Of a DNA stretch of 48,071 nt, positions 1-48,071 are shown piece by piece. Each line of letters begins with the position of its first letter. The first letter of the stretch is position 1. The notes below the pieces were generated by a model. It ran no database searches. It had not been told where the DNA came from and saw only the letters and a program-made list of their open reading frames with translations. This DNA is from Verrucomicrobiota bacterium. Its GTDB lineage: Bacteria; Verrucomicrobiota; Kiritimatiellia; JAHIZV01. The position numbers and the translations under genes were made by a program. Location of the stretch: contig JAHIZV010000149.1 of assembly GCA_018814445.1 (NCBI GenBank), forward strand, positions 1-48,071, written 5' to 3'.

Positions 1-305
1 CGGCCGGTATGAGCGGTGGTATCGCCTATGTTTACGATGAAACGGGCCGCTTCGACAACAACTGCAATCTCGAAATGGTGGACTTGGAGCTCATGTCTGC
101 CCGCGAAGACATCGAAGAACTGCTCGCGCTGATAAAGAACCATCTCAAGTACACCGGAAGCCGCAAAGCAGCCTACATTCTGGACAATTGGGAACTCTGT
201 CTCCCTCAGTTCATCAAGGTAATTCCGATGGAATACAAACGGGTTCTCGGGCTGTTGAAAAAAGACGACGAGGCCACGGAAAGGGAGGAGGTCGTCAATG
301 AGTAG
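1..305 (+). CDS. gltB: Glutamate synthase large subunit, C-terminal end (5' truncated by window)
   Basis: In-frame AGMSGGIAYVYDE...; overlaps gltD start by 8 nt; gltBD order. Confidence 0.9.
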   Translation, partial: AGMSGGIAYVYDETGRFDNNCNLEMVDLELMSAREDIEELLALIKNHLKYTGSRKAAYILDNWELCLPQFIKVIPMEYKRVLGLLKKDDEATEREEVVNE

Positions 306-1740
306 AGAGCGCGGCTTCCTCGAGTTTCAGCGTAGGGATCACGTGTACCGCCCGGCTGAAGAGCGGGTCCACGATTACAAGGCCGTTGAACTCCGCCTTC
401 CCGATTCGGACTGTCATGAACAGGCCGCGCGGTGCATGAACTGCGGCATTCCTTTCTGCCAGGGCCCGACCGGCTGCCCGCTTGGAAACATCATCCCCGA
501 GTTTAACGAGCATGTGTACTACGGACGCTGGAAAGAGGCGACGGATATTCTCCTGGAGACGAACACGTTTCCTGAATTCACCGGCCGCATCTGCCCGGCG
601 CCCTGCGAGGGAGCATGCGTTCTGGGAATCAACAAGGATCCGGTGTCCATCTGCCAGATCGAACAGGCTATCGCGGAGAAGGGCTTCGAACGCGGGTATA
701 TCAAGCCTCGTCCGCCGGCGCATCGTTTTGACCAGCGGGTTGCCATCGTCGGCTCCGGCCCTGCCGGCCTCGCCGCTGCCGATGTCATCAACAGGGCCGG
801 CTATCACGTCATTGTGTTTGAGAACGAGAAATACCCCGGCGGACTGCTCCGCTACGGCATTCCTGATTTCAAACTGGAGAAATGGGTCATTGAGCGGCGA
901 ATCGCGTTGATGGAAAAAGAAGGCGTGCGATTTGAAACCGGTGTAAAGGTCGGAGCGGATATGTCTTACCGCTACCTTCAGAATCGGTTCGATGCGGTCA
1001 TTCTCACCGGGGGAGCTCAAATTCCCCGCGACCTGCCCGTCCCGGGGAGGGATCTCAACGGAATACACTTCGCCATGGACTTCCTGACTCAACAGAACAA
1101 ACGGGTCACGGGAGAATGCGAGTCCTTTGATGAAGAGATCAGCGCCAAAAATAAGCACGTCGTAGTCATCGGCGGCGGCGATACCGGTTCCGACTGCGTC
1201 GGCACGTCAAACCGCCAGGGAGCAAAGAGCATCCTCCAGATTGAAATCATGCCTGAACCTCCCCCCACCCGATCCGCACAGACGCCCTGGCCCAACTGGC
1301 CTGTCATGCGGCGCGATTCCAGCAGTCACAAGGAAGGCTGCAAACGCGATTGGAGCGTTAACACGACTGAATTTGTCGGGAAGAACGGCCAGGTGAAAGA
1401 ACTCAAGTGCGTTAAAGTCGAATGGCCCTTGCCCTCTCCGGGCGAACGCACCGGCCCGAGAGCAATCGAAGGTACTGAATTCACGCTGAAGGCTGATCTG
1501 GTCTTGCTGGCGATGGGTTTTGTCGGCCCGGGCGCAAGTGAGATCGCTGAGGAAATCGGTGTCGAGCGCGATCCCAGAGGATTCATAACCAAGGATGATA
1601 ACTGGATGACCAATATCCCCGGCGTCTTTGTCGCGGGCGATATGAACCGGGGACCCTCCCTCGTCGTTCATGCTCTCGCCAACGGCAGAGACACCGGCAA
1701 GAGCGTCGCGAAGTGGCTCAGCGCTCGAAGAAACAGTTGA
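298..1740 (+). CDS. gltD: Glutamate synthase small subunit (NADPH, FAD-dependent)
   Basis: 480 aa; Cys clusters CMNCGIPFCQ and GRICPAPCEGACVLG, GSGPAGLAAA dinucleotide-binding motif, GGGDTGSDC. Confidence 0.96.
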   Translation: MSRERGFLEFQRRDHVYRPAEERVHDYKAVELRLPDSDCHEQAARCMNCGIPFCQGPTGCPLGNIIPEFNEHVYYGRWKEATDILLETNTFPEFTGRICPAPCEGACVLGINKDPVSICQIEQAIAEKGFERGYIKPRPPAHRFDQRVAIVGSGPAGLAAADVINRAGYHVIVFENEKYPGGLLRYGIPDFKLEKWVIERRIALMEKEGVRFETGVKVGADMSYRYLQNRFDAVILTGGAQIPRDLPVPGRDLNGIHFAMDFLTQQNKRVTGECESFDEEISAKNKHVVVIGGGDTGSDCVGTSNRQGAKSILQIEIMPEPPPTRSAQTPWPNWPVMRRDSSSHKEGCKRDWSVNTTEFVGKNGQVKELKCVKVEWPLPSPGERTGPRAIEGTEFTLKADLVLLAMGFVGPGASEIAEEIGVERDPRGFITKDDNWMTNIPGVFVAGDMNRGPSLVVHALANGRDTGKSVAKWLSARRNS

Positions 1741-4309
1741 CCGTCTGTTCTCGGGCGTTCGCTACGAAGGCAACGGGCCGGCAGATATCCCCCATCTTCC
1801 TCACGTCAATGACCCGCACTACGTCTTTCCACCGCTCTGCGGATGGAACAATATCAGGCAGCACACTCGGGCTTTCCATGAAGAACGCCCGGTTGAGGTA
1901 GTTGTCGCCCTGATCAGGAAATAGAGCGAGGTACAACATATCCATTTCTACGAGTTCGTTTAGGAAGTGCGTTCCAAGAGAAACATCCGGCACCAGCGTT
2001 TCGTGCATCGCGACGATCTCACATAGTATGGACGTATGACTGATCTGCACGAAGTTGACCGGGACACCGAGCTGGGGCGTGCTCGTGCCCCATCGGCCGG
2101 GACCGAGGAGCATCGTCGTTTGAGAGCCTTCGACGGCATTGATTTCCCCAAGCAGATTCGCCACCTCGTAGCGATCACCAGCCGGAAGTTTTCCATATTC
2201 CTCTGGAACAACATATACGAACCGGTCGACCACCGAATATCTGCTGTGACCGACCACGGCCCCGTGCGCCGAGATAATCCGGTCTTTCCTGGGTGCCTCA
2301 ATTTTCGGGAGCTCGGTGGAATCTGTACCGTGAATCTGCAGCGGTCTGCACTGCACGATGTTAATCCTGTACGCCTCCTCGCTGATGAAATTGGCTGTGA
2401 ACTCGATATCCACAGGATGATCGTAGCCGGTTGATATATCGCGCAGTATTTCACGCATGTCTTCCACGAACTTCGTATCCTTCAGCAACCGGTCAAACGT
2501 CAGCACTCTGTATCCCCCGCGTTGATCGCCCCGCTGAGTTTCTACCGAAGTGAACAAATCCAACGGCACGGCTTTCGACGCCTCGGACAGCAGCTTCTGG
2601 AAGTCACCGGTGACCAGTTGGTTCGCGCTAAGCGCCAGATAATCCACCTTGCGCTGTGCATACTGGACTATTTCGTCGAAGTTCGTTTCGGGTCGCTTTT
2701 CCGGGACATTCAGGGCGACGACCCGTGTGTAGTCATCGTCCGATCGATCAACGGCGCGAGTTCCGAGGCCGTATACGAGGCGGATGACCCCGGCTTCAGG
2801 ATCAATCTCCTTGCTCCAGACATAGGGATTGAAAGAGAAACCGACACCGGCCATTTGCGGATAGAAGCTGTCGCCGTATGCTTCGCCGGACACGCGCATG
2901 ATCAGCAGCGACATCTGTTCGTCCCGGTCCAGAATACCTTTCTGCGCACGGTATCGGAGGGCGCTCTCACTCATACTGCTCGCGTAGATCGTCTTGATCG
3001 CCGACACGAAGTCTTCCATGCGGCGGTGTCTCGGTCCCTGGTTAACGCAGAATACGCTCTGGTACTTACCCGCAAAAGCGTTGCCGAAGTTGTCTTCCAA
3101 CAGGGAACTGGAACGCACGATAAACGATGACTGCCCGTAGTAATCCAGCACCTCTTCGAGCTGCCGAATAATGTAGTCGGGAAACGTTCCGGTCAGGATC
3201 CTTCTCCGCGCCTTCTCCGCGCCTTCAAGAAAGGTTGCCGGATCACGTTGTTTCTGCCTGTCAAACCACAACCCGTTCGTCACGAGAAACGTGTAGAACA
3301 CGTCTGACCCTATGAAGAAGGAGTCGTGTGCTTCCAGTAGAGAAGCCAGCCTTTCGTTTCGCTTGAGAATTGCCCTGGCCAGAAGCATTCCGACGGCCTT
3401 TCCGCCGATCAGTCCCGTTCCGATCAACCTCTTCTTGATTTCCAGAATGTCCTCGAGCTTCATGAACTTCGAGATAAGCCTCAACATGCTCTCATCCCGC
3501 GACACGACCATCTGCGCAAGTCTTTCAAAGTGATCGCGGACATCTTCCGAACTGCAATCCGGACATATTCTTCCGGATACGCGCTGCTCGGCCTCGTTGA
3601 ACGCACTCTCCCAGAATCCGAGAGACCGGTCAGAGTCGAGGCCGGACCACTGTGAAGACGTCAGAATCTCTGCGATTATCGCGCTGGAAGTAACAGGCAC
3701 GAAATCATCACCCCGCCACGCATGCAGCATGTTCATAGTCGGCGAGTACCTCTGCTGCACTTTGATGGGGCGCACGTACAGAATGTCCTTGTGACTGTAC
3801 GTATCCAGAAAGAGCTGTGTTGTGTTGGAGATCGGACCCAACGCATTCGGCGTGTGAAGATTCCGATAAAGAGCGAAGTACGTCACCGTCTCCAGATCGA
3901 AAAGATAAGGACACGTGAGCATGAAGAAGTTCCCAAGCATTTGGTCCGAACGCCATTCGACGGCCAGACCCGAAAGGCAGTCGAACACGTAGAACGCGCC
4001 CCAACCGGCCTCCGCAATGACGCCGTGAACCTGCGCCACAAACGTTTCGAAACCATCTTTGGGATTGATGTGGTGAATAGCCGCACCGAAATCGTCCGCA
4101 AGAAGTTGCTCGTGGTCGGCAAAGCGAAAGTAGATGAGTTTCTTCTCCGCTCTCAGAGCAGCTTCGCAATATGGCGTGACAAAAGCCCGGTAGTCATCGA
4201 TGGAATCGATCTGCCAGACTATGTTGTCCCCCGCAAGTATCCCCCTCAATGCCGCGTCCAGCCCCTTGAGCCCCGTACTCAGTCCTTGAGTTGATACAGC
4301 CATCATCAA
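1718..4309 (-). CDS. PEP/pyruvate-binding (PPDK N-terminal-like) domain protein with KaiC/RecA-like N-terminal region
   Basis: 863 aa; N-term LSTGLKGLDAALRGILAGDNIVWQ resembles KaiC-type start; GGKAVGMLLA...FIVRSSSLLEDNFGNAFAGKYQS typical of PPDK_N. Confidence 0.8.
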   Translation of the reverse strand: MMMAVSTQGLSTGLKGLDAALRGILAGDNIVWQIDSIDDYRAFVTPYCEAALRAEKKLIYFRFADHEQLLADDFGAAIHHINPKDGFETFVAQVHGVIAEAGWGAFYVFDCLSGLAVEWRSDQMLGNFFMLTCPYLFDLETVTYFALYRNLHTPNALGPISNTTQLFLDTYSHKDILYVRPIKVQQRYSPTMNMLHAWRGDDFVPVTSSAIIAEILTSSQWSGLDSDRSLGFWESAFNEAEQRVSGRICPDCSSEDVRDHFERLAQMVVSRDESMLRLISKFMKLEDILEIKKRLIGTGLIGGKAVGMLLARAILKRNERLASLLEAHDSFFIGSDVFYTFLVTNGLWFDRQKQRDPATFLEGAEKARRRILTGTFPDYIIRQLEEVLDYYGQSSFIVRSSSLLEDNFGNAFAGKYQSVFCVNQGPRHRRMEDFVSAIKTIYASSMSESALRYRAQKGILDRDEQMSLLIMRVSGEAYGDSFYPQMAGVGFSFNPYVWSKEIDPEAGVIRLVYGLGTRAVDRSDDDYTRVVALNVPEKRPETNFDEIVQYAQRKVDYLALSANQLVTGDFQKLLSEASKAVPLDLFTSVETQRGDQRGGYRVLTFDRLLKDTKFVEDMREILRDISTGYDHPVDIEFTANFISEEAYRINIVQCRPLQIHGTDSTELPKIEAPRKDRIISAHGAVVGHSRYSVVDRFVYVVPEEYGKLPAGDRYEVANLLGEINAVEGSQTTMLLGPGRWGTSTPQLGVPVNFVQISHTSILCEIVAMHETLVPDVSLGTHFLNELVEMDMLYLALFPDQGDNYLNRAFFMESPSVLPDIVPSAERWKDVVRVIDVRKMGDICRPVAFVANAREQTVNCFFER

Positions 4310-4481
4310 TCCCCTCTCTATTCACGTTCAGCATACTCGCGCGCGACCAACCGGGCAACGGAGTATTAGGGTTTCAGGTTTCATTCAGACGATACCGGGA
4401 TCTTACACTTCTTCCACTAAGCGTTGGGCGTTCGTTGTTGATAATTGAGATGTCTCCCATCCACCATGCTCCCAAAAGAAA

Positions 4482-4512
4482 GGGCGACGCCCACCTGCGG
4501 CGGGCGCCACCC
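4482..4512 (-). terminator. Rho-independent terminator of gdhA
   Basis: GC-rich hairpin GGGCGACGCCCACCTGCGGCGGGCGCCACCC followed on the minus strand by a T-rich tract (AAAAGAAA on plus). Confidence 0.65.
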
Positions 4513-4542
4513 AGTTCATCAAGCCTCACAAAGGAAGGTTAA

Positions 4543-5892
<1,350 letters not shown>

Positions 5893-5930
5893 CTATTCAG
5901 TGCTGTTGCAGAACCCCATCATTAACATAT

Positions 5931-5945
5931 AACGGCAAAACCGTT
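5931..5945. promoter_or_regulatory. Candidate operator half of gdhA/nrpR intergenic region (AACGG-N5-CCGTT)
   Basis: Perfect 5-bp inverted repeat, ~50 bp upstream of the gdhA start. Confidence 0.45.
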
Positions 5946-6015
5946 ACCGCTATGCTATCGAGAAGAATGCTACCGTAAACCATGGGTGACGACTTCTATC
6001 GGAATATTTGCTTTG

Positions 6016-6041
6016 TATATACGGTTATATTGCCGTATATA
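6016..6041. promoter_or_regulatory. Candidate NrpR operator: TATATACGG-N8-CCGTATATA
   Basis: Perfect 9-bp inverted repeat in the divergent gdhA/nrpR-like intergenic region; ACGG/CCGT half-sites recur nearby. Confidence 0.6.
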
Positions 6042-6134
6042 TCTCCCGTCCTTCAGTCCTATACAATGACAACTGACCATGACCTGACAGTTCTATACGG
6101 CAAAGAAGAGCGGTAATGCCGTCCGGAGATATCA

Positions 6135-7136
6135 GTGGAAACACGCGCCGAGACCAGCAAACTCGCCATACTCAAGGTTCTGGCGTCCGAAACGGGTGCT
6201 GCCGGTGCCGCCCGCATTCGCGACCGTCTGCTTATGATGGGTATTCACCTTCAGCCGCGAACGATCCGCCACTATCTCCTTCAGTTGGATCGTGAGGGGC
6301 TCACCCATTGCGTGAGCAGGAGAAGCGGACGCGTAATTACCGAACTGGGGCGCAACGAGTTGTCAGGGTCGCATATAATCGAGCGCGTGGGTTTCGTGGC
6401 AGCACGCATCGACAATCTGAGCTACCAGATGTCCTTTGACTCTGAGAGTAACCGTGGAAGCGTCATCACTAATGTGGCGTTCATTAACAGCGCGCAGTTA
6501 TCGCGAGCTCTGGAGAGCATGCGACTTGTCTTTGCCAGAAACCTTGCGGTCGGGAATCGTCTGGCTGTTGCGCGTCCGAACGAAACGCTGGGAGGAATGC
6601 GGGTGCCGGAAGGAAGAACTGCGCTTGGCACGGTCTGCAGCGTTACGGTCAACGGCATTCTCCTTTCGAAAGGAATACCGGTCACCTCTCGGTTTGGCGG
6701 GCTTCTTGAGATCCGTGATGGCGCCCCCGTGCGCTTTGTCCATCTGGTGGACTACAGAGGAACAACGACCGATCCGCTCCTGATCTTCATCAAAGCGGGC
6801 ATGACTCGCGTGCGAGACTGTTCCCGACTGGGCTCCGGCCTCATCGGCGCCAGTTTCAGGGAAATCCCGTCGGCGGCAGCCGAAGAAGTGAGACGCCTTG
6901 AAAGAGAAATCAGAAAGTGCGGTCTGAGAGGCGTTCTGGCGATCGGATCTCCAAGTCAGCCATTGCTTGAGATCCCCGTGACTGAAGGTCATACGGGTAT
7001 GATCGTAACCGGCGGGCTGAATCCGATTGCCGCGCTGCATGAAACGGGTTCAATGCCTGAGATACGCCCCATGGCAGCGCTCGAGGATTTTGGAAGATAC
7101 CAACCCATCGAGACAATACGTCAGCAATACCGATAG
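6135..7136 (+). CDS. NrpR-like transcriptional repressor (winged helix + DUF128/NrpR regulatory domain)
   Basis: 333 aa; N-term wHTH, then GVLAIGSPSQPLLEIPVTEGHTGMIVTGGLNPIAALHETG typical of NrpR domains; divergent from gdhA. Confidence 0.85.
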   Translation: METRAETSKLAILKVLASETGAAGAARIRDRLLMMGIHLQPRTIRHYLLQLDREGLTHCVSRRSGRVITELGRNELSGSHIIERVGFVAARIDNLSYQMSFDSESNRGSVITNVAFINSAQLSRALESMRLVFARNLAVGNRLAVARPNETLGGMRVPEGRTALGTVCSVTVNGILLSKGIPVTSRFGGLLEIRDGAPVRFVHLVDYRGTTTDPLLIFIKAGMTRVRDCSRLGSGLIGASFREIPSAAAEEVRRLEREIRKCGLRGVLAIGSPSQPLLEIPVTEGHTGMIVTGGLNPIAALHETGSMPEIRPMAALEDFGRYQPIETIRQQYR

Positions 7137-7143
7137 CGTCGCG

Positions 7144-7791
7144 TCACGGCTGATGCGTGAAGGCGGAAAGAACGTCAGCAAGAGAATCGAGAACAGGAAC
7201 ACCGCACGTCGAGAGCTTGTCCCTGGAGTGGTTTCCTGCCGGAATGAGCCAGCATTCACAGCCTATCTCCTCGGCCACTTCGTGATCATGAACGGTGTCC
7301 CCTATTAGCAGCACCCGGGCAGGATCCACTCCGAGTTCCTCGATCCAGGCCCTCCCTATTTCGATCTTTCCAATCGCATAGTGGTCGGTCTGACCAAGAA
7401 CGTTGATGAACATATTCCGAATCCCAAAATGGCGAAGCAACTCGTCAAGGGTTTGCTGTTTGTAGGCCGACAACACGGACTGGCTGATCCCCTGCCCCCG
7501 AATGGCCTTGAGAACGTCCAATGCGTGATTCTGAAGGCAGGCTTCGAGCCGGCGACGCTCGTAGTCATCTATGAACTCTGTTCCCAGCACCTCGAACGAT
7601 TCCCTGCTGAAGTCGAAACCGACCTTGCGGTAGTACTCGATCACCGGAAAATCGAATATCTCCTGGTATTTTTCCGCTGTCAGAGGCTCCATATTCCTCC
7701 GGCGCAAGAGGCCATTCATGACGTCCAGACAAAGCCACGCGTCATTGAACAGAGTTCCGTTCCAATCCCATATTACGTGCAGGTATCTCAT
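7144..7791 (-). CDS. HAD-superfamily hydrolase (phosphoglycolate phosphatase-like)
   Basis: MRYLHVIWDWNGTLFND (DxDGT-like motif I), LIGDTVHDHEVA; start chosen at internal ATG 7791. Confidence 0.88.
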   Translation of the reverse strand: MRYLHVIWDWNGTLFNDAWLCLDVMNGLLRRRNMEPLTAEKYQEIFDFPVIEYYRKVGFDFSRESFEVLGTEFIDDYERRRLEACLQNHALDVLKAIRGQGISQSVLSAYKQQTLDELLRHFGIRNMFINVLGQTDHYAIGKIEIGRAWIEELGVDPARVLLIGDTVHDHEVAEEIGCECWLIPAGNHSRDKLSTCGVPVLDSLADVLSAFTHQP

Positions 7792-7897
7792 AGCGCTTGT
7801 AAACCTTCGTGCAAACAAATCGCCCACAGCATACAGGGCCAAGATCAAAGGGCATAATGAAAAGTTGTAATCCTCCCGCGGATCATAAAAATGGAAT

Positions 7898-9862
7898 GTG
7901 GTTGGGAGAGCGTTGGCGGAGATGACGGACTCAAAGAAACAGAAGAATGGTGTGGACGCCGATAACCTTCTTCGCGAGAGCGAGGAGAAGTACAGAACTC
8001 TCGTGGAATCGTCACCCTTCGGCGTTCTTGTCATACAGGATGGCTGTGTCGTCTTCACCAATCAGGCTCTTGCACACATGATCGGCGTGAAGAACCCCGC
8101 TGACTATGTCGGAGGTGATGCCCTGGTTTTCGTGCCTGAGAACGAGAAACCGCGCCTGCGCGCGTTTATGGAGGCGCGAGTCGCGGGGGAAAGAGATGTG
8201 CCCACTCACTATGAATCGCGGCTCATGCGCGTCGACGGCTCCGAGTTCCCCGTGGAAATATCCACGGCGGTAATCACAATGAAGGGCCGGCCTGCCATTC
8301 AAGTGATTGTGAGCGATATGACGGATCGCGTCAGGGCTGAACAGTCGGAGCGGGAGGCCAGAAACTATCTGCAGACGATCGTGGAAACGTCACACGATGG
8401 AATTCTTGTTCTGGATAGTCTGGGTCACTTCGAATTCGCAAATGGCGCGTGTATCACCATCTTCGGCTGGCCGGAGAAAGAGATCATAGGCGAGCATTTC
8501 ATTAAGGTGATAGCACCGGATCATCACGATTTCATCATGGCGCGATGGGATGAAGCTCAACGCGGGCAGGGAGGATCCTATGAGGTCGATATCGTCACGA
8601 AGGAGAATGAAAGGCGTCATCTGCTGGTCAGCCACAGGCATATGGAAGTCTCGGGCAAACGCAAATACTGCGTCTTTGTGAAGGATGTTTCTGATAGGAA
8701 GCGAATGGAGGAGGAAGTGCGCCTCGCCCAGAAGATGCAGGCTGTCGGACAGCTTGCGGGTGGAATCGCCCACGATTTCAATAACCTTCTTACCGCCGTA
8801 ATGGGCTTCGGTCAGATCGCCTCAAAGAATATCGATGCGGAGAACCCGGTACAGGAGGATCTTGCGGAGATTCTGCTCGCTGCGGGAAGGGCGGAACAAC
8901 TCACAGGCCAGTTGCTTGCGCTCGGGCGGAGACAGACAATGACGGTTGGACCCATTGACGTAAATGAAGTGATTCTCAATATGGATAAGCTTCTCCAGCA
9001 AGCCGTCGGAGGGAATGTAGAACTCGTCATCGAATTCGGTGAGGACGTATGGGCGGTGGAAGCGGATCCCGGCTATCTTGAGCAGGTGCTGCTTAATCTG
9101 GCAGTCAACGCCCGCGACGCGATGCCGGAAGGCGGGACTCTTTCCGTCACTGTCGGCAACCTATCGATTGCTGCCGATGATCACGTCCTCCCTCAACAGG
9201 ATCTCAAGCCCGGAGACTATGTCCGCCTGTTGGTCGAGGATACCGGCCAGGGAATGTCGAACTCCGTCGCTGAACGCATTTTTGAGCCGTTCTTCACGAC
9301 AAAAGACGAAGGTGAGGGCTCGGGCCTCGGACTGAGTACCGCGTATGGAATAATCCGACAGTTTGGAGGCCATATCACGGTCCAGACAGAACCCGGAGTC
9401 GGTTCCATCTTCTCGATCCTCCTGCCGCGCTCTCTGAAACCCGTTGACTATGTCCAACAGATCGAAAGCAGCGCGGACATAAAGGGGGGTGAGGAGACGC
9501 TTCTGATCGTTGACGATGATCGGTTTGTGAGGGTGGTGACAACGCGGATGCTGAAAGCCCTCGGCTACACGGTACTCGAGGCGCCGAACGGCATAGAAGC
9601 CCTCGAGGTCGCAACAACATACGATGGTAGAATCGACCTTGTTTTGACGGACGTCTTAATGCCGCTGATGGCAGGGCCGGAGCTTATTGATAACCTTGAG
9701 AGGGTCATCACCGGCTTCAAGACGCTGTACATGTCGGGCTTTAACGACCGACAGCGCGAGTTCAAGAACGAGAAACCTGTCCGGCTTCTCCGAAAACCAT
9801 TCAAGCTGGCCCAACTCGCCGGAGCGGTCCGCGATGCCCTGGACGACCAGAAACAGGAGTGA
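7898..9862 (+). CDS. Hybrid sensor histidine kinase: PAS-PAS-HisKA-HATPase_c-REC
   Basis: 654 aa; two PAS domains, [19 protein letters not shown]-box, [13 protein letters not shown]-box, C-terminal [11 protein letters not shown] receiver; true start may be 7922. Confidence 0.93.
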
Positions 9863-10541
9863 CGGAGGCGAGACTCTCGCACAGCACGCGTGTGACTTCT
9901 TCTCCCTGCCTTCCGCAGACAACTTCTCTTCTCACTTCCAGCTCCAAACCAATGTACCTGTTCGCAGGGAAACGCCGCCTCAGATAGGTGGTAAAACCTT
10001 CGCACACTCCTCTATATGGATAGTTTCTGCGACAGACATATTCCGGCGTCACGACCGCGAGATATCTCTGCCAGGCACGCGCAAGCTGCCGTTCGGATGA
10101 CCTTGAGGGATCGTAGAGCAGGCCGATGTCCGTCCTGCGTCGGACACCATGAAGAACCGAAGCAAAGGTGTGCACCGACACATGCACAACGTGTCTGCCC
10201 GCAAGAATGTGACTGTGTATGCCCCGCTCCACTTCACTGCGGTACGGGAGATAGAAGTCCCGAAGCAGAACGTCCTGTTGACTGCGTGATAAATCACGAC
10301 CAATAAAACTCAGGATGGTTTGTCTTCTATTGCGGTTTAGATCGACCAGCAGTCGCGTGATCTCACTGGTAAACAGGGCGGCGGAAGTACGAGCAGCCAT
10401 GGCCCGCGCGAGTTCCAGCGCGCCGCGGTCGAAACCGCGATGGGAATTCAGCATTCGGCTCTTCCCTCTAAATAGAGCCGAGTACTCGTTGGGCACGCGG
10501 TTCCCGCCGTGCTCACACGTTATGATCAGGACCGTGTTCAT
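9801..10541 (-). CDS. N-formylglutamate amidohydrolase-like protein
   Basis: 246 aa; ITCEHGGNRVPNEY, HRGFDRGALELA, DLNRNRRQ, VHTFASVLHG; starts with 4-nt overlap of the upstream ligase; 3' end overlaps the kinase gene by 62 bp. Confidence 0.82.
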   Translation of the reverse strand: MNTVLIITCEHGGNRVPNEYSALFRGKSRMLNSHRGFDRGALELARAMAARTSAALFTSEITRLLVDLNRNRRQTILSFIGRDLSRSQQDVLLRDFYLPYRSEVERGIHSHILAGRHVVHVSVHTFASVLHGVRRRTDIGLLYDPSRSSERQLARAWQRYLAVVTPEYVCRRNYPYRGVCEGFTTYLRRRFPANRYIGLELEVRREVVCGRQGEEVTRVLCESLASVTPVSGRPGHRGPLRRVGPA

Positions 10542-11767
10542 ACACGAAATTGCCGGTCTTCAGAAAGGCAAGTGCACAGATCTCTGTAGGCGTCCACCAG
10601 GGCATCACGCGATGGCGACGTCCCCGCGGCCCTTAGGAGCCGGCTTGACAAGGTTCCTTCGTCAAGGATGGTGCGGAGAATATCCGCGTCCTGTGCAGAG
10701 GGGGAGTCCAGACCATCAACAAGATGCCTCCACAGTTCATTCGCGCCGACAGCGGAATTTCGCTCAAAACCCCACATCCTCAGGTAGTCGACACTGTCAA
10801 TAACAGTCGATTCTCCTTCTTGAATGCATTTCAGCATGATCTGACGCAACGGCTCTACAGGCCACGCGCACTGATCCTCAAACGAACACCATTTCTCCTG
10901 CGTCATTCTTCTGAGGAGTTCGACAACCGTCCGCGCGAGAGCTATGTCAGCCGAAGGACATTCCTGAGTGTCCATTACACGGATCTCAATGGTGTCTCGC
11001 TCGAATCGGGGAATCGCGCCACGGGCATTGAGCCATTCATATTGCAGTATGCCCTTGGCATCGTGCGGCGCGATATCGTGGTAGAGGCGCTGGAGAATCT
11101 CCCGCTCATATTCGGTGCTCGTGAAAATAGGCTCGGGTATCACCATACCCGAAATAGAAGGAATCTTTCGGGCATTTACGCGATACGCTTCCATGCGGCT
11201 GTCGGCCAGCCCGGTAGCCGCTCCGCCCAGAAACGGGGAAGAGGCACACAGTGCGGGCAGTATTGGAAGAAGAAGCCGAATCGCGGCGTGCAGACGACCG
11301 AACTGCTCGTCCCCATCGAACGGAAGGTTGATGTGCATGGACTGCAAATTGGTCCATCCGTGGGTTCTGCATCCGAAAATCCGGTCAAACGAACTGTATA
11401 TTTCGTCAGGATCGTGCTGCCAGATTCTTGCATCCTTTTCCGGATCCATCCAGGGATGCGCACCTCCCGGCATGAGCATTTGCCGCTCCGCCTCCAGAGC
11501 CCCATTAAGCCGCCCCACTCCCTCCCTGAACCATTTCTCCACATCCAGAAGAGAAACGACAGGTTTGGCGACTTTCAGTTCCACCACATGGGACACGAGC
11601 TCGTTGGAAACGGTGAGCGGACCAAAATCCGCCTCATCCGCGGGCCCTCCTGCAAGTGAAGATATCAGCCTGTCCGCAGAAGAAACGACGTCCAGTGACT
11701 CCGCATCAACGATCATGTACTCGATCTCAACACCGACCACTTCAAAAAGTGAATAGTGCCGTTTCAT
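10538..11767 (-). CDS. GCS2-family carboxylate-amine/glutamate-cysteine ligase-like protein
   Basis: VVGVEIEYMIVD, NLQSMHINLPFDGDEQFGRLHAAIRLLLPILPALCASSP; start ATG overlaps the RimK-like stop (TGATG). Confidence 0.82.
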   Translation of the reverse strand: MKRHYSLFEVVGVEIEYMIVDAESLDVVSSADRLISSLAGGPADEADFGPLTVSNELVSHVVELKVAKPVVSLLDVEKWFREGVGRLNGALEAERQMLMPGGAHPWMDPEKDARIWQHDPDEIYSSFDRIFGCRTHGWTNLQSMHINLPFDGDEQFGRLHAAIRLLLPILPALCASSPFLGGAATGLADSRMEAYRVNARKIPSISGMVIPEPIFTSTEYEREILQRLYHDIAPHDAKGILQYEWLNARGAIPRFERDTIEIRVMDTQECPSADIALARTVVELLRRMTQEKWCSFEDQCAWPVEPLRQIMLKCIQEGESTVIDSVDYLRMWGFERNSAVGANELWRHLVDGLDSPSAQDADILRTILDEGTLSSRLLRAAGTSPSRDALVDAYRDLCTCLSEDRQFRV

Positions 11768-13236
11768 CAGGCTGACACCCCTCGTTTCTGTTCGAGGCGG
11801 CGGAGAAAGCATTCCATGATGTCACTGTAAAGCTGCTCCTTCACCACGCGATCCTCGTACCCGGCATCTATGCTGGGGTTATCGTTGACCTCAACGACAT
11901 ACGTTTTGTCTTCGTGATGCTTCAGATCGACTCCGTACAACCCCCGTCCGATAAGTCCGGCAGCCCGCAACGCTGTGCGCACCACTTCCTCAGGGACCTC
12001 CTCCACAGGAACGGTCTCAACCTTGCCTTCTCGTACCCTTCCCTCCCCGTCACGATCAATGATCTGCCAGTGCTTAGAGGCCATGAAGTACTTGCACGCG
12101 TAAATGGGCTTGCCATCGACAATGCCTATTCTCCAGTCATAGGGCGTCGGCAGAAAAGACTGGGCAATGATCAATTCGGACTTCTCGAGCAGTCGCAGCG
12201 TCTCACTGAACAGCTCCTCTTTCGTGTCGACCTTAACCACTCCTGCGGAGTACGAGCTGTCAGGCTGCTTAAGAATGCAGGGCAGACCGATTTCGTATGG
12301 CACAATATCCATATTGTCTTTGTGCACAATCATGGTCTTCGGAACACGCACTTTGTGCCGCGTCATGAGTTCAGCCAGAAACACCTTGTTGGTGCATTTC
12401 AGAATCGATTCCGAATCATCAATAACCACGAGGCCTTCAGCTTCCGCCCGCCGCGCGAACCGGAAAGTGTGATCTGTGACGCTCGTAGTCTCCCTGATAA
12501 ACAGGGCGTCGTACTCCGGCAGTCGGGAAATGTCATCCCTGGACAGTATATCCACCTCTATGCCCAGTTTGTCGGCGGCACGGATGAACTGCGCTATTGC
12601 CCGTTCATCTGAAGGGGGGGTCGGATCGGAACCTCCACACAACAGACCCATGTAGTAGCGCGGCTCCTTCTTTGCCCGGACACGAGTCCGCCGCCCGGAG
12701 AAGAACTCGGTCGCCGCCTCAACGAGGAACTCTCTATGCCCATCCGGAACATCGCTCAAGCTGATGGGACTGACATTCTGAAGCTGCCACTTCGCCCCCT
12801 TGATAAAAGACGCCCGCAAAAGCGGCGCACGGAATTGATTGAAAAGCTTCAAACTCAACGAGTCATACTTGCGGGCAAGGTTTCTTCCAAAGTAGATGCT
12901 CAGCACGAAGCGATCGCTCTGAATAGACGCCAGGTTCTTCTGGATCATGTCTTCAAGACTGCCTGACATAAGCCGGATAATACCCGTGCTCTGCAGGTCC
13001 CGCATCGTTGACACGTCGGGAACAGGACGATGCCCCCTCGCTTCCGCCAGTAAGGACACGTAGTAACCAATACTTTGATAGCGGTACGACGGGCAGAGGT
13101 TGAACACGCGTGCCGGCGAGATCTTTGTGAAAGCCGGGTCAGTCAGATAGCGACGGGCCTGGATCACATCGACCCCGGGGATTTCCAGCGGCCAGTTCTT
13201 CGGATTGCTGACTATCAGAAGGAGATGCATATTCAA
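11767..13236 (-). CDS. RimK-like ATP-grasp ligase with N-terminal RLAN-type domain
   Basis: 489 aa; LPCILKQPDSSYSAGVVKV, DWRIGIVDGKPIYACKYFM, GVDLKHHEDKTYVVEVNDNPSIDAGYED. Confidence 0.88.
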   Translation of the reverse strand: MNMHLLLIVSNPKNWPLEIPGVDVIQARRYLTDPAFTKISPARVFNLCPSYRYQSIGYYVSLLAEARGHRPVPDVSTMRDLQSTGIIRLMSGSLEDMIQKNLASIQSDRFVLSIYFGRNLARKYDSLSLKLFNQFRAPLLRASFIKGAKWQLQNVSPISLSDVPDGHREFLVEAATEFFSGRRTRVRAKKEPRYYMGLLCGGSDPTPPSDERAIAQFIRAADKLGIEVDILSRDDISRLPEYDALFIRETTSVTDHTFRFARRAEAEGLVVIDDSESILKCTNKVFLAELMTRHKVRVPKTMIVHKDNMDIVPYEIGLPCILKQPDSSYSAGVVKVDTKEELFSETLRLLEKSELIIAQSFLPTPYDWRIGIVDGKPIYACKYFMASKHWQIIDRDGEGRVREGKVETVPVEEVPEEVVRTALRAAGLIGRGLYGVDLKHHEDKTYVVEVNDNPSIDAGYEDRVVKEQLYSDIMECFLRRLEQKRGVSA

Positions 13237-13955
13237 GTTCCCATGGGATTTCTAAGCGGTTTTTCCACAACCAGTACGTTGGCATCATACGTCACTATGC
13301 CGAGAAGTATTGCGTTGAGCACACGGTGTATCGGGACGGTGTAGTGATGATCCGTCGCCACGGGATTCGGAACGAAAGGATCAGCAATGTCGATGCGCTT
13401 CTCCTCTTTGTCATAACCACAGAGGACAACGAAGTGGCCGGTCGGCTCGCCTTTTATGTCATCCTCCTCCATCGATTCCTGTATCTCTCGCCGGCAACGA
13501 TACAGATAGGTTGAGCTCAGACCGGTCAACAGGGGCACTCCCCTGCGAAGATACCGCCGAAGAAGGGAAGACGTCAGATCCTCAAATCGTAACTCGCCCC
13601 CGCTTCGCACGAACTTGATATAGGCGCGCGATGCCTCTCGCAATCGGGGATCACTCTTCTTCTCCGCCTGCCGCTCAAGACGCTCAGCTATATCCGGAAC
13701 ACCGGGATCAAACCAGGTCGGGTCGAATATGTGCAGATTATACGTGAACAGCTTGGCCCTGTATCCGCGAGCCAACGCGTCGAGACCGAGCATGACCCCC
13801 AGCGTCCCCCCTCCATCGAGAGTGTCGACACTCCCGATCACTTCATCCAGACTCAACGTTTCACCGTAGAACCCGTAGACGGCATGAAGGCAAGTCGGCC
13901 CACAGGATACCGCGTCAGGCTGGGCTTCCATTCTGAAAAGAAGATTAGCTTTCAT
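13233..13955 (-). CDS. C39-like (papain-like) peptidase family protein
   Basis: MKANLLFRMEAQPDAVSCGPTCLHAVYGFYG (Q...CGPTCL), GHFVVLCGYD (H), IADPF (D); internal start near 13955; 4-nt overlap with RimK-like gene. Confidence 0.82.
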   Translation of the reverse strand: MKANLLFRMEAQPDAVSCGPTCLHAVYGFYGETLSLDEVIGSVDTLDGGGTLGVMLGLDALARGYRAKLFTYNLHIFDPTWFDPGVPDIAERLERQAEKKSDPRLREASRAYIKFVRSGGELRFEDLTSSLLRRYLRRGVPLLTGLSSTYLYRCRREIQESMEEDDIKGEPTGHFVVLCGYDKEEKRIDIADPFVPNPVATDHHYTVPIHRVLNAILLGIVTYDANVLVVEKPLRNPMGT

Positions 13956-14175
13956 TCCGGCAACATATTCTGCACTTGGCCATTGTAACGCACACGAGGC
14001 CGGAAGCAACGTGAAGCGTTGGGAGCACGATCGGTTTCTCTCAGCACGGGACCGTCAGCCGAACGGTCAAGAGGCGGACGGTACACGACTCCTTAAAGAG
14101 AGAAACGATTTTCCTGCATTTGTTGTTGCACCAGATCGATTCTCCGGTATCTTACCCCTTCGCAGCGATTCTGAC

Positions 14176-14256
<81 letters not shown>

Positions 14257-14258
14257 GA

Positions 14259-14284
14259 GGGGCCGAAACAAGCGTTTCGGCCCC
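14259..14284 (+). terminator. Terminator hairpin after tRNA-fMet (element-side)
   Basis: GGGGCCGAAAC-AAGC-GTTTCGGCCCC followed by TTCTTTATT. Confidence 0.75.
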
Positions 14285-14366
14285 TTCTTTATTGGGTTTT
14301 CTGCGTGTCCCTTTGTTTCCCTGCCGTGACGTGCGACAGCACGAACGGAGGGAAATCCGGTGGTCG

Positions 14367-14387
14367 AAAACCAACCAATCCACCAAC
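14367..14387 (+). repeat. 21-bp subterminal repeat, left copy
   Basis: AAAACCAACCAATCCACCAAC, identical at 39451-39471. Confidence 0.8.
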
Positions 14388-14420
14388 CGGAACCAACGGG
14401 GCCACCAACCGGCGCGGCGT

Positions 14421-14879
14421 TCAGCCGTCGCCGTCCAGGCATTGGAAACTTTCCAGCCGGATTTTCCAGACGTTGGAAGACTTTCGGGACCTGGTTTCCA
14501 GACGTTGGAACTTCTTGTCCATGCATTGGAACTTCCGTCCATCGCATTGACGGTGCTTCCGATGATCGGAAGCAGGTTGCCGCCACGGTTCCGGTGAACG
14601 GAAAGCCCCCATCCCCCCATTGCGCTCGCCCCCCTTCCCCCGCTCGGCGGAACGGCCGTTGCCGTTTCGGCGGCGAAGGATGACGTAGGTCGCCAGCATG
14701 GCGATGAGCGCAAGCCACGCGAGCGCGAGATAGGCGAGCATGAGCAGGAAGGTGTGGGTTTCACTCAGGGGCGCAAAGATTTCGAGCCCGAGCCAGGACT
14801 TGAACAGGCTCAGGAAGACAAAGGCCCCGACGGCCGCCAGGCCGGAGGAGGCCGCAGCTATGCGCCAGAAGGTTCTCAT
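14421..14879 (-). CDS. Possible small membrane protein; C-terminal part runs into TTCCA repeats
   Basis: N-terminal ~70 aa with two hydrophobic segments; distal part translates palindromic repeats, so the true 3' end or reality is doubtful. Confidence 0.4.
   Translation of the reverse strand: MRTFWRIAAASSGLAAVGAFVFLSLFKSWLGLEIFAPLSETHTFLLMLAYLALAWLALIAMLATYVILRRRNGNGRSAERGKGGERNGGMGAFRSPEPWRQPASDHRKHRQCDGRKFQCMDKKFQRLETRSRKSSNVWKIRLESFQCLDGDG
14434..14572. repeat. Array of five TTCCA-N5-TGGAA-type palindromes
   Basis: 14434-14446, 14464-14478, 14496-14510, 14518-14530, and CTTCCGATGATCGGAAG at 14556-14572. Confidence 0.75.
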
Positions 14880-14923
14880 GGTCGCTGGTGCCTCTCTCGT
14901 TCATGGAACGTATCATAGCTGGA

Positions 14924-17094
14924 ATCCCGTAGGGATGACAGCGCAAGAACGGGCGGAAGCCCGGTCGTCGCCGGCGGCGAAGCCGTCCGGCATGAGGCCG
15001 CGTCAGCGGCCAAGGGAAAGAGAAGGGTTCACCGATCGCGAAGCGGTCGGGGGAAGTGGAAAACCGTAGGTTGTCCTTTCTGGCAGAGGGGGGTTCCAAG
15101 GGGGGAGATACCTTTGCCGCCCCGGCTCTGCCTGCCTTTTGCAGCGGGGGCCTGTGAGCGCAGGGCGGGGCTTCGTGGACGCGAAGCGGACACGGCCCCG
15201 ACCAAGCGAAGCAGGCCGGGCGGGCGGGGGATGTGGCGGTCCGTAGCGCGATAGCGCGAAGGGCAGACACGGCCACGCACGCACCCGCTGCCGCATGACT
15301 CATGAACGGTCTCAACTGACCGGGCCTCCAGCGTTCCAGGCCGTCGATCCGTCTGCACGGATACGTGAACACTTCCATGCCAACGGTGACAACTGCGCGA
15401 AGCGCAGGAAGACGGGGCTGGCGTGAAACCTGCCGCCGTCTCGTCCGCCGTAGCCAGGAGCGAAGCGACGGCGAAGGCGGAAGGCAAGCAGGTTTCATGA
15501 CAGCTATGGGGTGTGGGGTGAATGACGCGCTTGATGCTGAGGATGGGCGCGGCATCGCGTAGCAGGGCCGTGCCCACCGGAAGCATGAAGTGCGGCAGAG
15601 GGGAGCACGGGCAGCCTGTCCGCCGTAGCTCGCTTGCGAGCGAAGGAGGAAAGCGGGGGCTCCCCTTCAATGAAACGAGAAGCCGGTTTGCGATGTGTGG
15701 CTTGCGCTGAATACCTGGAAGCGCAAGACGCACATGGCAGTACCGGCGTTCCTTATGGGGGCGACCAGCGGGAGCCGGGGCAAGGGCGGAGCGACGTTCG
15801 ATTTACTGACCGCGTTGGATTCACCCATGAGCCCCGACCCCGTGGCCTGATGCCGAGGGAACAGAAGACCTTCTGTTCCAGCCCGAAGGGGCCGCGGAAC
15901 CCCGGAATGTGTGGCGAGTGCGCGAGCCGGACATGGAGGGGTGGAGCGGATGCGGGTGTGCGCTGGAAAGGCTCAACGTCGCATAATGAATTCATTATGC
16001 GATGATGAGCCGGTGCCGCCAGGCCGTCGTAGATTCCTCGATGACCGTTCGATGAATCCACGGCGTCGATGACATTCACGGCCTCCGATTCACCGAGAAG
16101 GCTTGGCGGCATTCCAGCGCGCTCCCGCACGGCTCGGCAGCAGGTCACGGGGTCGGGGCGGCGTCTGCATCACCCAGCGCGTCGATTCCACCGATGAGCG
16201 GAGCCCGCACTACTGAATCGAAGTGGCGTAGCCACACCGCATGGGGGCTGGCGGACAACCTGCGGCCGTAGGCAAGCAGGTTGTGTGACAGCCGGGGTCT
16301 GGTAGGCCGCCGGTCAGCAAGCGGCTGCGGGTTCCGGTGACAGCCTGGACACGTAGGGGGAAGGATGGTGCCGGAATTCGCAGCGGCTTGCAGGCGGCCG
16401 GGGCGACGTGCTTGGAGTGACGGTTTCGGAGTGCCGGTAGTGAAGCGTCAGCCCGGCGGCGTGGAGAGCGTCGCCTGATTCGTAGAACGGAGCGACGGCG
16501 CGTAGCGCCGGGAACGGTCACGGCGATAGCCGTGTCCGTTCAGCGGAGCCGCGTAGCGGGCAGGCGTCGCTCGGAACGCCGTGGGCTGAACGCGGAACGG
16601 TAGGCCGGAGAAAGCGGCACTCGAAGCGCGGCGGGGGCACAATCGAAATAGAGCGCCGCCGGCCAACCACGTTTGCCGACACCATCAACGCCAATCCGGC
16701 GGCGCACCGCATCAGCGTAGGGACTGGCGCGGAAGCTGCCCGACCGTAGGGAGGAAAGTAGCAGCTTCCGTGACAGGCCCGGAGCGTAACCACGGAGGCG
16801 TGGCGCGACGGCTGCCGCCCGTAGGGCAAGCAGCCGGCGTGACACGCCGGTGCATGCGGAATCGGGCGAGCCGCGATAGCGGCGAGGATGCGGAAGGCGT
16901 TGAGCGAGAATGTGGCGATTGCATCACCGACCACGTAGCGATTGGCGCGACGCCTGGCTCCCGACGTAGGAGGGAAGCAGGCGGCGTGACAAGCGCGGGG
17001 CACGGGGATACGGAGCGCGATGCGTAGCGAGCGCGAGGAGGGGCAGGCTGGCGCGCCGCGTGCCCCGCCGTAGGCGGAAGCACGAGGCGTGACA
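14924..17094 (+). repeat. Hairpin-rich region with a repeated GTA-loop stem-loop followed by TGACA
   Basis: Units at 14924-14940, 15424-15502, 16255-16290, 16731-16775, 16809-16844, 16951-16991, 17059-17094 with different but self-complementary arms. Confidence 0.75.
15979..16002. repeat. 24-bp perfect palindrome TCGCATAATGAATTCATTATGCGA
   Basis: Self-complementary over 24 bp; AT-rich in GC-rich surroundings. Confidence 0.85.
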
Positions 17095-17156
17095 GCCGGG
17101 GGGATTGCCATGATCGGAGCTTGGAATCTGCACGGCAAACGGATAGGTTCTGCTTC

Positions 17157-20100
17157 ATGAACTTGCGCATGCTTATTATGGTTCTCGCTTCTGCCTTTAT
17201 CTCAACGGCAGCGTTCGGGCAGGCCCACAGCGACTTGGCCGATGTGCCAGCCGGTACCCGGAAGTTGATAATCCTCGTCCATGGTTGGAACAGCGGGGAT
17301 GTTGACGATATGTATGCCGAGGGTAACTGGCCCGCTCTGGTTTCTCAGTTGTCATCTCAGGCGGATGCACAGGGATGGGAGCTGCTCCTGTATGATTGGC
17401 ATGACATCGCGTCAACGGGTGGCGTCTTGGGGTGGGACTGGCAATATGGGCCTGTGGTTGCGTATCAGAACGGCGTAGAGGCTGCTATCGAAGCTCTTCT
17501 TCTCGGGGACGATCTGGGTGTAGCCCTGAGCGAATTTGGCGGTGCTGAGCCGAGCCTGCGCGAGGTGCATTTCATTGCTCACAGCGCTGGGTCTTGGTGC
17601 GCACGGAGAGCCATGAGTGTGATGATGCAGCGACATCCCTACGTTGTAACTCAGCTGACTCTTCTCGACCCATTTGTACCCGATGCCAGCTTGCTCTACC
17701 CCTACAATACGGGGCTAGATAACGACTACATGGAGAGCTTGGCAACAGGCCCATATCAGGACAGGATTTACCGGATCGAGAACTACTACGCGACTGTCAA
17801 TGACATTACGCTCTCGACGCAGGAAGAGTTTTCTTGGCGGTCTGGGGACATCAATCAGGATGTGTCGTACTTCGGACAGACGATTGGCTACCAATACACG
17901 GGACACGGGGGGCCGATTGGTTTCTACGCGGAGTCCGTTCAGGCAACGGATGGACCGCCGGTGCCATCTGGGCAAGCGCAAGCTCCTTGGGAGTTCACGC
18001 AGATTGGATTCTATCGAAGTCTCCTATACGAGTGGTTCCTTCGTCCAAGAATCACGCAGCAACCAGTTGGCGTGACAGCATCCGAAGGCAGTGAGGTGAC
18101 ACTTTCGCTCGCCGCGCAGTCTTCACAGGGTGTTAGCTATTCTTGGTACTACGAAGACGGTGCTTTCCCCGTCGCCACAGGGGCTTCGTATTCTTTCAAT
18201 ATCAACAGTGGAAATGCCGGGCGATACGTCGCTCTTGCGTACAACGCAAATGGCCTGATCTATAGCGACGTAGTCGTGGCTAGTATCGAGGAGCCGGACG
18301 CCCCGTCCATCTCAGGCGTTACACCGCGCACGTTGCTTACATCCGCTTCCCGCCAGCTCATCACGATCACGGGTAGCGGCTTCTCCGCCTCGACAACACT
18401 CCGATTCCATTGGGACGGGGAAACGTACTACAGCCAGCCGGAGCACTTCACGTATGTGAACTCGGGCGAGGTACGCTACAACGTTGCTGTAGGGACCGAT
18501 GGCGTGGGGGCGTGGACGGTGGTTGCTATTGACGGCGGGCAGGAGTCTGCTCCCTATGCGTTCACCGTGGTAGCCGCGCAGGCGACGCCGTTGTCCCTCG
18601 GCATCGAGGGCGCGGCGTCGATGTTTGAGAACGACTCAGAGAACTACGTCGCGCGTGTCTACTACTCGGATGGCACGAGCAGCTTGGTCACACCAACATG
18701 GTCTGAGGATTCGTCCGCGACCACGATTTCCAGCGGGGGCCAGCTTTCGGCCGGTTCCGTCAGCTCGGATACCCTGGTCACGATTACCGCTTCGTTCACC
18801 GCGAACGGCGTGACCGTCACTGACGATCATGAGGTGATGGTGCTGAACTCCGGCACGGGCGGCGGCGACACGGTTGAACTGATCGAGAATGGTGATTTTG
18901 CGGATGACGATGACCATTGGACGACCTCCGGGAACTTCTATGCGGACGACCGATTCAGCAACAGCCACAGCGACCCCGGCTATGCCTACCTTTCGCTTTC
19001 TGATGGGTCACCCGGCAATAACCTGAACGGGGAGATTGTTCAGTACATCGATGTTCCAGACGGGGCAACCGACGTAAGCTTGGAATACTGGTACCACATC
19101 ACGACCCAGGAGTCGGGGGGAACAGCCTACGATTACCTAGGTGTGAATGTGATCCGGGACGGCGGCGGCGTGGTCGAGAGTGAAACCCTTTCAAACTTGG
19201 ATGCGAACTCTGGCTACCAGCGGCGAACGATCAACCTGTCGGGCGTGGCTGGGGACCGGTTGCTCATCGGCTTCGGCGGATCGACCGATGGCAGCCTTCC
19301 GACGGTGTTCCGCATCGATGACGTGAGCGTCGAGGCGACGGTCCCGCCTGCCCTGGTCAACCTGGCAATCGAAGGCCCCTCGTCTGTGCTTGAGGAGCAG
19401 TCGGCACAGTACACGGCAGTTGCCTCGTTCGCGGACGGTTCCGAAGAAGTCGTTGACGCTGACGATTGGGACGAGGACTCCAGCTACGCCAGCATCACGA
19501 GCAACGGCCGTCTCGACACCGAGGAAGTAACCCGTGACCGTTCCGTGGGGATCGACGCGGAGTATACATTCAATGGCGTCAGGAAGACGGCCTTCAAGCG
19601 GGTGACCATCGTAAACGTTCGCCCTGCCTTCACCGGGGTCTCGATCTCGGGTCCGACTGTCGTGAATGAGCGCTCGGTTATCCAGTACGAGGCGCAAGCA
19701 CTCTACAGCGACGGCACGTCGGATGACATCGATCCACTCTGGACCGTGAACTCACCCTTCGCTTCGATCTCCGTGGGTGGTTCGCTCGGGATTGGTGAGG
19801 TCCGGTCAAACTCCACGGTCACGATAACGGCATCCTTCACCGAAGAGGGCGTGACACAGGTCGGAACGCTGGTCGTGAGCGTCAACGATATTTCCAATCC
19901 GCGCCTGCCGGTTTCTCTCGCCATCACCGGCCCGGCGGAGGTGCCCGAAGGGCGGTTCGGCGAATACGTGGCAACGGTCTACTACGACGATGGATCGTCC
20001 ATTGCGGTTGATCCGGACTGGACGGACAATTCTGCATTGGCCTCGGTTTCCGCCGCCGGCACGCTCAGTGTTGGAAGCGTGCTCCTTGATACGGACATCA

Positions 20101-22073
20101 CGATCGGTGCGACGTACACCGAGCAAGGCATCACGGTATCCGACAACAAGACGGTTACCATCGTGAACGACACAACCGCTCGCCTCTCTGCGGACCAGCT
20201 TGGGCTGACACATCAAATCACGGAAGGCGACTCCGTAAGCAACGATGTCCTGCGCATCTCCAACCGGGGGGATGGGACCGTCGATTTCACTGTAGGGCTC
20301 AGCGGCGCGGTTGGCTGGGTGTCAGTGGCCCCCAGCAGCGGGTCCGTCTCCAATAACGAGGTAAACGTCACGGTGATGTACTCAACCGAGGCCCTTCCGG
20401 TTGGGATTCACAGCGTTGATCTGCGAATCACTCCGACCACTGTTGCCGGGGAGGCGACCGCCATTCCGATCACGGTCATTGTCGAGCCCGATAGCACGGG
20501 GCAGCCCTATGTCGCCCTGTCTGCTCGTCGCACTGATGTGCCACGGGTCTCAGCCGCCGCAACAGCACCTGACGGCGGTTCCCTGCTTGTCGGGCATTTC
20601 TGGGAGCCAACCTCCGTGGCGGGGAGCAACCTCACAGCCGTCGGTTCACTGGGTGAAAGCGATGTGTTCGCCGTCCGCTTTGACGCAGCAGGAAATCTGA
20701 TGTGGTTACAGCAGTACGGCGGAGAATTTGAGGAGGAGGTTGACGACTGCATACCTCATCCTGCGGGAGGATGGCTGATGTGCGGCCATTTCCGCGAGAC
20801 GGGTGTCTTCGGAGCGCATTCGGTTGTTGCGGCCGGTACGGATGACAAAAGAGATGCCTACCTGGCGCGCCTCGACGATAGCGGAAACGTCCTTTGGGTA
20901 AGGCGTGCTGGCGGTGCAGAGACCGACTACGGAGAAGCCATTGCCACTGACAGTGCGGGCAACTGTATACTCTTTGGCGAGTTCACGGAGAACTGCACCT
21001 TCGATGGCGGCGGCACCACATTGACCGCTGTAGGAACCCGTTTCGATGTCTTCGTGGTGAAGTACAGCGCCACTGGAGGCTTCATCTGGGCGAAGGGTGC
21101 AGGCGGGGACGACTACGATACTGCCTCATGTGTGGGAGTGGACGGCACCGACGCCATCTACTTCGCGGGCAACTTCACCGACACCGCAACATTCGGCGGC
21201 ACCTCCCTGTCTGTGGAGGGGACTAGAAGCCGTGATGCCTACATCGCCAAGCTCAGTTCCAGTGGCAACTTCCAGTGGGCTCGCCGTTTCGGTGAGCCAG
21301 CCGGGGAAAGCTCCTCTGAAGACGTCGATTTTCTAACGCCTTCCAGCCAAGGCGGCATGTTCTTTGGTGGCTACTTCGACGGGCCGTGGACCATCCCTGA
21401 TGCCACCCTCCCTGACGCCGAGGGTGCGTTTGCTGGCCGGATCGAAGCTGATGGGGATGTTGCGTGGATTGACAATGTCTATGCAGACCACTGGGCTGAA
21501 AACGCTGAATTTGACTACGGCATGGAGATGGCAGATGGCGGGCTGTTGGCGGCCGGGAGCTATCGTGGGTGGTTTGAGTTCGGCTCCACCATCATCGAGC
21601 ACGATGAAGACGATCTTGAAGAGCACGAGATGATTGCGAAGTTTGCCCCCAACGGTGCGCCCGAGTGGGCTATCGCGATAACCTCTTCCAACAACACCAG
21701 CGTCCTTAGCTTGGATGCGGGCACAGGCAACAAAGTCCGTGCTTGGTTCTGGGCCGAGACTACCGTCAACCTGCCTGGCTACGGGTCGTTCGCCCTGAAT
21801 GGCAGCGACTGGATCGTGGTCGAGTTTGGTCCGCCCTCAGCCGAGATCCGTCCGGTACTGGACAACATGCGCATGGTGGAAGGTATGGTGCGCGCCCGAT
21901 TCTTCGGCATTCCGGGAGAAACCTACACTCTTCAACGGTGTCACAACCTCTTGGACAACGATTGGGACACGATACAGACTGGCGTCTTCTCCGATCTTGG
22001 CTGGATACTCTTCGAGGATGCCGATTCCCTCGGCACGACGAACTGCTTCTACCGCGTCTTGACCTCGCCGTGA
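17157..22073 (+). CDS. Very large secreted lipase-like alpha/beta hydrolase with Ig-like (BIG2-type) repeats, beta-propeller-like region and C-terminal domain
   Basis: ~1638 aa; signal peptide MNLRMLIMVLASAFISTAAFGQA; LIILVHGWNSG, HFIAHSAGS nucleophile elbow; repeated 'VT...DGTS...' Ig-like units; repeated 'YIAKLSSSGNFQWARRFG'-type blades. Confidence 0.85.
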   Translation: MNLRMLIMVLASAFISTAAFGQAHSDLADVPAGTRKLIILVHGWNSGDVDDMYAEGNWPALVSQLSSQADAQGWELLLYDWHDIASTGGVLGWDWQYGPVVAYQNGVEAAIEALLLGDDLGVALSEFGGAEPSLREVHFIAHSAGSWCARRAMSVMMQRHPYVVTQLTLLDPFVPDASLLYPYNTGLDNDYMESLATGPYQDRIYRIENYYATVNDITLSTQEEFSWRSGDINQDVSYFGQTIGYQYTGHGGPIGFYAESVQATDGPPVPSGQAQAPWEFTQIGFYRSLLYEWFLRPRITQQPVGVTASEGSEVTLSLAAQSSQGVSYSWYYEDGAFPVATGASYSFNINSGNAGRYVALAYNANGLIYSDVVVASIEEPDAPSISGVTPRTLLTSASRQLITITGSGFSASTTLRFHWDGETYYSQPEHFTYVNSGEVRYNVAVGTDGVGAWTVVAIDGGQESAPYAFTVVAAQATPLSLGIEGAASMFENDSENYVARVYYSDGTSSLVTPTWSEDSSATTISSGGQLSAGSVSSDTLVTITASFTANGVTVTDDHEVMVLNSGTGGGDTVELIENGDFADDDDHWTTSGNFYADDRFSNSHSDPGYAYLSLSDGSPGNNLNGEIVQYIDVPDGATDVSLEYWYHITTQESGGTAYDYLGVNVIRDGGGVVESETLSNLDANSGYQRRTINLSGVAGDRLLIGFGGSTDGSLPTVFRIDDVSVEATVPPALVNLAIEGPSSVLEEQSAQYTAVASFADGSEEVVDADDWDEDSSYASITSNGRLDTEEVTRDRSVGIDAEYTFNGVRKTAFKRVTIVNVRPAFTGVSISGPTVVNERSVIQYEAQALYSDGTSDDIDPLWTVNSPFASISVGGSLGIGEVRSNSTVTITASFTEEGVTQVGTLVVSVNDISNPRLPVSLAITGPAEVPEGRFGEYVATVYYDDGSSIAVDPDWTDNSALASVSAAGTLSVGSVLLDTDITIGATYTEQGITVSDNKTVTIVNDTTARLSADQLGLTHQITEGDSVSNDVLRISNRGDGTVDFTVGLSGAVGWVSVAPSSGSVSNNEVNVTVMYSTEALPVGIHSVDLRITPTTVAGEATAIPITVIVEPDSTGQPYVALSARRTDVPRVSAAATAPDGGSLLVGHFWEPTSVAGSNLTAVGSLGESDVFAVRFDAAGNLMWLQQYGGEFEEEVDDCIPHPAGGWLMCGHFRETGVFGAHSVVAAGTDDKRDAYLARLDDSGNVLWVRRAGGAETDYGEAIATDSAGNCILFGEFTENCTFDGGGTTLTAVGTRFDVFVVKYSATGGFIWAKGAGGDDYDTASCVGVDGTDAIYFAGNFTDTATFGGTSLSVEGTRSRDAYIAKLSSSGNFQWARRFGEPAGESSSEDVDFLTPSSQGGMFFGGYFDGPWTIPDATLPDAEGAFAGRIEADGDVAWIDNVYADHWAENAEFDYGMEMADGGLLAAGSYRGWFEFGSTIIEHDEDDLEEHEMIAKFAPNGAPEWAIAITSSNNTSVLSLDAGTGNKVRAWFWAETTVNLPGYGSFALNGSDWIVVEFGPPSAEIRPVLDNMRMVEGMVRARFFGIPGETYTLQRCHNLLDNDWDTIQTGVFSDLGWILFEDADSLGTTNCFYRVLTSP

Positions 22074-22517
22074 TCACGGCGGGAATCGCTCGCGGAGCGA
22101 GCGTAGGTCCTCGCCTATGACGTGGGATCGCGGGCCGTCCGGGTAGGCGTCGATGTCCCTGCTGAGCGCCTCGTAGAACCTGGTAGGATTGATGATGTTC
22201 TGCCAGGCCGTCAACCGGTAGGGCTCGGTCGGTAGCCCGTCCCGGTTGTCCCCGAACCAGCGGATCAGTTCCTCGGTAACGGGGTCGGGGTCGACGCGGT
22301 GTCGCCGGCCGCGTCGGGCCGTGGGTTTTGGCTTCGACTTCGGGGGTTCGGGCGGGACATACGCTTCAGACGGTTGTTTCGGAGTCTCACGCGTGAGGGT
22401 GTCCTGTGTTTCCCCGTCGGGGCGTGAGGTCGCCGTAGACCGTATGAAGCGTATGTTGCTCAGGGTCTTGATGACCTTGCCTGCCGGATGACCTGCGGAG
22501 TCCGCAATCTGTGTCAC
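22074..22517 (-). CDS. Hypothetical protein, translationally coupled to primase-helicase
   Basis: GTG start overlaps the upstream stop (GTGA) with GGAGG ribosome-binding site; 147 aa; start inferred. Confidence 0.6.
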   Translation of the reverse strand: MTQIADSAGHPAGKVIKTLSNIRFIRSTATSRPDGETQDTLTRETPKQPSEAYVPPEPPKSKPKPTARRGRRHRVDPDPVTEELIRWFGDNRDGLPTEPYRLTAWQNIINPTRFYEALSRDIDAYPDGPRSHVIGEDLRSLRERFPP

Positions 22518-25030
22518 GGAGCGACCTCCTTCAGGCCGACGTGGGCGAAGCCGCGTTGGTTCTTGTCGTTGCGTTTGATGTCCGTTCGTTTCGCGACCCG
22601 GTGAATCTCCATCATGATGTCGCTCACCTGGTGCTCGAACTGGCGCACCGTGACCGCCTGCCAAGCCTGCTCGTCGCAGAAGTTGTTGTAGGCGGTGAGT
22701 AGTTCGCTGACTGTCACGTCGGAACCGTCCTGCTTCCCGACACTCTCGCTCACGAAGTGGCGCACGCTGTCAGATTCGCAGAGCAAGGCATCGACGCGGC
22801 GGATCTGGTCCTCGGTCATCTGAATCTGGCCGTAGGTGTCCAGTTCGGCCAGGAGCCGGACCGCTCCTTCGATACACCAGTTGAGAATCCCCGGTCCTTC
22901 CGCCGCGACGAGCCGCCGGTCGAAGTTGGGAATGGGTTTCTCCGTCGGTGGCTGGTTGTAGTCGATGATGAGCAAGCGCCGCCGCCACGCCCCGGAATCG
23001 GCGTCGAGCCGGACGTGTAGCCTGCTGTTCGACGTGATGAGCACGTTGAACTCGCCGAAGACCTCGAACCTGTGTCGGCAATTCTTCTGCTCGGCGTTGA
23101 GCCGGTCGCCGCCGACCAGGGCCTTGAGCACGTAGGCCGACTTGTTGTTCAGGAAATCGCCCGGTACGTCCTTGCCGCTGAGCATGGTCTTCCCCACAAA
23201 CCCGGCAATCTCGAATCGCTCGGCCAGGTGTTGAACCCGGAGTTGGGCGACGTTGAAGGTCCCGATGACCGATTCCAGGATGTTCGCCAGCGTGGACTTC
23301 CCGCCGCCGGGCGTCCCTCGCAGCAGTAGAATCCGCTGAGAGGGGTTGCATCCAAGAAGACACTGCCCGGCGTACCGCTGAAGCAGGGAAATGTCCGCCT
23401 CCGACAATGCCGGCAGAAGCAGCTTCGCGAGGAACTCGGGACATTCCGCGGCCTCGTCGAAACAGATTTCTGAACGGTTGCGGGAGAAGTAGTCCGGACT
23501 GAACTCGTGAAACGTGGGCGGGTCGTCGGACAGGTGCAGGACACCGTTTCCCATGTGGATGATGTACTGCGACCGCCGGAACACGTCGGGTTTCTCGATC
23601 ATGCCCCGGAGTAGCCGGAGCATCTGCGCAAGCAGATTCTCGGTCCGCTTCTTCAGCAGAACCCCGCCGCCGCACTCGTGGAGGATTTGCCTCAAGGCGT
23701 GGCCGATTTCCACGATCACGCGGGATTCCGTCTTGGACTTCCAGAGCCCGGTTGCCGGGTCGTAGTCGTAGAACATGTTCAGGGTCGGTTCATGCAGAAT
23801 CAGGTTGTCGCGGGCGAACTTCGCCGCGACGAACATCTGATTCACGTCGGACGGTTCATCCTTGCCGTTCAGCATCACGGGCGGACCGTACTCCTGAACC
23901 AGGTCTTCATCGCCGGGCACGTCCACCACGGGATTCCGGGGCCGTTCATTCCGTCGCTCGGACCTTGGCTCAAACTTGGCTCTCAGCGCCTTCCAGTTGT
24001 TGCCCTTGCATCCGTCGTGCTGACACTTGAACCCGAGAACGCCGTCGGACTTGATCACGATGACCGCTGACCGGTTGGTGTGCTCGGAGTTGAATGGGCA
24101 GACACCGAGTATCCACTTGAAGCCGCCGTCGTAAGGCGTGGCCGGTCCCGGATGGCAGTCGCCGAGACGGGTGTCGATGAACTCCTGAACGCGGTCCTTG
24201 TCCCATGCCTGACCTCGCCTGCTCTCGCGCTTCCGTGCGGGCGGACGGGATTGTTCTGGTTCCTTGGCCGTGGGCGCTGCCGCCCCGGCCAGGGCGTCGA
24301 GCTTCTCCGTCGGAACGGGCTCGATGTTCTCTGGCACCCGGAGTAGACGCGACAGCCGATGGGTACGGCCAAGGTCGGGACAATCGTCCCCTTTCTCGGC
24401 TCTCGTTCCGTACAGCTTCACGATGCGGGCAGGATTGAAGACGGTAGTGTCGATGCTGACCGCCTCGTCGCTGAACCGCTGGTGCAGGGCTTCGAGACAC
24501 TGCTTCACCTGTGGGGTATCCGCCGGCAAGTCCACCCGATAGAGCAAGTGGTAGCCGTTGCCCGAATCTCCCGCGATGGGCTCGGGCCAAGCGTCCTCTT
24601 TCAAGGCGGTGTAGACCTCCCTTGCCTTGGCGTGGGCCTGTTCCTTCTCCTCGTCGCTGGCGGAGATCCCCGCCGGTCGTTTCGGATCGGCGTCCACCAA
24701 CAGCCACCGCCGACAGAGGATGTCCTTGTCGGCGGTGGTCTGGCCGTCCTTGGCCTCCGTGAACTTGTTGTGACTGCGTGCCAATAGGACTGGATTCACC
24801 GGGTTCATGGTCACGTAGATTCCCTTTGCGCCGACCAACCGAAGGTCGGTCAACGCTTGGGGCACCTGGGCCGGGTCGTCGAAGTAGCCGTAGATCACGC
24901 GGGGCGAGTATCGCCCGCCCCGTCGTGGTTCCAGAATCCGCACTTCGAAGACCTCGCCCGGAGCGACCAGAAGCGACAACGCTTTCTGGACCTCCGGCGC
25001 ATCGAGCATCGGCGTGGCGGCATCAGTCAT
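22514..25030 (-). CDS. Prim-pol (AEP)-zinc finger-SF3 helicase (phage/plasmid primase, D5/P4-like)
   Basis: LLVDADP (DxD), SGNGYHLLY, CQHDGCKGNNW zinc-finger-like, GTPGGGKSTLANIL Walker A; start at internal ATG 25030. Confidence 0.88.
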   Translation of the reverse strand: MTDAATPMLDAPEVQKALSLLVAPGEVFEVRILEPRRGGRYSPRVIYGYFDDPAQVPQALTDLRLVGAKGIYVTMNPVNPVLLARSHNKFTEAKDGQTTADKDILCRRWLLVDADPKRPAGISASDEEKEQAHAKAREVYTALKEDAWPEPIAGDSGNGYHLLYRVDLPADTPQVKQCLEALHQRFSDEAVSIDTTVFNPARIVKLYGTRAEKGDDCPDLGRTHRLSRLLRVPENIEPVPTEKLDALAGAAAPTAKEPEQSRPPARKRESRRGQAWDKDRVQEFIDTRLGDCHPGPATPYDGGFKWILGVCPFNSEHTNRSAVIVIKSDGVLGFKCQHDGCKGNNWKALRAKFEPRSERRNERPRNPVVDVPGDEDLVQEYGPPVMLNGKDEPSDVNQMFVAAKFARDNLILHEPTLNMFYDYDPATGLWKSKTESRVIVEIGHALRQILHECGGGVLLKKRTENLLAQMLRLLRGMIEKPDVFRRSQYIIHMGNGVLHLSDDPPTFHEFSPDYFSRNRSEICFDEAAECPEFLAKLLLPALSEADISLLQRYAGQCLLGCNPSQRILLLRGTPGGGKSTLANILESVIGTFNVAQLRVQHLAERFEIAGFVGKTMLSGKDVPGDFLNNKSAYVLKALVGGDRLNAEQKNCRHRFEVFGEFNVLITSNSRLHVRLDADSGAWRRRLLIIDYNQPPTEKPIPNFDRRLVAAEGPGILNWCIEGAVRLLAELDTYGQIQMTEDQIRRVDALLCESDSVRHFVSESVGKQDGSDVTVSELLTAYNNFCDEQAWQAVTVRQFEHQVSDIMMEIHRVAKRTDIKRNDKNQRGFAHVGLKEVAP

Positions 25031-25298
25031 TGGACACCGCCTTCCTGCTCCTCCTCTGATACGGCCGCAAGCCCCACAGGGGGCAGGCCGGAGCCGTACA
25101 TTCCCGGATGGCGGCTTCGTCCATCCAGCAGCATTCAAGGCACTTCGCCTTGATCGCCTGCCGTGGGGACGTTTTGCCCCGGTAAACGCGCTCGAACAGG
25201 GACTTCTTGCCGGGGGCGTCCTTCGACACCTGATCCAACATCTGTGCCCGTTTCTCGTCGCGAAACTCGTCGTCTCGGTTGGTTTGAATGGCAATCAT
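25023..25298 (-). CDS. Small Cys-containing hypothetical protein typical of mobile elements
   Basis: 91 aa; AIKAKCLECCWMDEAAIRECTAPACPLW; overlaps both neighbours. Confidence 0.65.
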   Translation of the reverse strand: MIAIQTNRDDEFRDEKRAQMLDQVSKDAPGKKSLFERVYRGKTSPRQAIKAKCLECCWMDEAAIRECTAPACPLWGLRPYQRRSRKAVSND

Positions 25299-25624
25299 TG
25301 GGACACCTCCGAGCCGTCGCCCGCCGGAGCGCCTTCCGACGCGAAGGCGGGCCCGTTGGCGAGTTGTTCGAGGTCGGCCCGGCGCACGCGGAAGCTGCCC
25401 GGAAGTATCTCAACCTTCGTCAACCGCCCGGACCGGATCATTCTCCACAGCGTCGCCCGGCTCACGCCAAGGAACTTGGCTGCGGCCGACATACCCAGCA
25501 GCAACGGCCCGCTGGTCGTCTCGACCCTTGCCGTAACCTTGCCGTCGAGAATCCTGTCAATCTCCGCCTGCTGGTTGGGACCGGCCTGGAGAATCTTCAT
25601 CAAGCGTTCGTTCTGATTCGTCAT
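25295..25624 (-). CDS. Excisionase/MerR-type helix-turn-helix DNA-binding protein
   Basis: MSAAAKFLGVSRATLWRMIRSGRLTKVEILPGSFRVRRADLEQL. Confidence 0.8.
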   Translation of the reverse strand: MTNQNERLMKILQAGPNQQAEIDRILDGKVTARVETTSGPLLLGMSAAAKFLGVSRATLWRMIRSGRLTKVEILPGSFRVRRADLEQLANGPAFASEGAPAGDGSEVSQ

Positions 25625-25636
25625 GGTCGGTCCTCC

Positions 25637-25831
25637 TTAGCAGTCGAAGAGTTCGAAGGTGGGTTTCCCGAGTACATCGGCAATGAGGCGCTTCGTCTCG
25701 GGGTCCGGCCGGGACCTGCCCGTCTCGTACCGCGAGATGTCGATTTCCTTCTTGCCGACCATTCCCGCGAGCTGGAGCTGGGTCAGACCCTTCCCCACTC
25801 GCGCCGCCTTCAGTCTGGTGTTGGTTGCCAT
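25637..25831 (-). CDS. XRE-family transcriptional regulator
   Basis: 64 aa; RVGKGLTQLQLAGMVGKKEIDISRYETGRSRPDPETKRLIADVL. Confidence 0.88.
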   Translation of the reverse strand: MATNTRLKAARVGKGLTQLQLAGMVGKKEIDISRYETGRSRPDPETKRLIADVLGKPTFELFDC

Positions 25832-25937
25832 TGGGCAATCTCCTGTTTGCTACAGTGGCGGAACCATTCCGCCGCTTGCCCGGCATGGCTGGATTTCTCG
25901 CGTCCGACTCTGGACAAACCGCGTCCAGAAACAGAAA

Positions 25938-25967
25938 GCCCCGTGGAGCGGGAACGCTTCACGGGGC
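25938..25967 (-). terminator. Terminator of the defence-like operon
   Basis: GCCCCGTGGAGCG-GGAA-CGCTTCACGGGGC hairpin followed on minus strand by TTTCTGTTT; 24 bp downstream of QueC-like stop. Confidence 0.75.
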
Positions 25968-25990
25968 GCTGAGACAGGAAAGTCGGTTTG

Positions 25991-28165
25991 TCAGTCGGAC
26001 CAGGTAACGCCGTCCGGCGGCTCGTAGGTGAACGTCTGCGCAACCTGGGCGCGGGTGCGTGACGATCGGCTGCCGGAATAGCGGGATGACGGTTCGATCA
26101 AGTGTTTCTGAAGGTGGTCGGCGAAGGCGTGGTAGACGCCGTTGCCGTTGCCTTGGTTGTCCTGAAACGCGGTGAGATTCTTCACAAGCCGGGTGATGGC
26201 CTGCCGCACACGGTCGTATGCTTTGGCGGCGTTACTGGTCTGCGTCGCAACCGCCTTGCTGAGGTGCTCGTCAATCTGCTCGACGATCCGGCTGGCCTCC
26301 CGCCGCTCCATCTCGTTGGCGTCGGGGTCGTCCTCGACCGCCGCATACTTCCGCCGGAGCTGCCACAGCCGGCGCGCGCCGTCCTTCTCGTCCATGCTGA
26401 GATTCCGCTCCTGAAGGCGGGCGTTGCGGCCAAGCGTGATCTTCTTCCCGGTTTCCGGGTCCAGAATCTCCGCCATTCCGTTCTTGTCGGTCTTCACGTC
26501 GCTGACTTCGGCCTCGATGTCGCAGACGTGGACAGGCTCCTTCGGCGGGTTCTTCAGAAGGTACTCGACGAGTGAGAGCCCCTTCTCATGCCCAATGGAT
26601 GCGCGCTCGCCGTCGAATACGATCTCCCAGTTTCCCCGGAACTGCCGCAGGCGGTAGCGCGGCCCTGGGTCTTCCGTGGCGACGGTGACCGGCGGAGGAG
26701 AGACGGCCGGGACGCAAACGACACTGCCGGTTTCGTAGACGATACGGAGCAGGCAGTCACCCGGCAGGGTCCTGTTGAAGATGTCGTCCACGTGTCGGGC
26801 AAGCATGGTCTTGATCGCCCGGCTGACCTCGTGGGCGTGGTTCTTGTAGAGTTCGAAGACCCTGCCCGCGGCGCTCGTCACATCGAGCCGGAGGTAGCGT
26901 AGGCAACGCGCTACTTCCGGGAACTCGGAGAACAGGTCGGCGATGTCGTGCAGGTTGTCCACGCTCGATGCCCGCGCAACGTAGGTCGCGAGCATCGTCT
27001 TGTCTTCGTGGTTCGGGAATGAGTCGGTGAACACGTTTCGCTCGTACTGTTCAATGGGGTCGAGCGATTCCGCGTTGGCGGCGACGATGGCGATACGGCG
27101 GTCGATACACTGCGAGCAGGTGCCGCAATGCGAATGCTCCTTTGTGCGCGTCCAGGTATGGGCGCAGCTCGTTGAAGGGCCGATGAGGTCGCCGCAGTCG
27201 GCCTTGATGAGTTGCTCGATCAAATCGCCCTTGGTGTACCAGATGAAAGGATTCTCCACCGCGAAGGGCTCACCGGCAACGAGCGTGAGCAGGTCTTGGA
27301 AACCCTGAATCACCCTCGGGTGGGTCGTTCGCGTCGCCCGTGCGCCGATGACCTGGGGGCACGTCGGCAGGTTCATGCTGACCACGCCGTTTTCGTAGAA
27401 CCGGACGGAAGACAGGCCGAGCATCCGCGCCACGGTCGCCCCGAGACAGACGTACAGGAACGAACGGGTCCGTTGGGTGTAGTCCCGGTTCAGCTTCGAC
27501 GATTTGTTGATCCGCACCGGGATATGAGTCGGCTTGAACGCTCCCGCCTTCGCGGCAAGAAGCTGTTCCAGAGCCCGGAGCCGGTTGTTCAGCTTGGCCG
27601 TGGGCCTGTGGTTCACCAACACAATCCGGTTCTTCTCCACCACACTTTCCTGAACCGCTCCGGCAAGCGAATCGAGCCCGCCCGAATACATGACAACCTG
27701 ATTCGGCCGTGCGCTGTTCGGCCCTGCGTCACTGAGTTGAAGATACTGCTGAAAAGGTGGTGCGCCGTGTGCCGGGTAGAAGGTGAACTCGAATACGTCA
27801 TCCGACAGGAACTCCAACGTCTGAGTGAGAACCTGCCCGACCTCGGCGGAACGCCACACGTCGGGGCATCGCACCGGGATATGGAGCCGCAACAGCCGCC
27901 GCCAGCGACTGCCCAGCGTGTCAACGTCCAGGCCGCCGCGCGTCAACGCCTGGTCGGCGCAGTAGACGTAGGCCGCGATTTCCAGAAGGTCTTGAAAGAC
28001 CGGGGGAACATCACGCATGAGCGGCTTGTGGATGTCGGCGATCTTCAGGCGCACGTTGCTTTCGTCCTTGCTCCCCCACAGGGTGAGCGCAAGGTGTCGC
28101 GCGCCGCTCTCGCCGGCATCAGGCGGTCCCGCGCCGCCGCAAGCTATGACATTATCATTCTGCAT
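25991..28165 (-). CDS. QueC-like PP-loop ATPase (QatC/Cap9-like) with long C-terminal extension
   Basis: 724 aa; VVMYSGGLDSLAGAV PP-loop; CAHTWTRTKEHSHCGTCSQCIDRR QueC-type zinc cluster; C-term IGHEKGLSLVEYLLKNP...VRQAITRLVKNL...TYEP. Confidence 0.82.
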   Translation of the reverse strand: MQNDNVIACGGAGPPDAGESGARHLALTLWGSKDESNVRLKIADIHKPLMRDVPPVFQDLLEIAAYVYCADQALTRGGLDVDTLGSRWRRLLRLHIPVRCPDVWRSAEVGQVLTQTLEFLSDDVFEFTFYPAHGAPPFQQYLQLSDAGPNSARPNQVVMYSGGLDSLAGAVQESVVEKNRIVLVNHRPTAKLNNRLRALEQLLAAKAGAFKPTHIPVRINKSSKLNRDYTQRTRSFLYVCLGATVARMLGLSSVRFYENGVVSMNLPTCPQVIGARATRTTHPRVIQGFQDLLTLVAGEPFAVENPFIWYTKGDLIEQLIKADCGDLIGPSTSCAHTWTRTKEHSHCGTCSQCIDRRIAIVAANAESLDPIEQYERNVFTDSFPNHEDKTMLATYVARASSVDNLHDIADLFSEFPEVARCLRYLRLDVTSAAGRVFELYKNHAHEVSRAIKTMLARHVDDIFNRTLPGDCLLRIVYETGSVVCVPAVSPPPVTVATEDPGPRYRLRQFRGNWEIVFDGERASIGHEKGLSLVEYLLKNPPKEPVHVCDIEAEVSDVKTDKNGMAEILDPETGKKITLGRNARLQERNLSMDEKDGARRLWQLRRKYAAVEDDPDANEMERREASRIVEQIDEHLSKAVATQTSNAAKAYDRVRQAITRLVKNLTAFQDNQGNGNGVYHAFADHLQKHLIEPSSRYSGSRSSRTRAQVAQTFTYEPPDGVTWSD

Positions 28166-28943
28166 CTTGTTCCGGGTCCGTCAGCATGGCCGACCGCATC
28201 TTCTCCAAGGCGTACCAGCCGAATCCGTCGGCCGACTCCCGCGAGATGTCTCCCGCTTCCTCAAAGCGGTGCTTCGAGAACCAGTCGCCGCTGTACTGCT
28301 CCACAACCACCGATGACTCGTCGCAGTGCGTCTTCATCGCCTGCTGGAACTGCGTCACCTGGTTCGTCGTGGCAAAAGCCTGCCCCTCGCCGATATGGCT
28401 GCTCATGGTCTTCGACAGGAAGTAGCCCATGAACTCGTTCGAGACGTGGGAGAAGAACGACCGGGAAAGTTCGCCGAAAGCCTTCTTCTTTCGCAGGTCT
28501 TGAAGGGCCACCCGGACATCGTGTTCCGACGGCGCGAAAAGCTCGGGAAGCCGGGCCTTCATGTGCTGGGTCACGGCCCGGATCAATGACCGCTGGGCCA
28601 TTTCGCCGAAGTCTGAACGGTCCTTGGTTCCGGCAAGCCGCCGGTCCATCGCGTCAGTGATGGCAACGATCACTTCCGGGAGTGACGTATCCTTCGGGAT
28701 ATGAACGCCGACCTTGGCAAGGTGCGCGGCCGGGTCTTCCTTGGAAGCGGCCACGGCAAGTTGAGTCAGGATATTGACGGCTTCGCGGAAGCCGGTGTCG
28801 TGCTGCGCGGTGGTGAGGGCCTTCTCCGATGCCCGGATGGTTGCGTCAGCAACCTTCTCGACATCCGCCCCGTTGGACACAAGGCTCGTGACCTTCTGCC
28901 ATGTCCGGGACTTCGGGAGTCCTTTTAGCAGTACATGGCCCAT
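28155..28943 (-). CDS. Unknown protein beginning Met-Gly, coupled to QueC-like gene
   Basis: 262 aa; MGHVLLKGLPKSRTWQKV; 11-nt overlap with QueC-like start; GGGAG-type ribosome-binding site upstream. Confidence 0.75.
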   Translation of the reverse strand: MGHVLLKGLPKSRTWQKVTSLVSNGADVEKVADATIRASEKALTTAQHDTGFREAVNILTQLAVAASKEDPAAHLAKVGVHIPKDTSLPEVIVAITDAMDRRLAGTKDRSDFGEMAQRSLIRAVTQHMKARLPELFAPSEHDVRVALQDLRKKKAFGELSRSFFSHVSNEFMGYFLSKTMSSHIGEGQAFATTNQVTQFQQAMKTHCDESSVVVEQYSGDWFSKHRFEEAGDISRESADGFGWYALEKMRSAMLTDPEQDAE

Positions 28944-28967
28944 TCAACCGGTCTCCCTTCGGATATG

Positions 28968-31900
28968 TCACACAAACGCCTCACTGCACACAATGTGCGG
29001 GATTGCCCTTTCGGATATGCTCAAGTTCCGCTGTGTGGCAGCATCCTTCAAGTTGTGCTGGTCGTAGATTCGGATCATGCTCTTCATAAGGCCATCTCCG
29101 GTGACCGAGTTGCGCCGAAGCTGGTTCAACTCCCGCTTGACTGCACCGGTCACGGGACCCCTGAAAACCTTCTCCAACACATTCACGTTTTGCTTAACGT
29201 CCTCGTCGGCCGTCGCCTCAAAAAGCAGCCGAAGTTCCCTCAGCACGTAGAGCTGGCCGTGCGTAAGGCTACCAGTGTAAGAGCGCTCGGCTTCGCGATG
29301 TCGAACCTCTTCGGCAAACTGCCGTTGAACGGCCATCACCTTCTTGTTGTAGTCATCCGGCAGCGCTGCGGCCGCCGCGTCCGGGGCGCACTTCACTGTC
29401 CCCACCACCTTGGGCACGTCCCGCGAGATGACTTCACTATTCTCGTCTAGCAGGAACATTTGCTGAAAACGCCCTGCCTGGCAGAACACGTACAGGCCGC
29501 GTTGAAGGGATGGCCGAGCCGTCCTGATCCCGTCGCGCAAATTGGCTATTCGTTCGTACTCGTCGGGGTTATCCTTCCGCAACTGCCGCAAGATTTCCTC
29601 GGCTTCGTTCAGGTCAAGGAACTCGTCGTCCGCGCCGCCCCACAGGTCCAGTTGGACAGGAGCGCCGCCGCGAGTCTCGTAGATCGCGTACATGGCTTCC
29701 GGGTTGAGTTTCTCGGAGCCATCCAGTATCTCGGAATCCTCGCCGATGGTGTCATGGATTTCCTGAATGCGGTTGTGTAGCTTGTCTTTGAGGCCGAGAT
29801 TCTTGTCGAGTTTGGTTTCAGGCAGGAAGTTGAAGCCGAAAATGAGTTCGTGTTCCGACCCGATACGGTCAATGCGTCCAAAGCGTTGAATCAGGCGGAC
29901 CGGGTTCCAGTGCAGGTCGTAGTTGATGATGTTGTCGCAGTCCTGAAGGTTCAAACCTTCGGCCAGAACGTCGGTGGCAATCACCATCATCAGTTCGGCC
30001 TCGTCCTTGGTGAACCGATACTCCGGGTTGGCCTTCGGCGCGAAGCGGCCAACAATCTTCTCCTTGCTCTTATCGCCGCTGAAGATGACTTCGATGTCCG
30101 GGTTCTTGCCGTCGGGGTTCAGGTTGGCAAAAAGGTATTTCGCCGTATCGGCGTACTGGGTGAAGATGAGTCGCTTCGCCCCCTTCAAGGGCTTTTCCGC
30201 AAGGCGCTTCTTCAACGTCTGGAGTTTGGCGTCCTTCTCCGGGGTGATCGGTGAGACCAGTTTCAGAATTTTCTGAAGCAGTTCGATGTCATGCTCGATG
30301 TGCGCCCGCAGTGCGTTCAGGTCAAAGTCGCCCGCGTCATACCGTTTGGATACCTCTCGGAGGGCGTCCACCAGGGCGCCTTCTTCCAGAATGTCGCTGT
30401 CGTACAGTAGATACTGTGCTTCCTCGCCCGCCGGCACGAAGCCCGCGTCCAGCGACGCGACGAAAGTCTGATGCATCTTGAGGAGCCGCTTCACCGTCTC
30501 CTTGAAGGCGTACACGCTGGATTCAAACCGTTTGAAAAGCAACACGCGCATCAGGCCACGCAGGTTTGCCCCTGCGCGTTGGAGACTGGTATAGGGCTCC
30601 TTCTTTTGTTTCGCCGGTTTGACGTAGTGCCAGAGACCATATCGGGCGTAGGTGAGTTCTCCATCGGGCAGGGCCTTTGTCGGCTTGCCCTTCCGGGGCT
30701 TGCCCAGGTGCCCGCGCAACTCCTGATAGAGCCCCTGATAGGTGTCTTCGATGCTGTACTCGATGGTTTCCAGTTCTCGCTTCGGGAAGAACTGATGTTT
30801 GCCTCCGACCAGCACGTAAGCCTTCCGCGTGCCCTGGAGGTATTCCTGAAAGCGGTTCGGGTCAACCGGTTCGTGGGTTTCAGCATCGAACCCATACCAG
30901 CGCAGGATGTGTTGCCGGGTCCGGCGAACGAGGATATGCGCCAGCAGGTCCGGGAGTTTCCGCTCGGTCTTGTCGATGAGTTTGAAGTAGTCCTTCAGAT
31001 TCGGCGGGTCCACCGGCAAGTCGGTCCGGTCGTCCTGGTGAAACAGTTTGATCTGGTGATACACGTCCCAGGCGCTCTTGTTCCGGGGTGTGGCCGTGAG
31101 CAAACAGCACCGCCGGCCGGTGGAAAGGAAAGTCTGCACGACCTTGTAACGCTGGGTATCCGGGTGCCGGAGATTGTGGCTCTCGTCCACCAGCACGAAA
31201 TCCCGGTCCTTGTACTTCACATCGTTCAGCAACCGAGTGACGCCGTCCTGTTCGTCTTCACGCAAGAAACCCATCGAGAGGACGCGAGCGTTGAGCTGAT
31301 AGACCTCGTTGTATCGCTCCCACATATCCACCAGTGGGGCCGGACATAGAACTAGCGGGCGCGCGTGGTCGGACCGCTCAAAGTGTTTCACGATGGCCGC
31401 GCCGATATAGCTCTTGCCCAACCCAACCACGTCCGACACAAACGCGCCGCCGAAGTCTCGCACCATCTGGACGGCCAGGCGGACCGCAACCTTCTGGAAC
31501 TCAGCCAGTTTGCGGAAGATGTCGTCGTCCCAGAGCAATTCCTGCTCGTCCTCCGCTTCAAGCCGGTCTCGGACAAGCGCGTAAAGCGTCTTCATGTAGA
31601 TGTCGTAAGGACGGACCTGGGCGGCTGCCCATGACTGCTGGAGCTCGGTCATGAGTGTTTCGTCGAAATCCTGCGAATCCTTCCATAGTTCATCAAACCA
31701 CCGAACCAGCTCCGTATGGTTCTGGTTCCCCTGAACGATGACGTTCAGTTCCGTGTTGTGGGTCAAGCCTGCGAGAGTCAGGTTCGAGGAGCCGACAACG
31801 GCAATACCCTTCTCGTGACGTTCGATTTCCTTCCCGACCAGATCAAATACCTTGCCGTAGTCGCAAATGTAAGCCTTTGCGTGGAGCCGTCCTTTCGTGT

Positions 31901-32315
31901 ACACCCGGACCTTCAGCCGCTTCTCTTCCACCATCCGAACAAGGCCGGCGATGAGTTGCTCAGCGTCGTCGGTCTGGTCCATCACGCCCACGGTGTCGCG
32001 CAGATTGTCCTGTGTTTCCTGTGCCGCCCTTTCTGCCTCGACGCGTTTCTTATACTGCTGGCCGTCAATTTTCTGGGCCGCCAATTCAGCTCGCATTTGC
32101 CCTTCGGCAATGACTTCGATGGTCTCCTTATCAGTCGTGTTGCCAATGAGAAGGCGCAGTTCTTGAAGATTCAACACCCTCTTGGCAACGCTGGTCAGCC
32201 CCGAGAGGAACAGGTAGCCCACCGCGAAACGGGCGCGTTCGCTTGTACCGAGCATCTGGCCCAGGTGGTCAACCAACTTCTCGTTACGGTTGTCTATGAT
32301 GTCGTGCGTCGGCAT
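28968..32315 (-). CDS. SNF2-family helicase with N-terminal PLD-like nuclease domain
   Basis: 1115 aa; RLHAKAYICD...VGSSNLT PLD motif; SDVVGLGKSYI, VLVDESHNLR, LLTATP, QRFGRIDRIG helicase motifs. Confidence 0.92.
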   Translation of the reverse strand: MPTHDIIDNRNEKLVDHLGQMLGTSERARFAVGYLFLSGLTSVAKRVLNLQELRLLIGNTTDKETIEVIAEGQMRAELAAQKIDGQQYKKRVEAERAAQETQDNLRDTVGVMDQTDDAEQLIAGLVRMVEEKRLKVRVYTKGRLHAKAYICDYGKVFDLVGKEIERHEKGIAVVGSSNLTLAGLTHNTELNVIVQGNQNHTELVRWFDELWKDSQDFDETLMTELQQSWAAAQVRPYDIYMKTLYALVRDRLEAEDEQELLWDDDIFRKLAEFQKVAVRLAVQMVRDFGGAFVSDVVGLGKSYIGAAIVKHFERSDHARPLVLCPAPLVDMWERYNEVYQLNARVLSMGFLREDEQDGVTRLLNDVKYKDRDFVLVDESHNLRHPDTQRYKVVQTFLSTGRRCCLLTATPRNKSAWDVYHQIKLFHQDDRTDLPVDPPNLKDYFKLIDKTERKLPDLLAHILVRRTRQHILRWYGFDAETHEPVDPNRFQEYLQGTRKAYVLVGGKHQFFPKRELETIEYSIEDTYQGLYQELRGHLGKPRKGKPTKALPDGELTYARYGLWHYVKPAKQKKEPYTSLQRAGANLRGLMRVLLFKRFESSVYAFKETVKRLLKMHQTFVASLDAGFVPAGEEAQYLLYDSDILEEGALVDALREVSKRYDAGDFDLNALRAHIEHDIELLQKILKLVSPITPEKDAKLQTLKKRLAEKPLKGAKRLIFTQYADTAKYLFANLNPDGKNPDIEVIFSGDKSKEKIVGRFAPKANPEYRFTKDEAELMMVIATDVLAEGLNLQDCDNIINYDLHWNPVRLIQRFGRIDRIGSEHELIFGFNFLPETKLDKNLGLKDKLHNRIQEIHDTIGEDSEILDGSEKLNPEAMYAIYETRGGAPVQLDLWGGADDEFLDLNEAEEILRQLRKDNPDEYERIANLRDGIRTARPSLQRGLYVFCQAGRFQQMFLLDENSEVISRDVPKVVGTVKCAPDAAAAALPDDYNKKVMAVQRQFAEEVRHREAERSYTGSLTHGQLYVLRELRLLFEATADEDVKQNVNVLEKVFRGPVTGAVKRELNQLRRNSVTGDGLMKSMIRIYDQHNLKDAATQRNLSISERAIPHIVCSEAFV

Positions 32316-32330
32316 GTCAGCCCGTTTCCC

Positions 32331-32858
32331 TCATGGTTTCCAAATCGTGATTCCCGGAATGTGATCGAATCCACCGTCACAAGTAACAATGTCAGCGATG
32401 GGGGGCTTGTGGCGGGCCATACAGCCTACATGAATCGAGTCACCCGCCATCAAACCATGTGCCATTCGCTCGGTCTTGCTCTCGACCAACGTCTTCTTAC
32501 TTGTTCGCAAGAGCCCTACGCCCAAGGAGAACACTGCTTCAAACTGACCTTGGTAATTCGTGAGAAGCGCACCGCGAGTACGGTCCTTGCTGAGCCATTT
32601 CTCGACACGCCACGCTTGTGCCTGGCCCGCTGTGCCGGGTTTGACAAGTCCTCGGGCAAACGCCTCCGCCAACATGAGCTTGTGCAACAGGTCCAACATA
32701 ACCCGCGAATTCACAAAGGCATGTATATCCGCCGCCTGGACCCTCTGGATGAAGGCGTTGCATGTGGCCGACATGTTCGCGAAGTAGAGCGTGAAAATGT
32801 TTGTGTCGACAAACACACGCGTACCACTCGGGAGATTAGCCAAGTCCAGCACCGCCAT
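32331..32858 (-). CDS. PIN-domain protein
   Basis: 175 aa; RVFVDTNIFTLYF, AGDSIHVGCMARHK, IVTCDGGFDHI acidic motifs. Confidence 0.82.
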   Translation of the reverse strand: MAVLDLANLPSGTRVFVDTNIFTLYFANMSATCNAFIQRVQAADIHAFVNSRVMLDLLHKLMLAEAFARGLVKPGTAGQAQAWRVEKWLSKDRTRGALLTNYQGQFEAVFSLGVGLLRTSKKTLVESKTERMAHGLMAGDSIHVGCMARHKPPIADIVTCDGGFDHIPGITIWKP

Positions 32859-35800
32859 TATTCCAGCAGCTCCTTCATCGCATCCCCAGGCAAACCCGAC
32901 CAGATGCCCCTGAGCGAATCTGCCGCCTTCTGGCGTTTCTTGGCTTCCTTTGGGCGAAGACTGTGCGCCTTTGTCAAACGCGCGTTGACCATTTCGATAA
33001 GGGCTTCGTATACCGCCTCCCGTTCACCCGTTGTGAGTCTGAGCGCATCGAAAACCACGCCGTCCAATTCCGCACGGTCATCCAACGGAGAAAGGGATCC
33101 GTCCTCACTGTTGAAACCAAGCTCATCGTGTATTCGCAGGATCGGTCTGTCCTTAAGACTCCTGTATGGCTTGAGAAGGGCTTTGTCGCAGACAACTGGG
33201 ATCTGCATCCGCAAGAAGTCGGCCATGAAGAAATCCAAGACGCCTTGACCGAGACTCTTATTGCCCAACGTCTCGAAGAAAAAGGCCAGCAATGTTGAGT
33301 TGAGATAAGCCGCGAGTATTGATTCGTCGCCCTGCCTGACGTGCAACCGATAGAACCGAAGGGACAAGTAGCCCTGTACGTTATGATAGATAACGAAAGA
33401 GTCACTGAAGCTACGGGGCACAAGGATCTTGCCTGCCGAAAGCATCTGTTTTGTGGGTTTGTACCACGGCCGCTGGTTCTTCGTGACTGAACGCTTGTGA
33501 AACCCTTGGGATTCACCCCATTCGATGTAGCGCTTGAGGCGGGCTGTCGGGGCGCCCGTCACGACCAAGCAATAGGCGTCGTGGCTGCCGATTTGAATAC
33601 GTTTGCCGTTTTTCGTCGCATCCTTGATTAGCGGGATGAGGAATCGTTCCTCGATTTCGCCCTCAAAAGTATCTTTGCCCTTTGCTGATGCAGCAGCGTT
33701 ACGCACCTTGAACCGCCCCGCCTTCTTCTCTACGTCTGTGAGGATGAAGAAGCCATCCGCACCGCCAGTATTTAGGTAGCGCTCTCCCACGAAGAAATCA
33801 CCGAGGGTGCAGAGGTGTTTGCTGCCCTTCTTTAACAAAGTGAAATAGATATCGGGCGCACGCAGATACTTTCCTCCCCACTTGTTTCCGGTATAGGTGG
33901 TATCTTTTAGCAGCGCGCCGTATTTGGGCCCTCGCTCACGCACAGTGAGTGCTGACTCCTGGTTTTCTTGTTGCACAACTTCTAGGCAACCTTCATCAAA
34001 CAGCGCAGCTTGTTGGATTGGAAACACACGATACTCTGCCTGTGAGTGCCGCTGTGCTGCGCCCTCGATGCCGCGGAACCACGAAGCTGCGAGAACCTGC
34101 TCAAACGGCACCCGAAAGAACACGAAACGCGCAATATGGCCGAGACCTGCTCCCTTGGCTGAAGCCGGCGCTGAGAGGAGGACCATGACGGTATTGATGT
34201 CTGCGGAAGCGAATGATCGGCGGGCCTCGTTATCGATGACAAGGCGGACGTGACATTGTGTCAGGAGAAACTCCTGGAGATCAGACCCGTAGCCAACATC
34301 GAGCCATGAGTTCGAGCAAATGAATGAGAAGGACCCTTTCGGGTTTAGCAGCCAGAGCCCGATGAAATGAAAGTAGATGTACAGATCACTCTTTCCGTTC
34401 AGGTCATGTGCTGCGCGCCCAGTGTTGGCGTCATAGGAGAAGAAAGCGGGAAAAGCTTGGTACACAGCGTTGCGCAACTTCTCTTTGTAGCGTTTCTTTG
34501 ATGTCGCAGTGACCTCGTCCTTTGCCTGGACAGGGTCGGCGATATTCTCCATTCCAACGTACGGGGGATTGCCGATCACGATATCGAACCCGTCCTTTTC
34601 ATCCTCGAAGACCTCAACGAAGGCGATATCCCAGACGAAGGGAACATTCTGCACGGTCTTGAGGGCAGCGCGAGCGGTGCGCGCCTTGTCCAGCGCCGCC
34701 GCGAGGTCATCGGTCTTGGCCTCCAGAGCAGCCCGTTGCTTGGCCGAATCGAGTTTTGCGTCGGCGGCGACCTGCTCGCCAAATAGATTGGATGTCTTCC
34801 CGTCAAGCCGCTGCCGGTTCGCCTTGATTTCCGCTTGGATGGCCTCAGCACGGGCATCCAGGATGTCCCGAAACAGACGCAGTTCCTCTTGCCTGATCTG
34901 GTCGGCCGTCCTGTATTTCCGGCCGGAAGTATTCTGGTAGAATTTCAACTTCTCGTTCTTGAGAGAAGTGATTCGGGCCTTCAGCGCGGGCTTGATCTCT
35001 CGGGATGCGTGAAGCCGGCCGAGATTCACGCCGCCGACCTCCTGAACAAGGCTGTCGCCTTGCCGAATCTTGAAGGTGAAGTGCGGTAGCAGAGGCTCTT
35101 TCCTGACCGCTAATTCGGCCTGTGAAAAGTCCGCGTCAACGACCAGCGCCAGCCAAAGCCTCAGCTCGGCGACATGGCACGCCCAATCCATCACGTCCAC
35201 GCCATAGAGATTCTGGCCGATAATCCGCTTGCGCCGGTCGAAAGCGGTCTCCTTGGGTGCGCCATGCGCCTGGGCGCGGTTCTGGAGGTCGTCAAGGATG
35301 TAGAGCATGCCGACAAGGAAGGAACCCGAACCGCATGCGGGATCAACAACGGTGAGGTCGCGAAGGGTCTCAATCACGGCGCGCCATAGCCCCGCCTTTA
35401 CAACTGCCGCGTCGGCAGCGGTCTTCTCGTCCGGTTCGATGGCAAAGACAAGCTCGTAGAACAAACTGCGGTGTTTATCGCCAACGTGATTGGACAACTG
35501 ATCTACGAGGGTGAGTCGGCACATGAGATCAATCTCGGTGCGCGGCGTGTAGAAGATCCCGGCATCGCCGCGTTCGTCCGCCTCGGCCGAGACATTCACG
35601 AGGCTTTCGTAAACCTTCCCGATCATTTCCGGGTCAACGGCGACTTCCTGGTCGAGCGGGCTGTCCTCCGTGATGGTGAAGTTGTAGCGTTCAAGGAATT
35701 TGAACACCTGGGCGAAACGCGCGTCGGACACTGCAAACGAATGTTTGTCTTCGTCGTCGAGGTGGTTCGGGGTAAACAGACCGCCATTGAGATAGGGGGC

Positions 35801-36676
35801 TGCCGCCAAAATCTTGCGAATCTCGTCAGGGAAATGGCGGTGATGGGCCGTAACCTTTTGATTGAAGGCTTCGAAGAACAGGACTTTGAGCCACTTTGGG
35901 AAGAACGTGTCGGTCGGTCCCTTCGACTTCTGGTAGGTTTGCCAATATGTATGCAAGAACTCGTTGTCCTGACCGAGCCAGCGTTTCCGCTGGATGAAGT
36001 AGAGAAACATGCAGCGGTTCAAGAATTGCAGGGCGTAGTCGTGCGCCCAATCCGCATCCTTGCTTTGCCGGGCGAGGTCGTCCTGGAGGAGTTGGAACAC
36101 GGAACGGTACTCGATGAAGAACTGCTTCGTGACCGCTTCCACATCGAAGGCTTCATCGTGGCGGTCCTGGATCGCCATCGGGGAAAGACCGAACAGGTCT
36201 CCGCCAACCTGCGAGAGGTCAATCATGCAGAGCCGCTCGGCCGCGGTGCGGAGGCGTTCTTCTGGTCCAACGGCGATGCGGCGTAACAGCCGGCGTTGCT
36301 TCACGTCCTGTTCGTACTTCACATTCAGGAAGTGCCATGCCGTCTGGCTCTTGTTCGAGAATACGAAAAGGTAGTAGGGATGCTCGCGAAGAAACTGCTG
36401 AACAATGGCGCGCTCCGCGGTGCGCGACGCGCTATCGGTGTTCAACCGCGTGTAGGCAATACGGAAATCGTTGTCCGCGCCACCGGTCGCGAACAAGGTT
36501 GGATCAGCGGCGAGCCACTTGGTTGCGCCTTCCGGCCATTTGCGCGGGCTCAAAGGTTGTTGCGCTTGCGAGTAGTTGAGTTCGGTCCAGAGAAGTTCCT
36601 TCAGTCCGTTCTCTTTCGTCTCGTGGAGGTGTTGAAGGATGTCGAGAACGGCTTGCTGTCTTTGCACGTCTACCAT
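32858..36676 (-). CDS. Large Eco57I/PglX-like N6-adenine DNA methyltransferase
   Basis: VVDPACGSGSFLVGML motif I, FDIVIGNPPYVGMENI motif IV; start placed at MVDVQRQQ (36676), 1 nt after Mrr stop. Confidence 0.92.
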   Translation of the reverse strand: MVDVQRQQAVLDILQHLHETKENGLKELLWTELNYSQAQQPLSPRKWPEGATKWLAADPTLFATGGADNDFRIAYTRLNTDSASRTAERAIVQQFLREHPYYLFVFSNKSQTAWHFLNVKYEQDVKQRRLLRRIAVGPEERLRTAAERLCMIDLSQVGGDLFGLSPMAIQDRHDEAFDVEAVTKQFFIEYRSVFQLLQDDLARQSKDADWAHDYALQFLNRCMFLYFIQRKRWLGQDNEFLHTYWQTYQKSKGPTDTFFPKWLKVLFFEAFNQKVTAHHRHFPDEIRKILAAAPYLNGGLFTPNHLDDEDKHSFAVSDARFAQVFKFLERYNFTITEDSPLDQEVAVDPEMIGKVYESLVNVSAEADERGDAGIFYTPRTEIDLMCRLTLVDQLSNHVGDKHRSLFYELVFAIEPDEKTAADAAVVKAGLWRAVIETLRDLTVVDPACGSGSFLVGMLYILDDLQNRAQAHGAPKETAFDRRKRIIGQNLYGVDVMDWACHVAELRLWLALVVDADFSQAELAVRKEPLLPHFTFKIRQGDSLVQEVGGVNLGRLHASREIKPALKARITSLKNEKLKFYQNTSGRKYRTADQIRQEELRLFRDILDARAEAIQAEIKANRQRLDGKTSNLFGEQVAADAKLDSAKQRAALEAKTDDLAAALDKARTARAALKTVQNVPFVWDIAFVEVFEDEKDGFDIVIGNPPYVGMENIADPVQAKDEVTATSKKRYKEKLRNAVYQAFPAFFSYDANTGRAAHDLNGKSDLYIYFHFIGLWLLNPKGSFSFICSNSWLDVGYGSDLQEFLLTQCHVRLVIDNEARRSFASADINTVMVLLSAPASAKGAGLGHIARFVFFRVPFEQVLAASWFRGIEGAAQRHSQAEYRVFPIQQAALFDEGCLEVVQQENQESALTVRERGPKYGALLKDTTYTGNKWGGKYLRAPDIYFTLLKKGSKHLCTLGDFFVGERYLNTGGADGFFILTDVEKKAGRFKVRNAAASAKGKDTFEGEIEERFLIPLIKDATKNGKRIQIGSHDAYCLVVTGAPTARLKRYIEWGESQGFHKRSVTKNQRPWYKPTKQMLSAGKILVPRSFSDSFVIYHNVQGYLSLRFYRLHVRQGDESILAAYLNSTLLAFFFETLGNKSLGQGVLDFFMADFLRMQIPVVCDKALLKPYRSLKDRPILRIHDELGFNSEDGSLSPLDDRAELDGVVFDALRLTTGEREAVYEALIEMVNARLTKAHSLRPKEAKKRQKAADSLRGIWSGLPGDAMKELLE

Positions 36677-36677
36677 G

Positions 36678-37703
36678 TCATCCCTCCGCCTCTTCAAGGG
36701 GTTCCGGGACATAAACCCGCTTGAGCGGCATCATGCCCTTGTATTTCGCGTCAAACTGCTCGTAGTGCTGGACAATCAGGCTGACCAGCTCGTCGCCGTC
36801 GATCAGCCGGAGATTGCTCTTGTTCCGGGCCGTGTTCACCGCCTGGCTGGTGAAGGTTCCCAGCGTCACCACCATGCCGAACTCGGTGGGGTCCAGCTTG
36901 CCGATAAGCTGGGAAACGATGGGATCGCCGACGCTGCCTTCCGTGCTCTTGACCTGTACCTTGATGATCGGCGGCACGAAGCCCAGCTCGTCCTGGTGCG
37001 CCACGATGTCGACGCCGCCGTCCGGTCCCGGCGGCGCGACGCGGGTCCGGTAGCCCATCGTCCCGAGAAGATGGGCGACGAACTCGGAAAGGCCGTGTCC
37101 CTTCAACTCCTGGGAAAGCGTCTTCAGGATGAAGTCGCGGGTGTTCTGCTCGATGTCTTCGGCCACGTAGGAAACAGTCTCGTCGTCGCCCGGAGCCGGC
37201 GCGACCTCGTGGCCGGCGACGGCCGCGAGGAACTCGTCCGCGTAGTTCTTCACTTGGAAGAAGCTCATGGCCGAGCCGATCTCGTACAGCGCCCCCTGGG
37301 TGAACTTGGTCCGGGGGAAATCCTTCAGCCACTTGACCGCCCGGCGGTGGGGATAGCTGTCCGAGCCCTTCGTCGTGTGCTGGTACGGCCCGACGATCTC
37401 CCCAACGTGGACGCGCTTGTCCCGCTTCGACGGGTAGACGATCAAGTCCCCGTCCTTCATCTCGTGAACGAAGCGGAAGAGCTGGCCGGTCGCCATCGGG
37501 TAGTACCCCGGCTTCCTGTCCGGCAGCGCCTCGTGAAGCCGTTCCTTGAAGGCGTCACGGGTCGGCGGCAACGCGGCCAGGTCGCCCATCGCCTCCCAGC
37601 CAAGGGCCACCTGGTTCTTCTTCAGGAAGATGCCGTCGGCATCTCCCGTCCGCCCGCCGTGAATCCCCCACAGCGTCGCCGTGCTGTAATCCTTCGTCGT
37701 CAT
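36678..37703 (-). CDS. Mrr-family restriction endonuclease with EVE/PUA-like N-terminal domain
   Basis: GPDGGVDIVAHQDELGFVPPIIKVQVKSTEG (D...QxK Mrr core); N-term LWGIHGGRTGDADGIFLKKNQVALGW...DGDLIVYPSKRDKRVHVGEIVG. Confidence 0.85.
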   Translation of the reverse strand: MTTKDYSTATLWGIHGGRTGDADGIFLKKNQVALGWEAMGDLAALPPTRDAFKERLHEALPDRKPGYYPMATGQLFRFVHEMKDGDLIVYPSKRDKRVHVGEIVGPYQHTTKGSDSYPHRRAVKWLKDFPRTKFTQGALYEIGSAMSFFQVKNYADEFLAAVAGHEVAPAPGDDETVSYVAEDIEQNTRDFILKTLSQELKGHGLSEFVAHLLGTMGYRTRVAPPGPDGGVDIVAHQDELGFVPPIIKVQVKSTEGSVGDPIVSQLIGKLDPTEFGMVVTLGTFTSQAVNTARNKSNLRLIDGDELVSLIVQHYEQFDAKYKGMMPLKRVYVPEPLEEAEG

Positions 37704-37891
37704 GTGTTGTCGGCATCCTCCGCGGCATGGCCCGCGTTGACCCACTCGTCAATCTGATCCTTCTTGAACTTCCACAGCCGCCCGACCTTCTTCGCGGGCA
37801 TCTGCTTGCGGTCGATCCATTTGTAGATCGTGTCGCGCTTGACGCCCAGGTAGGCGGCTACCTCGTCGACCGATAACCATCTGTCTTCCAT
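37700..37891 (-). CDS. Excisionase-like helix-turn-helix protein
   Basis: 63 aa; WLSVDEVAAYLGVKRDTIYKWIDRKQMPAKKVGRLWKFKKDQIDEWV; ATGA overlap with Mrr. Confidence 0.88.
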   Translation of the reverse strand: MEDRWLSVDEVAAYLGVKRDTIYKWIDRKQMPAKKVGRLWKFKKDQIDEWVNAGHAAEDADNT

Positions 37892-38023
37892 AGTGCTTTC
37901 CCTCTTTTGCTCCGAGGGTGAGACGTGCGCGGCCGAAAGGCCGTCGCACGGTGTTTCGGAATGTAGCCGGACGTGTCCAATAGGGCAAGCTCAATCCGGC
38001 TGAAAGCGGCCCGGTAGGGCCGT

Positions 38024-39367
38024 TCAGCCGGCGAGAACTTCCCGGATGGCCTTGATGTCGCGCCAAGCCGTCTTGCTGGTGGCCTTGGCAGCGATCTCCG
38101 CCACCTGTTCCATCGGTGTCTTGCTCTGGCCGTTGGTGAGCAGGCGGGGCATGGCGGATTGCAGGGCGCGGCGGAACTCCTCCTGCCCCGGCTGGAAGTA
38201 ATGCTTCAGCACGATGTCGGTGGTCTTGTGGCCGGTGACCTTCTGGACCAGTTCCAGGGGCACGCCGGCCGTCAGGGCGAGCGTGACCCACGTTACCCGG
38301 AAGCTGTGGAAGTCGCGCAGGGAAGCGCGGCGCAAGCCGCCTTCCCGTTCGGCGTGAATCTCGCCCCGGACTTTCTCCTTCTTCCCGTTCTCGTCTTCCT
38401 CCGCGTCCTTGAACCCGGCGGCGGCGAACACCTTCCGCACCCGCCAGGTGATCCCATCGGGATTCGCCTGGTACATCTCCGCCTGCTCGGGGAAGACATA
38501 CGCTTCAGACGCCTTCCACTGGCTCAGTTCGTCGTAGAGCATCGGGAATATGGGAATACTCACGGTCTGCCCGGTCTTGTTGGTCTTGACGGTGATGAAC
38601 CGCTTGCGGAGGTCCACGTCATTCCATTTCAGCAGGCAGCAGTCGCCCCGGCGCATGGCCGTGCAGATCCCGACAATGAGCACGGGCCGGATGAAGTCGT
38701 CATCGCGGGCGGCGTCCACAAGGGCCTTCAGTTCCTCCGGGGTGAACGGCTTGCGGAAGACAGTCTCGGTCTCGCGAGTCGGAATCCCGGAGAAGGGGTT
38801 GATGGCCCCGGCGGGCATCAGGTGTTTGAACGTGGCGCGACACAGCTTCAGCGTGTCGTTCCACGTCTTGGCCGTCACCCCGCGGGCTTCCTCGGCGTCC
38901 ATGAACGAGCGCGCCAGCGCGCGAGTGACATGGGCGATTTCCAGCGCCTTGGGGTTCTCGTGCCGCACGAAGGCCGCGAAGCGGGCGAGTGTGGACCGGC
39001 ACTGCTTCGCGTAGCGGGGATTCGGCTTCCGCTTGCGTGGGATCTTCGCCCACTCCTCCGGCAGGTCGGCCAGGGCGACCGTCTCGATCTGCTCGCCGGT
39101 CTTCAGCTCGTAGAGCTTCTCGACCAGGCGGGCGGAGCCGCGCTTCTGCCGGGCCTCCTCCACGATGCCTTCGAGCTTCGCGAGCGCGGTAGCGCGCGAG
39201 CGTTCGAAGGCCGTGTCGCCCTCGTCGCGCAGCGACAGGGAGGCCGGCGGGTGGCCGCCGATCTTGACCCCGAGATTGTCGCAGTACCGTTTGCCGTTGA
39301 TCTCGTAGCGCCCGTACCAGAACGGCCGGAGCGTCCCGTCCGTATTCTTCCTGAACTCAAGAGGCAT
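38024..39367 (-). CDS. Tyrosine recombinase / island integrase
   Basis: GICTAMRRGDCCLLKW (R), HSFRVTW (HxxR), VTGHKTTDIVLKHYFQPG (H..Y); adjacent to attR. Confidence 0.94.
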   Translation of the reverse strand: MPLEFRKNTDGTLRPFWYGRYEINGKRYCDNLGVKIGGHPPASLSLRDEGDTAFERSRATALAKLEGIVEEARQKRGSARLVEKLYELKTGEQIETVALADLPEEWAKIPRKRKPNPRYAKQCRSTLARFAAFVRHENPKALEIAHVTRALARSFMDAEEARGVTAKTWNDTLKLCRATFKHLMPAGAINPFSGIPTRETETVFRKPFTPEELKALVDAARDDDFIRPVLIVGICTAMRRGDCCLLKWNDVDLRKRFITVKTNKTGQTVSIPIFPMLYDELSQWKASEAYVFPEQAEMYQANPDGITWRVRKVFAAAGFKDAEEDENGKKEKVRGEIHAEREGGLRRASLRDFHSFRVTWVTLALTAGVPLELVQKVTGHKTTDIVLKHYFQPGQEEFRRALQSAMPRLLTNGQSKTPMEQVAEIAAKATSKTAWRDIKAIREVLAG

Positions 39368-39450
39368 CGCACACCGCCTTTCGCTGTAATAATCCAAGCT
39401 CCTGAAACTGTCAGGAACATACAGCCGCAGACGGGACACGCGCAAGCAGA

Positions 39451-39471
39451 AAAACCAACCAATCCACCAAC
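39451..39471 (+). repeat. 21-bp subterminal repeat, right copy
   Basis: AAAACCAACCAATCCACCAAC. Confidence 0.8.
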
Positions 39472-39532
39472 GGAAACCGGACGGAATGCTAAGAAATGCT
39501 AAGTATAGGCGGCATACGCCGCGAACGCTTCC

Positions 39533-39583
39533 GGCTCATAACCTGAAGGTCGTTGGTTCGAATCCAACCCCCGCTACCAATTT
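39533..39583 (+). repeat. attR direct repeat / tRNA-fMet 3' fragment
   Basis: 51-bp identity to 14206-14256; lacks the tRNA 5' half. Confidence 0.93.
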
Positions 39584-39616
39584 AGCCCAGGCATTTATGC
39601 CTGGGCTAAATTGGTA
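39575..39616. repeat. 20-bp perfect inverted repeat containing the tRNA CCA end at attR
   Basis: TACCAATTTAGCCCAGGCAT-TT-ATGCCTGGGCTAAATTGGTA. Confidence 0.85.
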
Positions 39617-39812
39617 TTGGGGCGGTGCGCCCGCTTACGATCCCGATCGCGAAGCGCATCGGGACCCGCAGGGTGAGGGGATCGGGAGATCGCCGAATCC
39701 ATCCAAGGGGTGGACTGACATTGACCTTCACGGACTCTCACGGACAGACACAGTGCTGACTTCAACGGGAAAAGCTTTGTCTGGAGGAATCTCGGTGTTC
39801 AGAGTGACGGGC

Positions 39813-40448
39813 ATGGACAAACACGGACATAAACGGACTGACACTTCATTGATTCCGCAGCATGGCGGGTATCGGAATCTTAAGAGCTTCCAAATCGCCG
39901 AAGTCATCTATGATGTGACTGTGCGATTCTGTGAGAAGCACGTTGACCGATTCAGTCGGACGCGGGATCAGATGGTGCAGGCGGCACGCAGCGGGCGACA
40001 GAATATTGCGGAGGGAAGTATGGCTTCCGCGACCTCGAAGAAGACTGAGTTGAAGCTCACTAATGTGGCTAAAGCCAGTCTGGAAGAACTGAAGCTGGAC
40101 TATGAGGACTTTCTGCGGCAACGGGAGTTGCCGGTGCTCGAGCCGGGACACCCTGCTCTGAAGAGGTTCAAGGCACGGCGATGTGCGACTCTGAGGGATG
40201 TGCGGCTTTGGGTTGCTGACGAGGTGAAACGGACAGACACGGACCAGCACGGACGAACACGTCACATGTCAGTCAGTGAAAGTCCGTGTCTGTCCGTGCC
40301 CACACTCGTCGCAAACGCAGCCCTCTCGCTCCTGAATCTGGCCTGCTATCTCCTCGGACGCCAACTCGCCACTCAGGCGGAGAGCTTCGGGGAACAGGGA
40401 GGCTTCACGGAACGCCTTTATCGCGTGCGTTCACAACGCCGCCGTTAG
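39813..40448 (+). CDS. Four-helix-bundle protein (S23 / 23S rRNA intervening-sequence family)
   Basis: GYRNLKSFQIAEVIYDVTVRFCEKH...QMVQAARSGRQNIAEGS...GGFTERLYRVRSQRRR; start uncertain because repeats precede it. Confidence 0.82.
   Translation: MDKHGHKRTDTSLIPQHGGYRNLKSFQIAEVIYDVTVRFCEKHVDRFSRTRDQMVQAARSGRQNIAEGSMASATSKKTELKLTNVAKASLEELKLDYEDFLRQRELPVLEPGHPALKRFKARRCATLRDVRLWVADEVKRTDTDQHGRTRHMSVSESPCLSVPTLVANAALSLLNLACYLLGRQLATQAESFGEQGGFTERLYRVRSQRRR
40229..40297. repeat. 16-bp inverted repeat inside the S23 gene
   Basis: ACGGACAGACACGGAC (40229-40244) and GTCCGTGTCTGTCCGT (40282-40297). Confidence 0.85.
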
Positions 40449-41842
40449 CCGGCCACATACCGCACGATCTGGGCCACCGCGAAAGTTACCGCAAACGCGA
40501 TCGCCAGAGGCATGAGCGCGCCCACGATCGTCCATTTCCGACTGCGCGTTTCTTTCCAGATGGTCATGATGGTGGTTGAGCACGGGTTGTGCAGGAGCGA
40601 GAAGAGCATCAGGTTGACAGCAGTGAGCATCGTCCATCCGGATTGATCGATCAACAGCCCACGCAATTCGGACATACTGTCGAGTTCGAACATCATGCTC
40701 GCTCCGGAATAGGCCATCAACATCGTGGGCACGACAATCTCATTCGCAGGGATCGCGATGATATATGCGAGGAGTATCACTCCGTCCAGACCCAGAAGGT
40801 GGCCGAAAGGATCGAGCCAGCCCGAAGTCCAGGCCGTAATAGACTGTCCCCCGATGCGGATGTTGCTGCACAGCCAGATTACTCCTCCCGCAGGAGCGGC
40901 CATGATGAGCGCTCGCCACAGTACGAAGGCCGTACGATCAATTAACGAGGTATAGAGAATCCTGATCAGATTCGGGCGTCGATACGGTGGAAGCTCCAAT
41001 GTGAAACTGCTCGCCTCTCCCCTCAAAACAGTACGGGAAAGTATCCACGAAACGATGAAAGTAAAGAGTACGCCGAGAAGAACCACGCCCACAACGGCTC
41101 CGGCAGCAATCAGTGAAGCATATGCCGGGGGAAAAGCCGCGGCTACAAAGACAGTCGCGAGCATAATCAAAGTCGGAAAGCGGCCATTGCAGGGGACGAA
41201 GTTGTTCGTCAATATCGCGATCAGACGCTCCCGGGGCGAATCGATGATCCGACAGGCAATGACTCCGGCTGCGTTACATCCGAACCCCATACTCATGGTC
41301 AGCGCCTGTTTGCCATGCGCGCCGGCCTTGCTGAACAGCCAATCGAGATTGAAACCTACCCTCGGAAGATAACCGAGGTCTTCAAGAAAAGTGAACATGG
41401 GAAAGAAGATAGCCATCGGTGGCAGCATCACGGCTATGACCCACGCCAGCCCCCTCCAGACACCGTGTGCGAGAAATCCCGTCAGCCACCAGGGGGCATG
41501 CAGAAAAGTCAGCAACAGGGCAAACTGATCTTCAAGCCAGAACAGCATTATCGCGAGCATCTGTGACGGATAGTTGGCGCCGACGATGGTGATCCAGAAG
41601 ACCAGACCGAGCAGAGCGAGCATAATAGGCATGCCAAAGATCTTCGAAGTGATGACACGATCGAGTTTCTGGTCGAAGGTTGTTCTCCCGCCCCTGCCCT
41701 TCACGGCCTTCCCCGCGATGCTCTCTGCATCCGCATAAATAGCTTTGACGACGTCGTCGCGGAAAGATCCATGGAGAGCCTGGCGTAGCTCATCAGCCCG
41801 GCGCAGCAACGATGATGAATTCTGGGTGCGCTCTATGCTCAC
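40445..41842 (-). CDS. feoB: FeoB permease (gate/nucleoside-recognition) subunit, split form
   Basis: 465 aa; MGFGCNAAGVIACRIIDSPRERLIAILTNNFVPCNGRFPTLIML. Confidence 0.92.
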   Translation of the reverse strand: MSIERTQNSSSLLRRADELRQALHGSFRDDVVKAIYADAESIAGKAVKGRGGRTTFDQKLDRVITSKIFGMPIMLALLGLVFWITIVGANYPSQMLAIMLFWLEDQFALLLTFLHAPWWLTGFLAHGVWRGLAWVIAVMLPPMAIFFPMFTFLEDLGYLPRVGFNLDWLFSKAGAHGKQALTMSMGFGCNAAGVIACRIIDSPRERLIAILTNNFVPCNGRFPTLIMLATVFVAAAFPPAYASLIAAGAVVGVVLLGVLFTFIVSWILSRTVLRGEASSFTLELPPYRRPNLIRILYTSLIDRTAFVLWRALIMAAPAGGVIWLCSNIRIGGQSITAWTSGWLDPFGHLLGLDGVILLAYIIAIPANEIVVPTMLMAYSGASMMFELDSMSELRGLLIDQSGWTMLTAVNLMLFSLLHNPCSTTIMTIWKETRSRKWTIVGALMPLAIAFAVTFAVAQIVRYVAG

Positions 41843-42633
41843 CTCAAGCCCTCCGCCAATGCGGCCAGCTCACCGCTGTCGACCGCATTTTTCACTTCCA
41901 CATCGCCGTCAAGAAGTCTCATTGCGACCCATCGCGCATTTGGAAGTCCGGGAAAGCGTTCACCAACCAGTTCAGAGAGTTCATCGACGGCATCTTTCAC
42001 GCGGCCGTGCGCCGATATCTTCCGCGGGGATGTCGCGATGGATCCGTTGATGACACCTGTGACGGCCTGGAGGAGCTGTGAAAAGCCGGAGCCCGTGCGT
42101 GCAATCGTGGGTATGACCGGAACACCAAGCTCCCGAGCGAGTGAACGATGATCGATATCCATGCCTTTGCGCTTCGCTTCGTCCATGAGGTTGAGACATA
42201 CCACCACTCTGTCCGTAATCTCCATCACCTGGAGAACAAGGTTCAGATTCCGCTCGAGCACGGTGGCGTCCACGACGGTGACCACACAATCCGGCCGGCC
42301 GAAAAGGATGAAATCGCGTGCGACTTCCTCGTCCACGGAGGCAGAAAGCAGCGAGTAGGTTCCCGGCAGATCAACGAGCTTGTACTTCCCGCCCTCATAT
42401 TCGAATCCTCCCTCCGCCCGTGTTACTGTCTTGCCCGGCCAGTTTCCGGTATGCTGCTTCAATCCTGTCAGCCGGTTGAAGACCGTGCTCTTCCCCGTAT
42501 TGGGATTTCCGGCCAGGGCCACGACATAGTCGAATTTCGCGGCGTCGATGCCCAGTTGACGCATGTTGACCGCGCAGCTCCTGCACCCGCCGCATGCGGA
42601 GGACGACGGCTGAAGTTCGATATCGTTATTCAT
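41839..42633 (-). CDS. feoB: FeoB GTPase subunit, split form
   Basis: VALAGNPNTGKSTVFNRLTGLKQHTGNWPGKTV; LVDLPGTYSL; 4-nt overlap with permease gene. Confidence 0.94.
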   Translation of the reverse strand: MNNDIELQPSSSACGGCRSCAVNMRQLGIDAAKFDYVVALAGNPNTGKSTVFNRLTGLKQHTGNWPGKTVTRAEGGFEYEGGKYKLVDLPGTYSLLSASVDEEVARDFILFGRPDCVVTVVDATVLERNLNLVLQVMEITDRVVVCLNLMDEAKRKGMDIDHRSLARELGVPVIPTIARTGSGFSQLLQAVTGVINGSIATSPRKISAHGRVKDAVDELSELVGERFPGLPNARWVAMRLLDGDVEVKNAVDSGELAALAEGLR

Positions 42634-43643
42634 ACAGCCGATTCGACTCCTTCAATCAATACGTTCTTCAATTGATTCCTGCGCAGGGCGATTAACGAAC
42701 CGCGAATCTGAAACGCACTCAACCCGTCGAACGCGCTTTCCATGGCCGCCTCGATCCGGGTTCCAGGCGTAATGCCAAGATCCAGGAACCTCCTCCTTGT
42801 CAGACCCGCGCAATCTTCGGCCAAACCTTTCACGAACGCCTTCTGGCCAATCCTGAGTTCAGCGAGTGTGGCGACCCGTTCCAACGGCAACGAGGGTGCT
42901 GCCACCACATGAATATTGCCCGCCACCAGCGGTGACAGGACAAATTCATCCGTGCCGGTAGAAACCACGATTCGCTCAGGTACGGCTTCGAGTATCTCAA
43001 GAGTCATCCCCGGCTTGAGGTCGAGCGCGACGATCTGGCTATACACGGCCGGTGGTTCATCTTCGATATGAACGATTCTGCCGGGTTTCATTGTCTCCCA
43101 GTCGCAGAGGGCAACACGATGCAACTCAGGCATTGCACCGGAAGCGCTGGGGATTGGATCGCCGTGCGGATCTGTCGCGGGATAGCCCAACTCCACTTCG
43201 AGGCGGTCAGCGTCCGCCTCACTGAGCAAGTGCTCTTTCCTGTCTGCCCTCTTGTGAACCTTTTCCAGGGGGACCCCAACCTCATCGACGAGATAGCGCT
43301 CGAGAAGACGATGCGCGCGCAGAACGCGAAGCGCCAGATGCATGCCTTCCGCGGTCAGTCGCAGACCGATACCCCGCGTTTCTATCAATCCCTGGTCGGT
43401 CATTCGGCGAATAATCTGAAGCGCGCGCCCCATGCGAATGGACATATGACCTGCCAGCGACTCAGCGGTGGCCCGCGTTCCCAGAACCTGCATCGCTCGA
43501 ATATGCTTGAGAGCGTCCTCTATTTCCTCGCGCACGATCAGCTCTCGATGATGCCGCCACGCACGCGCCAGAAGGCGCAGGAGCAGAATCACGGCAACCG
43601 TCCCCGCCGTCAGTGCAATAAGACTTAGAATCCGTTCGCTCAT
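42630..43643 (-). CDS. DtxR-family regulator fused to FeoA domain(s), with N-terminal transmembrane helix
   Basis: MSERILSLIALTAGTVAVILLLRLLARAW then DtxR-like wHTH/dimerisation, TATDPHGDPIPS, then FeoA-like RVATLAELRIGQKAFVKGLAEDCAGLTRRRFLDLGITPGTRIE. Confidence 0.82.
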   Translation of the reverse strand: MSERILSLIALTAGTVAVILLLRLLARAWRHHRELIVREEIEDALKHIRAMQVLGTRATAESLAGHMSIRMGRALQIIRRMTDQGLIETRGIGLRLTAEGMHLALRVLRAHRLLERYLVDEVGVPLEKVHKRADRKEHLLSEADADRLEVELGYPATDPHGDPIPSASGAMPELHRVALCDWETMKPGRIVHIEDEPPAVYSQIVALDLKPGMTLEILEAVPERIVVSTGTDEFVLSPLVAGNIHVVAAPSLPLERVATLAELRIGQKAFVKGLAEDCAGLTRRRFLDLGITPGTRIEAAMESAFDGLSAFQIRGSLIALRRNQLKNVLIEGVESAV

Positions 43644-43646
43644 TTT

Positions 43647-43686
43647 ATTTTGACTAATCAAACTAGATGGTTTAATGACTCAAAAT
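43647..43686. promoter_or_regulatory. Imperfect 40-bp dyad, candidate DtxR-type operator
   Basis: ATTTTGACTAATCAAACTAGATGGTTTAATGACTCAAAAT between divergent regulators; ATTTTGA/TCAAAAT and AAAC/GTTT arms. Confidence 0.5.
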
Positions 43687-43748
43687 AGTAACTCATAACT
43701 TCCGAGTGTCAACTTATGCCTGTCGAGAAAAACGCGGAGAATTGAGAG

Positions 43749-44411
43749 ATGCCAAGCAGTACGGTCGAGGATTATCTTAAGTGCATCTATCTTGAGGCGC
43801 AACGGCGCGACGGAATGCTCCCGATGGGGGCCCTCGCCCGGGCCATGAATGTGGTTCCCGGTACAGCCACCGCGATGGTCAAAACTCTGTCCTCCGATCG
43901 ACTGGTCAACTACAGGGCCCGCGTTGGCGTCTCTCTGACGGATGCCGGGACTGAGATAGCTCTTCAAGTAGTACGCAGGCACCGCTTGATCGAGTTACTT
44001 CTGGTCCAGGTGCTGGGGCTGGACTGGTCAGAGGTCCACGGTGAAGCAGAAGCCCTCGAGCATGCTGTGTCTGATCGCGTGATTGACAGGATTGATGCCA
44101 TGCTTGGCCATCCGAGAGTCGATCCGCATGGCGACCCTATCCCCTCACCCGACGGAGCATTTGCTCTTGTCGGAACCGTCTCCCTCGCCGAGTGCCCCCG
44201 GAAAGTACCCAGGACCATCGTACGCATACTTGATCAGGATCCGGACTTCCTGCTGTTCGCGGAGAAGAACGGGCTTATGCCCGGACAGAAAGTCACCGTG
44301 GTGTCGCGCGACAAGTCGTCCGACGCTGTAGAAATCAGCGTCCGAAAAGGCAAGAAGCTGACGTTGGGCTCTTCTGCTGCGCGAAAGATCCTTGTGGATG
44401 AGGCAAGTTGA
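43749..44411 (+). CDS. DtxR-family metal-dependent transcriptional regulator with FeoA-like C-terminus
   Basis: 220 aa; STVEDYLKCIYLEAQRRDGMLPMGALARAMNVVPGTATAMVKTL; HPRVDPHGDPIPSPDG. Confidence 0.93.
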   Translation: MPSSTVEDYLKCIYLEAQRRDGMLPMGALARAMNVVPGTATAMVKTLSSDRLVNYRARVGVSLTDAGTEIALQVVRRHRLIELLLVQVLGLDWSEVHGEAEALEHAVSDRVIDRIDAMLGHPRVDPHGDPIPSPDGAFALVGTVSLAECPRKVPRTIVRILDQDPDFLLFAEKNGLMPGQKVTVVSRDKSSDAVEISVRKGKKLTLGSSAARKILVDEAS

Positions 44412-44462
44412 TCCAGTCCGATCAGTGACGGAACCGCAGATGCTCAAGTCGTGATATCTGCA

Positions 44463-44516
44463 CTGGAGGGACGGCTTTCACGCCGTCCGCAGCCGCGGTG
44501 CAACGCGGCCCTCCAG
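44463..44516. repeat. Three-stem branched hairpin (candidate dispersed repeat / bidirectional terminator)
   Basis: CTGGAGGG...CCCTCCAG outer stem; GACGGC/GCCGTC and CCGCG/CGCGG inner stems, between convergent genes. Confidence 0.65.
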
Positions 44517-44536
44517 AGAAAACGGCTGCAGGAAGC

Positions 44537-45829
44537 TTACTCCACTTCAAAGCTTTCCCGCACATCGAGCTCACCGCCCTCACTGGGACGAATGTACACC
44601 TCGGTGCGCCGGTTCTTCTGCATATTCTCTTCCGTATCATTCGGAGCCAGCGGACGATCGAAACCATAGCCGGCAGATGTCAGGCGAGACTCTTCGATGC
44701 CGCCCACGTCCGCGATATAGTCAAGAACCGCGTTTGCCCGGCGCTCGGAAAGGCGCTGGTTGTATTTCTTCGAAGATTTCGGGCGCTTATCCGCGTGCCC
44801 TTCAATGCGAGCTGTTGCGCCATCATCCCGGCGTAACACTTTTACGACAACATCCAGATCCGCAAAATACTGCGAACGCACATCAGCTTTGTCGTAGTCG
44901 AATTCAATGTTCAACGTATAGAGCAGCAAATCATCCGAAGGGTCGAGAGGGTTGGTGCCATCTTCTATTACTTCGTGCCCGTCGCGCACACCGCCGTCAT
45001 CCGTGTCGGAGTCAAGAGGATCGGTCTTGTGCGTATGCACTTCCGCCCCGTCGAGCAGACCGTCATAGTCGGTGTCGGGATTCAGCGGATCCGTGCCATA
45101 GACGTTGACCTCTTCCCCGTCGGAAAGTCCGTCGCCATCCGTGTCAGGATTGAATGGGTCCGTGCCGATCTCGGCTTCGCGGGCATCGGTCAGCCCGTCG
45201 CCATCGCTGTCCTGAATGCCTCCGGATACAGAATAGTCGGGAGGGACAGCCGCGCCCCAACGCCAGTTGGCTCCAACGGTGTACAGGGTATTCACTTCCG
45301 TATCGCGACCGGCCACAATGCCCTGTGCTTCGGCACGCACGGCCCATTCATCACTGAAGTGGTAGAACATGCCTATGCCGCCAAGTCCAAGCAATTCAGT
45401 CTGCTCACCCGGCAGCGGAGCGTCGCCCCAATGAACGACACCCGCACCGGCAATCAGATACGGATCCCAGCGCAAGTCTTCCACATTGCGAAGATGCATG
45501 AGAACGTTACCCGTCAAACGAACTCCCCATGTGTCACCGTGCAGATCGCTCCGGCGAGGATCGCCGAATTTGCGGGCATGCAGAACGGGCATCCAGTTGA
45601 ACTCACCTTCCACCGTCCACCGCGGGTTGAAGTCATACCCAAGCCGACCGGAAATCAGCCAGCCGTCTTCGATTTCTTCATCGCCCTCGAACTTGAGCTC
45701 ACCGATGCCAAGGCTGGCGGACCAGGGAGCCGTTTCAAAGAGGTCTCCCTCCGCGAACACGTTGTGAGCGAATACACCGATGAACAACAGGGCCATAAAT
45801 ACGACAGCAAAGTGCTTTTTCAGGAACAT
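44537..45829 (-). CDS. OmpA-family outer-membrane protein with thrombospondin type-3 repeats
   Basis: Signal peptide; beta-barrel-like N-term; [34 protein letters not shown]; OmpA C-term [17 protein letters not shown]. Confidence 0.9.
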
Positions 45830-45938
45830 GCTTCTTCCTCCATCTTTGACGATTTGAAGCTCGTAATAACGTATCAGTATTTGTCGACTACGCAATTCAA
45901 AACGGGGGCGAGAAATCCGGGAAGGACGTGCGAAAGGT

Positions 45939-46295
45939 CTAAATCGCTGTCAAGCCTGTCACGAAGATCAGGAGAATGAATACCAGGATCCCGGCTAACC
46001 CTATAGACATGTATGGGAGCGGGCTGCCATCTATCTTCCGCCTTTCCAGTTTGGAGAAGATGGCCAGCACAGCAAGGACGAGGGATATAACCAGGACGCC
46101 CAGGAATGCGATCCTGTTCTGGGTTAAGTGAGGAACCGGCCCCGCGCCGGGCGACCCGGAACCATGCACGGCCGCAGGGCCGACGATCGGGAAGATCATG
46201 CAAAGGAACAGGAACGAAACCCCCGAAACAACGGTCAACACACTCCCAATCACCGGCAGGGAGAAAAACGAACCTTCAAATCTTTCTTCAGTCAT
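45939..46295 (-). CDS. Small membrane protein
   Basis: 118 aa with about four hydrophobic segments. Confidence 0.65.
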
Positions 46296-46416
46296 GGTCG
46301 ATTGTCCTTACTTTCTCGAAGCCCGGCATTCTACGGCAGCGTCCCGCGGACGTAAAGGACTACGTCCCCGGAGCGGCAGCACTCACATCATGGAGCGAGG
46401 CCGTCACATGACACCG

Positions 46417-48071
46417 TCACTCCACATTCAAACCTGCCAGGTAGTCGTTCAGAGCCTGACGTTTTTCATTCTCTTCCGTGCGCAAGGCATCAAGTTCAGT
46501 ATGGATGGCATCTACTTCGTTTTCCTGTTCGGCAAGCTTCCTCTCCCACCTCGAATACGTCTCCGAGTTGCGGGCCACAGTCTTCATGTTCTGCCGGACG
46601 CGCTCCTGATCCTGCGTGATCTCCTTCAGTCGGCGCTCCAGGGCCTCTCTCCGGGACTCGATCCTGTCGAGTTCCCGCTGACGGGCAACAAGTTCTTTCA
46701 GCGACTGCTGAAGTTTTGCTGAACCGGCCTTCTGTTTGAGATAGATCTCTATCGTCGAGACCCGCTGGTTCGACAGCACGACCTGCTGGTCAGCCAGGCG
46801 CTGCTCCTGAACAAGCAGTTCTGAGCTCTTCTCCGCCTTCAGATTCATCCTGAATCGGTAGAGATCACCCGTATCTTCTTTCGCTTTCTCCGGACTGACC
46901 AGATCCCACATGCGCCTCTTCGGATGTTCAACAAGAACGGTACGATCTTCATCACGCTTGTTCCGAACCTTGTATGTTGTCTTATCGACATACTTTCTCT
47001 TCAGAATCAGGGACCCGTGAACAATCTTCATCGAGACGATTTCTTCCGGATCGCTATCCCTCTCTTTGTCCACGTCTGTCGCGAGATCCAAAGCGTAGGA
47101 AAGGAGACGTTTCTCACCAATCTGCGTGTCCGGCATTCTCGCATCGCCGGCATAAATACCATCTTCGAAAACGGTTACCGGTCCCTGCATTAGATACAGA
47201 CCGGATGAGTTCTTGAGCTGCATGCCGTTAAGGGGATGCCGCGCGTCCACATCTTCGTTGTAGATCGACAACGCTTCCGCTTCCACGGATGCGTTTACGA
47301 TCGGAAGCATCGCCGACTTCTGGCGGGCGATGGTGATAGGTTCGGCAATGGCATACTCAAACAGTTCGCCCGACTCTCTTCCCGACGCGGCGGAGACGGC
47401 GCCTCTCTCGAATGCTTCCGCATTGATGCGGCCACCTCCACCGGCGGGCGCGGCCGCGACCATCGGGCGCCCGGCAAATACGCCGCGCATGGCCTTGCTT
47501 TGCATCCCGATGGACGAGTCAGCCTCTTCCATATCGGCCATAACCATATCGGCGGCGTACTCGGTCGGAACGACCGACTCGTAGAGATTCATCTGGACTT
47601 CCGGACGCTGAACGTAGATCGGATCATAGAGATTCTGAATAAAGGAGATCGGACGGCCCGACACCAGAGATACGGCAACATTCTCCCAGTCCTCGTCCGT
47701 GGTGTTCTCAACGTGAGCCCATCCCTGCAGGAAGGCCTTCTGACCATCCAGCACCATGCGGTAGCTGGTCTTCCATACTGGAGTCTCAAGCAGGTAGCCG
47801 ACGCGCACTTTGCGTTTTCCCTCTCCTCTGAATCCAAACCGCACGTTCTTCCTGCCCGTATCAAGCGTGTCGGCGAGAACGTCCAAAGCGGATTGAAGAT
47901 CCTCGCGCACGCCGTCATCGACAATATCCAACTGCTTGATGTCATCGAGCGAAATGCGCTGGATGCCAAGCCCTGCCGCCAGTGTCAGTAACTGTTCCTG
48001 AACCACGACGTCATCGTCCCTTTTCGTTTGAGTCTCCACGCCGAGGATTCGCCCTTCCAGATCAGAACCGC
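46417..48071 (-). CDS. DUF4139-domain protein (5' end beyond window)
   Basis: Open frame continues through window end (GSDLEGRILGVETQT...); VGYLLETPVWKTSYRMVLDGQKAFLQGWAHVENTTDEDWENVAVSLVSGRPISF. Confidence 0.85.
   Translation of the reverse strand, partial: GSDLEGRILGVETQTKRDDDVVVQEQLLTLAAGLGIQRISLDDIKQLDIVDDGVREDLQSALDVLADTLDTGRKNVRFGFRGEGKRKVRVGYLLETPVWKTSYRMVLDGQKAFLQGWAHVENTTDEDWENVAVSLVSGRPISFIQNLYDPIYVQRPEVQMNLYESVVPTEYAADMVMADMEEADSSIGMQSKAMRGVFAGRPMVAAAPAGGGGRINAEAFERGAVSAASGRESGELFEYAIAEPITIARQKSAMLPIVNASVEAEALSIYNEDVDARHPLNGMQLKNSSGLYLMQGPVTVFEDGIYAGDARMPDTQIGEKRLLSYALDLATDVDKERDSDPEEIVSMKIVHGSLILKRKYVDKTTYKVRNKRDEDRTVLVEHPKRRMWDLVSPEKAKEDTGDLYRFRMNLKAEKSSELLVQEQRLADQQVVLSNQRVSTIEIYLKQKAGSAKLQQSLKELVARQRELDRIESRREALERRLKEITQDQERVRQNMKTVARNSETYSRWERKLAEQENEVDAIHTELDALRTEENEKRQALNDYLAGLNVE

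Follow-up and report, generated by a model that had tools for sequence, protein, structure and literature searches.

Locus and hairpin architecture

The window, which is the whole stretch of DNA analysed here (48,071 nt, positions 1 to 48,071 of a contig from a Verrucomicrobiota genome of the class Kiritimatiellia), carries a 25-kb integrative element in tRNA-Met (14203-39583). Just inside its left end lies a GC-rich island crowded with small hairpins.

14203..14256, + strand: left direct repeat of the element (putative attL), formed by the 3' part of tRNA-Met; 54 bp with 98% identity to 39530-39583
14924..17100, + strand: GC-rich island (0.65-0.68 G+C) with dense mini-hairpins, containing the six heads listed below
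38024..39445, - strand: tyrosine recombinase of the integrative element (PF00589, 7.8e-15), adjoining the right repeat
39530..39583, + strand: partial tRNA-Met, right direct repeat (putative attR) of 54 bp

By the curated cut-off, the recombinase is no integron integrase (TIGR02249, 23.5 bits against a cut-off of 265). No DNA like that of the window was found in the plasmids searched. Directly behind the island, 17121-22073 encodes a secreted protein of 1650 aa that has TIG/Ig-like repeats, a weak match to a beta-propeller and an N-terminus that looks alpha/beta-hydrolase-like by eye. The element also holds a defence cluster (22514-37745) with a D5/DUF5906 primase-helicase-like protein, a QatC-like protein, a PLD-SNF2 helicase (DrmD / HKD+Snf2-like), a type IIG restriction-methylase and an Mrr-type PDC-S02 protein.

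The hairpins of interest, together with one short stem, are given below with their scores in the family model R1. We call the six family members heads, and their assignment to the attC-head type is explained further on.

14924..14946, + strand: short stem ATCCC-GTA-GGGAT, outside the family (9.1 bits, E 3.7)
15419..15503, + strand: head 1, attC-head type, perfect 10-bp arms TGAAACCTGC/GCAGGTTTCA, nested hairpin inside the loop (54.2 bits)
16249..16291, + strand: head 2, attC-head type, arms GACAACCTGC/GCAGGTTGTG, loop GTA (66.1 bits, E 1.7e-12)
16725..16776, + strand: head 3, attC-head type, arms CGGAAGCTGC/GCAGCTTCCG (42.6 bits)
16801..16845, + strand: head 4, attC-head type, arms CGACGGCTGC/GCAGCCGGCG, A.G mismatch at arm position 3 (56.4 bits)
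16943..16992, + strand: head 5, attC-head type, arms CGACGCCTGG/GCAGGCGGCG (46.9 bits)
17049..17095, + strand: head 6, attC-head type, arms CGCCGCGTGC/GCACGAGGCG (49.6 bits)

Each head reads TGGCG, a copy-specific 10-bp arm, an interior that varies in length, a second arm complementary to the first, and TGACA. The original prediction had described a family of seven copies with a common CC-GTA-GG inner hairpin, differing but complementary outer arms and a trailing TGACA. Six of these stem-loops hold as members on the + strand, and the seventh, at 14924, drops out at the score given above. TGACA is indeed present, but it is the pairing partner of a 5' TGGCG that had been missed and is the strongest feature of the family: the two strings pair as T-A, G-C, G.A, C-G and G.T, and the helix extends further outward. 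Likewise, the outer arms do differ between copies while staying complementary, but their length is 10 bp in every copy. The inner CC-GTA-GG hairpin is no family constant, as short relatives have a loop of 3-5 nt in its place; what is constant at the top of the arm is TGC/GCA.

Under DNA folding parameters, each of the six window hairpins is more stable on the + than on the - strand, by 5-10 kcal/mol; for heads 2 to 6 the values (+ vs -, in kcal/mol) are -20.1 vs -14.9, -22.1 vs -13.9, -26.9 vs -19.5, -22.0 vs -12.4 and -26.3 vs -19.8, respectively.

Covariation, distribution and column pattern

For the covariation analysis, we used a core alignment of seven rows, comprising the six window heads and one further copy from contig C24 of the host genome, with inner loops trimmed by hand. 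Both sides had changed in 8 of 17 pairs (shuffled mean 4.2), and the covariation score was 0.403 compared with 0.103 for shuffles, none of 500 shuffles reaching the observed value. The signal was lost when the pairing partner was slid by 1-3 columns. Together with the pattern over about 20 genomes, this test bears out the earlier claim that compensatory change reflects a conserved structure.

R1 is a covariance model built from the same seven copies, and thus based on the hand-trimmed inner loops; its E-values come from a short calibration and are rough. The search of the whole host genome (4.06 Mb) that the original prediction had proposed returned seven strong matches at E<=1.3e-6, six in the window and one on contig C24, followed by a gap to the next match at E=2.2. 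A weaker eighth host copy, found in a small search (27.7 bits), lies within an attC on contig C39. Across the class, the family was found in 17 of 97 genomes, host included (16 of 72 among the good genomes), and a stricter class-wide pass recovered it in 20 of 347. Copies number from one to about seven per genome, with divergent arms. In the phylum sample, a further 12 genomes of other classes carry the family.

A collection of 54 distinct hairpins shows which columns are fixed and which are free to vary. All 54 have G-C at position 1; at position 2, G.A occurs in 45 and G.T in 8; and 49 have G.T at position 4. By comparison, Watson-Crick pairs occupy the ten arm positions in 32-53 of 54 hairpins, with several pair types at each position. 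Outside TGGCG/TGACA, GGA stands opposite GTA in many of the hairpins. The mismatches are purine-rich when read on the + strand (G.A, G.T, G.G), with A.C and T.C almost absent, which indicates that the function lies on one strand.

This pattern bears on a reading in which the palindromes are purely mutational, arising by template-switch correction of quasi-palindromes or serving as bidirectional terminators, with no bound factor. The joint change of both arms with few intermediates would fit such a process, as would the frequent position of islands between convergent genes. Template switching, however, would repair the G.A and G.T pairs, yet these positions are non-Watson-Crick in 53-54 of 54 hairpins; it would also yield no strand bias, and the stems lack the following T tract of a terminator. 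We regard this explanation as very unlikely.

A second possibility, that the hairpins are palindromes of the REP kind, mobilised by a RAYT/Y1 transposase for which GGAG/GTAG is the tag, draws on real similarities. Both systems consist of strand-specific single-stranded DNA (ssDNA) hairpins with required mismatches and a GTAG tag (PMC8266576): TnpA-REP needs GTAG and the stem mismatches (PMC8266576), and GTAG repeats have been reported for the PVC superphylum (PMC3733652). GGAG 5' and GTAG 3' flank many island heads, and Y1 transposases occur in 82 of 97 class genomes, in one case (L068) ~1-2 kb from an island. Against this, a family of one to about seven arm-divergent copies per genome differs from the hundreds of near-identical palindromes expected of REPs, and the seven strong copies in 4 Mb of host genome, with their divergent arms, do not form such a set. 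GGAG faces GTAG within the stem as a G.A/G.T/A.G loop, which fits a free 5' tag poorly; in the genome G045, a 56-bit head occurs without any Y1 match; and in other classes the head is an integral part of attC sites, as described below. Copy number, arm divergence and gene presence lend no support to the Y1/RAYT source suggested at the outset, which we consider improbable.

The same head in integron attC sites

In other classes of the phylum, R1 matches form dense arrays, all in the same orientation. In G442, G444, G377, G543 and others, a hairpin recurs every ~500-650 bp beside small antiparallel ORFs, with one site per ORF, and its flanks are those of a canonical attC: GCCNAACG, L' GATGAGCC, the TGGCG..TGACA hairpin, L'' GGCTC and R'' GTTNGGC. 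One of these arrays (L170) adjoins an integron integrase (TIGR02249, 370.7 bits against a cut-off of 265). Given the canonical flanks and the integrase beside that array, the hairpin is the variable terminal structure (VTS) of the attC bottom strand. The family had been thought to match no known repeat family; in fact, integron attC sites of this phylum carry the same hairpin as their head.

Complete attC sites of this headed type also occur in the window's own class, for example in the tilS-ftsH interval of L081 (90.5 bits) and in L114 (65.8 bits); more exist. A comparison of two related species over the tilS-ftsH interval yielded no empty site: G015 (L081/L135) has a putative 81-aa ORF with a full, headed attC, an insert resembling one integron cassette that has landed at a secondary site, and G040 (L132) has another small unit in the same place. 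The SDH of L068, likewise, had no counterpart in the relatives searched. The host genome itself contains a full attC with the same head (L103, 44.1 bits) and two TIGR02249 matches over the cut-off (contigs C39 and C76), none of them on the window contig. A second XerD/IntI-like recombinase (L103, 5647-6642; 106 bits, below the integron cut-off) lies right behind the host integron integrase. Over the class, integron integrases exceed the curated cut-off in 51 of 97 genomes, compared with 0 of 14 control genomes. The head might also have been the usual attC form among integrons of the window's class; we rejected this, as a single one was found in 270 kb of integrase neighbourhoods; the short attC sites of G075 are without the head.

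The heads share with the integron attC (59-base element) the hairpin itself, the strand that folds and the fixed mismatches and, at most loci but not in the window, the placement next to a gene. The window copies differ in that they have neither R nor L boxes, in that several stand in one island with no gene between them, and in that they lie in an integrative element on a contig without an integron integrase. We refer to heads of this kind, which are found in the window and at about 30 loci of its class, as bare heads. R boxes were sought on the bottom strand as RYYYAAC on the 5' side and GTTRRRY on the 3' side. Both boxes were present in 0 of 47 bare heads, the six window copies among them, compared with 16 of 19 attC sites (control 0.5). 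Around the window heads, a search for L boxes and spacer gave no match, the model R2 covering model positions 28-73 or less with 14.7-22.8 bits; island copies match R2 at positions ~29-72 only. Two further arrangements were rejected: a giant attC enclosing the whole island, for which the island ends showed no R-box pair, and islands as canonical attC sites, for which an attC finder gave nothing convincing.

Bare heads might be left over from a former integron array, their recombination boxes lost to erosion. They are homologous to attC heads, and the host genome has two integron integrases and one headed attC. The flanks of bare heads, however, contain AACG in 7 of 47 cases and GTTNRRY in 0 of 47, counts no higher than those of the shifted control (10.7 and 3.4), and the fixed mismatches are intact. 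Nor would erosion wipe out the boxes at about 30 loci while sparing the heads. With the box residue gone and the mismatches intact, the bare heads are not simply decayed sites, and we give this explanation little credence. That the attC tip occurs apart from the sites of cutting suggests a separate function for it.

Strand-specific folding, gene context and proposed role

Islands with bare heads are GC-rich, 0.1-2 kb long and crowded with mini-hairpins. Different genera have an island backbone in common (TGACAGCTATGGGG, GGTGAATG, CAGAGGGGAACCGGG, GGGGGTTCCCC); in the window it runs GGGGC..TGACAGCTATGGGG..GGTGAATG..CAGAGGGG, with the head at 15419..15503 as its first head, and this backbone recurs at 9 loci of other genomes. 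In four pairs of homologous islands, compensatory changes numbered 6, 10, 8 and 1 compared with control values of 1.0, 3.3, 1.8 and 0.9, respectively.

Based on long-ORF calls, most of 34 loci have a small convergent gene, often low in G+C, as the nearest one on the 3' side. This convergent geometry is that of a gene and the bottom strand of its attC. The window is an exception: the gene 3' of its island (17121, + strand) is co-directional with the heads. Heads usually lie 3' of, and antiparallel to, small immunity-like genes that are often RHS-associated, and RHS-repeat proteins adjoin at least 9 islands. Comparison of the island-neighbour genes with each other and with array cassettes revealed no useful homology. 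At L069 and L075/L076, RHS genes stand in tandem as near-identical units (2.5 kb at 98% and 4.2 kb at 100%) with an island between the units.

The original prediction left open whether RNA or single-stranded DNA was the folded species, and the loops allow this to be narrowed. In 15.9 kb of islands, the + strand has 43 GNA loops, 39 with a closing C-G pair, where shuffles give 6.6, and GNNA loops number 21 compared with 6.5. The complementary TNC loops are at chance (3 vs 3.6 in shuffles), as are the RNA tetraloops GNRA and UNCG. The window island by itself has 9 GNA loops (0.9 expected) and 6 GNNA loops (0.9 expected), with 0 and 0 of the complement-strand loops. GNA and GNNA loops on G-C stems are known as extraordinarily stable DNA mini-hairpins (PMC4686876). 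The island hairpins resemble these in their C-G-closed loops with G.A inside, enriched on one strand; the published mini-hairpins differ in being a physical loop class and no genetic element. In the variable arms, moreover, G.T takes up about 6 and A.C 4 of 540 cells, and G.A and G.G are common. RNA helices are not known to drift with G.T as rare as A.C. Taken with the rare G.T of the arms, the strand-biased mismatches and the C(GNA)G loops favour folded single-stranded DNA of the + strand over RNA.

A large structured non-coding RNA from the island strand, or an RNA antisense to the adjacent immunity gene, with the hairpins as its stems, has several observations in its favour. Compared with shuffles, long islands are far more stably folded (z -7.2 on +), their conserved backbone motifs with variable stems between look RNA-like, and the compensatory changes exceed the control in three of the four island pairs. 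However, the loops enriched on one strand are of the DNA type with RNA tetraloops at chance, the variable arms hold G.T about as rarely as A.C but G.A and G.G often, and the - strand of an island folds well too (z -10.4). Rfam covariance models gave no match on 14260-17200, either at gathering thresholds or up to E 1, and the same head belongs to attC, a known ssDNA structure. We consider an RNA unlikely, if a little less so than the other alternatives.

On balance, we slightly favour the interpretation that the window hairpins are detached attC heads, ssDNA structures that form on one strand where exchangeable genes end on their 3' side. The heads would act as folded ssDNA of the strand that matches the attC bottom strand. 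When the region becomes single-stranded, or is extruded under supercoiling, a protein could bind the head via its fixed mismatches, the likeliest binder being an integron-type tyrosine recombinase or a partner factor. A head without an R box is not itself cuttable by IntI and would therefore serve as a recognition or folding module. In that role it may mark where exchangeable gene cassettes, commonly toxin-immunity genes that follow RHS genes, end on the 3' side, and may promote their exchange. The rarity of heads near integron integrases of the window's class, the co-directional gene behind the window island and the absence of any residual R box from the bare heads count against this interpretation.

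Published work assigns the VTS a weak role: in the Vibrio VCR it is dispensable for recombination and can be replaced by GAA (PMC2727003), and its length affects attC folding and extrusion (PMC8946536). IntI action by itself would thus not lead one to expect a conserved VTS head, and such a head calls for another binding partner. Somewhat more tentatively, we propose that the head is an autonomous, portable ssDNA module read by a protein, forming the attC tip in the integrons of this phylum and standing alone in islands of RHS toxin-immunity loci and integrative elements, where it would serve cassette exchange without R-box cutting.

The attC VTS has been regarded as variable and dispensable; here, a precise mismatched head is kept across a phylum and also occurs alone elsewhere. 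Its retention makes it directly testable whether attC tips bind something besides the pair of integrase subunits that sit at the R and L boxes. A further link is that between folded ssDNA of the integron style and RHS toxin-immunity genes, at their 3' ends; how these genes are exchanged is poorly understood. The C(GNA)G loop bias, for its part, provides a simple sequence test for distinguishing ssDNA from RNA elements. As a separate observation, most attC bottom strands in the integron array L107 (G080) end in a C(GGA)G loop, the same class of DNA mini-hairpin as in the islands.

What the first reader, a model, noticed from the sequence alone, without database searches (positions are those of the whole stretch)
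25991..28943. QueC-like enzyme paired with an overlapping gene whose product starts Met-Gly
QueC-like proteins occur in Qat and type IV CBASS. Recent work, as I recall it, indicates such enzymes can attach a 7-deazaguanine to the N-terminal glycine of a partner. Here the adjacent 262-aa protein starts MGHVLLKG and its gene overlaps the QueC-like gene by 11 nt, making it a candidate substrate in a system without a CD-NTase or QatA.
Basis: partly seen in the sequence, partly recalled or inferred. Interest (0 to 1): 0.72.

Follow-up and report, generated by a model that had tools for sequence, protein, structure and literature searches.

The report
Two-gene QatBC-like N-terminal glycine system

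Summary
The 724-aa gene (25991-28165, minus strand) and the 262-aa gene (28155-28943, minus strand) overlap by 11 nt. The enzyme is QatC-type rather than plain QueC or Cap9: it keeps SGGxDS, the QatC-specific T278/T280, four Zn cysteines and the QatC fold (TM 0.75). It adds a ~245-aa C-terminal extension that is winged-helix-like in some relatives.

I found about 290 relatives in bacterial genomes and 154 in viral contigs, and examined 159 loci. All 148 partners with an intact N-terminus begin Met-Gly (143 MGH), including 43/43 representatives under 60% identity, against a 3% background. No locus has QatA or QatD. The enzymes form one clade apart from QatABCD QatC. The partner is probably a very divergent QatB.

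So this is a new variant of a known kind: a two-gene QatBC-like cassette on prophages and islands. The window's copy lies on a 25.3-kb island inserted at tRNA-Met.

The 7-deazaguanine part is doubtful. The active site lacks the Tyr/Asp that read the base. The window's genome, one isolate and four other pair-bearing genomes lack recognisable QueC and QueD, so they have no obvious source of the substrate. No modification or phage defence was shown here.

The parts
28155..28943 (-). QatB-like partner, 262 aa, starts MGH; candidate substrate
   Evidence: ORF; family alignment with invariant M1 G2 W221 K248; AF2 all-alpha model, pLDDT 86; weak QatB fold and profile match
28899..28943 (-). N-terminal motif MGHVLLKGLPKSRTW (family consensus MGHxRLGxLPxTRxW)
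   Evidence: Gly2 148/148 and H3 in 143/148 partners; residues 1-3 have pLDDT under 50
25991..28165 (-). QatC-like enzyme with C-terminal extension, 724 aa
   Evidence: AF2 pLDDT 82, Foldseek 9y01_B E=2.6e-18, TM 0.75 to the QatC chain
28155..28165 (-). 11-nt gene overlap (likely translational coupling), the same length in most relatives
27668..27685 (-). SGGLDS ATP-pyrophosphatase loop, aa 161-166
   Evidence: invariant in 40/40 relatives
27317..27334 (-). TRTTHP, aa 278-283; T278/T280 are the QatC-specific replacements of the QueC/Cap9 Tyr/Asp
   Evidence: T/S at 278 and 280 in 40/40; QatC alignment; PMC13279940
27107..27166 (-). Zn-binding cysteines C334, C347, C350, C353
   Evidence: invariant in 40/40
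25994..26725 (-). C-terminal extension aa 481-724, absent from QatABCD QatC; winged-helix-like domain with a helical insert
   Evidence: beta-beta-beta-alpha-alpha then coiled-coil in the AF2 model; shorter relatives match Trans_reg_C at E=1e-10; the window copy itself has no significant Pfam match there
28968..32315 (-). PLD + SNF2 helicase 24 nt upstream; neighbour, not part of the conserved core
   Evidence: Pfam/PADLOC; a related helicase in only 12 of 159 loci
32331..32858 (-). PIN-like protein (weak match); neighbour
   Evidence: E=0.022, below cut-off
32858..36712 (-). Eco57I-type (type IIG-like) methyltransferase; neighbour
   Evidence: related gene in 2 of 159 loci
36678..37745 (-). 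Mrr-type restriction endonuclease; neighbour
   Evidence: Pfam Mrr_cat E=6.5e-24
38027..39445 (-). tyrosine integrase of the island
   Evidence: Phage_integrase E=7.8e-15
14206..14256 (+). att repeat 1, 3' part of intact tRNA-Met (14176-14252)
   Evidence: 51-nt exact direct repeat
39533..39583 (+). att repeat 2, beside the integrase

Best explanation
The pair is a two-gene, QatA- and QatD-free relative of Qat (QatBC-like), carried as cargo by prophages and integrative islands, and most likely an anti-phage or superinfection-exclusion system. The QatC-like enzyme binds the all-helical partner. Met1 is removed and the flexible N-terminus (Gly2-His3...) enters the active site, where ATP activates an acid substrate that is then joined to the Gly2 amine. 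The modified partner, or the complex, then acts or is licensed to act, and the winged-helix-like C-terminal extension may link it to DNA. Shown here: gene pair, invariant Gly2, conserved QatC active site, absence of QatA/QatD, mobile context. Inferred: complex formation, conjugation, defence. The attached group is probably that of QatC, which is unknown; it need not be 7-deazaguanine.
For: Gly2 is invariant in 148/148 partners and 43/43 representatives under 60% identity (12/12 under 40%), against 3.2% background; the loci were found by the enzyme and not by the partner's N-terminus. All QatC signature residues are conserved in 40/40 or nearly so, and the whole QatC fold including its QatB-binding C-terminal helices is matched (TM 0.75). 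Partner versus QatB: hhalign score 36-41 (prob 44-71%) against decoys of 19.5 or less; Foldseek prob 0.82 with TM 0.40/0.47, where other hits have TM 0.1-0.27. No QatA or QatD near any of 159 loci. QatBC alone defends, and the QatB G2D mutant is dead (PMC13279940). Serine recombinase beside 95 of 159 loci, tmRNA or tRNA next to several, and att repeats with integrase around the window's copy.
Against: No biochemistry exists for this clade, and even for QatC the reaction has not been reconstituted (PMC13279940). The partner-QatB homology is suggestive, not proven. The partner's flexible tail is short (about 14 residues before the first helix) compared with 30-90 in QatB, and it is MGH rather than MGTS. 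No complex was modelled. An N-terminal glycine could serve binding rather than conjugation.
Confidence: 0.66

Rival explanations
1. One reading: the enzyme attaches 7-carboxy-7-deazaguanine (CDG) to Gly2, as Cap9 does in type IV CBASS.
For: Same superfamily and the same Met-Gly acceptor logic as Cap9-CdnD (PMC13279940, PMC11996544). Canonical QueC is over the cut-off in 38 of 52 carrier genomes. A 2026 survey assumes deazaguanylation for QatC too (PMC13329287).
Against: The CDG-reading Tyr/Asp are Thr/Thr (T or S in 40/40). The window's own genome (95% complete) has no QueC over the cut-off, no PTPS/QueD and no QueE-like match, but has TGT. QueC and PTPS are both missing in six carriers, including an isolate, Tepidicella xavieri (L160).
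Confidence: 0.22
2. No conjugation occurs: the partner's N-terminus is a plug or regulator of the QatC-like active site, which makes a small molecule or only binds ATP.
For: QatC catalysis has not been reconstituted (PMC13279940). The evidence here is conservation only.
Against: Invariance of Gly2, where Met is removed and a free small amine is exposed, together with a fully conserved catalytic loop and Zn site. QatB G2D and QatC S156A/S161A both abolish Qat defence (PMC13279940).
Confidence: 0.2
3. The pair is a subunit of the neighbouring helicase/PIN/Eco57I/Mrr restriction-like cluster rather than a system of its own.
For: The helicase lies 24 nt upstream, both in the window and in the 88% relative L018.
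Against: Related helicases are near only 12 of 159 pairs and the methylase near 2 of 159. L010 and many others have the pair alone beside phage genes.
Confidence: 0.1
4. A metabolic QueC (preQ0 synthase) or an ordinary QatABCD with missed genes.
For: Pfam QueC match.
Against: TIGR00364 scores 17.5 against a cut-off of 150.3. QueC motifs are absent and QatC motifs present. No QatA or QatD in any locus. The enzyme clade is separate from QatABCD QatC, support 100/99.
Confidence: 0.03

Closest known systems
QatB-QatC core of the qatABCD anti-phage system (Gao, Wassarman and Kranzusch 2026, PMC13279940)
   Same: QatC fold and active site including T278/T280, D59 (=D63), P(x)4TK, HP and the Zn cysteines; small helical partner encoded just upstream in an overlapping gene; invariant Met-Gly N-terminus
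   Different: No QatA or QatD; partner starts MGH and not MGTS, with a short tail; enzyme has 90-265 extra residues (winged-helix-like); separate clade; carried on prophages and tRNA/tmRNA islands; sometimes in hosts without QueC/QueD
Type IV CBASS Cap9 + CD-NTase (PMC11996544)
   Same: QueC-superfamily enzyme with a Met-Gly protein partner
   Different: No CD-NTase or Cap10 beside it; partner unrelated in fold; active site lacks the Cap9/QueC YxD base-reading motif
[quoted passage not shown]
   Same: SGGxDS loop, Zn cysteines, Rossmann-like core (TM 0.64 to 2pg3)
   Different: Score far below cut-off; catalytic motifs differ; large N- and C-terminal additions; occurs in genomes without the pathway

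Membership tests
QatC | QatC active-site signature (SGGxDS, T278/T280, RxRxxxF/Y, ENG, HP, P(x)4TK, catalytic Asp, Zn cysteines) | tested here: met
   motifs from PMC13329287 and PMC13279940; T278 and T280 are T or S in 40/40
QatC | NCBIfam QatC equivalog cut-off | tested here: not met
   192.8 bits against a cut-off of 280
QatC | Falls inside the clade of QatABCD QatC enzymes | tested here: not met
   own clade 100/99; QatABCD 99/97 (several long branches)
QatABCD system | QatA KAP ATPase and QatD TatD nuclease in the operon | tested here: not met
   no tblastn match in the window or in 159 loci
QatB | Homology to QatB | tested here: inconclusive
   hhalign prob 44-71%, far above decoys; Foldseek prob 0.82, TM 0.40/0.47, E=0.5
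QatB | N-terminal Met-Gly, exposed and flexible | tested here: met
   148/148 Gly2; residues 1-3 pLDDT under 50
QatB | MGTS motif and long disordered tail (30-90 aa) | tested here: not met
   MGH; only about 14 residues before the first helix
Type IV CBASS | CD-NTase and Cap10 neighbours; Cap9 YxDC base-reading motif | tested here: not met
   none among the Pfam-scanned neighbours; Thr/Thr in place of Tyr/Asp
Canonical QueC | TIGR00364 cut-off | tested here: not met
   17.5 against 150.3 bits
Protein deazaguanylation enzyme | NDG adduct on the partner's N-terminal glycine | not testable with these tools
   needs intact-mass spectrometry; host CDG pathway not found in the own genome

The most novel reading that the evidence does not exclude
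A mobile, two-gene immune cassette in which a QatC-type enzyme with a DNA-binding winged-helix tail ligates an acid other than 7-deazaguanine, available in hosts with no queuosine pathway, to the N-terminal glycine of its partner. This would be a previously unseen N-terminal protein modification.
Probability: 0.35. Interest if true: 0.85.

Novelty: new variant of a known kind. Interest (0 to 1): 0.62.

Why it matters
What QatC attaches, and whether QatA and QatD are needed, are open questions in the field. This clade is a natural minimal version of Qat: two genes, found in hundreds of genomes and phage contigs, with an invariant Gly2. It also offers hosts in which the 7-deazaguanine source appears to be missing, so the identity of the attached group can be tested directly. 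It also suggests that temperate phages and islands spread this chemistry.

Tried and rejected
Family libraries gave nothing for the 262-aa partner alone. PDB sequence search for the partner: no hit. Reference phages (INPHARED) and E. coli genomes hold no relative of the tested member; plasmids hold only one, in Leptospira noguchii. Structure against the viral library gave only noise. Apparent exceptions to Gly2 were chased: L064 starts MGH but has an in-frame stop, L170 has an internal deletion, L144 has lost the N-terminus, L107 has no partner, and the rest are contig edges. For roughly a dozen or more loci I took the internal MGH as the start although an upstream in-frame start exists. Deeper QatB sampling in one class gave only 5 genomes and lowered the hhalign probability from 71 to 44%, so I do not claim proven homology. 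QueE presence cannot be settled with one model: TIGR03365 passes its cut-off in none of the 20 genomes, so the CDG argument rests on QueC and PTPS. MAG incompleteness is a caveat. Promoter/terminator scan: nothing above chance.

Full report
OBSERVATION. The two genes are as described. The 262-aa gene (28155-28943, minus) is upstream and overlaps the 724-aa gene (25991-28165, minus) by 11 nt. The partner's ATG is the first possible start in its frame and has a good Shine-Dalgarno sequence.

THE ENZYME. It is not a canonical QueC (TIGR00364 17.5 bits, cut-off 150.3). It is QatC-like (NCBIfam QatC 192.8 bits, below the 280 cut-off; PADLOC QatC E=5e-49; PDB QatC E=1e-29). In an alignment of 40 relatives the QatC signature is complete: D59, SGGxDS, RxR, ENG, N265, TRTTHP, P(x)4TK and the four Zn cysteines. 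T278 and T280 are T or S throughout. In PMC13279940 these two Thr replace the Tyr/Asp with which QueC and Cap9 read 7-carboxy-7-deazaguanine. An AlphaFold2 model (pLDDT 82) matches the whole QatC chain of the QatBC crystal (9y01_B, TM 0.75, E=2.6e-18). Residues 481-724 are extra. In relatives this extension is 88-265 aa, and shorter versions are recognised as OmpR-type winged helix (Trans_reg_C E=1e-10). In the window copy the same secondary structure is predicted, but no Pfam model matches.

THE PARTNER. One viral-contig scan and one genome scan, both with the enzyme as query, gave 154 and 286 relatives; 159 loci were read. Nearly all carry a partner of about 260 aa just upstream, usually with an 11-, 8- or 4-nt overlap. 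All 148 partners whose N-terminus is present start Met-Gly: 143 MGH, 2 MGN, one each MGT, MGQ and MGS. At under 60% identity this is 43/43, and under 40% 12/12. Gly occupies position 2 in 3.2% of flanking ORFs. The consensus is MGHxRLGxLPxTRxW; W15, W221 and K248 are also (nearly) invariant. Even the Leptospira plasmid homologue, at about 20% identity, keeps MGH and LPxTRxW. The AlphaFold2 model is all-helical with a disordered start (pLDDT 86). Against the PDB it gives QatB as the only hit with a raised TM-score (0.40/0.47, prob 0.82, but E=0.5). Profile comparison with QatB scores 36-41 against at most 19.5 for reversed or shuffled decoys. I therefore call it QatB-like, probably homologous.

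SYSTEM BOUNDARY. No QatA or QatD lies in any of the 159 loci or the window. The helicase beside the window's pair has relatives in 12 loci and the methylase in 2. The conserved unit is the two genes. The enzymes form one clade, support 100/99, apart from QatABCD QatC (some long branches).

MOBILITY. Serine recombinase genes lie beside 95 of the 159 loci and DUF2924 in 88. tmRNA or tRNA-Ala sits just downstream in several, and phage genes follow in others. The window's copy is on a different vehicle: a 25.3-kb island bounded by a 51-nt exact repeat of the tRNA-Met 3' end (14206-14256 and 39533-39583) with a tyrosine integrase at one end.

CHEMISTRY. By analogy with Cap9 and the QatBC results (PMC13279940) the most likely role is ATP-dependent activation of an acid and its transfer to the Gly2 amine. 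Besides the Thr/Thr change, canonical QueC is below cut-off in 14 of 52 carrier genomes, and six of these also lack PTPS/QueD: the window's own genome, G243, Tepidicella xavieri (an isolate) and three other MAGs. The own genome has TGT, so it may use salvaged queuine, but shows no QueE-like match. MAG gaps or unknown CDG supply remain possible.

STATUS. Shown: gene pair, conservation, active site, absence of QatA/QatD, mobile context. Inferred: complex, N-terminal conjugation, phage defence, DNA binding by the extension. The published survey of the superfamily (PMC13329287) reports qatA/qatD near only about 34% of QatC-cluster genes; the part of its text I searched has no mention of prophage carriage or a winged helix, and I found no paper describing this clade (only open-licence papers were searchable).

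Noticed in passing
window 14206-39583: A 25.3-kb tRNA-Met integrative island: 51-nt att repeats, tyrosine integrase, D5/DUF5906 primase-like gene, HTH, Mrr nuclease, Eco57I methylase, PLD-SNF2 helicase, QatBC-like pair, and a 1650-aa Ig/TIG-domain protein.
   Followed up: partly
L017:5282-7215 and L185:5267-7221: A third kind of QatC-like pair on alpha-proteobacterial plasmids: partner starts MSDGPH.SLP (no Gly2), and the enzyme has SDGxDS in place of SGGxDS and lacks TRTTHP. Loss of Gly2 and an altered active site go together, and HTH or Eco57I/PLD genes are nearby in some.
   Followed up: partly
L064:2643-3425 and L170:7618-8008: Partner gene broken (in-frame stop; internal deletion) beside an apparently intact QatC-like ORF.
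   Followed up: no
L002:9001-11645: Very divergent MGH partner + QatC-like pair on a Leptospira noguchii plasmid, behind an IS982 element.
   Followed up: partly
L108, L103, L111, L114 (about 10.4-11.3 kb), L109, L117, L123: Pairs sit directly beside tmRNA or tRNA-Ala at the edge of recombinase-bearing elements, suggesting att-site-proximal cargo.
   Followed up: partly
L098:1-6926 and L176:4-6563: PLD-SNF2 helicase plus Eco57I-type methylase recur near other members of the clade: the same defence-island neighbours in distant genomes.
   Followed up: no
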